Shown here piece by piece: positions 1 through 64,000 of a stretch of DNA of 64,000 nt (position 1 is the stretch's first letter; each line of letters opens with the position of its first letter). Source of the stretch: Collybia mongolica (taxonomy: Eukaryota > Basidiomycota > Agaricomycetes > Agaricales > Clitocybaceae); NCBI GenBank assembly GCA_013420905.1, contig JAAXNY010000014.1:248001-312000 (forward strand), in the 5' to 3' direction. The notes under the pieces were generated by a model that made no database searches, was not told the origin of the DNA, and saw only the letters and a list, made by a program, of their open reading frames with translations. Both the position numbers and the translations under genes were made by a program.

Positions 1-1146
1 AGCCCCCATGCTGATACCATCTGGATTCTAATGCTAGTTAAGAAATGGTTACATCTGGCCTGCGCAAAGGCAAACACAGCCCTACATTGTTGAATACCTA
101 GCGTACAGTATGGAATGTAATTTTTTTTTACTTTCAATGGATACCGTCTACCGTACATAACCATACAACAGCTGTCTCCGTACCTGTCCCGTAGCCGTTG
201 GGGTTTGACTGACCAAACACTACGGACAGTGGACGGTCGAGCCGTACCCGTCTCATGACCGTTGATTGTATGGCTGTACCCGTCAGATGGTACGGTGTGC
301 AGCCCTAGTGAAAAGGTGACTACACAGAAATAGAGATGGTGATTAAAGACAAAAGACTGAAGAGGTAGCTGTGCTAGGGTGATACATACTAGCTGCCTGT
401 TACACATTGTTCATATTTGGTCACAACTTGGTCAAAAATCTCCACCAAATTTCCTAGCCCCACAGAAGAAAGTTCTATAAAGCTATTTTTAGTATCCTGT
501 GTTTACCCTCTTCAAGCTTTACATGTAAGGTGGTGTCATGCACAACATGGGACAAAAAATGGGAGATGATATTCTCATACTAGCTACAGCATCTACACCC
601 TTGCCTTGTTTGATAATGTAAGGGGATATGCTACACTGAGTATCTGAAGAGGAGAGTAATATGAACAGCAAGGTCAATTACACAGGGAATGGGACACCAA
701 GGGACTGAGCAGGCTTAGTGCCAAGAGAAGGGTCCAGGCCTAGTATATTGCAAAGGTGCCATCAAAAATTGGAAGGCCCCATCTATATAGGTACATTGGA
801 GAAATAGTTTGGTGCTAAGTTAGAAATCTATACCAGCCTGCTAGAGCTGTGCAAATGGTATGGGGTAAAGCATCAGTGGAGAGGTAAGCTACTAACTGCA
901 AAGGGGGTAAGGGAGGTGTCACAAGGTGGGTAAAATTACACTGAGATAGTCTTGAGGCATACAGTGGTGTGTGTATGTATACGCAATAATGCAAGATATA
1001 TCCAAGTAACTAAACATGGAGCCTGTATGCACTCCCCTTATGGATAGAATTTGTGGTATGACATAATGGAAAGTTATTAATTATTTAGCAGTGTGTTTGG
1101 AGGCCATGTGCATCATTCAAGTCACTTGAAGGGCCATTATTTCCCT
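1..1146. other. AT-rich intergenic stretch
   Basis: No open reading frame with coding character is seen on either strand. The stretch holds one short repeat end (245-306, listed separately) and otherwise AT-rich unique-looking sequence downstream of the minus-strand membrane protein gene. Confidence 0.5.
245..306 (-). repeat. Terminal-repeat-like fragment shared with 50240-50300
   Basis: Read on the minus strand, about 60 bp starting CTAGGGCTGCACACC closely match 50240-50300 read on the plus strand, with mostly transition differences. The outer end TAGGG resembles hAT-type terminal repeats. The second copy borders a chimeric SEC26 fragment, so the sequence is probably the end of a small non-autonomous DNA transposon. 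No full element could be delimited here. Confidence 0.45.
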
Positions 1147-2576
1147 TTACCTCTGGGACAGTACTCTAACACTCATAACAGAAGGTGGTGATGCAAATGA
1201 CATGGGCTGTAAGGTGGCTGTATCACTGGCAGAACCAAGATTGATGGGTGGCAGGGTCCCCATAAAATAGACTTGGTCAAATGTGTGATGACTGTTCACC
1301 AGAACAATTACCAATGTTGGATAGATAGTCTGAAAATCCATATATGAGCAGAAAGAAGAAAATGAAACCCATCAGAATGTAGTAACATTGCTTACAACAT
1401 ATCCACAAAATAATGTTGTAAACAGTTGCTGCAAATAAAGGTCTTGCAGTCTATGGACTTGAAAGAATTCTGTTGCAAAATAAATGGCCTACACAAAGGC
1501 TATATATGAATGATGCATAAAATGGTTGCATGGTACACACTTGAAACAGACAAAATACAACTCCTGATTCCACAAGTATAGACAAGACCCACTCCCCTCA
1601 GGTCTGTTTTCTTCTATGGAAGGATATTTTCATATCTCTTCTATGGACCCTGTGGACATGAGCTTGACATGACTCATGATAGACAACCTTGAACTCTCAC
1701 CAGTAAACATAGCTGATAAGAGAAGTGGACATAATATTTGTTCCAAGAGACAAAGCAACAGCAGCCACAAAGATGCTGGCTGGGGCTGAAACATCAATAG
1801 ATATGGAGCTGGATGTCAAGTAGACCAGATCCATGACTTGAAATCAAGCAGCTGCTTTAACTGTTGCTGTGGAAGGCAGGAGTAATAACACACCAATGGA
1901 TGCAAGCAACAAGAGCATTGGCAACATTATGAGCTGTTTCCTATGTTGCAAAAGGACAAATGCTCTCCAGACAACAATGCCATCACTGATGATAATCTGC
2001 ATGCAACATACAACATAAGTTTTGTTGTGTATTTTTATAAAGCATGTTTAGAACTTGTACCTGCAGTATGCTGGCCCACAAATCTACTTTCAAGGATGCA
2101 TTGAGAGGGGCATTTACCAGCAGTCTGTCAGCTAAGGGCACATCTTGAGGGCTAAAGAATATCAAGTGCACAAATATGCCAAGTTGCATAACCAACACAG
2201 CCTCAACAATTGTAGCAAGGACAAAGGTAAAGGTGGTTGTTAGGAACATCCACCTCTGATTCCACTTTGTGAGATCCTTCTGGCTAGCAAAACACCATCA
2301 AGCCTGATTATGTATAAAATCCAGAGACTCACAGAAAGGTAACAGTGGATTGAAAAAAAAGAAGAATAAATAAACCTATATCTCAGAAGTTATTGGAACA
2401 TGAATTTAAGACTTAAATTTGGGGTGCATACCATAGAAAAGGGTGAATAAAGTTGTCACTTCAAGTGTATCAATCATGGCATATCCCTTTTTAGCAAGTA
2501 CAGCAGCTTCATTGAGTGCAGAGGTTTGGGGTGGTGCATTGGGGTTAAAAGGAGATAAATGCAGGAATATTGGCAT
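1147..2576 (-). pseudogene. Multi-pass integral membrane protein gene with one in-frame stop
   Basis: Eight exons join in phase: 2576-2432, 2375-2333, 2283-2061, 1996-1894, 1836-1701, 1649-1541, 1428-1396 and 1329-1147. All seven introns are GT-AG and the model gives 325 codons. The product has about seven hydrophobic segments and the layout of a basidiomycete-specific integral membrane family: an N-terminal helix, a WNQRW loop, a WRAFVL segment, a VESG segment, then IYPTLVIVLVNS near the end. I know no defined function for this family. One TGA at 1600-1598 interrupts exon 6 just before the VESG helix, where relatives usually have an arginine codon; a CGA to TGA change would explain it. Everything else is intact, so this is either a recent pseudogene, a null allele or a base error. 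Confidence 0.65.
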
Positions 2577-3543
2577 TGTGTGGGGTGTATTCCCAGATCT
2601 TGTTATGGGATCAGTGCAATCTTTGGAACAAGAGGGGGCACTGTGAGTTTACATTAAGTACTCTGTTTTGGCGATGGAACATCTATCTGATCATCAACAT
2701 ATCACCTTGCCGACTCATCATTGTGGATACAATCAAAGTTTCTTGCATCAGATGAGTCCATTTTAAAAATAGAATATTATGGCAATCCACCCGGAGAATC
2801 TGTGTGCCATGAAGCTTGTCTCCCAGTTGAACCAAGCCCTGGCCACAATCATCTAACATGAAGTTCCAAAAGGGGAAGTTTAGCTTTCATATTGGTTCTT
2901 GAAGCCCCATCAGAACCATCATCAGGAATGAGAAAGTTAGGATCCTGCTTATTGTTAAGGAGCAGTGTAACTTTCGGTGTAACCCATCATCGGCCGAAGG
3001 GGCGGGCACGTAGAACGATGAAACAGCATTTTTAGTTAGCTTGAGTTTACATGCAAAAATAGATCATAGCTTTTGCAGATGGACTTGGGTTGCCTCCACA
3101 ATTTCGTCAGTGAGCACAGGATACGTATATTCCGAACGAAGAAAACAGATAAGATGATGTATACATCGGGCGGTATAGCTGTGAGGAGAATACTCGATTC
3201 GGAAGAAAGGGAAACATGTTGAAACCATCCAAGTGATGGCAGAATGTAATCGGCGGTACGGCGAACAGGTTGATATCCAAGGCGTTGAGCCGGAGCTAGG
3301 GTGATATTGGGGTGCATGCGGCATGCCTCGCAGATTGACAGCCCGCTGGGTTATTTCGGTGCACTACTGCGCCCTCTGTGTGCACAGCCTTCTGTTTAAA
3401 TGAGCATCCGGCCCCCTGATGAACCGAGGACGAAAATTTGAGGGATAAATATATTATCGTTTACCATAGGTATACCATTCAAAGGACCAATTATCAATAC
3501 ATTCAGGATTCACATAATATTAGAGAGCGATCCATCTTGACCA
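2577..3543. other. Intergenic, no gene recognised
   Basis: Two overlapping minus-strand frames (3036-3324) are open for about 90 codons, but neither shows a recognisable family, splice context or codon pattern. The rest is AT-rich. Nothing else is supported. Confidence 0.4.
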
Positions 3544-4852
3544 CTAGTAAAACGGGGGCAGAATAGTGACCTGTTGATGCTCAGTGTAGGTCACTGTGTA
3601 ATAGCCCATCATCTGGGAGAGCTGGACGGTGCGGTTTTGAACGACAGTGGGCTGAGGAGGCGTAAACTGGAACGGTCCTAAAGGGTGTTCAATAATCGGA
3701 TATAGGGCAGCAGGGTACCCGTATGGAACCATGGAGAAGGATTCGCGTTGGGATGATGGGCGACTGGCTCCCGAGGCCACCGACGACGAGCGCGAGCGCC
3801 CAGAAATCGACCGATATCGGGGGCTGCTCCTTGAGTCCACTGACGATGCATGTGAACGGTTCGAGGTTGGGCCGAATTGGCTATTGTGGTACGCGATTCG
3901 ATCCTCAGTGAGTCTGGGTGCGGGGTAGGTGTTCCCTCGCGTTGGCACACCCGCCTTGTGTGTGTTTACCATCAATTCTCGTCCTGTGGGTGCCGTGGGT
4001 CCGTGGTGACGAGAAGAGGGGGTATCGTTGGTATATGCACTGGGTATTTGGGAGTAAATCGGTGCTTGGTTGTTGGGGACCTGCATGGCTGGAGTGTATT
4101 GTGACGTGGACGTCTTTGGTCCCCTGACTGCGAATCCGCCGTTGGACAGACATATTGGGGGTGATGTTTGAGAGGTTGCACGGCCCTGGGAGATGGCGCT
4201 TTGCTGGGATTGAGATTGATTGTGGAATGACATCGTTTGCCTTGGGGCTGGACGGCCACCGTTCAGAGGGCTCAATAGTTCGGGATGGGCTTGAATTGTC
4301 GGGTTTTGTTGACATTGGATACCCATTCTAGTGAATCCGAATCCGTCGGATGTCTCTTCGTCAGAGTTGCCTTCGCCGAGTTGAGGAAGGTCAGCTGAGT
4401 CTGCATAATACGGTGTACATCCGGGGCCATTCTTTCGGGGCCGGTTCGGATTCCGTTGCGGAATAGGTGGAGGACTTCCGCGACCACGGGGTGCTGTGTA
4501 AGATATCTCAGTTTCCGGAGCGTTGGACTCGAAGAGAGCACATACCTGATACTGAGATGGACCCGTACGTCATTTCTCTGATGAGATCGAGGAGGGCGGT
4601 TGAAATGAACACAACATCTGTTTGTTATGCTCCTTTTATACGCAGAGCATCTGTGGGTCCCAATTCCAGCCTAGATTTTGTGCGATCATTTGTTCTGCCG
4701 CCTGCGTTGAGTTGCTTGTAAAAAAAACAAGGATGTCGTCGACGCCTCAGGATGTGCTTCGAAACAGCCGTCATTGAGATAGTCTGTCTCTTCAACATGC
4801 TGGTTGTCCTTGTCGTAGAGGTCGTCAAGTCCTGGATAACATCGATGTCCAT
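3544..4852 (-). pseudogene. Low-complexity S/P/Q-rich protein gene with apparent frameshifts
   Basis: The 3' exon (about 4484-3544) codes for a serine-, proline- and glutamine-rich protein with an RGRG segment, NGG repeats and a basic/serine stretch. A GT-AG intron joins it to an upstream exon ending in ALLDLIREMTYGSISVS. Further upstream the coding signal continues in three frames: a short start MDIDVIQDL, an acidic stretch beginning DDLYDKD, and TSNSTQAAEQM. The first two changes of frame would each be repaired by one extra base, one of them at a run of eight T; the last is not bridged by an intron of usable size. The 5' end is about 140 bp from the SEC26 start, so the genes are divergent neighbours. 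I do not recognise the family. The damage could be real decay or assembly indels. Confidence 0.4.
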
Positions 4853-4994
4853 TTTGAGGCAAACTGCACTACTTTGTTCATATTTAGAACGGGGGGCGTT
4901 GCGTGTCGCGTCTGTACTTTCGCACGGCCACCTATTCTAGCATTGCCGTTTCCCCGTCGCCAGCGGCCCATAAAAACGAAGGGTTACAATCCAA

Positions 4995-7900
4995 ATGTCG
5001 TCGTCGGACTCATCATGTTATACAGTCATATTCGAGTCCAGCGCAGAGTACCCTTCTGCCTCTGAACTCCGTTCAGGCCTCGAGAAGGGTTCGGACGAGG
5101 TCAAAATCGACACGTTGCGCAAAATCATCATTTCTACGATCAATGGGAATCATCAAGTAAGTCCATTGACTGGAGAGTGAGATGAGGGTAGAGGCTAATG
5201 AAATTTTGGACAATTACTAGCCTACTTTGATGATGCCGATCATCCAATTCGCTCTGCCCTCGCGTAACAAGCAGTTGAAGAAGCTATTGCACTTTTATTG
5301 GGAGGTGTGCCCAAAGTATGACGAGACCGGAAAGTTGAAACAGGAGATGATTCTTGTCGTGTACGTCGCATACCTTATAACTATATGACGCTATCTAACA
5401 GGTTCAATAGCAACGCAATCCGGAATGACTTGGTGCGTAAGCTCTCGACCTTGACGAGGACCTATATTAATACACGATATGTTATAGCAACATCCCAATG
5501 AATATATCCGCGGTGCTACGTTACGATTCCTGCAAAAGATTGCTAAAGACGCGGAACTCCTTGAGCCCCTCATCCCAACTTGTCGATCTTGCCTCGAACA
5601 CCGCCATTCATATGTGCGCAAGAACGCTGTATTCGCCATATACTCCATATATCGCGAATTTGAAAACCTCATACCAGACGCGCCAGAACTCATGTATACT
5701 TTCCTCATCGCCGAATCGGACTCAACCTGCAAACGGAACGCTTTCGTCTTCCTTGCGCACTGTTCCATGCCGAAAGCTGTGGAGTATATCCTAAGCGTCT
5801 ACGATACCATACCCTCGCTGGACGAGTCTCTCCAAATGAGCATCATCGAGGTTATCCGGTTGGATTGCAAAAATGACTCGGCACATCGGGTGAGTATCGT
5901 TATATTGTCTACCTTCATGACTCTCAACAAATCTCTCAGTCGCGGTATATTCGTTGTATATTTGAACTCTTAAACACATCTTCACATGCCGTCAAATACG
6001 AAGCTGCGACAACTCTTACTACGTTAACCCAAAACCCGGCGGCCGTGAAAGGTGTGGTTCATCAGTGTTCGTGACTAACTCGAACTAACTTGAGCAGCCG
6101 CCGCATCCTGTTTTATCACTCTTGTTATCAAGGAATCCGACAACAACGTTAAACTTATCGTTCTGGACCGCCTTGACACCCTTCGATCGAAACATGGCCA
6201 TGTATTGGACGGTCTCATCATGGATCTCCTACAAGTTCTTTCGAGGTTGGACGAATTTTAATTCTATCGAATACAATGTTAACGAATAGTTCAGTGCTGA
6301 CATGGAGGTCCGACGGAAGGCAATCAGTATCGTCTTGAGTATGACATCGAGTCGCAACGTTGAAGAAGTTGTTTTGTTCTTGAAAAAGCAACTACAGAAG
6401 ACCCAGGAAGCCGACTTCGAGAAGGTAAGTCATCTTTGCATTGACTGATAGGGTATTAATATCCGCGTTAGGCTCCCGAGTATAGGCAACTGCTCATTCA
6501 GTCAATTCATGTCACCGCCATCAAATTCTCCGAGGTGGCAGCCAGTGTCGTCTATGCCCTTATGGAATTCCTAGGCGACTCCAACAACCCCTCCGCTCTC
6601 GACGTTGTGTCCTTCGTCCGGTGCGTATACTTCCTTTCCTATGATCCTTGCCCCTCACGCCGCCTCCAGTGAGGTCGTTGAGAAGTTCCCCCACCTCCGT
6701 GCAACTATCGTTGAAAAACTCATTTCCACCCTGCCCGAAATCAAGTCTGGAAAGGTATTCCGTGGGGTCCTCTGGATCCTCGGCGAATATGTGGAGGGTG
6801 TTGCCGACATCCAAAGCACAATGCAGGAGATACGTAAGGTGCTCGGGGAGATTCCCATCCTTGCATCAGAGCAGAGGCTGTTAGATGACGCGGCTGAGGA
6901 TGGCGGAGAAGACGGTGAGGATAAGGAGAAAGAGAAAGAAAAGGCAAAGGCAGAGGGTAGTGGGCGCCCAAGAGTACTGGCGGATGGGACGTACGCGACG
7001 GAGACGGCATACTCGAGTACGGCAGCAGCTAAACTTGAGGCTGTGAAGGCAGCAGCGAAACCCCCACTCCGGACGCTCATCCTTGGTGGTGACTTCTTTA
7101 CAGGCGCCGTCCTGGCTGCTGCCCTGACCAAACTCATCCTCCGGTTTGCGGAGAAGTCGACGGATGCGGTAGCGACGAACATGCTGCGGGCGGAAGTATG
7201 TATTTCCGGTTTCGATATATGTGTGGTTGGGGCTAACGTCGTCTTGGGTATAGGGTATGCTGATCATGACATCGACCATCCGGGTCGGACAGTCGAAATT
7301 CGTAGCAGTACAGATCGACGAGGACTCGAATGAGCGGATCATGAACTGCATACAGACTTTGAGCGAACTTGAGGCACAGCCAGCTGTACAGGAGATCTTC
7401 TTGACAGATACCAAGGCTGCTTTCTCAAAGATGCTTGGGGCCCAGGAGGTAGGTTATTGTTAGTTTTTCAGAACTCTTACGGCATTGACATAGTGTGAAC
7501 AGAAACGGGCCGCGGAGAAGAAAGAGTCGGAGACCACGAAGGCCGTTGCTGTTCAGGTTGACGACCTATTAACTTTCCGGCAATTCTCCAAGAAGACTGC
7601 TGACGACGCAATCGATGTGGGTACGCTACTCATCTTTGTATGGAACATACTAATGTGGTTGGCAGTACGATGAGGATGTCGGCAGGGCCACTGGTGCTGG
7701 AGAGCTACAGGAAGACTTTATGTCTAACCTCAGTCGCATCTCCCAACTCACAGGTACGTTGTATCAGCCCCATTCCACTATCACTGGACTGACTTTCTTT
7801 ATAAAGGATTCTCCGACCCTATATACGCCGAAGCATACGTGAAGATGCACGGCTTCGATATCATGCTCGGCACGTCTCCACCGCTTCCCCTTTTTCCCAC

Positions 7901-8780
7901 TTATCACTAACACTTGTCGCTTTCGCAGATGTCCTCCTCGTGAATCAAACAGCCAACACCCTGCAAAATCTCTGCCTCGATTTCGCCACGCTTGGGGACC
8001 TCAAGATCGTCGAGCGGCCCGCGGTGTATACGATCGCGCCGCACGGGTTCCAGAGCATCAAGGCCACCATCAAAGTGTCGTCAACAGAGACGGGCGTCAT
8101 CTTCGGTAGCATCCTGTGGGAGGGCCCTAGCATGTCCGAGGCATGTGTGATCTTGAACGATATCCACATTGATATCATGGACTACATCAAACCGGCGTAC
8201 TGCAACGAAGCGCAGGTATATATCCTTTCGTTATCGTTGGTGTGGGTCTTCCTAAATGTTTGCTGTAGTTCCGGAGCATGTGGACTGAGTTTGAGTGGGA
8301 GAACCGGGTCAATGTTAATAATCCAATGTCGTAAGTATTGTTTCTTTCTGCCTGAAGGTCCTTCCACCGAAATGACTATTCTCAGCGACCCACGGGAGTA
8401 TCTTAAGCATGTGATGAAAGCGACGAATATGTCTTGTTTGACTCCAGAGGGCGCGACATCGGGTGACTGTGACTTCTTATCCGCGAATATGTATGCGCGC
8501 AGTCTATTCGGTACGCGATCCTTGCCAATGTTATCAAGGGTCTTCTAACCTGTGTGTGTGCAGGTGAAGACGCGCTCGCAAATCTAAGTGTCGAGCGGAC
8601 AGAAGCAGGAACTATCACCGGGCACGTCCGCATCCGTAGCAAAACGCAGGGTATTGCGCTTTCCTTGGGAGATCGTATCACGATGGGTAGGTTACTCCAT
8701 CGATTTTTGTGTCGGGTTATGGACTAATATGTGATCGTTCGTTTTCAGCTCAGAAGGATAGTAAACCCATGCCTGTATAA
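4995..8780 (+). CDS. SEC26: Coatomer subunit beta (beta-COP)
   Basis: Beta-COP is a core subunit of the COPI vesicle coat that sorts cargo for retrograde Golgi-to-ER transport. Eighteen exons join in phase: 4995-5156, 5221-5360, 5411-5432, 5488-5889, 5940-6051, 6098-6245, 6295-6424, 6472-6620, 6670-7195, 7254-7448, 7503-7616, 7666-7753, 7807-7869, 7929-8215, 8269-8330, 8386-8510, 8564-8686 and 8749-8780. They give 959 residues, the usual length. The N-terminal adaptin-like repeats are clear ([37 protein letters not shown]). A charged linker follows at about residues 480-500, then the C-terminal appendage region ([32 protein letters not shown]). One intron (7870-7928) begins GC instead of GT. 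The gene is intact and probably essential. A partial copy exists at about 49.55-50.2 kb. Confidence 0.95.
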
Positions 8781-9485
8781 CCATCTTTCTTTTGTTCTGG
8801 TAGACGTACATGTATTACATGAATGTCATAATGAGCTATTTCCTTTTCGCTGGATTCACATATAGTCCCAATTGGGTCGCAGGTAAAACTGCCCTTGTCC
8901 CTTGCGTTGCGCCCACTAGGCATAGTGCCTGCTGATTACATTCTACACATATAGTGAGCTAAATCGTCTTGGAAAAACGTATGGCCTATAGACGTATTCA
9001 GAGCTGACATGTCTCTATGCATCATGCTTTGTGAACAGGGAAGTTACCATTTGCAATTGGACTTCAGTAAACATATGTTTTAAGGATGCTCTGGTGAACT
9101 AGCAGATGGCGGGGACCGATCCTAATCCAAATTGAAGATGTAAATTATTGATATAACGACAACGGCGCTGGTACTAAGGTGAAAGAATGCCTGGCATTGT
9201 GTTGAAAGCACTCGAGGAATAGTCTTCAGACGATGTAATTTCTGCGATTGATTGCACGCCATGTTGTCGAACGATCTCCTTGTCATCCAAGCGGCAATAA
9301 CGACCAGTCATGGGCATCTTCAAAAATGATAATGTCCTGCATAATTGTTGACCTATGGATTATATACAAACATGTAACGACAGACTGGGCAGTTGCCTTC
9401 CAATCCAATGGAAGGTAACGAGGGTGATGGAATGAGATGGGGTTGGTAAGGAATAACAGGTGCCAAACATTAACGACAAAGAGGC
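8781..9485. other. Convergent intergenic region
   Basis: This is the shared downstream region of SEC26 (plus) and the first FunK1 gene (minus). No coding frame or repeat with support was seen. Confidence 0.5.
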
Positions 9486-12119
9486 CTAGTTCCATGCCCA
9501 GTTGTTATCGATGATTGCTTTAACTTCGTCAAAAACCTCTTTGTGTGGCAACGCATTCTGCTGAAGCCCCCTCCGTCGCGCCTTATATCCTCGATAGACC
9601 CAACAGATTAGAGCAACGGTAAGACGCCAAAGATCGCCGTCCTTGATGCTCAGAGTTTCGTAAAGTCTTGAAATGAAGCTCCATTTGTAAATGTTGCATA
9701 AGGCATAATTCGACGTGTTCCACAATGTCGTGCGACATTCTTGATCATGTCGTGTGCAGACCCATATGAGGACCCAAACGAAAGACTCAACGTCGTGGCG
9801 ATAAAGGCGTATTATCTCCCCATTGAAATACTCCTTTGTTAAAAGATCGATGGCCATAAAAGGCACAGTGCCCGTGCGTTCCCCGCCCCGCATATCAGGG
9901 CTACCTCGAAGAGTTGCGAGATCGAAATCACCCATAACTCCAGTTTTCTTTTCCGGGTTCCACATCAGATTGCCGAGACTGATATCTCCATGTTCAATGC
10001 CACCATCCCACAGATAGAAATGACCTGGGAGTTGTTTCAGTGGGAAGGCAACGAACTGGGTGCTTGTAGCTTACATATGAAACACTGCTTCCAACCACGC
10101 ATGAAATCGCCCATGGGTAATATGTCTGGATCCAACTGCTGTAATTGCTCGAAAAGCAATATGCGAAGAACTCGAGATTGACTGTGCGTCCCCTCAGCAC
10201 GTTCAAGCCCGAGCCACTCTCTAATAGTACTCGTGGAATAAACGAGGTCACGGGACGCGAGAAGTTCGGGAATATGGTCGCGAATGGCATCTTCCGATTT
10301 TCCAAGAGCATGAGCTTTTCCAAGTATCTCCGCCTCGTTTGGTCGTGACTCTTCAGGCCAACAAATCTTCAATGCTAGGTCCTTCTTGGGGAGATCTTCG
10401 CCAATCTGAATGTTTGTCGAGAGTGACTGGCAATCATCTCCCGTGGCTCCGGTGGCAGAGTAAACCCGTGTGCAGCGACCTGTAAGGCTATAACCCTCGC
10501 AGAGGTCTGCTTCTGGTTTCGAAGCAACTACAAGCTCTTCTTTGGGAAAGCGCACATTAAACTGAGCGTAGCCATAGGTTTCGTGCGGCAGTAATTCATC
10601 TATAATCCCCCAAGCTCGAAGGTCAAACCTTTGGAAGGCAACGAGGAGTGCTGCAAAGTATGGGAGATCCTGAACGAAGTTAATGCCTGCGGATTGTATC
10701 GCGCCCTGGCGGTCGAACCACCACATCCAAGCCACATCATCTGCTTCCTGATCAGTCGTGGACATCGGGAAGAGGGTCACAACGTACCGAGGATCAACAA
10801 TGTGATGGCATGAGAAGCATAAGGTCCTCGACATAGCATCTCCGTTCCGTACATCGCATTTTGCACGATGGGAGGTATAATATCATTTGTTGCGTTATTC
10901 TCCACTGGCGCCTGCTCGGCCTGGAGAAATGCTTGTAACTTTGATTTTTTCTGGGGCGGTGTCTCGCTCTTCGTGATCACTCGATTACGCTTTACAGAAA
11001 TTTCTGCAGTTTTACGCTTGGGATGTTGAAGTCCTACATTGCGTGAGTTAGAAATATTATTTGGGCCGGACTGGGCCAGTCAAAACATGCACCTTGAGCT
11101 TCCTTCTGCATTTTTTCTCGCCGTTCCCTTGGTCTCAATATGGGTATGGGTTTTGGTGTAATCTGCTTATTTGCGGGTGACTGAGGGGCCTCATCCGCAG
11201 AGACAGCACGCAAGGTCCCACGAATATCGTCTATGTGCCGAATTTTCTCTGTCAGCGTTGCGCCATACTGCTCTGGGGGATTGTTGCAAATTTTAAGCCG
11301 CAGTCTGAGTTCAGCAACAGCAAGAAAGTTTCCCCAAGAAAAGCACTGGCGATATTCTTCCAACGCTGAGGTCATAGCAAAGTCTTCAGAAGGGATATCT
11401 CTTTCTTCATCGGAACCCTTTTCCTTCGCTGCGCACAGTTCAGTGCCCCCCTCGCCCGGATTCTGACTGGCGTCCATGCCGTTATGGTGGAATGAAATCT
11501 CCAAAGAGGGTTCGCGCAACCCAAGGAACACCTCACCAATCGTCTTCTGCAAGATATTGTTGCAAAGTTTCACAAAAGGGGCATAGCGATCTTGTTCGAC
11601 AGCAAGCTCCTCACAACTAGCATAATTCTCAACCAAATGATACAATACCTCAGCCATCGATACACGTACTAATCTTTGACGTCAGCTATGGTTTCGTCGT
11701 TGTTGCAAATTGGTATCACGGCGTTCAGAACTTCAGAGAGACGGCTATGCTGTTGCATGACTGTGTCGTTATATTTCGTGGCACACTGGCCCAAAAGGAA
11801 ACTGAGCATCTCATGAACTCCCGTTTTTTCATTCTTGTCGACGTCATATGTAATCATCGGTGCGGCGCTATTCGCCCTGAGAGAACAGGTGTTAGTCCAA
11901 ATGAATAACATCATATCTAGTGGACAGTACTTACAGTGGGTTCATGAACGCATCGTTGACGGGTTGATAGGGTGGTCCATGATCACTTGGAGTAGAAGTA
12001 TATTCAGGCGTTGTCGTGTTCGGCGGAGGTTGAGGCCTCTGTTCGACAGTTTTTGACGACTGGATCGATACACACGGATATTTGAAGGGGAGAGATTGTG
12101 AAGAGCTTGGCCACTCCAT
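9486..12119 (-). CDS. FunK1-type protein kinase, copy A
   Basis: Six exons join in phase: 12119-11935, 11876-11670, 11616-11093, 11033-10788, 10740-10075 and 10024-9486, giving 788 residues. The protein belongs to the fungal-specific FunK1 kinase-like family, expanded in mushroom-forming fungi; substrates are unknown. Visible parts are an N-terminal disordered region, the WMWWFDRQGAIQS segment, a catalytic loop HGDISLGNL and a DFD in place of DFG, then the YRHDVESFVWVLIW helix typical of the family. The loop is HGD, not the usual HRD. Exons 1, 4, 5 and 6 have exactly the same length as those of copy B at 17393-20046, so the two are inverted duplicates. The ATG at 12119 was chosen because it matches the start of copy B; no other upstream ATG exists. 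Confidence 0.88.
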
Positions 12120-13507
12120 GCGGTCAGTCGTACTCAAGTGTGCGTGACCTTAGGTCGGTTCTGCCTTCTCTGGTGGGCGGGTAAAAGGGAGATTTTCGGA
12201 CTTCCAACAAAGTTTGGTAAAACAGGACGACACAAGGAGATAATAGAGCACCTACCCGCCTTATTAGCTTATCGGTTGTTCTCTGATTTTCTGTGGTATT
12301 TTATGCATAATTGTAACTTCTGCATTATTCAAGGTCTGTTTAATAGCGTACAAATCTGAGGTCCAATTGTGGACTTGGGAGAGGTTGTGCTGATCAAGCG
12401 TCACATAATAGTTGACTTGGGGTTTTTACCCCGACTCGGAATCCCCTTCACAATCAAATTTTTATATTTGATCCTCAGGAAACTTGGGGGCGCTTTCAGT
12501 CATTCAGTCAAAGTGGCTCCTCGTGTCTCCAAGCGGGCCTGCAGGTCTTGTGAAATAAAATGTGGCTTTCTTAATCTGATGATGCAGTCTCTATTATTCT
12601 GGGCTAAACGACGCAACGCAACCAACACCAAAAACCGAGGCTCCAAACCGATTCGCTACCTACGAGTCTCTAGGGACATAAGGGCTGTATCCGGAATGGC
12701 GCATGTAATATCTGCGCTTGGTATGCCACCGACAGTGGGTTTGTACCCTCAACCATCTCCACCTGTTCCCGACTGTAGCCATAGAGGAACCAGCCAGAAG
12801 ATTGGGAAGATACTTGGTGAACGGGCTGAGGCTGCCACTGGCTAATGCAGAACTACTTAATCTTGCCGAACTCTGAAGCAAGTCGTCTCGTGTGTAAATT
12901 GAGATTTGGAACATGGAATATTGAAAGCTTGCATAAGGTTTACATACAAGGATTCAGTACTACTCGAACTCGCTACTCGAACTTGACATTGGAAGTCGCA
13001 GTTTTTTTTTTTGCGAACGCCATGCGCATCATATTTAACGTCGGGCTCTAAAGCAGCGACGGGGCACATTCCTCGAGCGTTAACTGCCTCTGCAACTTAC
13101 CGTCCGCCTTGGACTGGTATGAGAGTTAAAATCGTTATACAAATGATATCTAGTGAAAACTTACATAGTTGCATGCACTGTTTGATCCTTTGTACCTGCA
13201 TGCGAAATATCAGTATTCTCACTGAAAATCAAAGAGCATCGTAGTACCAGCAAGCAATATGGTTGCCTTCATCAGTCATGAAGCTGTACTCCTCGACACC
13301 GGAACCGTTCGCTAACTTCCTCGACTTAGGGCATGCATAACCCTAACATGAAATCAGAACCGGCAGTGGACTGAGATGTTTGGTAGAAGCGTACAAGTTG
13401 AGAAGGGCACGTTGAGGTCCGCGCATTTCCCCAGCCCTGGCCTGTTTTCGAGTACTGATCAGACGGGGAGCGTGAGATGTAAGCAACAAAACGCAAAATG
13501 ACAACAA
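12120..13507. other. Upstream region of FunK1 copy A plus unassigned sequence
   Basis: About the first 100 bp match the upstream region of copy B in inverted orientation (a shared CCCACCAGAGAA block and a matching last stretch before the ATG). The remainder includes an open plus-strand frame (12369-12845) with no recognisable family, probably non-coding or a relic. Confidence 0.45.
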
Positions 13508-14126
13508 TTACATATTTGCAAGTCTGATAGTGGGTTTTTCCACTTCTGCCGACTCTGGAATAACTATAGACAATCTGTCAGGAACGCTGAGGATGTATAG
13601 AAGGAAAATTAATAACTGACTCGCATAAAAAGTGGCCGTTGTCAAGAAGCGTCTTGGAATCAAGTTTATAGTCTTTCTCAAATGACGAATCAGACTTGAG
13701 GGTTTCAGGACAAGCAAAAGCCTAGAACGAAGTCAGATATTAAGCGCCGAGATGAGCGGATGTAGACGTACGGTGGGAGTTGCAGGCTTGGATGGTCCGG
13801 ACCCACAATATTTGTATCCTGGGCCTTGTATACATGCATAACCACCACAGCACCCAGGAGAATTCCCGCTCTTTCCATCCCCACAATGCTGGCCAGCTTC
13901 AGCACACTGACATTTCTATAATCCTGTCAATTTCCCAGACATGAAAGGGACTCGTTCGAGATATTACCTGTCCTGTTATCCCCCAGATTGCATCAGTTCC
14001 ACCCCCGCATTTATACGGAGAGCAGCACGGCGAGAATAGGCTGCAACTAGCTCCTGCTTGGCCACAGGCGGTAACATTCAAAGCAAATAAGGCGGTGAAC
14101 AAGAGGAAAGACGCTAGAGGATTCAT
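13508..14126 (-). CDS. Small secreted cysteine-rich protein with two knot-like motifs
   Basis: Four exons join in phase: 14126-13968, 13915-13772, 13721-13621 and 13586-13508, giving 160 residues. An N-terminal signal peptide (MNPLASFLLFTALFALNVTA) is followed by two cysteine motifs: C-x6-C-x5-CC-x4-C-x(about 13)-C, then C-x6-C-x10-CC-x4-C-x8-C. This is the cysteine order of cystine-knot (knottin-like) folds. The C-terminal 60 residues are cysteine-poor with a KxD/S-rich stretch. The presumed product is exported and disulfide-stabilised. The function is unknown: small secreted proteins of this size act in cell walls, interactions with other organisms or inhibition of enzymes. No family name is claimed. 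It lies between the two FunK1 copies. Confidence 0.7.
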
Positions 14127-15926
14127 CGTCAGTAACTCTGTGAGTTGGGGATGTCAAAGAATACAACCAGCCCACACACTTAATAAGTAAAACCGTTATC
14201 GAACAGGGTTTGACAAATAAACTCCGCTTTGAACTTGTGCGCATGCTACTTTCCAGAACGGAACCGCTGTTCGCCCGTGAACCATTATTGACATCAGACC
14301 TGAAAGGTTCGTACTGAAGACCAGAATCACCAGCCCAACACGCCTAGCCATTTGGGCCATGGGATATGATACACTTTCCAAGAGTTTGTTCTTTTTCAAG
14401 TTAAAACATTGCACTTGTTCGGTTCCGACACGAAAACCGTCCGCGACTGCCTAGTCCACAGGACACGAATAATATCTTCGCGGGAACAAGACGCCTCGTT
14501 GCTGACTCGTCCATCCAATAACGAGCTAAAGAGTTCGGGTCGACGTCGCGTGTTGGTGTCAGAGCTTGAAATTAAACCTGGTGGCGCTCCTAGACAGGTG
14601 GGTTGGTAGTTTGTGATTGATGAGCTTCGGGACAGCCGACATGCTGGAACCTGTAATTGGTATGGAGCATGTTGGTGAAATGAGCTAAAGTGATATGTGG
14701 CGAGATGAATATGTTTGAGCGGGTGCAAGTGCCAAACCTGCAGATAGCGGAAGCATTATGCCAAAGGACATCGGCGGATGTGAGAACATCAAGATGCGGC
14801 GTAGCGGTTGAGTGACAAAGTATTCAGGTGACATGGCTGGGTGACCTGTACGGGACGATGATAATGGCCGTGCTAGCGGTTATTGAGGAGTCCAAAGAAT
14901 AACTTTGGATCCGTTCTTGGAGTCTTGCAATGGAAAGCCCAAACAGTAGCTTTCCCCCAGTTTTGCATTTCCTCACTCAACCTTTCTCATTCTCCGGTGT
15001 TAGGCTTAGCCATCCGCCTTTGGAGACGGATAGATTTCAACTTTCATCCTATCCCCTCCTCAAGTTGTCTATGGATTCCCTCTTTCTTCCTCGGCGGGTC
15101 ATCCACCACCATGGTACTAACAACACAGCCATTCATCAAGACACCCTTCTTAACGCAAACCCAACGCGGAAGGTTTGGGCGGCACCTATGGTATGACAAT
15201 AATACTCACTTCTACAAAGCCGACCCCCTCTGAATCGTATTACACCTGGCGGCGGGGAGCGATTATCGGTTTTTTTTAGAGTGATTAACCAACACTGGTT
15301 CATATAGTTTCATACAATAAGAGAATTGTTTCCAGAGGCGGGATGCATGGGCGAGATGTTGTGGTTGGTGCCGATGATAATTTGTCTGTATTTACGCCCC
15401 ACGCCAAACCTTCTTGCGGTTAACGTTGTTCACGCACCGAATTCGGTCTAAGCACATCGCCGAATTCGTGTCATGACCATCCACATCTAACAACTAAATC
15501 GCATTTTTGAAAAGACGTATCTATAATAATACAACGTCATCTGCTGAGGAATCCCGTCGCAAAAATGTACTTCGCAAGTTTATAATAGCTCAGCCTTACA
15601 GAGCTCTAAGCCCACAGGTAGATTCTATTTCACGACCGCAGATTAAGGAAACCCAAGCCTGGATCACGATCCTTTTATTATTCTTGGTAGGCGTACACTC
15701 ATGACAGCAATATTAAAAAGGACCTGCTTTTCATTTCGCTAGGTTACGAATGGTCCCGATCTGGTCGCAGGCGAATTGTCTGTTTCCGTTGTGTTGTGGC
15801 CAGCTATGGCCATAGTCTGCGCACATGGTAAGTTGGATCGCCTTTAATGCGGATCACCCGCGTAGTTCCCTTTTGTTAACGCATTCTTCATTTACTGAGC
15901 ACATCCCCGGACATTATACGAACAAA
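14127..15926. other. Intergenic, with a short segment shared with 50181-50232
   Basis: Several short open frames occur on both strands but none has splice context or a recognisable family. Positions about 15126-15174 are nearly identical, in inverse orientation, to 50181-50232 next to the SEC26 fragment. Confidence 0.45.
15126..15174 (+). repeat. Short repeat shared with 50181-50232
   Basis: About 50 bp beginning ACAGCCATTCATCAAGACAC recur on the minus strand at 50232-50181 with one or two changes. In the second place the segment joins directly onto SEC26-derived sequence at a shared GCGGAAG. It appears to be one building block of a chimeric element. Confidence 0.5.
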
Positions 15927-16809
15927 TCAACCAACTGGTGCGCCAAGCGTGGCCCGCTAACATTAAAGAGTGAGCACCGACAAAAATTTGCAAATTGCCA
16001 TACGTACAAGTTGAATAAATGTCGACCGTTCGTTCGGTGGGAGCATATGTATCTGCTCGGGAGTCATCGATAGAACGCGCATTATCAACGCCTGCAATCC
16101 GATTGTCAAGCACGGAAAGTGATACAGGGGTGGAGGGACGTACCTTCTGGTCGTCAGGAATGGCTGACAGGGCATCAGGAATGGCAGGTGGTGGTGGGAC
16201 GGCTGCTGGCGGTGGGGCGCCATAATGAGAGGGATAGCCAGGGTATCCCGCCACGGGCTGATTGTATCCATATCCTGTGTTTGTTTGACCATACGCCGTG
16301 TTGTATGCTGGCTGTGCATGAGGCTGTTGGGCGCCATGGCCGTTGACGCCTTGGTAACCATATCCTGCAGGTGGGGCGGGCGGCGGCATAGATGGTGGTG
16401 TGTTTGTGCGGAATTGTGGCGCAGCCTGCATGTGTGGTGGAATTGCGGGAACTGGAGTCGACGAAGTCGAAGGATGTATGCTTGGTGGTGCGCTGGGAGG
16501 TGCTGTTGGCTTATTGCTGTTGCCGTACTCTGCTAGTGTTTTCTATCGGATCCCAATGTTAATGATAGTCATTGCGTAGAAGTAAAGCACACACCTGGAA
16601 GACATCGAAGTTCACAGCGTTCATGCTCACCATTAGAGTCATCAGAGCGTACGCTATTTGAGGCTGGCCATTGAGGATTTGTCGAGCAGCTGTAGGGGTT
16701 GTTTTCTGGCATTTGTTTAGTATTTATGTTCATTCGTTGTAGAAAAGCTTACTTTGAGCTGTAGCAGGAGCTCAAGCAGTTGTTCTGCGGCAAAGCTTTG
16801 GCTGGACAT
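15927..16809 (-). CDS. CSTF2/Rna15-like cleavage factor protein lacking the RRM
   Basis: Five exons join in phase: 16809-16753, 16705-16595, 16542-16144, 16091-16008 and 15956-15927, giving 226 residues. Residues 1-60 look like the CSTF2 hinge (a helix EQLLELLLQLK, then ARQILNGQPQIAYALMTLMV), which in the family binds CSTF3/Rna14. The middle is proline/glycine/tyrosine-rich (GYGYNQPVAGYPGYP). The end, LSMTPEQIHMLPPNERSTF, matches the C-terminal three-helix domain that binds Pcf11. The family normally starts with an RNA-recognition motif, which is absent here; upstream sequence is the FunK1 promoter repeat. The product could act in pre-mRNA 3'-end processing as a scaffold without its own RNA-binding domain. 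Confidence 0.8.
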
Positions 16810-17060
16810 CGTACTTCGTTCGTTTGTGGTTGAAAGCAAAGTTGCCGAGGACCATTGCTTCGCCCGATTAGGGGATGCACAGCCACAACGATCATTATCT
16901 CATGTTCAACCATCCATGAACTGTCATTGTTTCATTCATACGGTCTGTTGCGCCAGGTTGCATCATACAAGGCAGTGGGGGGTCCTGCAATACACAACCC
17001 CTCGTTTGGTATGTTCTCTCGCCTAAATAGACCTTTCGATGAGCTCCAGAGGGAGAATCC

Positions 17061-17346
17061 GAGTCGGGGTCCGCCCTGACCACAGAATGTCCACGCTTGG
17101 TTGATGGCTTCCAAGTCCGCTATTAAACCTCTTACCCGTACATCGTTAAACAGGCCTAGCATAAGAACCCTATAGAAGGCATCACAGACACTCAGGGAAC
17201 ACCCGTAATACAACAAACCAAATAAGTGCTCATCCACTTTGTTGGTCCTAATTTTCCAAACTATCGCTGGAAGATCACGCCTTATTTTGCCCACCAGAGA
17301 AAGTAGGAGTGACTTCGGCTCCTTTCTAGGATTATAAAACAACGTA
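17061..17346 (+). repeat. Promoter-region direct repeat, copy 1 (upstream of FunK1 copy B)
   Basis: About 285 bp from GAGTCGGGGTC to TATAAAACAACGT recur at 20184-20488 in the same orientation at roughly 80-85 percent identity by eye. The copy ends about 50 bp before the FunK1 copy B start codon and contains a TATA-like TTATAAAAC box. It therefore probably includes the core promoter of that gene. Confidence 0.75.
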
Positions 17347-17392
17347 CGCGACCAAATCCACAAGTTACACACCCTTCAGTACGACTGGCCGC

Positions 17393-20046
17393 ATGGAGTG
17401 GCCAAGCTCTTCGCAATCTCTCCCCTTTAAACATCCCTGTGTGTCGATTCAGATTGCGAAAACTGTCGGAAAGAGGCCTCGAACCCCGCCGAATACGATA
17501 ACGCATGAATATACGTCTATTTCAAGCCATTGCACAACGCCCTATCAGGCTATCGATGGCACTTTCATGAATCCACTGTAAGTACTGTCCATTATATTTG
17601 ATGTGAATCATTTATTTGGACTAACATTCGTTCGCTCAGAGCAAATAGCGCCGCACCAATGATTGCATATGACGTTGACAAGAATGAAAAGTCGGGTGTC
17701 CATGAAATGCTCGACTTCCTTTTGGGCCAGTGCGCAACGAAGTATAACGATTCAGTCAAGCAGCAGCATCATCAAAGTACTCATCTCTCTGAAGTCCTGA
17801 ATGCGGTGATACCAATATGCAACAATGACGAAACCTCAGCCGACGTCAAAGAATAGTGCGTGTATCGATGACTGAGATATTGATTATTTGGTTGAGAAAA
17901 ACATTAGCTGTAAGGAGGTTGGCGTCGAACAAGATCGCTACGCCCCTTTTGTGAAGCTTTGTAACAATATCCTGCAGAAGACGGCTGGTGTGGTGTTCCT
18001 TGGGTTGCGTGAACCGTCTTTGGAGATTTTATTCCACCATAACAGCATGGCCACCAGTCAGAATCCGGGCGAGGGGGGCACTGAACTGTGCGCAGCGAAG
18101 GAAAAGGGTTCCGATGAAGAAAGAGATATCTCTTCTGAAGATTTTGCTATGACCTCAGCGTTGGAAGAATGTCGCCAGAGCTTTTCTTGGGAAAACTTTC
18201 TTGCTGTTGCTGAACTCAAACTGCGGCTTAAAATTTGCAACAATCCCCCAGAGCAGTATGGCGCAACGCTGACCAAGAAAATTCGGCACATAGACGATAT
18301 TCGTGGGCCCTTGCGTGCTGTCTCTGCGGATGAGGCCCCTCAGTCACCCGCAAATAAGCAGGTCTCGACCGCAGTTACACCAAAACCCACACCAGGATTG
18401 AGACCAAGGCTCCTACAACAAATACAGGAGGAAGCTCAAGGTGCATGTTCCCACTTGCTCATTCATCGCCAATTAATATTTATAACTCACGCAACGTAGC
18501 ACTTCAACATCCCAAGCGTAAAACTGCAGAAATTTCTGTAAAGCGCAATCGAGTGATCATGAAGAGCGAGACACCGCCCCAGAACAAATCAAAGTTACAA
18601 GCATTTCTCCAGGCCGAGCAGGCGCCAGTGGAGAATAACGCAACAAATGATATTATACCTCCCATCGTGCAAAATGCGATGTACGGAACGGAGATGCTAT
18701 GTCGAGGACCTTATGCTTCTCATGCCATCACATTATTGATCCTCGGTACGTTGTGACCCTCTTCCCGATGTCCACGACTGATCAGGAAGCAGATGATGTG
18801 GCTTGGATGTGGTGGTTCGACCGCCAGGGCGCGATACAATCCGCAGGCATTAACTTCGTTCAGGATCTTCCATACTTTGCAGCACTCCTCGTTGCCTTCC
18901 AAAGGTTTGATCGTCGAGCTTGGGGGATTATAGATGAATGGGTGCCGTACGAAATTCGTGGTGTCACTCTGTTTAATGTGGCCTTCCCCGAAGAAGAGCT
19001 GGTAGTTGCTGTGAATGGAGAAGCAGACCTCTACCAGGGTTATAGCCTTACAGGCCGTTGCACGCGGGTTCACTTTGCCACCGGAGCCATAGGAGATACT
19101 CGGCAACCACTTTCGACAAACCGTCAGATCGGCGAAGATCTCCACAACAAGGATCTAGCATTGAAGATTTGTTGGCCTGAAGAGTCGCGTCCAAACGAGG
19201 CGGAGATACTTGGAAAAGCTCATGCTCTTGCAAAATCGGAAGATGCCATTCGCGACCATATTCCCGAACTTTTCGCGTCCCGTGACCTCGTTTATTCCAC
19301 GAGTACTATTAGAGAGTGGCTCGGGCTTGAACGTGCTGAGGGGACGCACAGTCAATCTCGAGTTCTTCGCTTATTACTTTTCAAGGAACTACAACCACTT
19401 CATCCAGACAAATTGCCAATGGGCGATTTCATGCGTGGTTGGAAGCAGTGTTTCATATGTAAGTTACAAGCACCTAGTCCGTCGTCTTCTGTTGATATGG
19501 TACCCAGGTCATTTCCACCTGTGGGATGGCGGCATCGAACATGGAGACATCAGTCTCGGCAATCTGATGTGGGATCCCGACAACCATAACGGCGTCCTAT
19601 ATGACTTTGATCTTGCGACTCTTCGGGATAACCCCAATCAATGGGACCGGAAGGGCATGGGCACTGTGCCTTTTATGGCCATTGACCTTTTGACAAAGGA
19701 ATATTTCGATGGGAAAGTAGCGCGGCTTTATCGCCACGACGTCGAATCATTCATATGGATCCTCATATGGGCTTATATGCGACACGGTCAGAAAATGAAT
19801 AAGCTGCTATGGCACACGTCAGATTATGTTACATGCCACAACAGCAAGTGGTATTTCGTTTGGTGGGGGTATGAGGAAACAGGGCTTGAGCAGAACGATC
19901 TCTGGCGCCTTGTCGTTGCTCTGATTGGTTGGGTTTGCTTGGTAAACGGAGTCCCTGTGAAGGACTCCCAGCGGGGCGAGCTGCCGAGGGAAAAGGTTTT
20001 TGAGGAAGTTTTGAAAATCGTCGTCGACAACTGGGCATGGAACTAG
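17393..20046 (+). CDS. FunK1-type protein kinase, copy B
   Basis: Six exons join in phase: 17393-17577, 17640-17855, 17908-18440, 18500-18745, 18793-19458 and 19508-20046, giving 794 residues. The protein is the close paralogue of copy A at 9486-12119. Shared parts include the MEWPSSSQSLPFK start, the cysteine-poor regulatory N-half, WMWWFDRQGAIQS, the catalytic loop HGDISLGNL, DFD, and LYRHDVESFIWILIW near the end. As in copy A the catalytic loop is HGD rather than HRD. Exons 1, 4, 5 and 6 have identical lengths in both genes; exon 2 carries a 9-bp insertion (extra HHQ...-type residues). Upstream lies the repeated promoter segment. Both copies appear intact, suggesting selection or a young duplication. 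Confidence 0.88.
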
Positions 20047-20183
20047 GCTTGTAAGACGCAGTATTCTTTTTCAATACCTGACCGATTCCATTTGATTATG
20101 TGACTCTCGTTAACCCTCTGTGTTAAAAATTAGTTACTCGTTGTCGCCCGTAATATAACGGTGATGACCTTGAACAGGAATTC

Positions 20184-20488
20184 GAGTCGGGGTCGGCCCT
20201 GACCACGGAATGTCCACGCCTAGTTGATGGTCCAACCCCTTCCAAATCCGCACTAAACCTCATAGTCGTACGCCGTTAAACAGACCTAAACCCTCAAAGA
20301 AGGCATCACAGACACTCAGGGAACACCCATAATTAACAAACCAAGTAACTGCTCACCCACTTGTTTGGTTCTAATTTTCCAAACTGTCGTTGGAAGATCT
20401 CGCCTTTATATGCCCACCAGAGAAAGTAGGACTGACTTCGGCTTCTTGATAGGGATTCTATACCGTTTGGTTTTATAAAACAACGTGC
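20184..20488 (+). repeat. Orphan promoter repeat, copy 2
   Basis: This is a second copy of the segment upstream of FunK1 copy B, with the same blocks in the same order, including GGCATCACAGACACTCAGGG and the TATAAAACAACGT end. No kinase coding sequence follows. It starts only about 140 bp after the stop codon of copy B, so it looks like the leftover promoter of a tandem third FunK1 gene that has been lost. Confidence 0.7.
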
Positions 20489-21070
20489 TTGCAGGCAATT
20501 ACATCCGTTTCATACATCAAAATGCTATGGTTGGGGAGGGGCAATCACGGTTATTGCCGCGTGAGCATTACATAATCAAAATCGTCGAAAATGGCCAGTT
20601 TCAGTGACCCAAGCCACCTCACTCAATTCTCAATGGATTTTCATGATCCTTTGTGCATAGATAATCTTTAACATATGCTAGGCATAGCTGAGTGTGTTTT
20701 TCTTAGCCTAAAACTACAATCCTTTGTCCATGATAAGCTAAACTACATGTATACTACTTGTAGCAAATATCAGACAATTACTCTTCCTCACTCCCATTGT
20801 CGGATTTTCCCGGACTGACAAATAATCATTCAAAACCGTAGCGATCAGCATAATTACAAACTTGGATTATGACCCAGGTCATGACATAATCATGATTAGA
20901 TATGACTGGTGGATGACAAATTATTGCATGCTAATCATATCATTCTCGAAAAAATACATCTGATTATATGGTAACTGGTCCAATGTTTCTGTAGAAGACT
21001 ATGTAATTACCCGGCAGTCTAGATGAACAATGTAAATCATATACAGTTAGGTGACTATTTCACTTACAGC
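20489..21070. other. AT-rich intergenic region
   Basis: AT-rich sequence with several ATAATCATG/CATGATTA-type near palindromes (20860-20960). No coding frame or repeat could be supported. Confidence 0.4.
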
Positions 21071-23456
21071 TCATGTGCGCTGCTTTGGCGCTGGGGCATT
21101 GGATTCCGTCACAAATGTTACAGATTTCGTGACTGCTTTTCTTTTCACTATTTTCGAGTCTGTGTCGGGGACCTCTACTGGGGGCAGTACAGTCATGTCT
21201 GCTGTGTTTTTGGTAAGTGGTGATGGTTCAGCTTCAGCAGAGAAAGGGATTGTTGTGTGTTGTCGAGTGATCCTTGGTTTTGTTGCTGTGGTTGCTTTCC
21301 CCTTTCCCTTTGCTTGTTTTATTGGCTGGGTCTGAGCTGTGGCAGCTTGAGCTATCTTTACCTTCTTTTTTGGTATAACGGCTGGGGGTGGATGAGGCTC
21401 GAGTGGTGCTGGAACTAGGATATCTTAATACTACTCATGTAACATATGATGACAACATACCATTTTCTTTCGGGGCTGGCACTGGTAAGGTGGTGGGGGG
21501 CAACAAGGGACCCACATGTGGTGTTAGTTTTGATACTGGGTGGCCCCTTGCTTTCGGGTGTTGTTTACCTGGCAACATCTCATTTTGGGAATTGTGTTCG
21601 GAGCTACTAAATTTCTTAAGATCTGGCACGAGCCCAAGGGGAGTGGGTGGTGTGCTTTTCGTTGGTGTTGCTGGAGGTGGCTGGGTGAATAGTAATTGGA
21701 TTTTCGGCTGTGTGTTCTGTTTTGATTGTTTTGCTTGCTTTTTGCGCACCTGTCTGGGTGGGGTCGGCTCAGTGAGAACGGAAAAGGATGTTTGTGTTGT
21801 ATGATGTGGGGTGGATAGGCTGGCATGAGCAGATACTTCTGGATTTCGGCTCTTGTCACATTCCATATCAGTCAAGTTGTTGCTCGATGCCCAATCAGGT
21901 GCATCTCGATTATGGGCAGTTTCTTCATCACTGCTGAATTGTACCTCTATGTCCCAATTGATATTTACTTTGTGCTCGCGAGATTCTGAGCCCTGTTTTT
22001 CATTCATGGTAGTAGACTTGCTGAATATGATCTCTTGGCACATGTCCATGATGCAATTGAATGCAGCCTTTCCATGTGCTGCGTGGTATTGTTGTCGAAG
22101 ATAATCGAGGTAGTCTTCCCAATTTTGGCCTGATAGCGCACCTTCGGAAGCAAATTCTGTGTCTTCAGATATAATAAATACCAACTTAAACAGTTTACTT
22201 TAACCAGTAACCGAGACTTAAATTCAGAATTAACATACTAACATGGCAAAGACAGGTATTGAATAGAATGGAACATCTTCGAGAGCTTTGATGCCCCATT
22301 GTTTTCTGTATGTAGCTGGGCCACTTGTCTCCCCATCTAGTGAGGCTAACCCAAACAGGACAGCCTTCAGAAGCTATGAGAGCTTTCATGAGAGATGATA
22401 TTGTCCAATATGTAATTACTACTTACTAGGAAAATCTCCGGTGACTGGAAGAGCATTGATTCATATCCTCCAAGTTGTTTTTGCTGGACATGTGGAGGGA
22501 AAAGTATTGGTGGGAGCATTGGTGGGAGCATTGGTGGTGGACCTCTTTTTGCAGTACCCTTCTGTAGTTCTCGCGGGAAGTGTATCAACTTTAATATATC
22601 CGGGGCCAACTTGCGCTTGAAATCAGGCCTGAAAAAGTCGGCACTCAGGTGTGTTATACATGGACCTGCCTTTCGACACCTGTCCATAAGTGCGCTACGC
22701 ATGTCCTTTGCACCAAGCCGAAACTAGGCATAAAATGTAATTATAATGAAAGATAATGGAAGGATGACGAACCTCTGCATGAAAATTCCCATAGCTTCTC
22801 ACCATAATATGAAAACGCGCAGGAAGGAACTCATATAATTGAGCAAGCCATCCATTGCGTTGTGCCACAAGGTCACCACAGAAACAATTTTTGGGGAGTA
22901 GACATGTGGGGCTAGGGCATGGTGATACAAAGAAATGTGGGTCATTGAAAAATGTTGAAAACGGTTCATATAAAGTTGTATTTTTTTCTTCCCGAGAGTC
23001 TTGATTAGGGCTAACTCTTGCTTTAAAATGTCGGTCTTGTCTGTTTCAGCATCTGACATGGCCTCTAAAGCCTCCTTAAGCTCAGTAATCTCAAGTTTGA
23101 GTGCTTTGTTTTTGGTATTCAATTCTTTGCACTTGTCTTGGAAAAACTGCAGGTCGCATTGTGCTGCTGATAGTGCCTATAAGATACAGTCCTGCTTGTC
23201 AGGCTTCTGAAACACACATATGGGAACTTACTTTTTTGTATGTTGCAAGTTTCGAAGGTCCTGCCAATAAGTCATCAAGACTACCAGAGGAACAAGCTTC
23301 CGAGTCAGAATCATCACTGACAATGGACAGTTGTTTCTGATGGGCCATCTGTGGTGCACTGTGGGAGTGGAGGGAGCTTGATGGTTTCGACTGCCAACAG
23401 TTTGGATAAATATATTTTGTCATGTGGGAAGCGCATGGGTGCAATGTGTTACCCAT
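21071..23456 (-). CDS. DUF6698-like protein with coiled coil and basic tail
   Basis: This is a spliced minus-strand gene whose exact 5' end is unresolved; an open frame in phase reaches about 23.73 kb. In order, the product shows an SDDSDSEACSSGS acidic patch and a coiled coil (ELNTKNKALKLEITELKEAL, about 23155-22990). A block LMDRCRKAGPCITHLSADFF follows, then a PPMLPPMLPP repeat. Next is a domain with LFGLASLDGE, RKQWG and a helix FIISEDTEFASEGALSGQNW, whose layout resembles DUF6698. The tail is rich in lysine, threonine and proline and ends PAPKQRT before the TGA at 21073-21071. DUF6698 proteins are abundant and uncharacterised in Agaricomycetes. The assignment rests on motif layout only. 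Confidence 0.5.
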
Positions 23457-23729
23457 GTACAATGCTGCAGCACGCTTGGAGGGAAATGAGGAGCCACATA
23501 CTCTTGTAGGAGTGCAGTACAGGGAGAATAGAATGGGGGACAGCTTGTGCCGTGGATGGCATGGGTAGGCACTCCATCTGTCTGTGTATATTAAACAGGT
23601 GGAATGAACTTGAATACTTTTGAAGGGTATATGGTGCGGGCCAATGATTGATGGTGTGTAGGGGTTAATATCCGCTTTTCGAGTTTCCCGTGGGTTGTTG
23701 GTGTTGTAATATGACAGTGATGCTCTGGG

Positions 23730-24154
23730 ATGGTATCAGAGATGGGCTGTGTTGGAGGTGAGGTGAGGAATGAGTGCCCAACTGTCCGTTGGGAGTGATT
23801 CACAACTCAGGCTGGGTACAAATTATTTGCACATGCCAAAAAGTTCAAGCTCGAAACACTCACTCAGACTCGAATCTGCCATAGATTCACATCATGTGCG
23901 GAAGGCATCAAGAGGCGCTGGGGAGATTCGTTCATGTTATCGCTATAATGAATGCGGCTTGTCCCCCATAGTGCCAACTGAGATCCCTTGCACTTTGCTC
24001 TGGGATTTGGTCAATTATAAATACCAGCATGTCTAACACAACCCAGCACTCACCTCCACCCCCCACCCATCACCTGAGCAAACGCCCAACTGTCCAAGCA
24101 CGCTGCACACCTCATACACCATGCCCCAAACACCCACCCACCACACACATCCGA
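23730..24154. other. Intergenic between the DUF6698-like and Ras-like genes
   Basis: The first part is AT-balanced with no supported frame. From about 24030 the sequence becomes C-rich on the plus strand (CCACC/CACAC runs), marking the 3' flank of the Ras-like gene. Confidence 0.35.
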
Positions 24155-25414
24155 CTAAAGCACGACACACCCCGTCCCCATCCCACAACACCACCGCACA
24201 CACACCCCTTCTTCCCCGTCCTCATCCCCACATGCGCTGACGCCATGCACGCAGCCGCCCAGACTCAGCCCCATCCCTGCGGGCTGGCCAGTCTTCTGCA
24301 TCTATTGGAGTGGGCAGTGGTTAGTGTTTTGCCATTTGTTTTGTGTTTTGTATTTGGGGGGGAAAAGGGGGGACAATGCACCCGGTTGTACTTGCAGATC
24401 TTGCGGACGAGGTCCGTGAACGCCTCGTCGATGTTGATGCAGAGCCGCGCGGAGGTCTCAAGGAATGGGCAGGCGAAGCTTTGCGCAAGGGTGCGGCCTT
24501 CTATTGGGGGTGGATGAGTAAGGCACGCCATTCATGTTCAAAAAATATTTTGGGGGGAGGGGACAGGGGTTGCATGCGCATTGCGGCAGGAGAGAGCGAG
24601 AGAGAGGGTGACAGAACGGGAACGAGACGAAGGGCAACTCACCACTCCTGCTCACCGCACGCTCGTACTCCAGATTGCACTTGTTTGCGATGAGGAGCAT
24701 GGGGAACACCTCCTTGTCCTTGACGCGCAGGATCTGCTGCTGCAGGGGCGGGAGCTTGTCGAACGAGAGGCGCGAGGTGATCGAGTACACCAGGAGGAAG
24801 GCTTTGCCCATGTGCATGTACTGGTCGCGCATTGCCCTGTGGAGGGAGGGAGGGAGGGAGGGGGGGGTGAGAGATCAGGGTATGAGTACGAGGTAAACGG
24901 GGGAAGGGAAGGAGGACACGCACCCATACTCGTGCTGCCTGGCGGTATCAAGGATGTCCAGCAACACCACCTCCTCGTCGATCACGCACTGCTTGCGGTA
25001 CGAATCTGGAAAATGTAAACACGTCTGAGTAAGTACCAGCCTTGTCATACCCGCCCCGGCACCCCTGGCCCCCCGTGCCCAGTACCCATGTCCCCCCCCC
25101 CCTGCAGTAGTGATAGTGAGCCCGGGGAAGGGGGGGAAGCAGAGCGGGCAAGGGTAGATGTAGATGTAGATGGGGAGAGGGGGCGCTGGGCAGGGATATG
25201 GAGGCTGGGGTAACTCACCCTTGATCGTGGGGTCATACTTGTCGGGAAAGTGGTCCTGGATGAACTGGATTGTGAGTGCGGATTTCCCGACCGCTGGTTT
25301 GGGGGAGAGAGGGGTGGTGGTGGTGAGTGAGTGAGTGGGTGGGTGGGGTGGATGGGATGGGGATGCACTGCCTCCACCAATGACAACGATTTTGTATTCG
25401 CAAAGGAACTGCGC
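24155..25414 (-). CDS. Divergent Ras-family GTPase
   Basis: Exons join in phase: (5' end open)-25369, 25293-25219, 25005-24924, 24836-24643, 24500-24382 and 24301-24155. The fold is unmistakably Ras: [15 protein letters not shown]-loop ending VGKS, QFIQDHF, DPTI, LDTA, YSITSR, NKC, ETSA. Differences from canonical Ras numbering are Thr at 13 (Gly), Lys at 37 (Glu), Arg at 60 (Gly), His at 62 (Glu) and Asn at 119 (Asp of NKxD). The last exon encodes a cysteine- and glycine-rich tail ending CVVL, a CAAX prenylation box followed by TAG. The start codon was not found, so a short first exon may lie upstream. Coding sequence is GC-rich and lies in AT-rich surroundings. It could be a decaying paralogue or a Ras protein locked in one state. 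Confidence 0.7.
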
Positions 25415-25636
25415 TTGAAATGACTTGTGAGAGAACGTTTGTGGCAATGCTGGCCTACAATGTTTGTGACAGGTCAATTGTGCATGGATAATTGCACAGC
25501 TTTGCTCACTTCTTGGTTTACTTGACCGTGAGAACTTCTCTTGCGTTCTCAGTGCATGCCAAGCAATATATAATTTTAAAGTACAAACAGACCATACATA
25601 AGGCATTACTTATCCCCTAATATCTAAGGTGCATTC

Positions 25637-28600
25637 CTAACTATACATTGCATTGATGTGCAGGAACATATCTGTATCAACAACATCTACAGCCAGTGAA
25701 GTATTTTCCTCAAGGCCCTCTGGAACAATGTATGCACCACGAATTATTGACCAAGCTGGAACAAATATTGATTTTTCTCTTGGTTTGATTTGCAGACAAT
25801 GAAGGCAGAGGTCCTTGTCCTTGTTCCAGAGAGGTTTTACCTCTGTAAATGGTTGGACGAGTGCCATAGGAATAAGAACATCAGCCTGGCCACCATGGAT
25901 GATAATACCCTCACTTGCTTTCACTCGATAGGTGAAAACAAACATGAGTCAAGCAAAGTATGGTTTGGAACCACCATTGATGAAGACACAATCAAAGCAT
26001 CCCTTGCCCTTCCAAAACACAGGACTACATCTTAAGTGGTCTTCATGAGTCTGCCAATCTACAAGGGACTCATATGATGCCTTTAGGAACTGGTATTCCA
26101 CAATCTAATACCATATTATTCTATCAGTAAACTACAGGTAATAAGGCTGATCACAACTCACAAAGTCCTCAGCTGCTACTAGTAATTTTTGAGATCCTTG
26201 AATTTTTACTGGACTGTCATTTCGACCAATAATTTCATTGAGTGATATCTCAAGGCAGGATTTGAACTGATGGAAAGCAGAATCAGTGGAATGTTTGGTT
26301 TCAATATCCTTGATGGAGCATTTCTTTTGAGGAGCACCAAGATATATGTTGTTGAATATATTCTGAGATATGGATTGAGTCCCCTCAGTACTTGTATCAC
26401 TTGCTGCTTGGGAAGCAATGATACAGCTTCGGATTACAGAAGCTGCAAGTGAGTACTGTTCATGTTTTAGAATGTGATTAATGATGGTAGATTTCAGATG
26501 ATATATATTAAAATATCAAAAATCAGACCTACTTGAGGTGCCACATTCTTGAAATCTGTCCGTCGCTGATACCAGATCCTGAGTGGGCGATGATGTCGTT
26601 CAAAAAGTCAAGTAGTGCAGTTACAAAGTACACCTTTTTCCTCAATATCGCTAAATGCATGATCATGAGCATGCAATTTTGGAAAATCATAATTCTCTTT
26701 TTGTTCATCATCAGAAAGTTCATTCCAGTGCACCTAAGTTAAATGTCAATTAGAAACACCTCTTGGGAGTAATTTACCTACCATGAGCAAATGTCCAAAT
26801 TTTTTTACTGCTTTTCTCCCAGAAGCAATGGTTTCTTCAGTGTGAACCTCAAGAGCTTCCCACATAGTTACATCAAGGTATGCTCACAAACAGCAAAGAA
26901 GTTGATATCCATGTGGGCTTGTCTTTTCTGTAAGAACATTGTGACTTATAAAGATGAACATCTGCAAAATTCAGATTTATATCAGGACATAACAAAAACA
27001 AAAATCATCTACCCTCAAGATGCCCCGAAATCTGTTTGCATCTGAAAAGTGAACTTTCATAACTTTGTTTTTAATCTTTAAGCCTCTCCATGGTGGAAGT
27101 TTCCTCATTCTAGAAAGGATAATGTATTAATGTAATAAATAGATATTAATTGAAAACATACTGGTCATCAATCTTTTGAGATGCAGATGAGCCCAACTCT
27201 GATATAAACTGCTTCAGCTGGGGAAAGAGATGCTTTCCACCAAGACCATGATCATTCACATGCATTTCATCAAATGTTAATGCTCTGTGAGGATCAGAGT
27301 TTTTGACACTCCAGAATGCATTCTTTACCAAATCAATTAGTTTACAATAAACAAAATAAAAACAAACTCCCATACTATGACAGGCCGAAGGCTTTTGTCT
27401 CTGAGAATGGCATCTTGTCTAGCAAAAGTCAGTTCATGAAGTGCTGCCTCAACAAGGGCCTTGGAATCTTTTGCTGTACGCAATGTGTGAACTTGTCCCA
27501 AACAAGATTGCTTGGACTGTTCTACAAGGCAAACAGGGCAGGGGCAATGCCCATTAACACCCTGAGTAAGTGCCATAACTGTTCTAAAAAGGGGTTACTT
27601 ATTGCTGGCCTGAAATATGCTACATAACATACTGTTCCTCATAGTCTGCTGCTAACATAAAGATAAACGGGAATACCCTACGCCACTGACCATCCCCACA
27701 TTTGACTTCGTGTCCTGTGATTGAAGAAAGTGAAATGCTCTCAAGAAGAATTCTAAAGCACTCATGCCACACTTTTCATTTAAAATCAACAATATCACTT
27801 TTATCAGACTCTTCCTCAGTGACCTAGAATGAACATAATCAGATTAGTGTATTATTGGCCTAAGTGAAATGCTTACAATTGGCAGCCATCCAACAACCTG
27901 TACTGAGCCTAGTCCTGTCCCATTACGGATATGTTGTGGAAGATTATCAATCCTGGCCGTAATGGGATAGCCTTGGGCAGTACTAAAAGATGATAGGCAA
28001 GTCTTATCAGCATAGAGGGTGATACACAATGATTTTCCATCATCAGAGATATTAGTCTGAACATACTAATTGATTATTTACCACAGCAAACAGGGGATTA
28101 AGCTCAGCATACCTGTACATTCCACATGCACTTTGCAGTCCATGGTTCATGAACAAAATGAACCCACTTCTGGCCATTGTACTTCTCAAGTGATACAGCA
28201 TCCCATTCAAATACCGAGGAAAGAAATGGGTCCTCAAGGATGTTCATTGCCCAGGCCATCAATGGGCGTGACCAAAACTCAAATTTTTGGATGTCACCCC
28301 GATATTTTACCTCAACAGGTGTCACTGTGAACTACAGAGAGAATCAGAAATTTTCTCATTGCCGTTATATTGTACATACAGGTGCTAATTGGTCAGATGC
28401 TCCAGTCCAGAGCACCTCAAGGTCCTTATGATTTCAAATCCTGAAAGCATCACCATGTTCACAAAGTTTGTGTATAACACGAATAAGTGCATCAATATGC
28501 CTGTTGGACATGGCTGATTCCAAGATTATTTCGGCAAAGGAGAATTCACTTTCGGAGTTGAAAGGTAACCAAGGTTTAGTTGGGTTAGAACAACTTAAAG

Positions 28601-29388
28601 GAGATGCTGGCTCATCATGGCCATAATCTTCAAACAAGTGGATAACAGGCTTGTGCCCAGAGTGGGGGTGGTAAGTGGTGTGAATGTCATCCTGTTGAGG
28701 TTCTTGTAGCAACGGCATAGGTTCATGACCTATTCCTGGTGAGGCCATCAGGTCACAGAAACAACAAGGGTGTAGGATCTCACCTTCACCAGCAATATCT
28801 TCATCTGTCGTGACGGAATTACGGTGCACAGTTGGGGGATCAGCGGCCTTTCACAATGAATCACCTCTTGTTGGGATGTATTTGAGATGAGGAAGGTGGA
28901 TGGTTACATCAGTGGCCACTGGAGATGTGACACATAAATGAGCCAACACCCACCAAGGAACAAAGACTCACTTTGACTGGATTGACCCATTGACATCCCA
29001 GCAGGCTTCGACATTCCCAACTTTGGTAACTTATACTGTTCCGGAGCTGAAGTCAAGGCTGATGGCAGCTTAACTTCACAAATTTTAAAATAAGAATATC
29101 AGGGGATGGCGGGTTGTACTTACCTGGCTCGCCCAATGCCTGTAAACCCAGCTTCAGTAACATATGGGCTAAAATTGCATACAAATGAGGTGAATATTTG
29201 ATATAGGACAGTATAGACACACCAGGAACAACACTCGCAGCATGTTCCTCCCTTAGTTTTGCCTCAAATTCCAGGTCTTGCTGATGTTGCCTAGCTTTTC
29301 GAGAGCAGGCCTTTTGATGGCTGGCAAAACCCTGTGAACAAACTTTTCTACCACATTCTGTACAGGTTTTCATAGTTCTTGATGCCAT
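25637..29388 (-). mobile_element. Plavaka-type (CACTA superfamily) transposase gene, partly decayed
   Basis: Separated minus-strand exon pieces follow the order of basidiomycete Plavaka transposases. First is an N-terminal zinc-finger-like C-x2-C-x11-H-x3-C (29388-29230) starting at ATG 29388. Then come HPHSGHKPVIHLFEDYG and LESAMSNRHIDALI (28829-28434), then FWSRPLMAWAMNIL and a HEPWTAKCMW block (28325-28104). LYADKTCLSSFSTAQGYPI and VVGWLPIV follow (28029-27844), then HCPCPVCLV (27576-27337), SDPHRALTFDEMHVNDHGL (27350-27150), and a C-terminal SIIRGAYIVPE and VVDTDMFL (25945-25637). This enzyme class cuts and inserts CACTA-type elements. I could not determine whether all splice sites work, nor locate the terminal inverted repeats. 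Confidence 0.7.
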
Positions 29389-31734
29389 TCCAGGTGTTGA
29401 TATATACAGACAAAGGAGTGGATGATTAGATCGAATACAAATGAGGGAGGGGAAAGCTGGTGGAAGGGCCAGAACCACATCAAACATTTGTTGTCAACAC
29501 TGGCACGTGGGACAGATTATCTCGATTATTACCCAATTACAATTTGCCTGATAATCGGGCCATAACCCAGCTAGATTTTTTCCAAAAAAGGAAATTTCTG
29601 ACACAGAGCTCACAGAGTCAAACTTCTCCCCTTCAGAGCTTTCTCCACCTTTAGTAACATTTGATGTACCAGGTACCTCATCATTGAACTTCAAAATGGC
29701 TTCTGTCAGAGCTGCCATCTTGCTTTTTTTGTTCTTGATTTTGTATGCTTTTGGCACTCCTGCTACCAAGTTTTGATAGATATTCAGTTGTTCATCAAGC
29801 TGTGGATTTGTCAGATCATTGGGCTTTGTGATATCAGTCACTTGTACCACTGTGGCTTTCAAAACTACAGGAGTTGGCTGTATCTCTGCACTTTGGGAAC
29901 TGCCACTTTGTAAAGCCTGGGGATGCACAATCATATACTGAGCAATTGCAGCTTGCAATGCTGTAAGTTTTGCTGACTTGGTTGGTGTTTTTGATTTCAT
30001 TGGAACTCCTTCCACCAAAGTCCAATAGATATCCAGCTGTTCATCAAGTTGGGTGTTTGTCATAGCTTTGAGAATATCAAGATCTGTTACTTGATCCACT
30101 GTTGCAAGATGTTTAATCCTGTTATTCAATTTCTCCTTGGCTTTTCTATCTTTCTCATGTTTTCCTTGTACATCTATTTCAGCATGTTCAATGAGCTCCT
30201 TTCTCCACTTCTTCTCTAGTCCCTTGCTATCAACAAACTGTGCAACCTTCTGAATATGCTCATAATCATCCTCTTTGAAGTTCTTGAGCATGAATTCTTC
30301 AGTATCATTTCTGTTACACATAACCATTGCATTATACAAGTGCATTGATATTGTTGGCTTTTTTCTTATAAAGGGCTGATAGGATCCAAGGGCTCCCTCA
30401 TTGATATCATTTGTTGATGGCATCCATGCTTGATCTCTCTGCTCAGGTGTTGCAAGATCAATTACCCCACCTGGAGCAAATTCCAGTGTGAATCTCTCCC
30501 AGGTTTCTAAGGCTCCTTGAAAGAATCTAATCAGTACTGGCCTGATATGTGGAAGCTCTGGGGCTTTTTCAATGGTTGCTGCAACAACAGCTGGCTCTTC
30601 CCATGGTTTCTTGTCCATTGTACCATTTTTATAGTCACCAGATATAAGTGGATCAGGATTGTCAATAATAGTCTGCATATGTTCCTTGAGTTGAGTATGT
30701 ACTGGACCAAGATTGAGCATGTTAAGTTCTTCTGTTCCTGGGCCTTGTATTTGGTACATATATGGGTGTGTAATAGCTTGTGCATACAAAGCAAGAATAC
30801 AAAGCTCAGTAAGTGTAGGAATGTCATGCAATGTATTGTACAGGTTCTGCTCTAAGTGGCTGAATCTGCAATTTTGTTTGCAATCTTGTACAAAATCCAA
30901 GAATCTGATTATAGTTCTCAGATATTGTATAAGCATTCCACCTGCCTTCCCAAATGACTGATATTGGATATTGGTAGTATCTGCAAAGGTAATTGCCTTT
31001 CCTATTGCTTGTTCCATATAGTACTGGAAGGTGTTCTGCTGTCCTTTTTTATCATCTTTGTGACTAAACATATATCCAGCAATTGCTGCTGCTTTGCTGC
31101 CTCCACAAGTGGTGGAATCTATTGCCCGTTTCTCAGCAACTGTCATTTCTTCATGATCAGAGATTCCAGCTATGACTTGAGCATTATCCCTATTTGCTAG
31201 AAGAATAGGCCCTGTGTTTCCTGTGTCTGCCCACCATTGGCTCATAGCAATATCTCCACCTTTTCCACCATTTAAATCTTTATGCATTCCACATCCAGCC
31301 CAAATAAACAAATGCAAAGCATTTTTCTCTTCTTCAGATAAATTCACATAGGCTTCTTTTCCCAATTGCATAGCTAAGGCCCTCATCAATTGAGGTCTTT
31401 ACACTCCCCCACATCTTCCAGCGGATTCCGAGCGGAATCCTCAATTCCGACAGGAATCCGCTCGGATTCCTGTCGGAATTTTGGCTGCAGAAGTAATAGA
31501 AAATGGCTGTAAAAATAGATAAAAATTCCGAACGGATTCCACTCAGATTCCGAGCGGAATGAAATTCCACAGGAATTCCGGCTTCAGAATACTGAAATTC
31601 TGACAGAGTCCACAGGAATTCTATCGGAATTCCTGGATGGAATGCCGGAGCGTTGTGACGACGCGTTGTGGTCACGTGTTTGATTACTAATCAGATTAGT
31701 AATATAAATTTTATTTACACAAATTATATATACT

Positions 31735-32230
31735 ATTTGTTATTAATAACATCACATAACGGCGGTGAAAAATTTGCATCCGACTAGGTTCGAACATGTA
31801 CAGGCACGAAAATTACGTAATATGTTTGGCGTTCATAACCGTTGGGCAAGGCGGGCATTTCTAGCTGCTGGCTCACTGGCCTCAAGTCAACAGACTTAGG
31901 TCACATGATTATGAGGCACGTGCAACGGTCACATTACCGTTGCCACGTCTTCGTTGGTTCTTTTCAACCACATCAACGACGTCCACCAAACCGCCAATGC
32001 CGACACCAACACCAATGCACCCACGCCGCCAATGCCAATGCATCGAACGCCAACCGACGTCGACATGATGACGCACAAGACGGTGTGGGGAGAAGGATAG
32101 AAACGGACGCGGAACGAGGGGACGACGAGGAAAGGGCACCCCGAGGGGCAGAACCAGGTGAGTCATACACCACCACTCACCCACACGCTCACCATGCAGC
32201 ACGTCCCCCTCCCCCCCACTTCAGGAACTC
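31735..32230 (+). repeat. Repeat X, copy 1
   Basis: Homologous blocks recur at 34690-35095 and 47095-47230. Shared landmarks are TTATTAATA, AGGTTCGAACA, GGGCAAG, CACATG, CACCAAACCGCC, AAAGGG followed by a CC-GAGGGGCAG block, and AGCACGTCCCCCT-like sequence. Read on the minus strand, TTGCCCAACGGTTA and GTTCGAACCT resemble the internal A and B boxes of tRNA genes about 55 bp apart. Copy 1 keeps many CpG sites that are TpG or CpA in copy 2. Confidence 0.6.
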
Positions 32231-32580
32231 AAGACAAACGATACGGCTGCCAACAGCAATAGTGAGGAAGGCGGCAACAACAATGACAACGACAACGACG
32301 AAGACAGCAACAGCAACAGCAGCAACAGTGCCGACGAGGCCTGCAGCAATGACGGCAACAGCAGCGGCAGCGGCGGCACCAACAACGGCGCAACAACAAC
32401 AACAACAACTACAACAAAGACGACCACCACCACCACGAGGACGGCGGCAGCAGCGGCGGGGACGGGGACAGCAGCAAGTAGAGCGGCCAGTGCCGTCGCC
32501 GCTGAAGCGCAGGCCGCTGATGATGTCGCGGGGGCCGACGAGGACGACGGGGGGGTGGGGGCGGGGGCCCCGCCTATATT
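32231..32580. repeat. GC-rich triplet-repeat stretch
   Basis: AAC-, ACG- and CAG-type imperfect triplets, including CAACAACAACAACAAC near 32391, make all frames open and yield homopolymer-like translations. This is low-complexity DNA within the hAT-like element, not a supported gene. Confidence 0.6.
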
Positions 32581-33629
32581 AAATTTATCTTATCATATAT
32601 GTATTATATTTAGTAATAATACATGTTTTATCCTATTAATTATAGAGTGCTTTTTTATCATACTCAACAGATTTTAAAAAGACAGGCTGAAAGAGAGTAA
32701 TTTAGTACTTCAAAATGTTAGATATACTGTTGACTTTATTGACTGTTTTGACTTAAAACTTATGATTCTGATCAGAATCCAAGCAGAATGTTGTGGAATT
32801 CCTTTGAGAATTTTCTTCTTCCACACTTTGTAAGAAATTCCTCAAAATTCTGCGGAATTCCGATGATTTCAATCAGAATTCTGTGTTCTGAGCAGAATCC
32901 GAGCGGAATATTGCAGAATTCCTCAAAGGAATTTTCTGTTTTAAAACTTTTTCAAAATCTTCCTGCATTCCTCTGGATTCCGATCAGATTCCTGTCGGAA
33001 TTCCGGATTCCGATCGGAATCCTCTGCAGGATGTGGGGGAGTGTGAAGTACTGCATCAATTCAGCATTTTTTTCTGCCTGATCATCTTTAGTAAGCTGAT
33101 TCCATTTCTCAAGGCCCCCAGCTTCTAGTAACATCTTTTCATTCTCCTTCTGGATGAGAGCAAATAGTTCACCTGCTATCATCTCAACCATTCTCTCACC
33201 ACCAAGTGTTTCATAAGCAAAGTCCTCTTTTAGTTGTTGTAGTAGCCTTGCTGCTTTTTTCTGATCCTCTGCATGGTCAGAGTTCATGCCCTTGAGCTTA
33301 GCAAAAAACTCAGCCAGGAGCAGAGACATCTTGTGTCTTTGTGCTAGAGGACTTTGCTGGAACCATTCAATTATTTGGAGTATCAGTTTAATAAGACCAT
33401 CAACCTGAGTTTGACTTGTATGGTCAACAGAGGAATAAACACCAAGAAGCCAGCTCTGATGGTTGGTTTCTGCATCATCCTGAAGATATGATACTTTGGC
33501 TTTTAGATTAATATGACAGGATTCAAAGTTTATGTGTTTGTGTGTTGTCCCATCCCCACTGTCTTCCTCTAAGTCTTGGTCAACACACTGTGAAATTGAG
33601 AATAGATGAAATTCAACCCTGTGCTTCAT

Positions 33630-34689
33630 CCTCTTAAATAATAGAAATTATACATTAGAAATATGAAATTCATCCACTTAACAATCCTAAAATGTAATGA
33701 ATTTCATCTTGAAGATGTTTGAAAACACACCCCCTGTGGGGGTAAAAATGGATGGAAAACCCCCCCTTAAGGTATAATTTAGTAGATGAATTTCATGTGA
33801 AATTTGTCCATATCCATACCCCCTGATTCTCAAGGCTATGGGATGAATTTCATTTCACCATAGGTGGAAAAACAACCATTGTGGGAAGTAATTCCTATCA
33901 ATATGGGATTAATCTACTACCTTGATGGGTGAGAATAGCAATGTTTTCTTACCCAAATTGCCCTATATAAATCCTTGTCATTCTGAAGCTGCATCTGGGG
34001 AGACAGAATCCATTTCCAGCAATGCTGCACAGTGGGCATGGAATAGGACTCCCTACTTTTTCTTTAGCATGAGCAACTTTACATAAGGTGGTGAGTTCAG
34101 CTGGTCAGATTAGCATGATAAAGATAAAAGAAAGTTAAGTAATGGATGGAAGTTGTTGGCCTTTGTGCACTGCCAGACTGCTCATTGTCTTTGTTGACCT
34201 TGTCATAATGAAGTGATCTGTAAAGTAGGTCAATGTTAATGTGCTCTGGATTAGATTGGGTTGACAGACATGCTGAGACCCCCTCATTGTCCACCTGCAC
34301 TTTGAGGTCAACAAAGTGGTGTACCATGTTGAGGACATTGTCAGGCATGGTTTTATCCTGCATACTAATGATGTCCTTTGGTTTCCTGTAGGATCATTAT
34401 TAGCATTTATTAATATTCTTAACAAAGCCTTATAGTTTGTATTGGAATTCAAATGACTACTACAAGTATTATGATAGTAATTGTAATCTAACATTATACT
34501 AATTGTAATCTATCAATGAAGAGTGCTTACTACAAGGGGGAGGATGGGAGGCAGCAACGGGCAATGGTGGTGGTATGAGAGCAAGAGGGAAAGTGTGTGA
34601 AAGTGGCTGCCAATGCATAATATAGCTCAGAATGTTCAGCTGTCAGGCATCTCGGTCAACAAAGCCATGTGATCAAATCTGAGGATGCT
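33630..34689. other. Non-coding with a decayed MITE-like segment
   Basis: Positions 33655-33910 contain repeated ATGAATTTCAT motifs and share TTAGTAGATGAAT and GGGGG/AAACCCCCCC blocks with 47630-47800 in inverse orientation. They are possibly two members of one small element. 34097-34494 has open minus-strand frames that may be remnants of the N-terminal part of the split gene. Confidence 0.35.
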
Positions 34690-35095
34690 GACAAATATTT
34701 TTATTTATTTATTCAAATCGTATACTATTCATTATTAATAGGAGGCTGAAAAATGTGCACCCACCAGGTTCGAACAGTTGCTGGGAGGATCATTATGTAA
34801 TACTAATACCTTTGGCATGGATAACTGCTGGGCAAGACTGGCATTCTTAGTGAGGGGACAAGTAGTCCCAAGTCTACAAATGTGGTCACATGGCAACAAA
34901 GCACGTGATCAGGTCACAATGCCACACCTTTGTTGATGATCTTCAACTACATCAGCAATGCCCACCAAACCGCCCAATGTCAATGTGCGAACACCAAAAC
35001 CAAACACATGGCACCCCAAGCACCAGAAGCTCCCAGAGACACACAAAAGGCTAATGACAACACACAAAACAGTGATGAGGGCACACACACCTAGG
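34690..35095 (+). repeat. Repeat X, copy 2 left half
   Basis: This matches copy 1 (31735-32100) block by block with many CpG to TpG/CpA changes, including CACCAGGTTCGAACAG and CCACCAAACCGCC. The match stops near 35095. The missing right half of the same repeat resumes near 47095, so copy 2 is split by about 12 kb of other sequence. Confidence 0.6.
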
Positions 35096-35179
35096 GGAGT
35101 GGGGCAAAGGGTGGACACTGTCCAAGGCTGGTGCATGGTGGCAGGCCAAGCTCAGGCCTGCCCCTGCAGCCATGTCAGC

Positions 35180-35698
35180 AAGAGGAAGGCATGTGGCACT
35201 GTGATTCCCACCTGGACTGGAATGGGAGATCCTTGGTGCAGACGCGGTGGTGCTCCTTGGCCTCACACATGCCCTCAGGTGTGTCCCCCCTCCTCCTCTC
35301 TTCTTAACCCCAAAGTGACTGTGTTTGTGCAGTGAATTGTACATGGGCTACTTTCAATGCATGTACACCCTCAACTCTGCCCACTCTAAGTTCACCAAAC
35401 TCCACAAGGCCGTCTACCCACATGGCCTTGATGCCCCTCCCTGCACCTCCCTCTCCCCATGCCCCTCCACCTCCACCACCCTCACCGTCAAGCACACTGT
35501 CCACACCTCCACCTCCTCCACCCTCTCCACATCCACAACCACCACAACCACCTCCACCACCTCAGCCCAGACCACAAAGTCACACATCCCTACAGTGTCA
35601 GCTATGCCTACGCCTACCCGGTTGTTCTTTGGCAACCTGCTGCTTGTGGCCAGCATTGTGCTCAAGATCAGCTTTAGTATGGGTGTGGCTGGTCTGGG
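35180..35698 (+). pseudogene. IML2/TTC39-like gene fragment, part 1
   Basis: The exon ending at 35278 reads [25 protein letters not shown] intron (35279-35332) joins it to [32 protein letters not shown] and a proline/serine/threonine linker, then [20 protein letters not shown]. These blocks are characteristic of the Iml2/TTC39 outer-membrane-associated TPR protein family. The reading frame is cut at 35698 by the hAT element and continues at 40332. Only a central part of the gene is present, so this is a captured or decayed fragment. Confidence 0.55.
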
Positions 35699-35937
35699 TA
35701 GTACTTCAAGGTCCAGTTTACTAAACCAGAAAATGACTGGGACTGAACCGGACTGTAACCAAAACTGACCAGACTTCCGGTTCAGTTACAGCCAAATTTA
35801 CCCATCAATGGTTCCAGTCTATCTGAGTTTGAACACTGCTAGAACTGGCATGAAACTGGTCTAAACCAGTCATGACTGGTTTTTGATGTACATAGGAAGA
35901 GCTTGAGGAACACAGAAAATAATTGTTACTTGACAGA

Positions 35938-38900
35938 GTTGGAAGCATGACAAATAATGCCAGCGCAAACAATTTTCAGGATTCAGCTACAGGTCTTATT
36001 CCTTTGAACATGGCTGAACCAAAGGGCAGTAAAAAGAAAACCAAGAGTTCAAACACGACACAAAAGGTGGGCAGTAGGTGCAAAAGACAAGCAATCAGCA
36101 ATGATGATGATCAAAGTTCAGATGATGAAGGCACAAAAGCAGTCCAATCTTGAAAGCAAACCAGGCACAACACAATTGTGGAGGAGATTGATGAGGAAGA
36201 GGACTCAGGTATTGAAGTTATTGAAGAAGTAGTTGATCCTGCAGAAGATAGCAATGAGGTATCATAACAAGACACTACTACTAATCCATTACTTACTGGT
36301 TGACAGCAGAGTGACCTCGGATCACAACACCAAGGCAAAATTCCAGAGGTATTGCCCATAAAGAAGGACAGCACTAATGACCTCTTGCTGATGGTTCTCT
36401 GACCATGTAACTGTCGTATTCAAGCTCAAGAAAGGAAAGGAGGAAATGTTGATAGGCCAGTGGTGCTTAACGTGCAGGTAAGGATCATCAACCAGATAGT
36501 AGAGCAAAGGCAAAGAGTACTCATGTATGTGCAGGGCAACTAAAGGACTGAAGGGCGGGCAAAAGAAGGCTTTCTTGACAGGAGGTAATTTGAGTGGTCA
36601 TGCACATCTACACCAACACTATGAAATATACCAGCAATGGTGCAAGGAGGAAAACATACCAGAAAACCACCACTGCATCCCTCGGCACATATGGAGGGCA
36701 ATGAAGACCGGAAAGAGCCCTGTTGTGCAAGGGGGCCTGGACAGTGTATTTGCAAAGGAGACAGGACCACAGGAATTCAGCCGGGAAGCAGTTATACATG
36801 CCATTGCACAGTTTGTTGCTTGTGACAATCAGGTGCATTGTGAAGAATTGTTGGCGGATTGTAGCTGACGTCAATCAACAGGTGCTGGCCATTGCAGGCA
36901 AGGCAATGTTCTGCAACTGCCTCATTGCAATGAGGCCCAAGGCAGGAAGTGTGGATCTCCCAACCACACATGATGTTACAATGTATATACACAATGAATT
37001 TGTCAAATGGCTAAAGAAGCTGAAAGATGATATAACTGTGAGCAATCTAAATTGTATCATATACAGTGCTTACCTCAAAAACACAGAATGCTCCTGGTAA
37101 GGTCTCCTCAACAGTGGATGGGTGGACTGCAGACAATACAAAAGCGTTGTTTTTGGGGGTGACAGCACACTGGATTGATGTAAAGGAAGGGAAGTGGTTG
37201 TTACGCTTGGAGGTGATTGGTTTCAAGGGTGTTTCAGGCAAGCATAGCGGTGTGAATCTGGGCAGGTACTTTGTTGGGCTTTGTGACCACATGGGGATTT
37301 GCAACAAAGAAAGATCAAAGGTCAGTAGGAATTCTGATCAATTACTGATAAGATAAACTGATTATCACTCAGCTCCATACGGTGACACTTGACAATATGT
37401 CAAACAACAATACCACCTGCAATCAAATATTTCCATACTCAAAGGAAATACAGCCCATGAAAGCTGCCCAGAACCAACTGCTGTGAGTCCATCAGTTCCG
37501 ACTTGCTGTTCTTCAGATAACATTGTTCAGATGCCTCAAACATGTTGTCAACATTGCTGTCATAACCATAATGGGCCACATCACCAAGACTGCGGCTGTG
37601 GAGAATACAACTGCCATCTGGGAGTACAATCCAGACCTACCTCATAACTGGGAGTTGGGCAGATCTTTGGACATCATTGCCGCCATCCGCACTGTTGTGA
37701 TCAAGGTACATTTGATACATTGTTTGCCGTGGATTGCTCAACTTACCATGGTGCCAGCTCCAAGCCTCTAGCCAACAAATCAAGTACTTTGAAGGGCTCC
37801 AGATTCAGTGTAAAATATCCAACCCACTTAGAATCCCACTCCATAGCAACGTTTGGTAGGGCTTAGCCTTCTACATGCTCAATCGTTCATATAAGCTGCA
37901 TCAGGTGAGCCAAATTTAGTTGGTTGCTATCAATACTTATCTGATTTGGCATGCATAGCCAATTGGTCTTTTCTTGAAATCCACGGACTCCCTCTTTGGT
38001 CCGATTATGACCGTTTGCCGCAATGGCCAGATTCAAAAGAAGATCCCCTGGAGTGTGTTCCAACTCGACAACAAGGACTGGGAATGGATAAGGGATGCGT
38101 GAGACATACTACAGGTGTGTGGCCTTCTTGTACCCCTGCTGGACGATTGACTAACGTTTATGGATAGGATTCCAACCACATCCAACACTACTTCTCTTCA
38201 GATCAGCTTCCCACTCTCTGGCAAGCACTTCCTGTGATAGAGGAGTTATAAACCACATGGGAGGCAAAGTGTGATGACACAAGATTTGCCGTTTATCACA
38301 AGGCTACCAACGAGGGACCTGCAAAGCTACAAAAGTATTATTTGTGCTTCAACAAAAAGCCTGGCTATATTATTGGTCTCTTCCTTCATCCATACTACAA
38401 GTTAGACTACGTCAAGATGGCTTGGGGTGGCGCAGAGGAACAGGCAAAGGAGCATGCAGTGGGTAATGCACATGCAAAAGATTGGCAGGACGAGACAAGG
38501 AAGATAGTCAAGCAGACAGTGAGTCCAACATATAATCCTGCCTGCAAATCCAACTGAATCCAATGAGATGGCGGACTATTACCAGCGCTGACCTCAGGCT
38601 AGCACTGACCTGGCAGCCCCAGCTGTAACTGAGGAAGGAGACCTGGAATCAACATCCTTAATATCTGACTACGACTGATATTGACACAGGCATGTCACTC
38701 AGGACGACGATGAGGGGTGGGCCTCAGAGCTGGGTCGCTACATCAAGGACGTACCTGCAAAAGCTAAAAAGGATACTGACATTGTTGAATGGTGGCAGGT
38801 ATGTTTGTTTCCTCATTCCTCCTTCATGTACTGACCCCATCTAATAGGATCATGCTCAAATGTACCCGACGCTTGCCCTCATCACCCTTGACACCCTCCC

Positions 38901-38990
38901 TTCCCAAGCATCCTCCATCCCCTGTGAACGTCTCTTTTCTGCTAGCAAGCAGGTTACGAGTTCTTTAGTTTACTAAAGACGAGTTCTTTA
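35938..38990 (+). pseudogene. hAT transposase (remnant)
   Basis: The pieces in order are an acidic N-terminus with an in-frame TGA at 36151-36153, then a BED-like finger region and EFSREAVIHAIAQFVACDNQ (about 36775-36835). LRPK-type and DLPTTHDVTMYIHNEFVKWL follow (about 36930-37020), then VDGWTADNTKALFLGVTAHW (RNase-H-like domain, 37110-37190). HVVNIAVITIMGHITK (37535-37585), FLHPYYKLDYVKMAWGG (38385-38440) and the C-terminal dimerisation domain TLDTLPSQASSIPCERLFSA (38885-38945) complete it. Introns and several stops or shifts separate the pieces. After SASKQ the usual RRxRL segment is missing, so the end is truncated. Confidence 0.7.
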
Positions 38991-39018
38991 TCAACCCAGT
39001 TTTCGGGCAGAAAGGTGA

Positions 39019-39050
39019 TTCATTCATTCATTCATTCATTCATTCATTCA
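39019..39050 (+). repeat. (TTCA)n microsatellite
   Basis: Eight consecutive tetranucleotides of the ATTC/TTCA type lie just after the truncated hAT transposase end. Confidence 0.9.
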
Positions 39051-40323
39051 TATTTCAACACCGCGGGAAAATATTTCCATAATGGGTTTTTTCTTCTCTT
39101 ATAGCTTTTTACAGCATTTCTCCACAGATACAAAGTATTGTGACATAATTTGCATGTATTTGGGATGCTTACATAATGCCCCTGATGATGCCATCAAAAT
39201 TATGCATATCTAATATTTCTGAGCATCGTGTTTCAAAATTTATTTTGTGATTTTCTCCATAACCAGTAAAGCTATTAACTTTGTTTTTATATGTTTGGAA
39301 TGTACAAACATGGCTCTACAACTTCCTTGTTGAGCACATTTTTCCCACGGTCTATTTTGAGCGAAATATTAGAAATGTCCAGATTCAGCTAGTTTTGGGG
39401 GTCTGTGTGTTATGTCAGGGGTGAACAAACATCTTATAACAACAATGACCCTGACCAAACATGACCCTTGTGGGAAATTATGCTAAACATAGGAATAATC
39501 AACATCTACTACTATCTTTACCTGAAATACAAAGAGGATTGATTTCTCTATTTATTGTCACATGTCACATGATCTATCCCACCACATAAGTATACCAAAT
39601 ACATGACAACAATCTGAATGCTCATTTAGTGTCCATGATCCTGGGAAAAGTAAGTTCTGATGGTTTTTGTGCACAGGCATTGCTTGTTTGCTTGGTAACA
39701 TTTTCCCAGGGTCACATGACCTCTATAAACTATCATCTACATTGTTTCTAGTCATTTACAACTTCCTGAATGTGGAATGGACTTATTTCTCCTAAGAAAA
39801 CAAATAAAGAACAAGTACCTGCCACACAGTGTGTTGGCCCACTCCACCCAAGTTTATATCTTCCATACTGTTCCAAAAGGTCTTGACTGGGGGTTTTATC
39901 CCAAATTTCTGTTATCGTTGATTGGAGGGTTTCTTGTGCAAACCAATTTTGGAATTTGTTGCATCAATGAATGTGATTGATGTAATCAAGTCTTTCTCCC
40001 ATAGTGTTAGAGTAGTGAGAGGAATGTGTGTTGGTGGATTTGGCTGCTGTGAAAAAGGAGGAAGCCATTGTTTGTTTGGGAGTTTGTTTAGAGGCAGTGT
40101 TGCTCCTGGTAGGATTGTAGTATCATTTGAGCTCCTTTTAAATGGTCGACTTCTGAAAATAACTGGTTAAAACTGGTTACAAGACTGGACCGAACTGTGG
40201 ATAACCGGTTCTGCCCAGTCCAGTCTGGTTACAACTACTTGGGCTTGTTTTGTGAACCGGTTATGGTCCCAGTTACACTGAAAAAGGTGAAAAAACCAGA
40301 CCAAGCCTGACTTTGAAGCACTA

Positions 40324-40551
40324 GGTCCAGGTGCTGGTGCCAACACAATGGGTGCGGGCACCCCTACATGGGGGTTCTTTGCACGCTGGATGGGTGGGGG
40401 CGGGGGTGGCAGTGCGGTGTCGTTACCACAAGGCAGGGTGGCAGAGGGACAGGTGCTGGTGGAAGAGCTTGACAAGCTTGTGCTTGGTGCTGATGGACAG
40501 GAACAAGGAGGCCCAGTGGAGGAGCTCATACTTGTTGGCACAGTGTTTGGT
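40324..40551 (+). pseudogene. IML2/TTC39-like gene fragment, part 2
   Basis: The frame continues from part 1 across the hAT insertion as GPGAGANTMGAGTPTWGFFA, then a glycine run, LPQGRVAEGQVLVEELDKLV and GPVEELILVGTVFG. The segment GPVEELI plus VFG precedes the helix GLFNLVF in Iml2-like proteins, and that helix is found after the LINE. The frame is then cut by the LINE at 40552. Confidence 0.55.
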
Positions 40552-40677
40552 CACGCTTCTTGACTTGTTACCACGACGTGCACAGCCACCGTCATAGTCG
40601 TCATCGTCGTTCTATGCACCCTACTGCCCTAGATCACCCCCGATAACACTCTACCAACCAAGCCCCATGCCTCTGAC

Positions 40678-42676
40678 ATGGGCAAAGACAATCCACCTGG
40701 CCAATCTCAGCGATCGGCGGAACACGCCTCGAAACCGCCGGACATTTGCGACTATCTTCGTGGGTCCTCCTCCCCTGCTCCATCCAGGAGCACAACCCCT
40801 CAGAGACCCCCGGGCCTCCCTACTATTGCACAACGGGTCTTCTTTCGACCACCCACGCCTGCACCCGCATTGGAGGCGGACTCCTCCACTCCGATGGACA
40901 CTGCGGCAGACGACGACACCATTACACTGTCGTCCACCAAAGGCAAAGCCCCAGCCCCACCCCCCCAGGACCGAGAGGAAACCTTGGAGGGGGTGGAGAT
41001 GAACTCCTTCCAGGAGAGCTTTGACGACCCCGCTGATGCCTTCCTCCCAACCGGTTCGAAAGAATCGGCAGAGGTGGACGTCCAGGCGGCTACCTCATCG
41101 CTCCACAACACAACAGAGCTTATGAACCTCTGGACTGAAAAGGGATATCGCATCCCTGCACACCTCACTGACACCTTTGCCACTGAGCTCCTCCAGGTCG
41201 TATACTCGGCCTCTGAAATCGGCCTCATCCGGCATGTTGCCAATGGGACCTCTCAAGTCGCCGCCCTACAACAGGTCATTGACAGTCTTTGGAGCCAGCT
41301 CCCCCCTGACGCTCCCCCCACCCCTAAGTACGGCCCCCCCTGGATCAGGGCACCGGCCCCCCCACTCGTCCAATGCTACCTCTGATCCTGCAGGTCTCCG
41401 CAGGCCCCAAAGGAAGCTCATCCTGGCTCAGTCATCCAGACGGCCTCCGCCTCCCCCCCCTAGGCCGACCCTGGCCTCGTTTGCATCTACGGCAGCTGCT
41501 GCTGCCTCTCTCCCCCAACCTCCCCCTTCCAAGAGGAGAAAGAGCGCCGCTGCCACGGCGGAGGGACTAGTCCAAATGGCCAAGTCGTTCCCCTTGGCTC
41601 CCAATGCATCCATCGTCCAAGCGCAACAGATTGTTGCAGGTGGGGCTGCCATCTCCCGCACAAACGCTGAACGAGCCCGCACCAACGTGAAGCATTCCAC
41701 CACCCATGGTTCCTCTTGGAAAGAAGTCGTGGTTTTCTGTTCTCCGCCGGTGTACTGGGACGACGCTCCTGTTATACCAACAATCAACAGTACTCTTGGT
41801 TCTAATCGCCGAACCATCCGCACCGTCGTGGAAACATGGAACCATCTTGGGGGTCTGTCCCTCGTCATGGACTCTGTGCCTTCTGAAGACGACCTCCAGG
41901 TCCTCTACCAGTTCTTCGACGCCAAGGCAAAGGAGGCTCGAGGGGCTGATACAGAGACATGGGTTGAGGTTGGGTCCTCCAAGACCTTCCTCTGCATCCC
42001 CAACTCCCCCTTCTTCGGTACGACCGTCACATACGACAAGACCGGGAAGCCCATCCCCATCACTCCGTTGGAGGTCAAGACTATCCTTGAAACCTGCAAA
42101 TGGAAAGGTGCGATCCATCTGTACCAAGGGGCGCTCCCCCGCGTGGTCAGAAACTCCAAAACGTCAGACTCATGTACTGTGTTCTTTGACATTTATGATT
42201 CTCGTGGAGGTACCCACCTCCGCAGCCTTCGGAACAAGAGCTTTATGCTCGGGTCCCAGTCTTTGACCATCCTGCCCACTGACAAGCGAATAGGGGTCCC
42301 TATCTGCACAAAGTGCTGGAGGTTTGGCCACTGCAAGGAGGTCTGTCCCTTCAGAGCTCAACTGTGCTCCTACTGCGGCAGACCTCATGACGCCCACAAT
42401 CACCGTGACCTAGCGGCATGCTGCAAGGCCACCCCCAAGGCCACCCCACCGAGACTTGCAACACCGGCAGGTCATAAGTGCCCCCACGCCTCCCGATGCG
42501 TCAACTGTGGCCTTGCCCATGAGTCTGACAACAGGAAGTGTTCCTTTTGGAAACACCACTATGACGCCAAATGGCTAGCGGCCAAGTACACTGCCCAGAA
42601 GGTAGGCGACGAGCTCTTACGCTTTGCGCCATCTGCTAATACCCCCTTCCCCACCGTTACAGGAGACAGGCTCTGA
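40678..42676 (+). CDS. LINE ORF1 protein (Gag-like), frameshifted
   Basis: The frame starting at ATG 40678 runs to 41385. A second frame, overlapping it from 41177, carries the coding signal to 42676. The switch falls in a C-rich stretch (runs of seven C near 41335 and 41358), so a one-base indel is likely, either a mutation or a base-calling error. The N-half is proline/serine-rich and disordered. The C-half has an RNA-binding-type domain and cysteine motifs: C-x2-C-x4-H-x4-C at about 42306, a C-x2-C-x4-H motif at about 42367, and C-x2-C-x4-H-x6-C at about 42504. ORF1 proteins of this clade bind the element RNA. The 3' end is 48 bp before ORF2. Confidence 0.7.
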
Positions 42677-42724
42677 GGACGCAGGGAGGGTACTCAAGCG
42701 TTTCGACAAAAAGTTACTTGATTA

Positions 42725-45700
42725 ATGTCTAGTACAACTTGTAATGTAAATACGCTCAGAACCTACTGCCAAAATGTCGGGCGCAAACGACACTGGACAG
42801 TTGACCTGTTAGAACGCCGCAAGGACGTCACTGACATTCTCTTCCTGCAGGAGCCACCATGGGCCACTGTACGGTATACAGCCTCCTTGACCGAAAAAGA
42901 CGGGGTCCCCATCAGGGGACCCCCCGTCCACCCGGACTGGATTCCCATGTTCCCCAAAGGGTTCGACGCTGCCGAAGATCGGCTGCGTGTCATGGCCTAT
43001 GTCAACCAAGCTATCCGCTCGGTGAAACCTAAGCTCCGATCAGACATCGTTAACCACCGCGATGTCATGCTCATCACTGTTCGAGGTCACCTTGGCCCAG
43101 TGCATTTGATGAATGTCTACTCAGATGAGAATGGATCAGCAGTCCAATTCCTCGAAGACCACCTGGATGAGTTCCCCGATGTTAGCTATATGGGGGGTGA
43201 TTTTAATTGCCCCTCAGCGCATTGGGATGCTACCCTCAATCATGAGCACCCCATGGCCAACAGGCTCATGGAGTGCGTGGCCGCCCTCAGCCTTGAGAGG
43301 ATTGCCCCCCCCTCGGGGTGGGTCACGCATCAGCCGTATAATACGGCCCTGCGCGGCTTGGTCCTTGACCTTGTGTTTGTCCCGGCATTCCGGGGTTACA
43401 CAGCCAACTTGACAATAGGTGATAAGGGTGAACCTGATCACTTTCCTCTACTCCTAGACATCCCCCTTAGGGTCGAGCTCCCCGAAGGGAAGATGTCAAT
43501 CAAAATCGACTCCGAAGAAGAGACCGCTTTCCTCGCGGAAGTGTGTTCACTTCTCAGGCTCATCCAAATCCCTGACGTCTCATCAGCGGAACAAACTCAA
43601 CTAGTTGCTCAGGCAATAGCTAAGGGCTTTGAAACGGCGTGGTCCCACCATGCTAAGACTAACCGGGCTTGCGCCCGGTCTAAGTCTTGGTGGGACTCGG
43701 ACTGTGCCCGGACGAGGTCTGAGGCTATGAGCTCTGATCTCCCAGAGGACTGGAAGGCCTTCAAGGCCGCCACGCACAGAGCAAAACAAAAGCACTTCGA
43801 CGAACGCATCGACGAAATTGCTAATACTAACCTCAGACCATGGGACCTCATGGACTGGGTGGGCCCATGCAAGACACCCCCGGTCGAGGCTATCTCGTAC
43901 CAAGGCGTGCCATGCAGCACCACAGAGTCGCTATGGAATGCATTGCACTCCACCTTCAACTCAGCTATTGATAGGCCAATTGACCTTGACAAGCTGGGCA
44001 ACGCTTGGACCTCACCCACAACGCGGGTGTGGGTCCCCTACTCTGCTGCTGAGATGTCGGATGCCCTTTCAGGCACCTCAAATCGATCCGCCCCTGGGCC
44101 GGATCACATCTCATGGCGTCACCTTAAACGGATCACCCAAGATAATCGGTGTAGCAAACTACTCTTGTGGCTTGCAAACGCTTGTCTCTTGTCAGGCCAT
44201 TGGCCTGCCGAGTTTAAAGCATCCATTACGGTGGTCATACCCAAGCCAGGTAAACCATTGTATGACACTCCCAAGTCGTTTCGCCCAATAGTTCTATTGA
44301 ACACACTGGGCAAACTTCTAGAGAAAATGTTGTCCACCAGGATGCAGTTTGAAGCTGCTCAACATGGTGTACTCCACCCCAATCAGTTCGGAGGAGTCTG
44401 TCAGAACTCCACCAAGGATGCTGGCTGCTTTCTCACACATGTTGTCCGCTCGGGATGGCATGCCAAACTCAAGACGAGCGTCGTCGCATTCGACCTAGCT
44501 CAGTTCTTCCCATCCATAAACCACGAGGTCCTCCTACACATCCTCGAGAGACAGGGATTTGCGCCAGAAGTGGTTGCGTTCTTCAGGTCATACCTCGTTG
44601 ATCGTCATACTAGATACGCGTGGGACGACGAATTGTCCCCGCTCTTCCCATCCAGTGTGGGTCTGGGACAGGGCTCCGCCATGTCCCCCATCCTCTCTGC
44701 CCTATGCCTCGCACCCCTCCTCAAGGAATTTGAATGGAGGGTCCGCATAGCCTCACTAATTTCCTATGTGGACGATGGCACCATTATAGTGCAATTGGAC
44801 ACATTCGAACAGAACCTTGTTAAGCTCAAAGGGGCCTACAAAGTCGTATTTGAGCTCACCCAGGCTATGGGTTTGGTACTCAAACACAGCAAGTCAGAGG
44901 GATTCCACTTCTCTCAAAAACACAGCGATATCAACCCTGACATCGACCTTGGCTATGTCCCATATACTGGGGACACCCCCCTCCGCCCTGGCACCATTTG
45001 GCGCTACCTCGGATTCTTCTTTGACCGTCCCCTCACATTCAGAGAGCACGTCAAATGTTACACAAACAAAGCCCTCACCTCTGTAAAGGCTATGCTCTCC
45101 CTTGGCAACTCGGTGCGCAGGCTTGGGCCTAAGCACAAGCGAATGCTATACCGAGCCTGTGTTCTTCCCATTGCTACATATGGGAGCAGGCTCTGGATGT
45201 ACGAAGGGGCCCACATGGCAGGCCCTCTCAATAACCTCCGGAAGATGCAAAGGCGAGCGTGCCTTTGGATCACTGGTGCCTTCAAGACATCCCCAAACGG
45301 GGCTGGCGAGACCCTTGCAGGCATACCCCCTATCCACCTCCATGTCAGAAAGCTGGTGGAAAGGAGTCATGTCCGCTCCCATGCACTCCAGGCCTCACAT
45401 GCCTTTCGACGCCTCATCAATGGGAACCACAAATTCTCTGTCGAGACCCTCAATGCCTGCAACCCAAGCCGTAGGCTCGGTAAACTCGTATCGCCCATCA
45501 TAGAGGCCTGGTCTAACCTTGGCCTCTCTTCCCTGGATCTAGACCCTGTCCACCCACTCAACCAACCAGGCATGCGCCCCAAGGACCTGTTCCCTGGCCG
45601 CATTGTCTACGACATTGTCACCCCCCCACCTAAGGGCAGTGATCACCACGAGGAATTCATGAAAGACCGCATCACATCGCTGAAGAGCACTGTTGATGAG

Positions 45701-46579
45701 GCCTCTCATTCCCCATGGAGCATCTGCATTATCACTGATGCATCCACCCCCCCTCCTCCCATGCAGTCAGTCGCAGTTTACCGCGCCTGGCACGATGGAG
45801 ACTTATATGAGGACTGGTTTGCTACCGGCCTCTCTACGTCTGATGACGCCGAGCTGCAAGCAATTGCGGAAGGCGCCCAACAGGCAGCTGACATTGGACT
45901 AGAAGACATCCATGATGTCCATATCTTCTCCGACTCCATCAACGCCCTCAGGTGTTCCCTCAATGCGTCGCACCACTCAGGTCAAGCATCAGCCCTCAAA
46001 GTGTGTGATGTGCTGTTGCCTTGGATGCAGCTCCGCGCCATCCACAAGATTCACCTCCACCACATTACAAGTGGCGTGGAGATTGAAGACCACCAACTGG
46101 CACACATCAGCGCCGTCTCAACTCGCGTTGAGGCAGGTGGAGCGCTGGTTATATCTGCTGACTTTGCACGACGCGAAGCAGTCACACGCATGCTTGATGA
46201 CTGGAAGTCTCTCTTCCAGTCCAAGAAGTACATTGGCTCCAATTTCCTGACGCTGTATGTGAAAAAGGACACCCCGCTCACTCCAACCCATGTAAACAAT
46301 GGGCCGTGGATGCACAAGACTGGTCACAGCCATGCTCTGACTGCCCGCTTGGTGCGATGCATCACCGGACACGCTCCAATTGGGGTGTTCCGATCACGAT
46401 TCTTCAAGGAAGAATCTGTCTCCTGTAGGTGCGGTGCTCCCTTGGAAACCGTACAACACGTACTATTCGACTGTCCAAGGCATGGACGGGAAGACAAGCC
46501 CAGCCGCCAGCTGCGCTATGTGTGGCTGGTTGGATTCCTCTCGGAGAACAAAAACGCATTCGCGTTTGATGTTCCCTAG
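42725..46579 (+). CDS. LINE ORF2: endonuclease, reverse transcriptase, RNase H
   Basis: This is a 1284-residue uninterrupted frame. The APE-type endonuclease motifs are LFLQEPP (about residue 38), YMGGDFNCP (about 155) and EPDHFPLLLD (about 236). The reverse transcriptase has FDLAQFFPSINHE (motif A, about 588), GLGQGSAMSPI (motif B, about 646) and SYVDDGT (motif C, about 680). The RNase H part shows ITDAST, DAELQA and FSDSINA with the expected D-E-D order, and the end has a CRCG-x6-H-x4-C finger. The domain order and the RNase H fit the fungal Tad/L1-like clade. The start assumes the ATG at 42725; the enzyme is predicted to be active. Confidence 0.92.
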   Translation: MSSTTCNVNTLRTYCQNVGRKRHWTVDLLERRKDVTDILFLQEPPWATVRYTASLTEKDGVPIRGPPVHPDWIPMFPKGFDAAEDRLRVMAYVNQAIRSVKPKLRSDIVNHRDVMLITVRGHLGPVHLMNVYSDENGSAVQFLEDHLDEFPDVSYMGGDFNCPSAHWDATLNHEHPMANRLMECVAALSLERIAPPSGWVTHQPYNTALRGLVLDLVFVPAFRGYTANLTIGDKGEPDHFPLLLDIPLRVELPEGKMSIKIDSEEETAFLAEVCSLLRLIQIPDVSSAEQTQLVAQAIAKGFETAWSHHAKTNRACARSKSWWDSDCARTRSEAMSSDLPEDWKAFKAATHRAKQKHFDERIDEIANTNLRPWDLMDWVGPCKTPPVEAISYQGVPCSTTESLWNALHSTFNSAIDRPIDLDKLGNAWTSPTTRVWVPYSAAEMSDALSGTSNRSAPGPDHISWRHLKRITQDNRCSKLLLWLANACLLSGHWPAEFKASITVVIPKPGKPLYDTPKSFRPIVLLNTLGKLLEKMLSTRMQFEAAQHGVLHPNQFGGVCQNSTKDAGCFLTHVVRSGWHAKLKTSVVAFDLAQFFPSINHEVLLHILERQGFAPEVVAFFRSYLVDRHTRYAWDDELSPLFPSSVGLGQGSAMSPILSALCLAPLLKEFEWRVRIASLISYVDDGTIIVQLDTFEQNLVKLKGAYKVVFELTQAMGLVLKHSKSEGFHFSQKHSDINPDIDLGYVPYTGDTPLRPGTIWRYLGFFFDRPLTFREHVKCYTNKALTSVKAMLSLGNSVRRLGPKHKRMLYRACVLPIATYGSRLWMYEGAHMAGPLNNLRKMQRRACLWITGAFKTSPNGAGETLAGIPPIHLHVRKLVERSHVRSHALQASHAFRRLINGNHKFSVETLNACNPSRRLGKLVSPIIEAWSNLGLSSLDLDPVHPLNQPGMRPKDLFPGRIVYDIVTPPPKGSDHHEEFMKDRITSLKSTVDEASHSPWSICIITDASTPPPPMQSVAVYRAWHDGDLYEDWFATGLSTSDDAELQAIAEGAQQAADIGLEDIHDVHIFSDSINALRCSLNASHHSGQASALKVCDVLLPWMQLRAIHKIHLHHITSGVEIEDHQLAHISAVSTRVEAGGALVISADFARREAVTRMLDDWKSLFQSKKYIGSNFLTLYVKKDTPLTPTHVNNGPWMHKTGHSHALTARLVRCITGHAPIGVFRSRFFKEESVSCRCGAPLETVQHVLFDCPRHGREDKPSRQLRYVWLVGFLSENKNAFAFDVP

Positions 46580-46932
46580 TCCTAAACAGGCTAGGGGCGG
46601 TACTCAGTGTTCTAAGTGACAGCTATAGGGTGCTCCCTGCCCAAACATGTGAACCTGGATAATTGGTGGACCTGAAGCCACCACCTGCTGCGGGGGGCCC
46701 ACCCCCTGGTGTAGATTGGCCCTTCCGGCCTGTGTATAACGAGCTCTGGCTCCATTCGCTAGTCTGACCCCGGTCAGGCAAGCAACCTAGCCCTGCAGTG
46801 CTTTGTCTCCTGCCCTCCTTTCCCCCCCTTGTCCAATTACTACTTGTAGTGACCAGCACATGTATTACGTACAGTTGGTATATAAAATGTTGAACCAAAA
46901 AAAAAAAAAAAAAAAAAGGCACAGTGTTTGGT

Positions 46933-47058
46933 GCATCACTTTCATCTTCTGGCGGGAAGGGGGTTTAGGTGCTGCAAGTGCTCATTTTTTTTTTGGGAAT
47001 GTGGGGGATGTAGGGTTTGGGTTGTTTAATCTTGTGTTTTTGTTGTTGCCAAAGAAGA
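46933..47058 (+). pseudogene. IML2/TTC39-like gene fragment, part 3
   Basis: The sequence after the LINE duplication continues the interrupted frame (GTVFG, then ASLSSSGGKG) to an in-frame TAG at 46966. A second frame then reads GFGLFNLVFLLLPKKIQ, the conserved helix following VFG in Iml2-like proteins. The change of frame and the stop show that the fragment is not functional. Confidence 0.5.
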
Positions 47059-47094
47059 TTCAGTGCATGTTTTTGTCTCTCTCTCTGTCTCTTT

Positions 47095-47230
47095 GATCCT
47101 CCATGCTATACTTACAAGGGGATGACAAGGAAAGGGTGCCCTGAGGGGCAGAGGGAGGTGAGTTGTCACAAAATTCTACTCACACACACACTCACTACAT
47201 AGCACAACCCCCCCAGGAAAGCCTCAGGAA
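47095..47230 (+). repeat. Repeat X, copy 2 right half
   Basis: GACAAGGAAAGGGTGCCCTG and the following GAGGGGCAG, GGTGAGT, CACTCA and CACAACCCCCCCA blocks match 32125-32225 of copy 1. Together with 34690-35095 it appears to be one repeat copy split apart by the IML2-like fragment and its insertions. Confidence 0.55.
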
Positions 47231-47818
47231 TCCGAGATGTGCAATGGACACAGAGGACAGATGCTGAAGAACACAGACAAGGGATGCAGACGCAGGCTAC
47301 TGACAATGTACACGGACATGCATGCAGATGCACTTGCTCTTGTACCACAACTATTGCCTGCCACTACTTCTGCCCAGCCTCCTGGCCCCTTCCCCAGCCT
47401 CCTCATAAATTTGGTAAGTAGATGTCATTTTCTAGTATGTAGTAGTTCTATACAAATGTAGTCAGTACATTATAAGTACTCAATAGTGAACACAATTTAG
47501 ACTCAAGTACATAGTATGGACCAATAGTACTAGTCATATATATATATATATATAGGTCAATTAACACAGTCATTTTATACTACATATAACACTTCATTCT
47601 AATCTAACCAAAATCTCAATTTCTTCTTTTCTAAATGATTCATCTAAGGTAGTAAAGTCATCCCATAAACCCACTATTTGTGGGATGAAATATCTGGGAT
47701 GAAGTTTCATCCCAATTTCATACCCTTTGGATTCATCTACTAAACTTAGGAAATGCTGCTTTCATCCATTAAGTGGGGGAAAAACCTCCCCCACCAGGCG
47801 CACAGTGACAGACCATCA
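47231..47818. other. Non-coding with TA repeat and MITE-like segment
   Basis: A (TA)n tract occupies about 47536-47554. Positions 47630-47800 contain repeated GGGATGAAATATC/TCATCCCA motifs related to 33655-33910. No gene is supported. Confidence 0.4.
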
Positions 47819-48184
47819 TTATTTGGGAGTGTAAGGCTCCACAGAGTCAAACTGAACATGTGCAGGTGGTGGGAGTGATGGGAGGGAAGTGGATTCAGCT
47901 GTTGTATGTGCAGGTGGTGGAATTGACATAAGAGAAGTGAGTTCAATTGGGGCAGAAGGATTCAGGATGCAATGGGGGCAAAGAGAGCGAGGGTGACAAC
48001 ATCTGGCCATTTGAGGGCTGCAGTTTTGACCCTTGGCTTTGGCTTGGATTGCCTGAGACAGCCAGTTCAACCAACTGTCTGGGTTTCTTTGCTCCCTATA
48101 GGTAAAATAGACTGCCACAAGGAAGAGGGTCCAGAAGACAACAGCAAATATGATGATGAATATAGTGGCAGTTTGGTCAGACAT
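47819..48184 (-). CDS. Small single-pass membrane protein, hypothetical
   Basis: A 121-codon uninterrupted frame starts at ATG 48184. Residues 7-30 form one strongly hydrophobic helix (ATIFIIIFAVVFWTLFLVAV), followed by a basic YREQRNPDSW segment, a cysteine pair region (CCHPRSLCPHC) and a proline/serine-rich tail. No family is recognised. It stands alone between transposons; an intron-free real gene is plausible but unproven. Confidence 0.4.
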   Translation of the reverse strand: MSDQTATIFIIIFAVVFWTLFLVAVYFTYREQRNPDSWLNWLSQAIQAKAKGQNCSPQMARCCHPRSLCPHCILNPSAPIELTSLMSIPPPAHTTAESTSLPSLPPPAHVQFDSVEPYTPK

Positions 48185-48639
48185 GGTGTAGGATGATGTT
48201 ATGGTTATGAGTCCTTATGTTTACATAGATAACTTGTTCATCATCCTGGGTTTGTGGGGAAAATTCAGCGTACCCAACAAGATCCAGTGTTGTTTTTCCC
48301 ACGGTTAGTAAGTTTGAAGTGTTCCGAGGTTTCATTAGAACATGATCAGTAAACATTTTGAAGTACATCAGTAAGACTTTGTAGTTGTGGAAATATTTTC
48401 ATAACTGTGGGAATCAAAATTAGCTGACATGCAGATTTCGAGCAAAAAAGGCAACTGCTAACATGGGCTGCAATTAATAATATAAATTCGAGTTAATTGG
48501 TCTTTTTCTTGGGATATCTCAAGAATTAATTAATAAATATCCACTGCATAATTATACTTATGGTTGTCAACTACACTGTTAGCTCTAACAGCATAGTTGG
48601 CAAATGTAAGCACGATTACAAGAGGCTTGTTCCGCTTTG
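48185..48639. other. AT-rich intergenic region
   Basis: No coding frame or repeat is supported upstream of the small membrane protein gene. Confidence 0.35.
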
Positions 48640-49335
48640 GGTCAAACTTTTCCCACAATACAAAACATTGCATATCTCAACAATGACAAGACCTATGGAT
48701 GTAATTTAAATTGCTACTACTAGATATGGTGAGGGGCTACCCAATGTAGATATTTATATGTATTTGTATTTGTTTGTACACCTTCAAACATCATGATCAA
48801 AAGCAGCTCTCTCACTACAAGCATGTTACAAATGAATATCAAGTTTGTGTATGAGTTTGCCACATAGCTCACCAAACAAACAATACCATCAAAGTTCCCA
48901 CAATATAAATCATTGTATATCTCAATAACAACAAGGCCTATGAATGTAATATCAATTGCTAGTGTTAGATATAGTGAAGTAGTACCTCATGTATATGTTT
49001 GTAAGTGTTTGTATTTGTTTTTATTTTTCTAAACCTCATTAACAACAAATTTCTTGCTATATATTGTAAATGAATACTGTCTGTATGTCATTCACCACAC
49101 ATCTGGCCAAATGAACAATAATACTAAAGAAATTTCCCACAATATAGATGATGCATATCTCAGCAAATACAAAGCTGACAGACATGCTACTACTAGACAT
49201 TGTAAAAGAATACATGATGTATTTGTTTATAGTGTTTGTAATTGTTTGTACCCTTCCAAATCTCATTACCAACAACAACCTTTTTACTACATATTACAAA
49301 TGAATATGATCTGTATATTACAGTAGGCAACAAAA
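48640..49335 (+). repeat. Three diverged tandem units of about 240 bp
   Basis: The landmark TTCCCACAATA followed by CATATCTCA/TATATCTCA recurs at about 48651, 48896 and 49132 (spacings near 245 and 236). Each unit ends with CCTTCAAA/CTAAACC-like sequence, a CATTAAC/ATCATGATC block, and TACAAATGAATA. Identity between units is moderate. Function is unknown. Confidence 0.6.
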
Positions 49336-49549
49336 CCATTTCAATGTTTTCACATTCTGTAAAGATGCATCCATATGTCAGAAAATAAAAATTGGAAAAT
49401 ATGAAAAAATTACAGAAGCTGCATTGATGTCATATAATGTTGCTTACATAATGTCTTTGCACCACTTCCATTTTTGGTAGCAAAATCACATGATACATAC
49501 AAAGCCATCATTAAAAAGTAAGAAAGTGGTAAAACTAGTACTTGGTAGT

Positions 49550-50195
49550 ACTAGAGAAAAAACAATATTTACAACATTGGATTGTTGACATTGACCCAGT
49601 TCTCCCACTCAAACAGGGTCCACATGCTTTGGAACTGCAGCAAAATGTTCAGCAAGGCAAATACAATCAACAACAGAAGTATATATACCTGAGTTTCATT
49701 GCAATATGCAGGCTTGATGTAGTCTATGAAATCAATATGAATATCATTCAAGATCACACACACCTTGGACATGCTAGGGCCCTCCAACAGGATGCTGCCG
49801 AAGATGACACCTGTCTCTGCCAACGACACTTGTCTTCAACTCTTTCTTCTCTGCAGCCCATTTCTGTTCATACTATGTCCATTGTCAATGCCATAAGAGT
49901 TCTGAAAAGCTAGGGACAACCACCTCCTGTGACTCAAACATCTTTGAGAAAGCAGCCTTGGTATCTGTCAAGAAGACCTCCTGTACAGCTTGCTGTGCCT
50001 CAAGTTCGCACAATGTCTGATTACAGTTCCTGATCTGCTCATTCGAGTCCTCGTTGATCTGTACTGCTACAAATTTCGACTGTCCAACCTGGATGGTTGA
50101 TGTCATGATCAGCATACCCTATACCCAAGATGACGTTAGCCCCCCCCCCCCCAACCACACATATATCAAGGCTGGAAATACATATCTTCCGCGTT
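49550..50195 (-). pseudogene. Chimeric partial copy of SEC26
   Basis: Read on the minus strand, 50195-49875 matches the intron before exon 10, exon 10, the following intron and the start of exon 11 of SEC26 (about 7195-7540). It then jumps directly to the end of exon 14, the next intron and exon 15 (about 8080-8340). Introns are retained, so the copy is DNA-derived, not a processed pseudogene. Preserved pieces include [41 protein letters not shown] and [10 protein letters not shown]. About 540 bp are deleted. Its outer flank is a short repeat shared with 15126-15174, then a terminal-repeat-like end shared with 245-306. It is non-functional. Confidence 0.85.
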
Positions 50196-50239
50196 GGGTT
50201 TGTGTTAAGAAGGGTGTCTTGATGAATGGCTGTGTTTAG

Positions 50240-50300
50240 GGCTGCACACCATACCATCTGACGGGTATGGCTGTACAATCAATGGTCATGAGATGGTGAA
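50240..50300 (+). repeat. Terminal-repeat-like fragment next to the SEC26 fragment
   Basis: TTTAGGGCTGCACACCATAC and the next 40 bp match 245-306 in inverse orientation. The position just outside the SEC26 fragment suggests that the fragment was carried within a small DNA transposon. Confidence 0.5.
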
Positions 50301-50833
50301 AGGGGGCTCCTGGGCTATAAGTGTGCTGATGCTATGAAATGTAATCCCTTACACACACACACCAAACCTAACAATCAACACACGAACAGTAGGAATCGCC
50401 TGTTTTGAGTTCGGGTTCAAGTGCTTAGAAGCACTAAGCTTTGAATAGTACTAGCCAAAGCCCTTTCCAATGATCTCTCAACGGGTTTGATTTAGACAAA
50501 AGCTTCAACACAGGTTTAAAAACCTGCTAGGTATATTTATAATATCTCTCGATCCAATAGACTGAGTACCAAGTGTACATTCAATTATTAATGATCCCAA
50601 GCGGATCTATAAGTCCAAGCGACTTATCAAACAATACAGTGCCAAGTGCACTAAGGCCAAGTGCCTAGTAATTCCAACGGACAATATGGTACTAAGTTCC
50701 AAGTGAACTAAGTTTCTTTAATTCTGTGGTTCTTCAATCAATTCCAATCAAGACACGTTGAAGCAATCTGATCCTTAATTCAGGCACGCAATAGTGTTTT
50801 AACAAATGTGATTTGTATACTCTATAGTAGCAC
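50301..50833. other. Non-coding with repeated CCAAGTG motifs
   Basis: At least six CCAAGYG motifs, often followed by CTAAG- or ACTAAG-like sequence, lie between 50570 and 50720. The stretch may be the continuation of the old inverted LTR fragment beginning at 50834. No gene is supported. Confidence 0.35.
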
Positions 50834-51150
50834 GAAGTGGGGGCAAGATTCCTTGCCTTAGCGCTACTCATCTACAGTCTATTTATAGTGTACAAACTAA
50901 ATATCATACGGAATTGTAAATTTTACACGGAACTGTGCTCCCGCGCGCCAAGGATCTGTATTCAATGCTGATGCATCCTCTACAACTTGGCACGTGCGCC
51001 ATGCGTGCCAATTATGCCGTTTACTGGTTACTTATCAAATATTGAAAGAGCTGGCTAAACTCTTATCAAGTCCCGACTGTGCGCTTTGTTATTTAAAACA
51101 GCGCGGCACTGTCATTTACTCCTCCTGATTGTCCCAGTTGCTATTCACGG
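50834..51150 (-). repeat. Older inverted LTR fragment abutting the 5' LTR
   Basis: The sequence is the reverse complement of about 51505-51830 of the adjoining LTR, at roughly 90 percent identity with an excess of CpG to TpG/CpA changes. It ends exactly where the 5' LTR starts (CTATTCACGG then TGATAGGGCC). It is therefore a remnant of an earlier insertion of the same family in opposite orientation, into or beside which the younger element inserted. Confidence 0.8.
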
Positions 51151-51830
51151 TGATAGGGCCCGAAATTGTTTGCACTTATAAAGTCGACAAGTAAGGCTAT
51201 TAGTGTCATTTCTAATAACCAAGTAAGCGGTAATAAAGGATTAGAGTCGAGCTCCAAGACGGCTAATCAGAGTGAACTAGTCTAATGGATAATACACTAT
51301 CAGTACAGAGGACTATGAGTACGGTCTATTATTAGTCCTATTCACCATGCCCGGTTACAACCTCGGTGTCTTAGTTCATAAGTAACCGTTGTAGTATGAT
51401 ATCATTAGTCCGGGGATCATCATTAATAGGAGAAGTAATTGTAAATTCGGGACTTGCACAACCCGATCCTAGTCAGGGGTACTTGGTGTTAACTACCGGA
51501 AGCGACGGGACACCGTGAATAACAACCGGGACAATCAGGGGGAGTAAACGACAGTGCCGTGCTGTTTTAAATAACAAAGCGCGCGGTCGGGACTTGATAA
51601 GAGTTTAGCCCGCTCTTTCAATATTTGATAAGTAACCAGTAAACGACATAATTGGCACGCGTGGCGCGCGCGCCAAGCTGTAGTAGACACGTCGATATTG
51701 AATACAGATCCTTGGCGCGCGGGAGCGCGGTTCCGTGTAAAATTTACAATTCCGTATGATATTTAGTTTGTACATTATAAATAGACTGTAGATGAGTAGC
51801 GCTAAGGTAAGGAATCTTGCCCCCACTTCG
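51151..51830 (+). repeat. 5' LTR
   Basis: It starts TGATAGGGCCCG and is matched to the 3' copy at 63314-64000 over about 680 bp with about five differences, all transitions (for example near 51557 and 51690). A TATAAATAG box near 51777 is a likely promoter. The two copies diverge abruptly after CCCCCACTTCG, so the true 3' border is uncertain. Confidence 0.85.
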
Positions 51831-51958
51831 TATTTAGAACTCCAGAGCCCTTAGGAAACATATCGACTACTAGTAAACCAGTAGCGCGCGGAAGATCGTC
51901 CGTAGTAAACCCAGTAGCAAACCCGAACTCGTTAGCTACTCAGAACCGTTCAGTAATC

Positions 51959-53470
51959 ATGACTGAACCCCCTTGTAAATATATGCCCCAACCAGGCGTC
52001 CGTGATGCACCAGTATTCAAAGGAAAAGAGCCCACGGGTTTAATCCGGTTTCTGGAGCGAATGGAGGTCCTATGGAAGGAGTGTAACATTACAAATGATG
52101 AAGAAAAGAAGTTAATGTTAGGAAAATACGCAGACCTACAATCAGAGAATGAGTGGAGGGCATTAGACCACTATAAGACAGGCACTTGGACGGATTTCAA
52201 GACAGAGTTGATCTCTAGTTATCCGGAAGCACTCGATCAAGTAGAAGGATCAGTAGCCAAGTTAGAAGCAGTGTGTCGCGCCAACCCACGTATTGGAGTA
52301 ACCGATGAGGCCGCGCTGAAAAAGCTGAAGCGTGAATTCAAAGCAGAATCTATTAAACTCTTGGGAGTTAGGCCACCTATTATCTCTAACCGAGAATTAG
52401 TTACCAAGTTCTTGGGATGTCTAGACGAAGTCTTCAGATCCCAAGTACAAGGAAGGCTAACCCTGCTAGGGAATAATCAGTCTAATGCTACACAGGCAGG
52501 ACAAGCCGTTGCTACAAACAACCGAGCAGATCCTAATACTATTGCCAAAGCCGCCGCGCTCGCGCGACGAAAAGGGGATCAGTACGATCTGGAGGAAGTT
52601 ATAGCAACTGCAATCAGCATTTCTGAAGGTGTAGCCAACATGAATATTCCAGACACGAATAGATCGTTTATAACGTCCGTAACAGCAACAGCAGCGCCCA
52701 AAATCAAAGTAGAGATGGATGAAATAAAACAACAAATAGTTAATTTGTTAGACCGTCTCCAAGTAAATGAGAAGAATATGAGGAGTGGATTCGAGGATGT
52801 AATGAAAGCGCTTCAACAAGCAACTGTTCAGAACCATGCCACAAATAGCGCACCCCAGCAGCATCAGTATCAGAATCAGTACGGAAAGCCTAAAGAAGGA
52901 CAACCGCAAAGACCAAATGCGTATAAATGTCACTACTGTTTTACACCCGGACACTTCATAATGGCCTGTCCCGAGAAACAGAAACATTTTGAGGAAGGGA
53001 AAATAAAAACCAACGCAAATGGAGGAGTATGCTTACCAGACGGATCATATATTCCAAGAGAACCAGAAACAGTATCATTGAAAGATAAAGTGGAACACTT
53101 CCATTCAAAGAAGGTAGCGGCCCTTTATTACGGAGATGTCACGGAAGGACCCGCTCCAGGAGTATTGTCCGTTATGCAGTCACATAATGCAGTAGACAAT
53201 AGTAACGACATTGGAACCTTGAAAGCCATAATGGCACAAATGGCACAATTTCAAGCGCAACAAATGTTAGGACAACAGAGCGCGCAAACTGCGTTGCCAG
53301 TACTGCCTCAGATGCAGAAACAGGAATATATAAATAATAACTATAATCCTACGGCAAAGAGCGTGCCGAATCCTGACATAGCAGCCTTACAAGCACAAAT
53401 GAGTACTTTATTAGGGCAGGTAGCAGAACTCAATAACCAAAACAAGGTTAAAGAGTCGGGTTTCAATTAG
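51959..53470 (+). CDS. Gag capsid/nucleocapsid protein
   Basis: A 503-residue frame starts at ATG 51959. The capsid-like N-half includes LIRFLERMEVLWKECNITND and a WTDFKTELISSYP helix. A single C-x2-C-x4-H-x4-C zinc knuckle lies at about residues 324-337 (nucleocapsid, RNA binding). The C-tail is glutamine-rich. The frame ends in TAG at 53468-53470, immediately after a GGGTTTC heptamer, with the protease frame in the -1 register just beyond. Confidence 0.85.
   Translation: MTEPPCKYMPQPGVRDAPVFKGKEPTGLIRFLERMEVLWKECNITNDEEKKLMLGKYADLQSENEWRALDHYKTGTWTDFKTELISSYPEALDQVEGSVAKLEAVCRANPRIGVTDEAALKKLKREFKAESIKLLGVRPPIISNRELVTKFLGCLDEVFRSQVQGRLTLLGNNQSNATQAGQAVATNNRADPNTIAKAAALARRKGDQYDLEEVIATAISISEGVANMNIPDTNRSFITSVTATAAPKIKVEMDEIKQQIVNLLDRLQVNEKNMRSGFEDVMKALQQATVQNHATNSAPQQHQYQNQYGKPKEGQPQRPNAYKCHYCFTPGHFIMACPEKQKHFEEGKIKTNANGGVCLPDGSYIPREPETVSLKDKVEHFHSKKVAALYYGDVTEGPAPGVLSVMQSHNAVDNSNDIGTLKAIMAQMAQFQAQQMLGQQSAQTALPVLPQMQKQEYINNNYNPTAKSVPNPDIAALQAQMSTLLGQVAELNNQNKVKESGFN
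53458..53464 (+). promoter_or_regulatory. Candidate -1 ribosomal frameshift heptamer
   Basis: GGGTTTC stands in the gag frame as G GGT TTC, the X XXY YYZ form, three bases before the gag stop codon. Slipping back one base enters the protease frame (CAA TTA GGT CCG ATG), which has its own ATG at 53476. No downstream structure was evaluated. Confidence 0.4.
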
Positions 53471-53475
53471 GTCCG

Positions 53476-54681
53476 ATGAAGGAGGCTAAGGAACACGCTA
53501 GACCTACGACTAGGTCGCGTTCCAAGAGACAGCCAGAGGACCGAAATAAAAACAGAAATAGTCGTCAAGAAAGTAACGATTCGGAGAGTAGTCGGGATAT
53601 TAGCGAGGAGGAGTTGGTAGCGCCGTCTCCTAGGAAAAAGAAAGTAAAATTTGTTGAACCATCAGTAAAGTCTCCAGTACGAAAAGAATTACCCTACATC
53701 GATGTGCCCGTGGTACCCTACATACCCCGGAGAACGGAACGCAACCCTGAACCAGTTGATCCGCTACCTAATTTTAACACTAAGCGCGGTCCGACTTATG
53801 AAACTAAGTCCCCGATAGAAGTAAAATTAAAAGGTGGCGATATAATTGCTAAAGTGTTAGACAACCCTATCACATTGACCACGGGAGAGTTAATGGGCTC
53901 GTCAAAAACCATTAGAGATGGGATAAAGAATATTGTAACTGCCAGACGTAAGTCCCTCACCCAAAGGGACGCTAACTTGCAAATAAACGGAATAGATGAG
54001 GAAGACGTCTTACCCTTTGGAGGGGACTGGGAACTTGATGATAACTACTTACGGCATGACGCACTACCAGTAGAGTCAATCCCATTCCAGTCTTTCTTCA
54101 TCTCGGAGTATGACTGCGGCGGAATACCTAAGGGATCTATAATATGCGGAGACCCAGTCCTACAGTATTTAGAATCTTTACCAGCTGGGGAAGAGCCCAA
54201 ACAGTTGTATGTAGCAAAAGAATCGGCCTCTTTGCGCGCAGTATATCCAGTAATAAATGGGGTAGGAACGGAGGAATCTTTATTAGATGGGGGATCCCAA
54301 ATAGTATCAATGGCTAAACAAACGGCTTTAGACTTAGATATTTCATGGGATCCGGACGTTGTCATACACATGCAGAGTGCTAATAAACAAGTTGAGAAAA
54401 CAGCGGGATTAGTGCGCAATGTTCCTTTCTTGTTTAATGACATGGCCATCTACCTCCAAGTACATATCATAAATTCACCCGCATACAAAGTATTGCTCGG
54501 GAGACCGTTTGATACACTCACGGAAAGTCAGATCAAAAATGCTCGGGACGGGGGACAAGTAGTCACTATCACGGACCCTAACACGGGACGAAGGTGTACT
54601 ATCCCTACCCATGCAAAGGGATCACCGCCTAAGCTGTTGAAAAGACAACCGGAGCAGGATTTTCGGCCTTTGATGAATTAA
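53476..54681 (+). CDS. Retrotransposon aspartic protease polyprotein segment
   Basis: The frame is 401 codons from ATG 53476. The N-part is charged and disordered (basic KKKVKF). The protease domain lies near residues 255-370, with LLDGGSQIVSM as the active-site-type segment (the family uses LLD-G-SQI rather than DTG). HMQSANKQVEK, GLVRNVPFLF and LLGRPFDTLT follow, as usual for fungal Ty3 elements. The next frame (pol) is in the -1 register and overlaps the last 50 or so bases. The residue after the catalytic Asp is Gly instead of Thr/Ser/Pro; activity is uncertain. Confidence 0.75.
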   Translation: MKEAKEHARPTTRSRSKRQPEDRNKNRNSRQESNDSESSRDISEEELVAPSPRKKKVKFVEPSVKSPVRKELPYIDVPVVPYIPRRTERNPEPVDPLPNFNTKRGPTYETKSPIEVKLKGGDIIAKVLDNPITLTTGELMGSSKTIRDGIKNIVTARRKSLTQRDANLQINGIDEEDVLPFGGDWELDDNYLRHDALPVESIPFQSFFISEYDCGGIPKGSIICGDPVLQYLESLPAGEEPKQLYVAKESASLRAVYPVINGVGTEESLLDGGSQIVSMAKQTALDLDISWDPDVVIHMQSANKQVEKTAGLVRNVPFLFNDMAIYLQVHIINSPAYKVLLGRPFDTLTESQIKNARDGGQVVTITDPNTGRRCTIPTHAKGSPPKLLKRQPEQDFRPLMN

Positions 54682-54809
54682 TCCAAAGTGATCAAGGAGA
54701 GCTAGCCGTAGAAATTGCTGAAGATGAGAACGGAAACTTTATTATAACGGGTTATAGACACCCTACTGATAAACGGAATTTTGGTCACAAAGAACTTAGA
54801 GATGTCTTT

Positions 54810-57800
54810 TTGTCTAGAAGTGATGTGAACATGAATAGTACAGTACCTGAACGCGAATTACTAGCCACGTACTTGGCTTCCGTAGATGAGCGCGATGGAC
54901 CAGTAATAAACTATGAGCAGAACAGCAGCGACCCAGCAAGTACACCCACTAGACCTATGACATACGCTCAAGAACAGCCCATGATCGATAAAGCTTTAAG
55001 TAAATTAAAGCAGTGGCAAATTGGCACCAACGAGCGCGGTCTTGGAACTGCAACAAGTGAAAAGTGTAATATTGAGCCCATGGATCAGCTAGTAGGAAAG
55101 AAGTATAAACCAGTACATTTGAAAACAAAACCAACACTGGCGGACCTGCCTGATAAATTTAGAATTATCAGAGATATAAAGGGTGACCCTTTAGCGGCCC
55201 TACCAGTTCTAACGCCTAACCCACCTCCGTTTAAACCAACTGGAAGGTATACTGAGGAAAGGCGCGCGGAATTCCAAAGGGTACACGAAGAAGAGAGCTT
55301 CTTAAAACCTAAAGAGATGGATATAATCCACGACTTTATGTGCAAACATAATGATGGTTTTGCTTGGAATGATAGTGAGCGCGGTAGCTTTAAGAAGGAA
55401 TATTTTCCTCCCGTCGAGATACCAGTAGTCCCACATACGCCGTGGACAGAAAGGAACATTAGAATCCCACCAGGGATCTATGAAGATGTTTGTAAAATCA
55501 TCAAAACTAAAATTGATGCAGGAGTCTATGAGAGATCCAATTCATCATATAGGTCTAGATGGTTTACCATATTAAAGAAAGGCCCAGGAAAGAAGCTTAG
55601 AATTGTACATAGTCTAGAACCGCTGAATGCAGTCACAATAGCGCACTCGGGCTTACCACCCGCTACCGAAGAACTAGCAGAACACTTCGCAGGGCGCGCT
55701 TGTGGCGGAATGATGGATCTATATGTAGGATACGATGAGAGGCCTTTGGCAGAAACCTCGCACAATCTAACCACGTTCCAAACACCGTTTGGCGCACTGA
55801 GACTAGTAACACTTCCTATGGGATGGACGAATTCAGTTCCAATATTTCATGATGATGTCACATACATCCTACAGGATGAGGTACCACATGTCACAATACC
55901 CTACATTGATGATGTACCCGTGCGCGGTCCAGCAACGCGCTACGAACTGCTGGACGGAACAGAAGAAGAGCTACCTGGTGCTCCAGGTGTTAGGCGCTTC
56001 TTCTGGGAACATATGCAAAATGTAAATTGCGTCGTACAGAGAATGAAGTATTCTGGAGGAACGTTTTCAGGATATAAGTCTATGTTATGCGCAAGTGAAA
56101 TTCTAGTGGTAGGACATAGATGTACCTATGAAGGACAAAAACCTACTACAGATAGAATCGGTGTAGTTGAAAGATGGGGACCATGCAAAGATGTCAGTGA
56201 AGTACGCGCTTACATGGGAACTATTGGTGTATGCAGGAATTTCATTAAAGACTTCGCCCGTATAGGCCAACCAATTCAAAAGTTAACTAGAAGTAGCGAA
56301 CCTTGGATATGGGGGCCTGAGCAAGAAGAAGTGCAGCAGCTATTGTTAGACGCACTTAAAAATAGCCCCGCGCTCCGTCCAATTAATTACACCTGGAATA
56401 CGCCAGTGGTATTGTCAGTAGATACGTCATGGAAAGCCGTAGGCTACTATATCTATCAGGAAGACCCTGATATACCTGGAAGAAAGCACTATGCTAGATT
56501 TGACTCGATAACTCTGAATGAGCGCGAAGCGCGCTTCTCACAACCCAAACGAGAGCTATTCGGATTGATGAGAGTTCTAATGGCATGTTATTATTGGTTT
56601 ATTGGAGTACGAAATTTGGTAGTGGAAACGGATGCAAAGTACATTAAGGGGATGTTATCAAACCCAAGTCTAGGACCTAATGCAACGGTAAATAGGTGGA
56701 TTGATAGGATACTTATGTTCCACTTTACTCTGGTTCATAAAGCTGGTAAAGGCTTTGGCCCAGATGGTCTGTCAAGACGAGACGCGCGGCTAGGGGATCC
56801 TGTCTACCCGGACCCAGACGATGGTTACGACGAACCCTCAGGTCCTTTAAAGTTTATCAACCCAACGGAAGGGTTAGATGACCCTTTGGAGCTGTCAGAT
56901 TTTAAAGAGGAGATCGACACGTGCAGCGGATATTTATTCCAACTTGCGAAGGAAATCTCTGATTTTGAAATTGAAGTAAACAATGCCTGGGCTGGTGAAG
57001 CAGCATTTATTGGAGAAGTAAAACAGCACTTAGGTTTAGGACGGTTCGGTTTTCAAAGAGAAGCTTATCTAAAGCAACTTGTAAATACTACTGTCATACC
57101 CGATGAAAAGTTTAAATATGACCCTAATGTAAGGGAAGTATATGACAAGTCTAAACGAACACCTACGGCGCAGGAGCAGGATAAAAACCTACCTTTAATA
57201 AAAGAATGGTTAAAAAGACCACAAAAGAGACCAAAAGGAATGACAGATCGCGCCTACCTAAAGTTTGCAAGGCAGGCGTCTAATTTCCTTTTGGATCCAG
57301 AAGGCAGGATGTATAGGAAAAGTATCGATAGCGCGCACCAGCTTGTTGTTGATAAAAATCACCGAACATATATGATGAAGGCGTCTCACGATTCTGTTGG
57401 ACATAGGGGTTTCTATGCAACAAAATCCTTAATAGATAAAAGATTTTGGTGGCCAGAAATGGAACGCGATGTATCATGGTATGTGAAGTCATGTCACATC
57501 TGTCAGACAAGGCTCTTAACTTTGTTGAGAATCCCTCCTGTCATAACCCACACGCCATCTATATTCCAAGTATTGCATGCGGACACCATGTATATGAGCC
57601 CATCGTCTAATGGTTATAAATACATTGTCCAAGGAAGATGTGCGCTGTCTTCGTGGATGGAAGGCGCGCCCCTCAAATCTGAGGATGGCAAGACCTTGGG
57701 AAGGTGGCTGTTTGAAGAAGTAATTTGTAGATGGGGTTCCCTAACGGAAATTGTAACGGATAATGGTCCTGCCTTTGTCGCAGCCAAAGCGTGGCTGGAA

Positions 57801-58052
57801 TCCAAGTATGGTATTACAGGAATAAGTATATCACCATACAATTCCAAAGGAAATGGGATCGCCGAGCGCGCACATTGGGATGTGCGTCAAGCTGTCTTCA
57901 AAGCTACAGGTGGTGATGTAAAGAAGTGGTACTACTTCTTCCACCATGTAATGTGGGCTGACAGAATTACTATACGGAAAGGGACGGGTTGCTCCCCCTA
58001 TTTTATGATTACGGGCGCGCACCCAACCTTACCGTTAGATATGTATTATTGA
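54810..58052 (+). CDS. Pol: reverse transcriptase, RNase H, integrase
   Basis: The open frame in fact reaches back to about 54640, overlapping the protease frame, and no ATG is needed if it is made by frameshift. The reverse transcriptase shows a GYDERPLAE segment and PYIDDVPV (about residue 364). RNase H is seen in [18 protein letters not shown] and the [12 protein letters not shown] block. The integrase has an H-x3-H...C-x2-C finger (about 860-899), then the D-D-E residues in [15 protein letters not shown] and GIAERAHW (about 924, 983, 1018). The frame ends early at TGA 58050-58052; the natural continuation follows in another frame (58053-58680). Confidence 0.88.
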
Positions 58053-58680
58053 AGCCACTTGGTTAGTAAAGTTACCAGGAAAAATATTGACTACAGAGGA
58101 ACTCATTGGGTTTAGAGTGCAGGCTCTAGCTAAGCACGTCCAGCATGTGGCCGATATGAGGAAACGTATCAATATAGAAAAACGAAGGAGACTATTACAG
58201 TATGAGAAGGATCACAGCGCGACCATCAGAGACTATGATTTCAAACCAGGAAGTTTAGTACTAGTTAGAAATACCGAGGTCGAAAGTTCGCTCGATAAAA
58301 AGCTGAAGCCACGGTACCTGGGACCAATGATAGTCCTGAGACGAAACCGCGGGGGAGCCTATATTGTTTGCGAAATGGATGGATCGGTGTGGCAACATAA
58401 AGTGGGGGCGTTTAGGGTTATTCCCTATTTTGCTAGGAGTACAATTGAACTGCCGGATAATCTGCAAGATCTAATAGACATCTCTAGCGAAACACTAAAT
58501 GCTTTAGTGGAATCGAAAGATCCCGCTAATAGGCAAGTTTACAAGGAGCGTGACTATACTTTTGACAGAGTCCAATTGGATCAGTCCGATTCAGAGTCAA
58601 GCTCTAGTGAGAACACTGAGGAGGGGATAGCGCCGGCGCTACCACAAACTACTATGTCACACCGGAAGTTGCATAGGTGA
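58053..58680 (+). CDS. Pol C-terminal segment, separated by a frameshift
   Basis: Just before the pol stop, the sequence [11 protein letters not shown] is encoded in the next frame, leading into [28 protein letters not shown] and [11 protein letters not shown]. This is the usual C-terminal extension of Ty3-type integrases. One extra base near 58040 would explain the shift. It ends with a serine/glutamate-rich tail and TGA at 58680. It could be a mutation, a base error or programmed. Confidence 0.7.
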
Positions 58681-58826
58681 TAAATCAGTATGGAAACAGA
58701 AGCAGTAAAGACAGTATAAGCAACTAAGCTAAGTAGTAAGGACAGTGTTAAGCCAAGTAAAGACAGTAATACAAAGGAGCATGGGGAGGGACACCATAAC
58801 TCAAGAGGAAGTTAATTGGACTGTCC

Positions 58827-60209
58827 TCAAGCAGATATGAAGTCGTCTTCAACCTCGGGCAAGGGCACGTCAGCCGGAGCTACCTCCTCCTTATCATTGT
58901 CATCCTGGTCATGGACTTCCGTAGCGCTCGCAGTGGCAGCCTCGTCAGAGCCCCCCTCCAGAGCGGCCTCGTTCATTAGACCGTTGAGGCAAGTAACCTC
59001 GTCCATAGTGGCATCACAACGCTTCAATAAGAAGGACACTGTATGACTGATCTCCTCCAACTCAGCGCGGTAGTTTAAGAGCATCCTACCGAGGGCTTGC
59101 TTGGTGTGCGACATGGGATCGCCCGCGTCTGCAATCAAGCGCGCCCGCGCTAAGACTACATCGTGCTCCTTGGAGGGACGGAAGTCAATAAAGACACGAG
59201 TATCTGATGCACAGTTGGTATAAATTTAGAACCATCTATTATTAGAAAACGTACCCTCAGCAGATGCCTTTGGATCTTCATCCGGGGTGTCCTGCCTCGT
59301 ACGCTTTTTGGGACGAAGAGTGCTGCCGCGATTGAGCTCGGAACGCTTACCGTCCTGTAGGAATAAGAAACAAAGTAATAGACAGAGCAAAAACAAGAAT
59401 GGGTACCTTGATGGCAGCCTTTTCAGCCTTAGTCCTTTTGACACGGGGAACCTTAATGTTCTCCTTCTCCTTGCGGCTACGGGTGATTGGTCCTTCACTA
59501 AGGAGACGACTAGTCACTGATCCAGAGAGAGCAGCACTAGCCGTAGCGCCGGAATCAATGACCATATTCTTGAGTAAAGAAGAGACGCCATTGAGTATGT
59601 CGCGCACTGACAGCGCGGTAGCTAAAAAGAAACATACCGAGTCAGTACCAGACATTTCAATGTCACCGTCATATTCACCGCCAGCAATGACCTCGCCTGG
59701 AATAGTGGTACCATCCGCTTCACCACCAGTAGCAGGGACCTAGTACCAGAAAACCATGGTTTAAAAAGAACAGTACAGTACAAGATGAGGTAAAAAGCAC
59801 GCACCGCGGTTTGAGACAGGTGCTCAGTGCGGAGCTTTTCACGGTGACGGTGAATAGCGGCAGTAAGAGTCACAATGTTGCAGTAGACAGGCTCTTGAAG
59901 TAACTCGGGGTATACATGTTGTAGTCCCTGGAAAGCTTTACGGACGCCAAAGATAACATTCTGCCAGGACCGCTCCGTCAAAACCATTTTGGACTCAGTC
60001 AGGAGTAGCTGTAAATTGTAAAAGTTGGTTATGATAACGGCGTATAAAAGTTAAATTGGTAAAAAGTGTACCGCGGTTTCACCTAACTTCCGGACACTGA
60101 CCCTTTGTTCAACAAGGGTGTCCATCGATAAATGAGCTTGAAAGGTGTTCCACAGAGCTTGGACCATCTTGAAGTTCTCGATGTCTTGATAGTTGGGGAG
60201 GCTAGTCAT
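58827..60209 (-). CDS. Antisense accessory gene 1 of the retrotransposon (383 aa, unknown)
   Basis: Five exons join in phase: 60209-60072, 60008-59805, 59739-59407, 59354-59255 and 59203-58827. The four GT-AG introns are 51-65 nt. The product starts MTSLPNYQDIENFKMVQALW and has a helical N-half. A serine/threonine- and lysine-rich middle carries two nuclear-signal-like basic clusters (PRVKRTKAEKAAIK; RPKKRTRQ). Then comes a helical region RMLLNYRAELEEISHTVSFL and an acidic tail ending EVEDDFISA. No family is recognised. It lies between pol and the 3' LTR, on the strand opposite to gag-pol, convergent with pol (147 bp apart). Perfect exon phase across four introns argues for a functional gene. 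Confidence 0.75.
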
Positions 60210-60916
60210 AATGATGCAGAGGAAATTGGTTCTTCGATACAGAACGATGTAAAGAGAGTATAATAGAGTCGGGCGATGTCTTTGGACAGAAAGCACAGCC
60301 AATCCCCTTTTTATACCTCTATGACTAGAGAAGCGCTACCCAGTCTCTCATTCATTGCGCGCGCTCTACCCCCAGAAAAATCTATACATTTCAACTGAAC
60401 AGGTCCGAGACGCGTGCCTAATTGAAATACTGGGCCCAATTGAAAAAGGAGCTCCGTAAAAATTCATGTGGAGCGCGGCAGTGTCCGCATGACAACTGGG
60501 ACAGTTGTTATCAGTGTTGAGGGGGAGATGGGTATAAGCAAAACCGATTTAAAAAAAAAAAAAAAAAAACCTACCAAGGTTACAAGGATTGAAATAGATT
60601 GTCTATAAAAAGTCAGTGATCGCGCCACGGTCTTAATGATCGAGAGAATTGCACCAGAATTAAACCGTACTATTTATAACTTAAGTAGCCGGGGCAAGGG
60701 CGGAAGCTTTCTTATGAAGACAATAGAACAACGGCAAAACCAATTGTATTGTTTAAAGTCCAGGGGACTGTATATAAGACATGTGTTGGACTTCAATTAA
60801 AAAAAATTGAAGCCCAACGAAAGGCGGGGGAATATGTAAGTAAAAAAAAAAAAAAGGGCACTAGGGCCCAGGGAAACACAGATATATATATAAAACATAG
60901 GGGGGGCGCGGCGCGG
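60210..60916. other. Spacer between the two antisense genes
   Basis: This holds the probable promoter of antisense gene 1 (minus strand) and the terminator region of antisense gene 2. It contains an A19 tract near 60551 and an A14 tract near 60841, and a TATATATATAAAAC stretch near 60882. No further coding frame is supported. Confidence 0.45.
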
Positions 60917-62861
60917 CTACTCCTCCTCGCTGTCAGGCACGGACGAAGAGGAACTTGATGACGAAGAACCGTCATCAACCTCTGCTTCTTCCTCCAAGGG
61001 CGGCCAAGGGAGGTTCTGGAAATCCGCGTAGAAGAGGAGAGCGCCCTCCGTGGCTGGCGTAGTCAGCAAGAGGTTTTGAAGGCCCTCCAGGCCTTCCTCC
61101 TCGTACAACTTACTGATGGTGCCAACTATGCGCGCCAACAAGGAGTTGCGCATTTCAAGCGCGCGGTTAGCGGCCTGAATGACCTCCGCGGCAAGAGAGT
61201 CCGCGTCGCCTAGCTGAGCATAGGCTTCAGCAACCGCTAGTAGAATAAGTAAAATCATTAGTAAACAAAAAGACAGAAAGAAAATGGCTTACTAGAAATG
61301 CCCGCACCAAGCATCGGCCCCAGATCCTCACGAAGCCTAGCGCGCTTCTGGGGAGTGAGGCTGAAGCTGCACTTCCCCTTCTTGGCGGTGGCGCATTCAA
61401 CGCACGGTTTACCCCAACCGTTGAAGGTGCACTCAATGTCGCCGCGGGTGGCGCACATCGTGCAAGGATAGCCCACCTAGTAAAAATGATCAGTAACAAG
61501 AAATAAAGTAGTAATAAACATACAGAAGAGCGCCGCGGCGCAAGGTCAGCCAGCAGGGAGGTAATAGGGGACTGTAGCGGCGTCAGCTCCCGGTTGGGAA
61601 CCAGCACGTGCTTGCGGCGTGTCGCCTGAGCCCTATCCCTAGAACGGGTGGTCTTACGCGACCGACAAGGAGAAGGGGCCGCGGGAGGCAACAACTCCAC
61701 GAACCCCTCTTGAGCCAACTGGCGTGCGATCTCATCATCGAAGAGCCGAAGCTCAGGGACTTCAACCTTCACCGGCGGCTGCCCAGAGGACTAAGGAGAT
61801 AAAGATGAGTAAACGTAAATGACTTCAGAAAGAGACATACCGGGCCTGCTTCCGAGGGACGCAGCGCAGAAGCACTGCCAGTCCCCTGGGCGCGCGACAT
61901 GTCGGACTAGAATTTTGAAATCAAGTCAGCAATAATGTGAAACTCGTAAAGTAAAGGATATACCTGGGGAACCGCACGGCCTTTTCCCTTGGACCCAGCA
62001 TTACGCTTCCGCTTGAGGGGCTATTAAAATAAGTCAACCACCGAAGGAAAGTAATAAAAAGCAGTGATAAACAAACCGCAGGTACCAAGACCGGGGAGCG
62101 CACCGGCAAGGGCACGGCGGACCAATTGTCCCGGTACTGATGGTAACGGCGCGGCGCGCCAACCATGCGAGGCGGGACGAGGAAAGTATCTCGAAAGATA
62201 CTGTCACCATTGTCGCGCTCGAAGCGCGACCCCACCTGGTCAAGGACTTGCTCCACAGTGGGAGCCTGGCCCTAAAAGAACAAGGTAGTCAGCTTGACAA
62301 GGGGAGGCAGAGTAAAGAAGTAAACAAGTTATTTACCAGAAGAATGGAGTTGGCGCCCAGGTCAGTCGATATGACCGTACACCAGGATGACCACGAAGCC
62401 TCGCGCACGTCAACTGGGATGCGCATCACTTGAAGGTGAAGCGCGCGCAGGAGGAGGATAGCCGGATATGGCAGCGAGAAACGCGCGCCACGGACCACGC
62501 CAGTGATGGCATCCTGAGACCAGTAAATAAGTAAAAGGAGTTAACAAGTAAAAGATGGGCGTACGATGAGCATGGAGCAGTGATCAACAAAGTCGATCAA
62601 GTCATCAAGGTCAAGGGGACCTTGGTGGTCCATACGGGGCGCGAGCTCCTCGGCCATGATAATCCACCCTTGCTCCATAGCGACGAAGACGTCGCCCTCG
62701 GCATCTTCGAGGAGGTCCGAGAAGGAAGGGATCGGCTGGTCCACATAGACCATGGTGGGGGAACGGCCCTCAGTCAGCAGAATCGCGGCAGAAAGCGAGA
62801 GGGACAGCGCGGAAGGTGAGCGCAGAGCACGAGCCATGGCGGAAGTGGAAGTGGAAGACAT
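60917..62861 (-). CDS. Antisense accessory gene 2: Zn2Cys6-like cysteine-cluster protein (520 aa)
   Basis: Eight exons join in phase: 62861-62565, 62513-62337, 62271-62077, 62020-61964, 61906-61841, 61790-61524, 61476-61293 and 61236-60917. The seven GT-AG introns are 47-65 nt. The N-half is helical with an acidic stretch. A basic PLKRKR cluster in exon 4 could be a nuclear signal. Exon 7 carries C-x2-C-x7-C-x8-C-x2-C-x7-C, close to the spacing of fungal Zn2Cys6 DNA-binding clusters but with seven instead of six residues in loop one. The C-terminus is helical, then a serine run and an acidic end (PDSEEE). Similar cysteine clusters occur in basidiomycete proteins, but no function is established here. 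Confidence 0.75.
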
Positions 62862-63313
62862 TTCTGTTTGAAAAGAGTTGGAGCGTTTGAGCAATGCAGA
62901 TAGCAAAGAGATTTAGAAATGGGCTATAAAGTCCAAATTGTCTAAAACTTAGCAAGGACGCGAGCTTTTTAAAACGCACAACCCTGCATTGCGAAGCTCT
63001 GAAAGACAAACAGGAGTACTGATCTCTTGCTGAAGTGTCAGAAACATAACGAGAAAAATGTCCAGATGACTGAAATATCTGTAAAGCGATGTCTGAATGT
63101 CAAGTACTCTCTCAGGAGATGTATATAGCTGTCACGATCCTGATGGGAAGTAAAACCTCTGGGCTCGATCCCAACATCGCGCGCCTACCTGTCTAAAAGC
63201 GGAACCGTTGTAACATTGTACTGAAAGATTAGACGCGTGCAGACCCGAAGTATTGGACCAACATGCCGGCAAAGAGAGACTGAGGACAGTCTACATTTGT
63301 GGTATGGGGGAGA
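62862..63313. other. Antisense gene 2 promoter region and polypurine tract
   Basis: This is the upstream region of antisense gene 2. At its right end a purine-rich run (TGGGGGAGA, 63305-63313) directly precedes the 3' LTR, as expected for the plus-strand primer of reverse transcription. No coding frame is supported. Confidence 0.5.
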
Positions 63314-64000
63314 TGATAGGGCCCGAAATTGTTTGCACTTATAAAGTCGACAAGTAAGGCTATTAGTGTCATTTCTAATAACCAAGTAAGCGGTAATAAA
63401 GGATTAGAGTCGAGCTCCAAGACGGCTAATCAGAGTGAACTAGTCTAATGGATAATACACTATCAGTACAGAGGACTATGAGTACGGTCTATTATTAGTC
63501 CTATTCACCATGCCCGGTTACAACCTCGGTGTCTTAGTTCATAAGTAACCGTTGTAGTATGATATCATTAGTCCGGGGATCATCATTAATAGGAGAAGTA
63601 ATTGTAAATTCGGGACTTGCACAACCCGATCCTAGTCAGGGGTACTTGGTGTTAACTACCGGAAGCGACGGGACACCGTGAATAACAACCGGGACAATCA
63701 GGGGGAGTAAACGACAGTGCCACGCTGTTTTAAATAACAAAGCGCGCGGTCGGGACTTGATAAGAGTTTAGCCCGCTCTTTCAATATTTGATAAGTAACC
63801 AGTAAACGACATAATTGGCACGCGTGGCGCGCGCGCCAAGCTGTAGTAGACGCATCGGTATTGAATACAGATCCTTGGCGCGCGGGAGCGCGGTTCCGTG
63901 TAAAATTTACAATTCCGTATGATATTTAGTTTGTACATTATAAATAGACTGTAGATGAGTAGCGCTAAGGTAAGGAATCTTGCCCCCACTTCGCGCGACT
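63314..64000 (+). repeat. 3' LTR (cut by window end)
   Basis: This is a copy of 51151-51830 with about five transitions. The last bases (CGCGACT after CACTTCG) do not match the sequence after the 5' LTR, but they do resemble the older inverted fragment (TGCTACT). The LTR may therefore continue beyond the window. Confidence 0.85.

What the first reader, a model, noticed from the sequence alone, without database searches (positions are those of the whole stretch)
58827..62861. Two spliced antisense genes carried inside a Ty3-type retrotransposon
Between pol and the 3' LTR, 4.6 kb encode two genes on the opposite strand with 4 and 7 short GT-AG introns and perfect exon phasing. Because they are antisense, their introns are not recognised in the genomic RNA and would survive retrotransposition, so a retroelement can carry intron-containing genes. 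Antisense ORFs are known in some plant LTR elements, but a pair of multi-exon genes with nuclear-type features in a basidiomycete element is unusual. They may regulate the element, the host response or integration.
Basis: partly seen in the sequence, partly recalled or inferred. Interest (0 to 1): 0.9.

Follow-up and report, generated by a model that had tools for sequence, protein, structure and literature searches.

The report
Mushroom retrotransposon with backwards spliced genes
A multicopy jumping element in a fungal genome carries two intron-containing genes on its reverse strand, which would let them stay ordinary nuclear genes while the element copies itself through RNA; the copies show that both are real genes under selection, but what they do is not known.

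Summary
Between pol and the 3' LTR of a Ty3-type element lie two minus-strand genes: A (60209-58827, 4 introns, 383 aa) and B (62861-60917, 7 introns, 520 aa). They belong to the family: of 100 listed integrase sites in the genome, 66 have A and 56 have B at the expected distance, and 33 have the whole order PBS-IN-A-B-PPT. A is open in 29 of 30 sequences read, B in 21 of 21; all introns in these are GT-AG. Apart from one 3-nt and one 12-nt exon event, all indels fall in introns. pN/pS is 0.35 (A) and 0.22 (B). A matches an annotated protein of the agaric Collybia nuda at 62% identity over its full length, without gaps at the four splice junctions. The two shortened copies that I read are deletions, not empty sites. 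Antisense accessory ORFs before the 3' LTR are known (maize Grande, Silene Retand, Botrytis Boty/brtn). A pair of multi-intron genes with conserved TATA-like boxes is a new variant. Most likely they are nuclear accessory regulators; that function is inferred, and no RNA data were available.

The parts
51151..51830 (+). 5' LTR, truncated: first 680 nt of the 1216-nt family LTR; the rest, the PBS and the leader are missing in this copy
51806..53470 (+). gag-type ORF with a CCHC zinc knuckle
   Evidence: zf-CCHC_2 E 7e-6, 26.2 bits against a cut-off of 27
53452..54681 (+). ORF between gag and pol, no Pfam match (protease position, by place only)
54633..58052 (+). pol: reverse transcriptase, RNase H, integrase; best solved relative Ty3-G Gag-Pol
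58039..58680 (+). C-terminal integrase extension, out of frame with pol in this copy only (1 of 30 copies compared); no chromodomain match
58827..60209 (-). gene A, antisense, 5 exons / 4 introns, 383 aa; central basic clusters and an acidic tail
60310..60315 (-). TATAAA, 106 nt upstream of the A start codon; present in 30 of 30 loci read (at -105 to -107; L031 is the window's own)
60519..60530 (+). purine tract GAGGGGGAGATG between A and B, resembling the PPT; exact in 23 of 30 copies, a near variant in 7
   Evidence: wider similarity to the 3' end not significant
60917..62861 (-). gene B, antisense, 8 exons / 7 introns, 520 aa; six-Cys motif CX2CX7CX8CX2CX7C in exon 7, basic clusters, acidic tail
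62924..62930 (-). TTTATAG, 69 nt upstream of the B start codon; present in the 11 of 11 3' LTR loci checked (L004 is the window's own)
63299..63313 (+). polypurine tract before the 3' LTR
63314..64000 (+). 3' LTR (runs on beyond the window end to 1216 nt; 4-bp target duplication ACGG)
50297..51152 (-). piece of an older LTR of the same family in inverse orientation, into which this element inserted

Best explanation
This is a Ty3-type LTR retrotransposon family with two classes of genes. gag-pol is read from the LTR as the sense RNA that is reverse transcribed. A and B sit antisense before the 3' LTR, are transcribed from their own upstream promoters by host RNA polymerase II, and are spliced like host genes. 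Because splice sites work on one strand only, the sense genomic RNA keeps all 11 introns, so the genes pass each round intact. The proteins most likely work in the nucleus as accessory regulators of the element, for example by binding element DNA or chromatin and keeping the LTR transcribed. Shown: gene structure, antisense position in most listed copies, coding constraint, intron retention, conserved TATA-like boxes, basic clusters and acidic tails in both, a six-Cys motif in B. Inferred: transcription, splicing, nuclear location, DNA binding, the sign (activation rather than repression).
For: Frames and GT-AG kept in nearly all copies read, indels almost only in introns. Third-position excess: B 51/51/128, p 6e-12, and 18/19/76 outside CpG; A 53/37/65, p 0.02, and 17/13/33 outside CpG, p 0.004. 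pN/pS 0.35 and 0.22. Same place and spacing in the family. In the same 29 loci A is broken once but the end of pol ten times (loci were ranked by A, which favours intact A). TATAAA at about -106 of A in 30 of 30; TTTATAG at -69 of B in 11 of 11. Collybia nuda homologue of A, 62% identity over the whole length, no gap at any of the four junctions. Basic clusters, last-40-residue net charges -13 and -11. Analogy: Grande GENE23 is nuclear and has its own promoter, Retand TRP28 is predicted to bind DNA.
Against: No RNA or protein data. No Pfam domain in A or B (A has one sub-threshold match, SPECT1 at E 0.097), no solved relative of B (best E 0.88), and the six-Cys spacing is not the standard Zn2Cys6 one. 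The motif is complete in 20 of 21 copies, not all. 34 of 100 listed integrase sites lack A at the expected distance. A trans-acting nuclear protein would help all copies alike, so how selection keeps each copy intact is unexplained. Copies were ranked by similarity, which favours intact ones; the three B copies fetched as odd variants are damaged.
Confidence: 0.45

Rival explanations
1. A and B guide or license integration: they ride with the preintegration complex or mark target chromatin, in keeping with the family's strict NCGN target.
For: External LTR flanks are NCGN in 18 of 18 (5' side) and 19 of 20 (3' side) cases among 29 LTR loci, with 4-bp duplications. B has a cysteine motif that could bind DNA.
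Against: A local base preference is normally a property of integrase itself (general knowledge); nothing links A or B to the target. An mRNA made from integrated DNA would have to supply the protein in trans to particles.
Confidence: 0.15
2. A and B are restraint factors: antisense-encoded repressors that hold copy number down or hide the element, as for some retroviral antisense proteins.
For: Position and nuclear-type features fit as well as for an activator. Published antisense products of retroviruses include regulators (passages).
Against: The family is young and successful (over 100 LTR junctions; two LTR pairs differ at 2 and 5 of 1216 nt, the window's at 5 of 680). Acidic tails suggest activation more than repression, but weakly.
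Confidence: 0.15
3. The antisense RNA itself is what matters (double-stranded RNA, transcriptional interference), with the proteins secondary.
For: Antisense element transcripts can silence or tune retroelements (passages and section text of reviews).
Against: Coding constraint: pN/pS 0.22-0.35, indels confined to introns or multiples of three, full-length protein conservation at 62% in another agaric.
Confidence: 0.08
4. Captured host genes or a nested element: A and B were host genes (or another transposon) swept up once and now hitchhike without function.
For: Nuclear-type introns look like host genes. No other origin is known.
Against: Selection is purifying across copies. Of 89 B-motif sites, 4 lack an A, integrase or PPT mark nearby (lists of those marks capped at 100), and the two of these read (L081, L083) are damaged copies. 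No inverted repeat of 14 nt or more frames the segment; four weak pairs lie inside it. No empty site among the two short copies read.
Confidence: 0.1

Closest known systems
Plant LTR elements with antisense ORFs before the 3' LTR (maize Grande gene23, rice RIRE2, Silene Retand, PvRetro13), from PMC7264820 (first part and sections 7-8) and PMC11963269 (passages)
   [quoted passage not shown] unknown function; in Grande a nuclear product with its own promoter; in Retand a POL-3'LTR region of 2.9-6.6 kb (4.63 kb here) with predicted DNA-binding TRP28 proteins.
   Different: No TRP28 or other Pfam domain here; two genes; 4 and 7 introns. No word beginning with intron occurs in the text of either paper.
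Boty / BcGypsy1 with antisense gene brtn, Botrytis cinerea (Zhao et al. 2011, seen only as cited in PMC7264820, PMC8365987, PMC4227169)
   Same: Fungal LTR element with an additional antisense gene.
   Different: One gene, in ascomycetes; the Boty-like gag-pol is described with a CHROMO domain, not found here. Whether brtn is related in sequence or has introns could not be tested.
HTLV antisense genes such as HBZ (passages)
   Same: A nuclear product read from an antisense promoter at the 3' LTR end.
   Different: Different proteins; whether those genes are spliced was not looked up here.
Zn(II)2Cys6 fungal regulators (motif spacing recalled)
   Same: Two CX2C-plus-Cys triplets, lysine-containing second loop, basic clusters.
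   Different: Spacing CX2CX7CX8CX2CX7C; no Pfam hit for B even at E 5.

Membership tests
Ty3-type LTR retrotransposon | RT, RNase H, integrase in this order; closest solved relative Ty3 | tested here: met
Ty3-type LTR retrotransposon | LTRs starting TG and ending CA, PPT before the 3' LTR, target duplication | tested here: met
   (family; this copy has a truncated 5' LTR)
Ty3-type LTR retrotransposon | PBS complementary to a host tRNA | tested here: inconclusive
   a conserved sequence follows the 5' LTR, but a tRNA-like pattern guessed from it found nothing
Chromovirus | chromodomain at the integrase C terminus | tested here: not met
   no Pfam match in ORF 58039-58680
LTR elements with antisense accessory ORFs (aORF-3R) | coding gene(s) antisense between pol and 3' LTR | tested here: met
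LTR elements with antisense accessory ORFs (aORF-3R) | present and conserved in most copies | tested here: met
   A in 66 and B in 56 of 100 listed integrase sites; conservation
LTR elements with antisense accessory ORFs (aORF-3R) | own promoter and antisense transcript | tested here: inconclusive
   conserved TATA-like boxes only; no RNA data
LTR elements with antisense accessory ORFs (aORF-3R) | nuclear product | not testable with these tools
   basic clusters only
Retand lineage | TRP28 domain (PF04195) in the antisense protein | tested here: not met
Boty/brtn | sequence homology to brtn | not testable with these tools
   brtn sequence not held
Zn(II)2Cys6 cluster | CX2CX6CX5-12CX2CX6-8C (recalled) or a Zn_clus profile match | tested here: not met
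   CX2CX7CX8CX2CX7C in 20 of 21 copies; no Pfam match

The most novel reading that the evidence does not exclude
The element has a split life plan: gag-pol for the RNA phase, and a reverse-strand pair of full nuclear genes, with promoters and many well-formed introns, for the chromosome phase. The introns are themselves kept by selection because they make A and B mRNAs look like host messages and so escape small-RNA or spliceosome-linked surveillance of transposons, while the encoded proteins keep the LTR active in chromatin.
Probability: 0.15. Interest if true: 0.9.

Novelty: new variant of a known kind. Interest (0 to 1): 0.62.

Why it matters
Retroelements are expected to lose introns because they pass through RNA. 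This family shows, with eleven introns kept in 30 (A) and 21 (B) sequences, how antisense placement can get round that. It gives a clear case where accessory genes of an LTR retrotransposon are under purifying selection without being in the sense of the packaged RNA. It makes an old question testable: what do antisense accessory genes of LTR elements do, and how does selection keep a trans-acting gene in each copy?

Tried and rejected
Rejected or not supported: (1) one-off insertion or chance ORFs: refuted. (2) A and B as diverged duplicates: hhalign of the C-terminal exons scored 13.74 (E 0.11), and 4 of 60 column shuffles scored higher; full proteins E 0.59. The PPT-like stretch before A and before the LTR gave a local alignment score reached by 32 of 500 shuffles. 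(3) Nested DNA transposon: no framing inverted repeats. (4) B as a standard Zn2Cys6 protein: not met. (5) Primer tRNA: not identified. (6) Relatives in IMG/VR: pol and B exon 7 found none; one search used a wrong frame and counts for nothing. (7) Protein database: B none at E 0.01 among 7998 scored candidates, exon 8 none among 30. B has low-complexity words that may have crowded the candidates, so this is weak. (8) Automatic intron choice by a simple score: one search had a wrong start, one search stopped with an error at B, one search gave models that I did not accept; the models used are by hand, then tested on copies. (9) gag comparison failed: only the window passed my length filter. (10) Rfam: 0 matches in 50000-64000. 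(11) Bacterial-type promoter scan of the A-B gap: 0 found, not informative for a fungus.

Literature: ten searches. Among the rows listed (titles and abstract openings; some searches matched far more papers than were listed) I saw no intron-containing antisense gene pair in a basidiomycete LTR element. Only open-licence papers are held. Spliceosome-linked RNA interference in Cryptococcus, behind the novel case, is recalled.

Lacking: RNA data, related genomes, structure prediction (switched off).

Full report
WHAT IS THERE. The window is G000:C14:248001-312000 of a 45.97 Mb, 26-contig genome. At its right end lies a Ty3-type LTR retrotransposon. gag has a zinc knuckle (just under the curated cut-off), and pol has RT (by solved relatives), RNase H and integrase in that order. 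The best solved relative of pol is Ty3-G Gag-Pol, E 6e-24. The family LTR is 1216 nt, TGATAGGGCCCG to CCCCCTTTCA, with a purine tract before the 3' copy. In this copy the 5' LTR stops after 680 nt and joins internal sequence directly, so the rest of the LTR, the PBS and a 327-nt leader are missing. pol is also out of frame with its C-terminal end in this copy alone: 29 other copies lack that change, and 19 of the 30 compared read through the stretch in one frame. The copy sits in an inverted piece of an older LTR of the same family (50297-51152) with the 4-bp duplication ACGG. It is one damaged member, not the type specimen.

THE TWO GENES. From 58681 to 63313 the sense strand has only two ORFs of 100 aa or more, 135 and 120 aa. 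On the minus strand, hand-made models give A (383 aa, introns 63/65/52/51) and B (520 aa, introns 51/65/56/57/50/47/56), all GT-AG; nine are phase 0 and the last intron of each gene is phase 1. Two of four A introns and five of seven B introns are not multiples of three, so the frames exist only if they are removed.

THE COPIES. I took 29 further copies of A (the best of 40 scored out of 123 candidates) and 20 of B (chosen by me from the list of 40 scored out of 130, to span 94-99% identity). With the window, A is open in 29 of 30 and B in 21 of 21; the exception, L046, has a stop at codon 20. Every intron in each is GT-AG. Distinct indels: A 9 in 231 intron nt, 1 of 3 nt in 1152 exon nt; B 10 in 382 intron nt, 1 of 12 nt in 1563 exon nt (Fisher p 7.6e-7 and 7.0e-7). 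Splice dinucleotides: 0 of 44 positions vary, against 81 of 569 intron-interior positions. pN/pS: A 0.351 (26 unique), B 0.223 (21 unique); for comparison an integrase piece 0.231 and the C-terminal ORF 0.206. By pair distance, A is 0.39, 0.35, 0.33 (0.5-1.5%, 1.5-3%, over 3%); B is 0.29, 0.35, 0.29, 0.21 (under 0.5%, then the same bins), so only the most distant B pairs stand out. Third-position excess is strong in B and weak but present in A; 92 of 155 variable A sites and 117 of 230 variable B sites lie at CpG. In the same 29 loci the integrase end (1345 nt) is broken in 10, A in 1, but the loci were ranked by A. These samples are biased to young copies. Three B copies fetched as odd variants are damaged: L082 (87% DNA identity, an exon stop, two of seven donors not GT as aligned), L083 (92-95%, interrupted by another repeat) and L081 (71-74%, stop, one motif cysteine lost). 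In L082 and L083 the introns sit at the same places; in L081 an intron-like stretch stands at the places of introns 6 and 7, but as aligned neither keeps both GT and AG.

FAMILY-WIDE PLACEMENT. Pattern counts in the whole genome (reversed-pattern controls all 0; mismatches allowed in brackets): 5' LTR/PBS 107 (2), PPT/3' LTR 113 (2), integrase 104 (3), A start 105 (3), B GWGKPC motif 89 (0), B exon 1 stretch 37 (3). Only the first 100 places are listed for the four largest. Of 100 listed A sites, 66 have integrase upstream at the right distance and strand and none has a wrong-strand one within 6 kb; 33 have PBS, integrase, A, B and PPT all in order. Of 100 listed integrase sites, 66 have A and 56 have B at the expected distance, and 21 have none of A, B, PPT, PBS there. 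Eight of 100 A sites and four of 89 B sites have none of the neighbouring marks tested. Integrase to PPT is 5828-5892 nt in 53 of the 72 that have a PPT within 20 kb; 9 are shorter and 10 longer. The shortest (L084) joins the 3' end of A to the 5' end of B, and L032 lacks the middle of B; both are deletions. I read no other short copy, so a true empty site is not excluded, only not seen.

ACROSS SPECIES. Gene A's spliced product finds one protein at E 0.01 or better (7997 candidates scored from 5.8 billion): hypothetical protein BDZ94DRAFT_1234893 of Collybia nuda, 62% identity over 100% (Agaricales). The alignment runs through all four exon joints without a gap; gaps lie inside exons 3 and 4. 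This is independent support for the splice model, and it suggests an agaric or near host; fungal kinases (PF17667) elsewhere in the window agree with a fungus. Whether the Collybia gene lies in an element is not known. B found no relative, a weak negative.

WHY THE INTRONS PERSIST. By established splicing logic, GT-AG introns of the minus strand are not recognised in the sense genomic RNA. A search for the joined B exon1-exon2 in the genome gave 0 hits, though it would miss diverged copies.

LIKELY FUNCTION. Neither protein has a Pfam domain, and B has no solved relative. Both have central basic clusters and acidic C-terminal tails. B has six cysteines, CX2CX7CX8CX2CX7C, complete in 20 of 21 copies. 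TATAAA stands about 106 nt before A in 30 of 30 loci and TTTATAG 69 nt before B in 11 of 11 loci checked. The nearest published parallels are regulators by proposal: Grande GENE23 is nuclear with its own promoter, and Retand TRP28 proteins are predicted to bind DNA (passages of PMC11963269, first part and sections 7-8 of PMC7264820). I commit to nuclear accessory regulators of the element (0.45), activation more likely than repression. Integration guidance, restraint, RNA-level action and passive cargo are rivals. The strict NCGN target (18 of 18 and 19 of 20 external flanks among 29 LTR loci) is a lead for the integration rival only.

NOVELTY. Antisense accessory ORFs in LTR elements, fungi included, are known. 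What looks new here, within what ten searches of open papers listed, is a tandem pair with eleven conserved introns in a Ty3 element of a fungus whose nearest match is an agaric. I file it as a new variant of a known kind.

Noticed in passing
L002-L030 flanks (LTR ends): Target duplications are 4 bp and of the form NCGN: 18 of 18 external 5' flanks and 19 of 20 external 3' flanks; of 9 LTRs with both flanks external, 8 have matching tetramers. The family appears to insert at CpG.
   Followed up: partly
L081, L082; gene A and B alignments: Older copies look rich in CpG losses (many Arg to His, Cys or Trp changes, by eye), and 92 of 155 variable A sites lie at CpG; this suggests methylation-linked mutation of repeats.
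   Followed up: partly
58039-58052: Only the window copy has pol and its C-terminal end in different frames; 19 of 30 copies read through in one frame, and 10 of the 29 others are broken elsewhere in this stretch.
   Followed up: yes
60408-60530 versus 63231-63315: A PPT-like purine tract and nearby blocks upstream of gene A resemble the end before the 3' LTR; the tract is exact in 23 and near in 7 of 30 copies, but the wider similarity is not significant. Possible central PPT.
   Followed up: partly
9486-11681 (-) and 17876-20046 (+): Two fungal protein kinase genes (PF17667) in inverted orientation with closely similar sequence, a likely inverted duplication.
   Followed up: no
41126-46579 (+): A non-LTR retrotransposon: an ORF with zinc-knuckle-like cysteines (by eye), then a 1285-aa endonuclease and reverse transcriptase ORF. 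Pieces of it flank several LTR copies.
   Followed up: no
L009 (G000:C2:287847-291524): A rearranged element in which the 5' end of gene B follows the first 116 nt of internal sequence, in inverted orientation.
   Followed up: no
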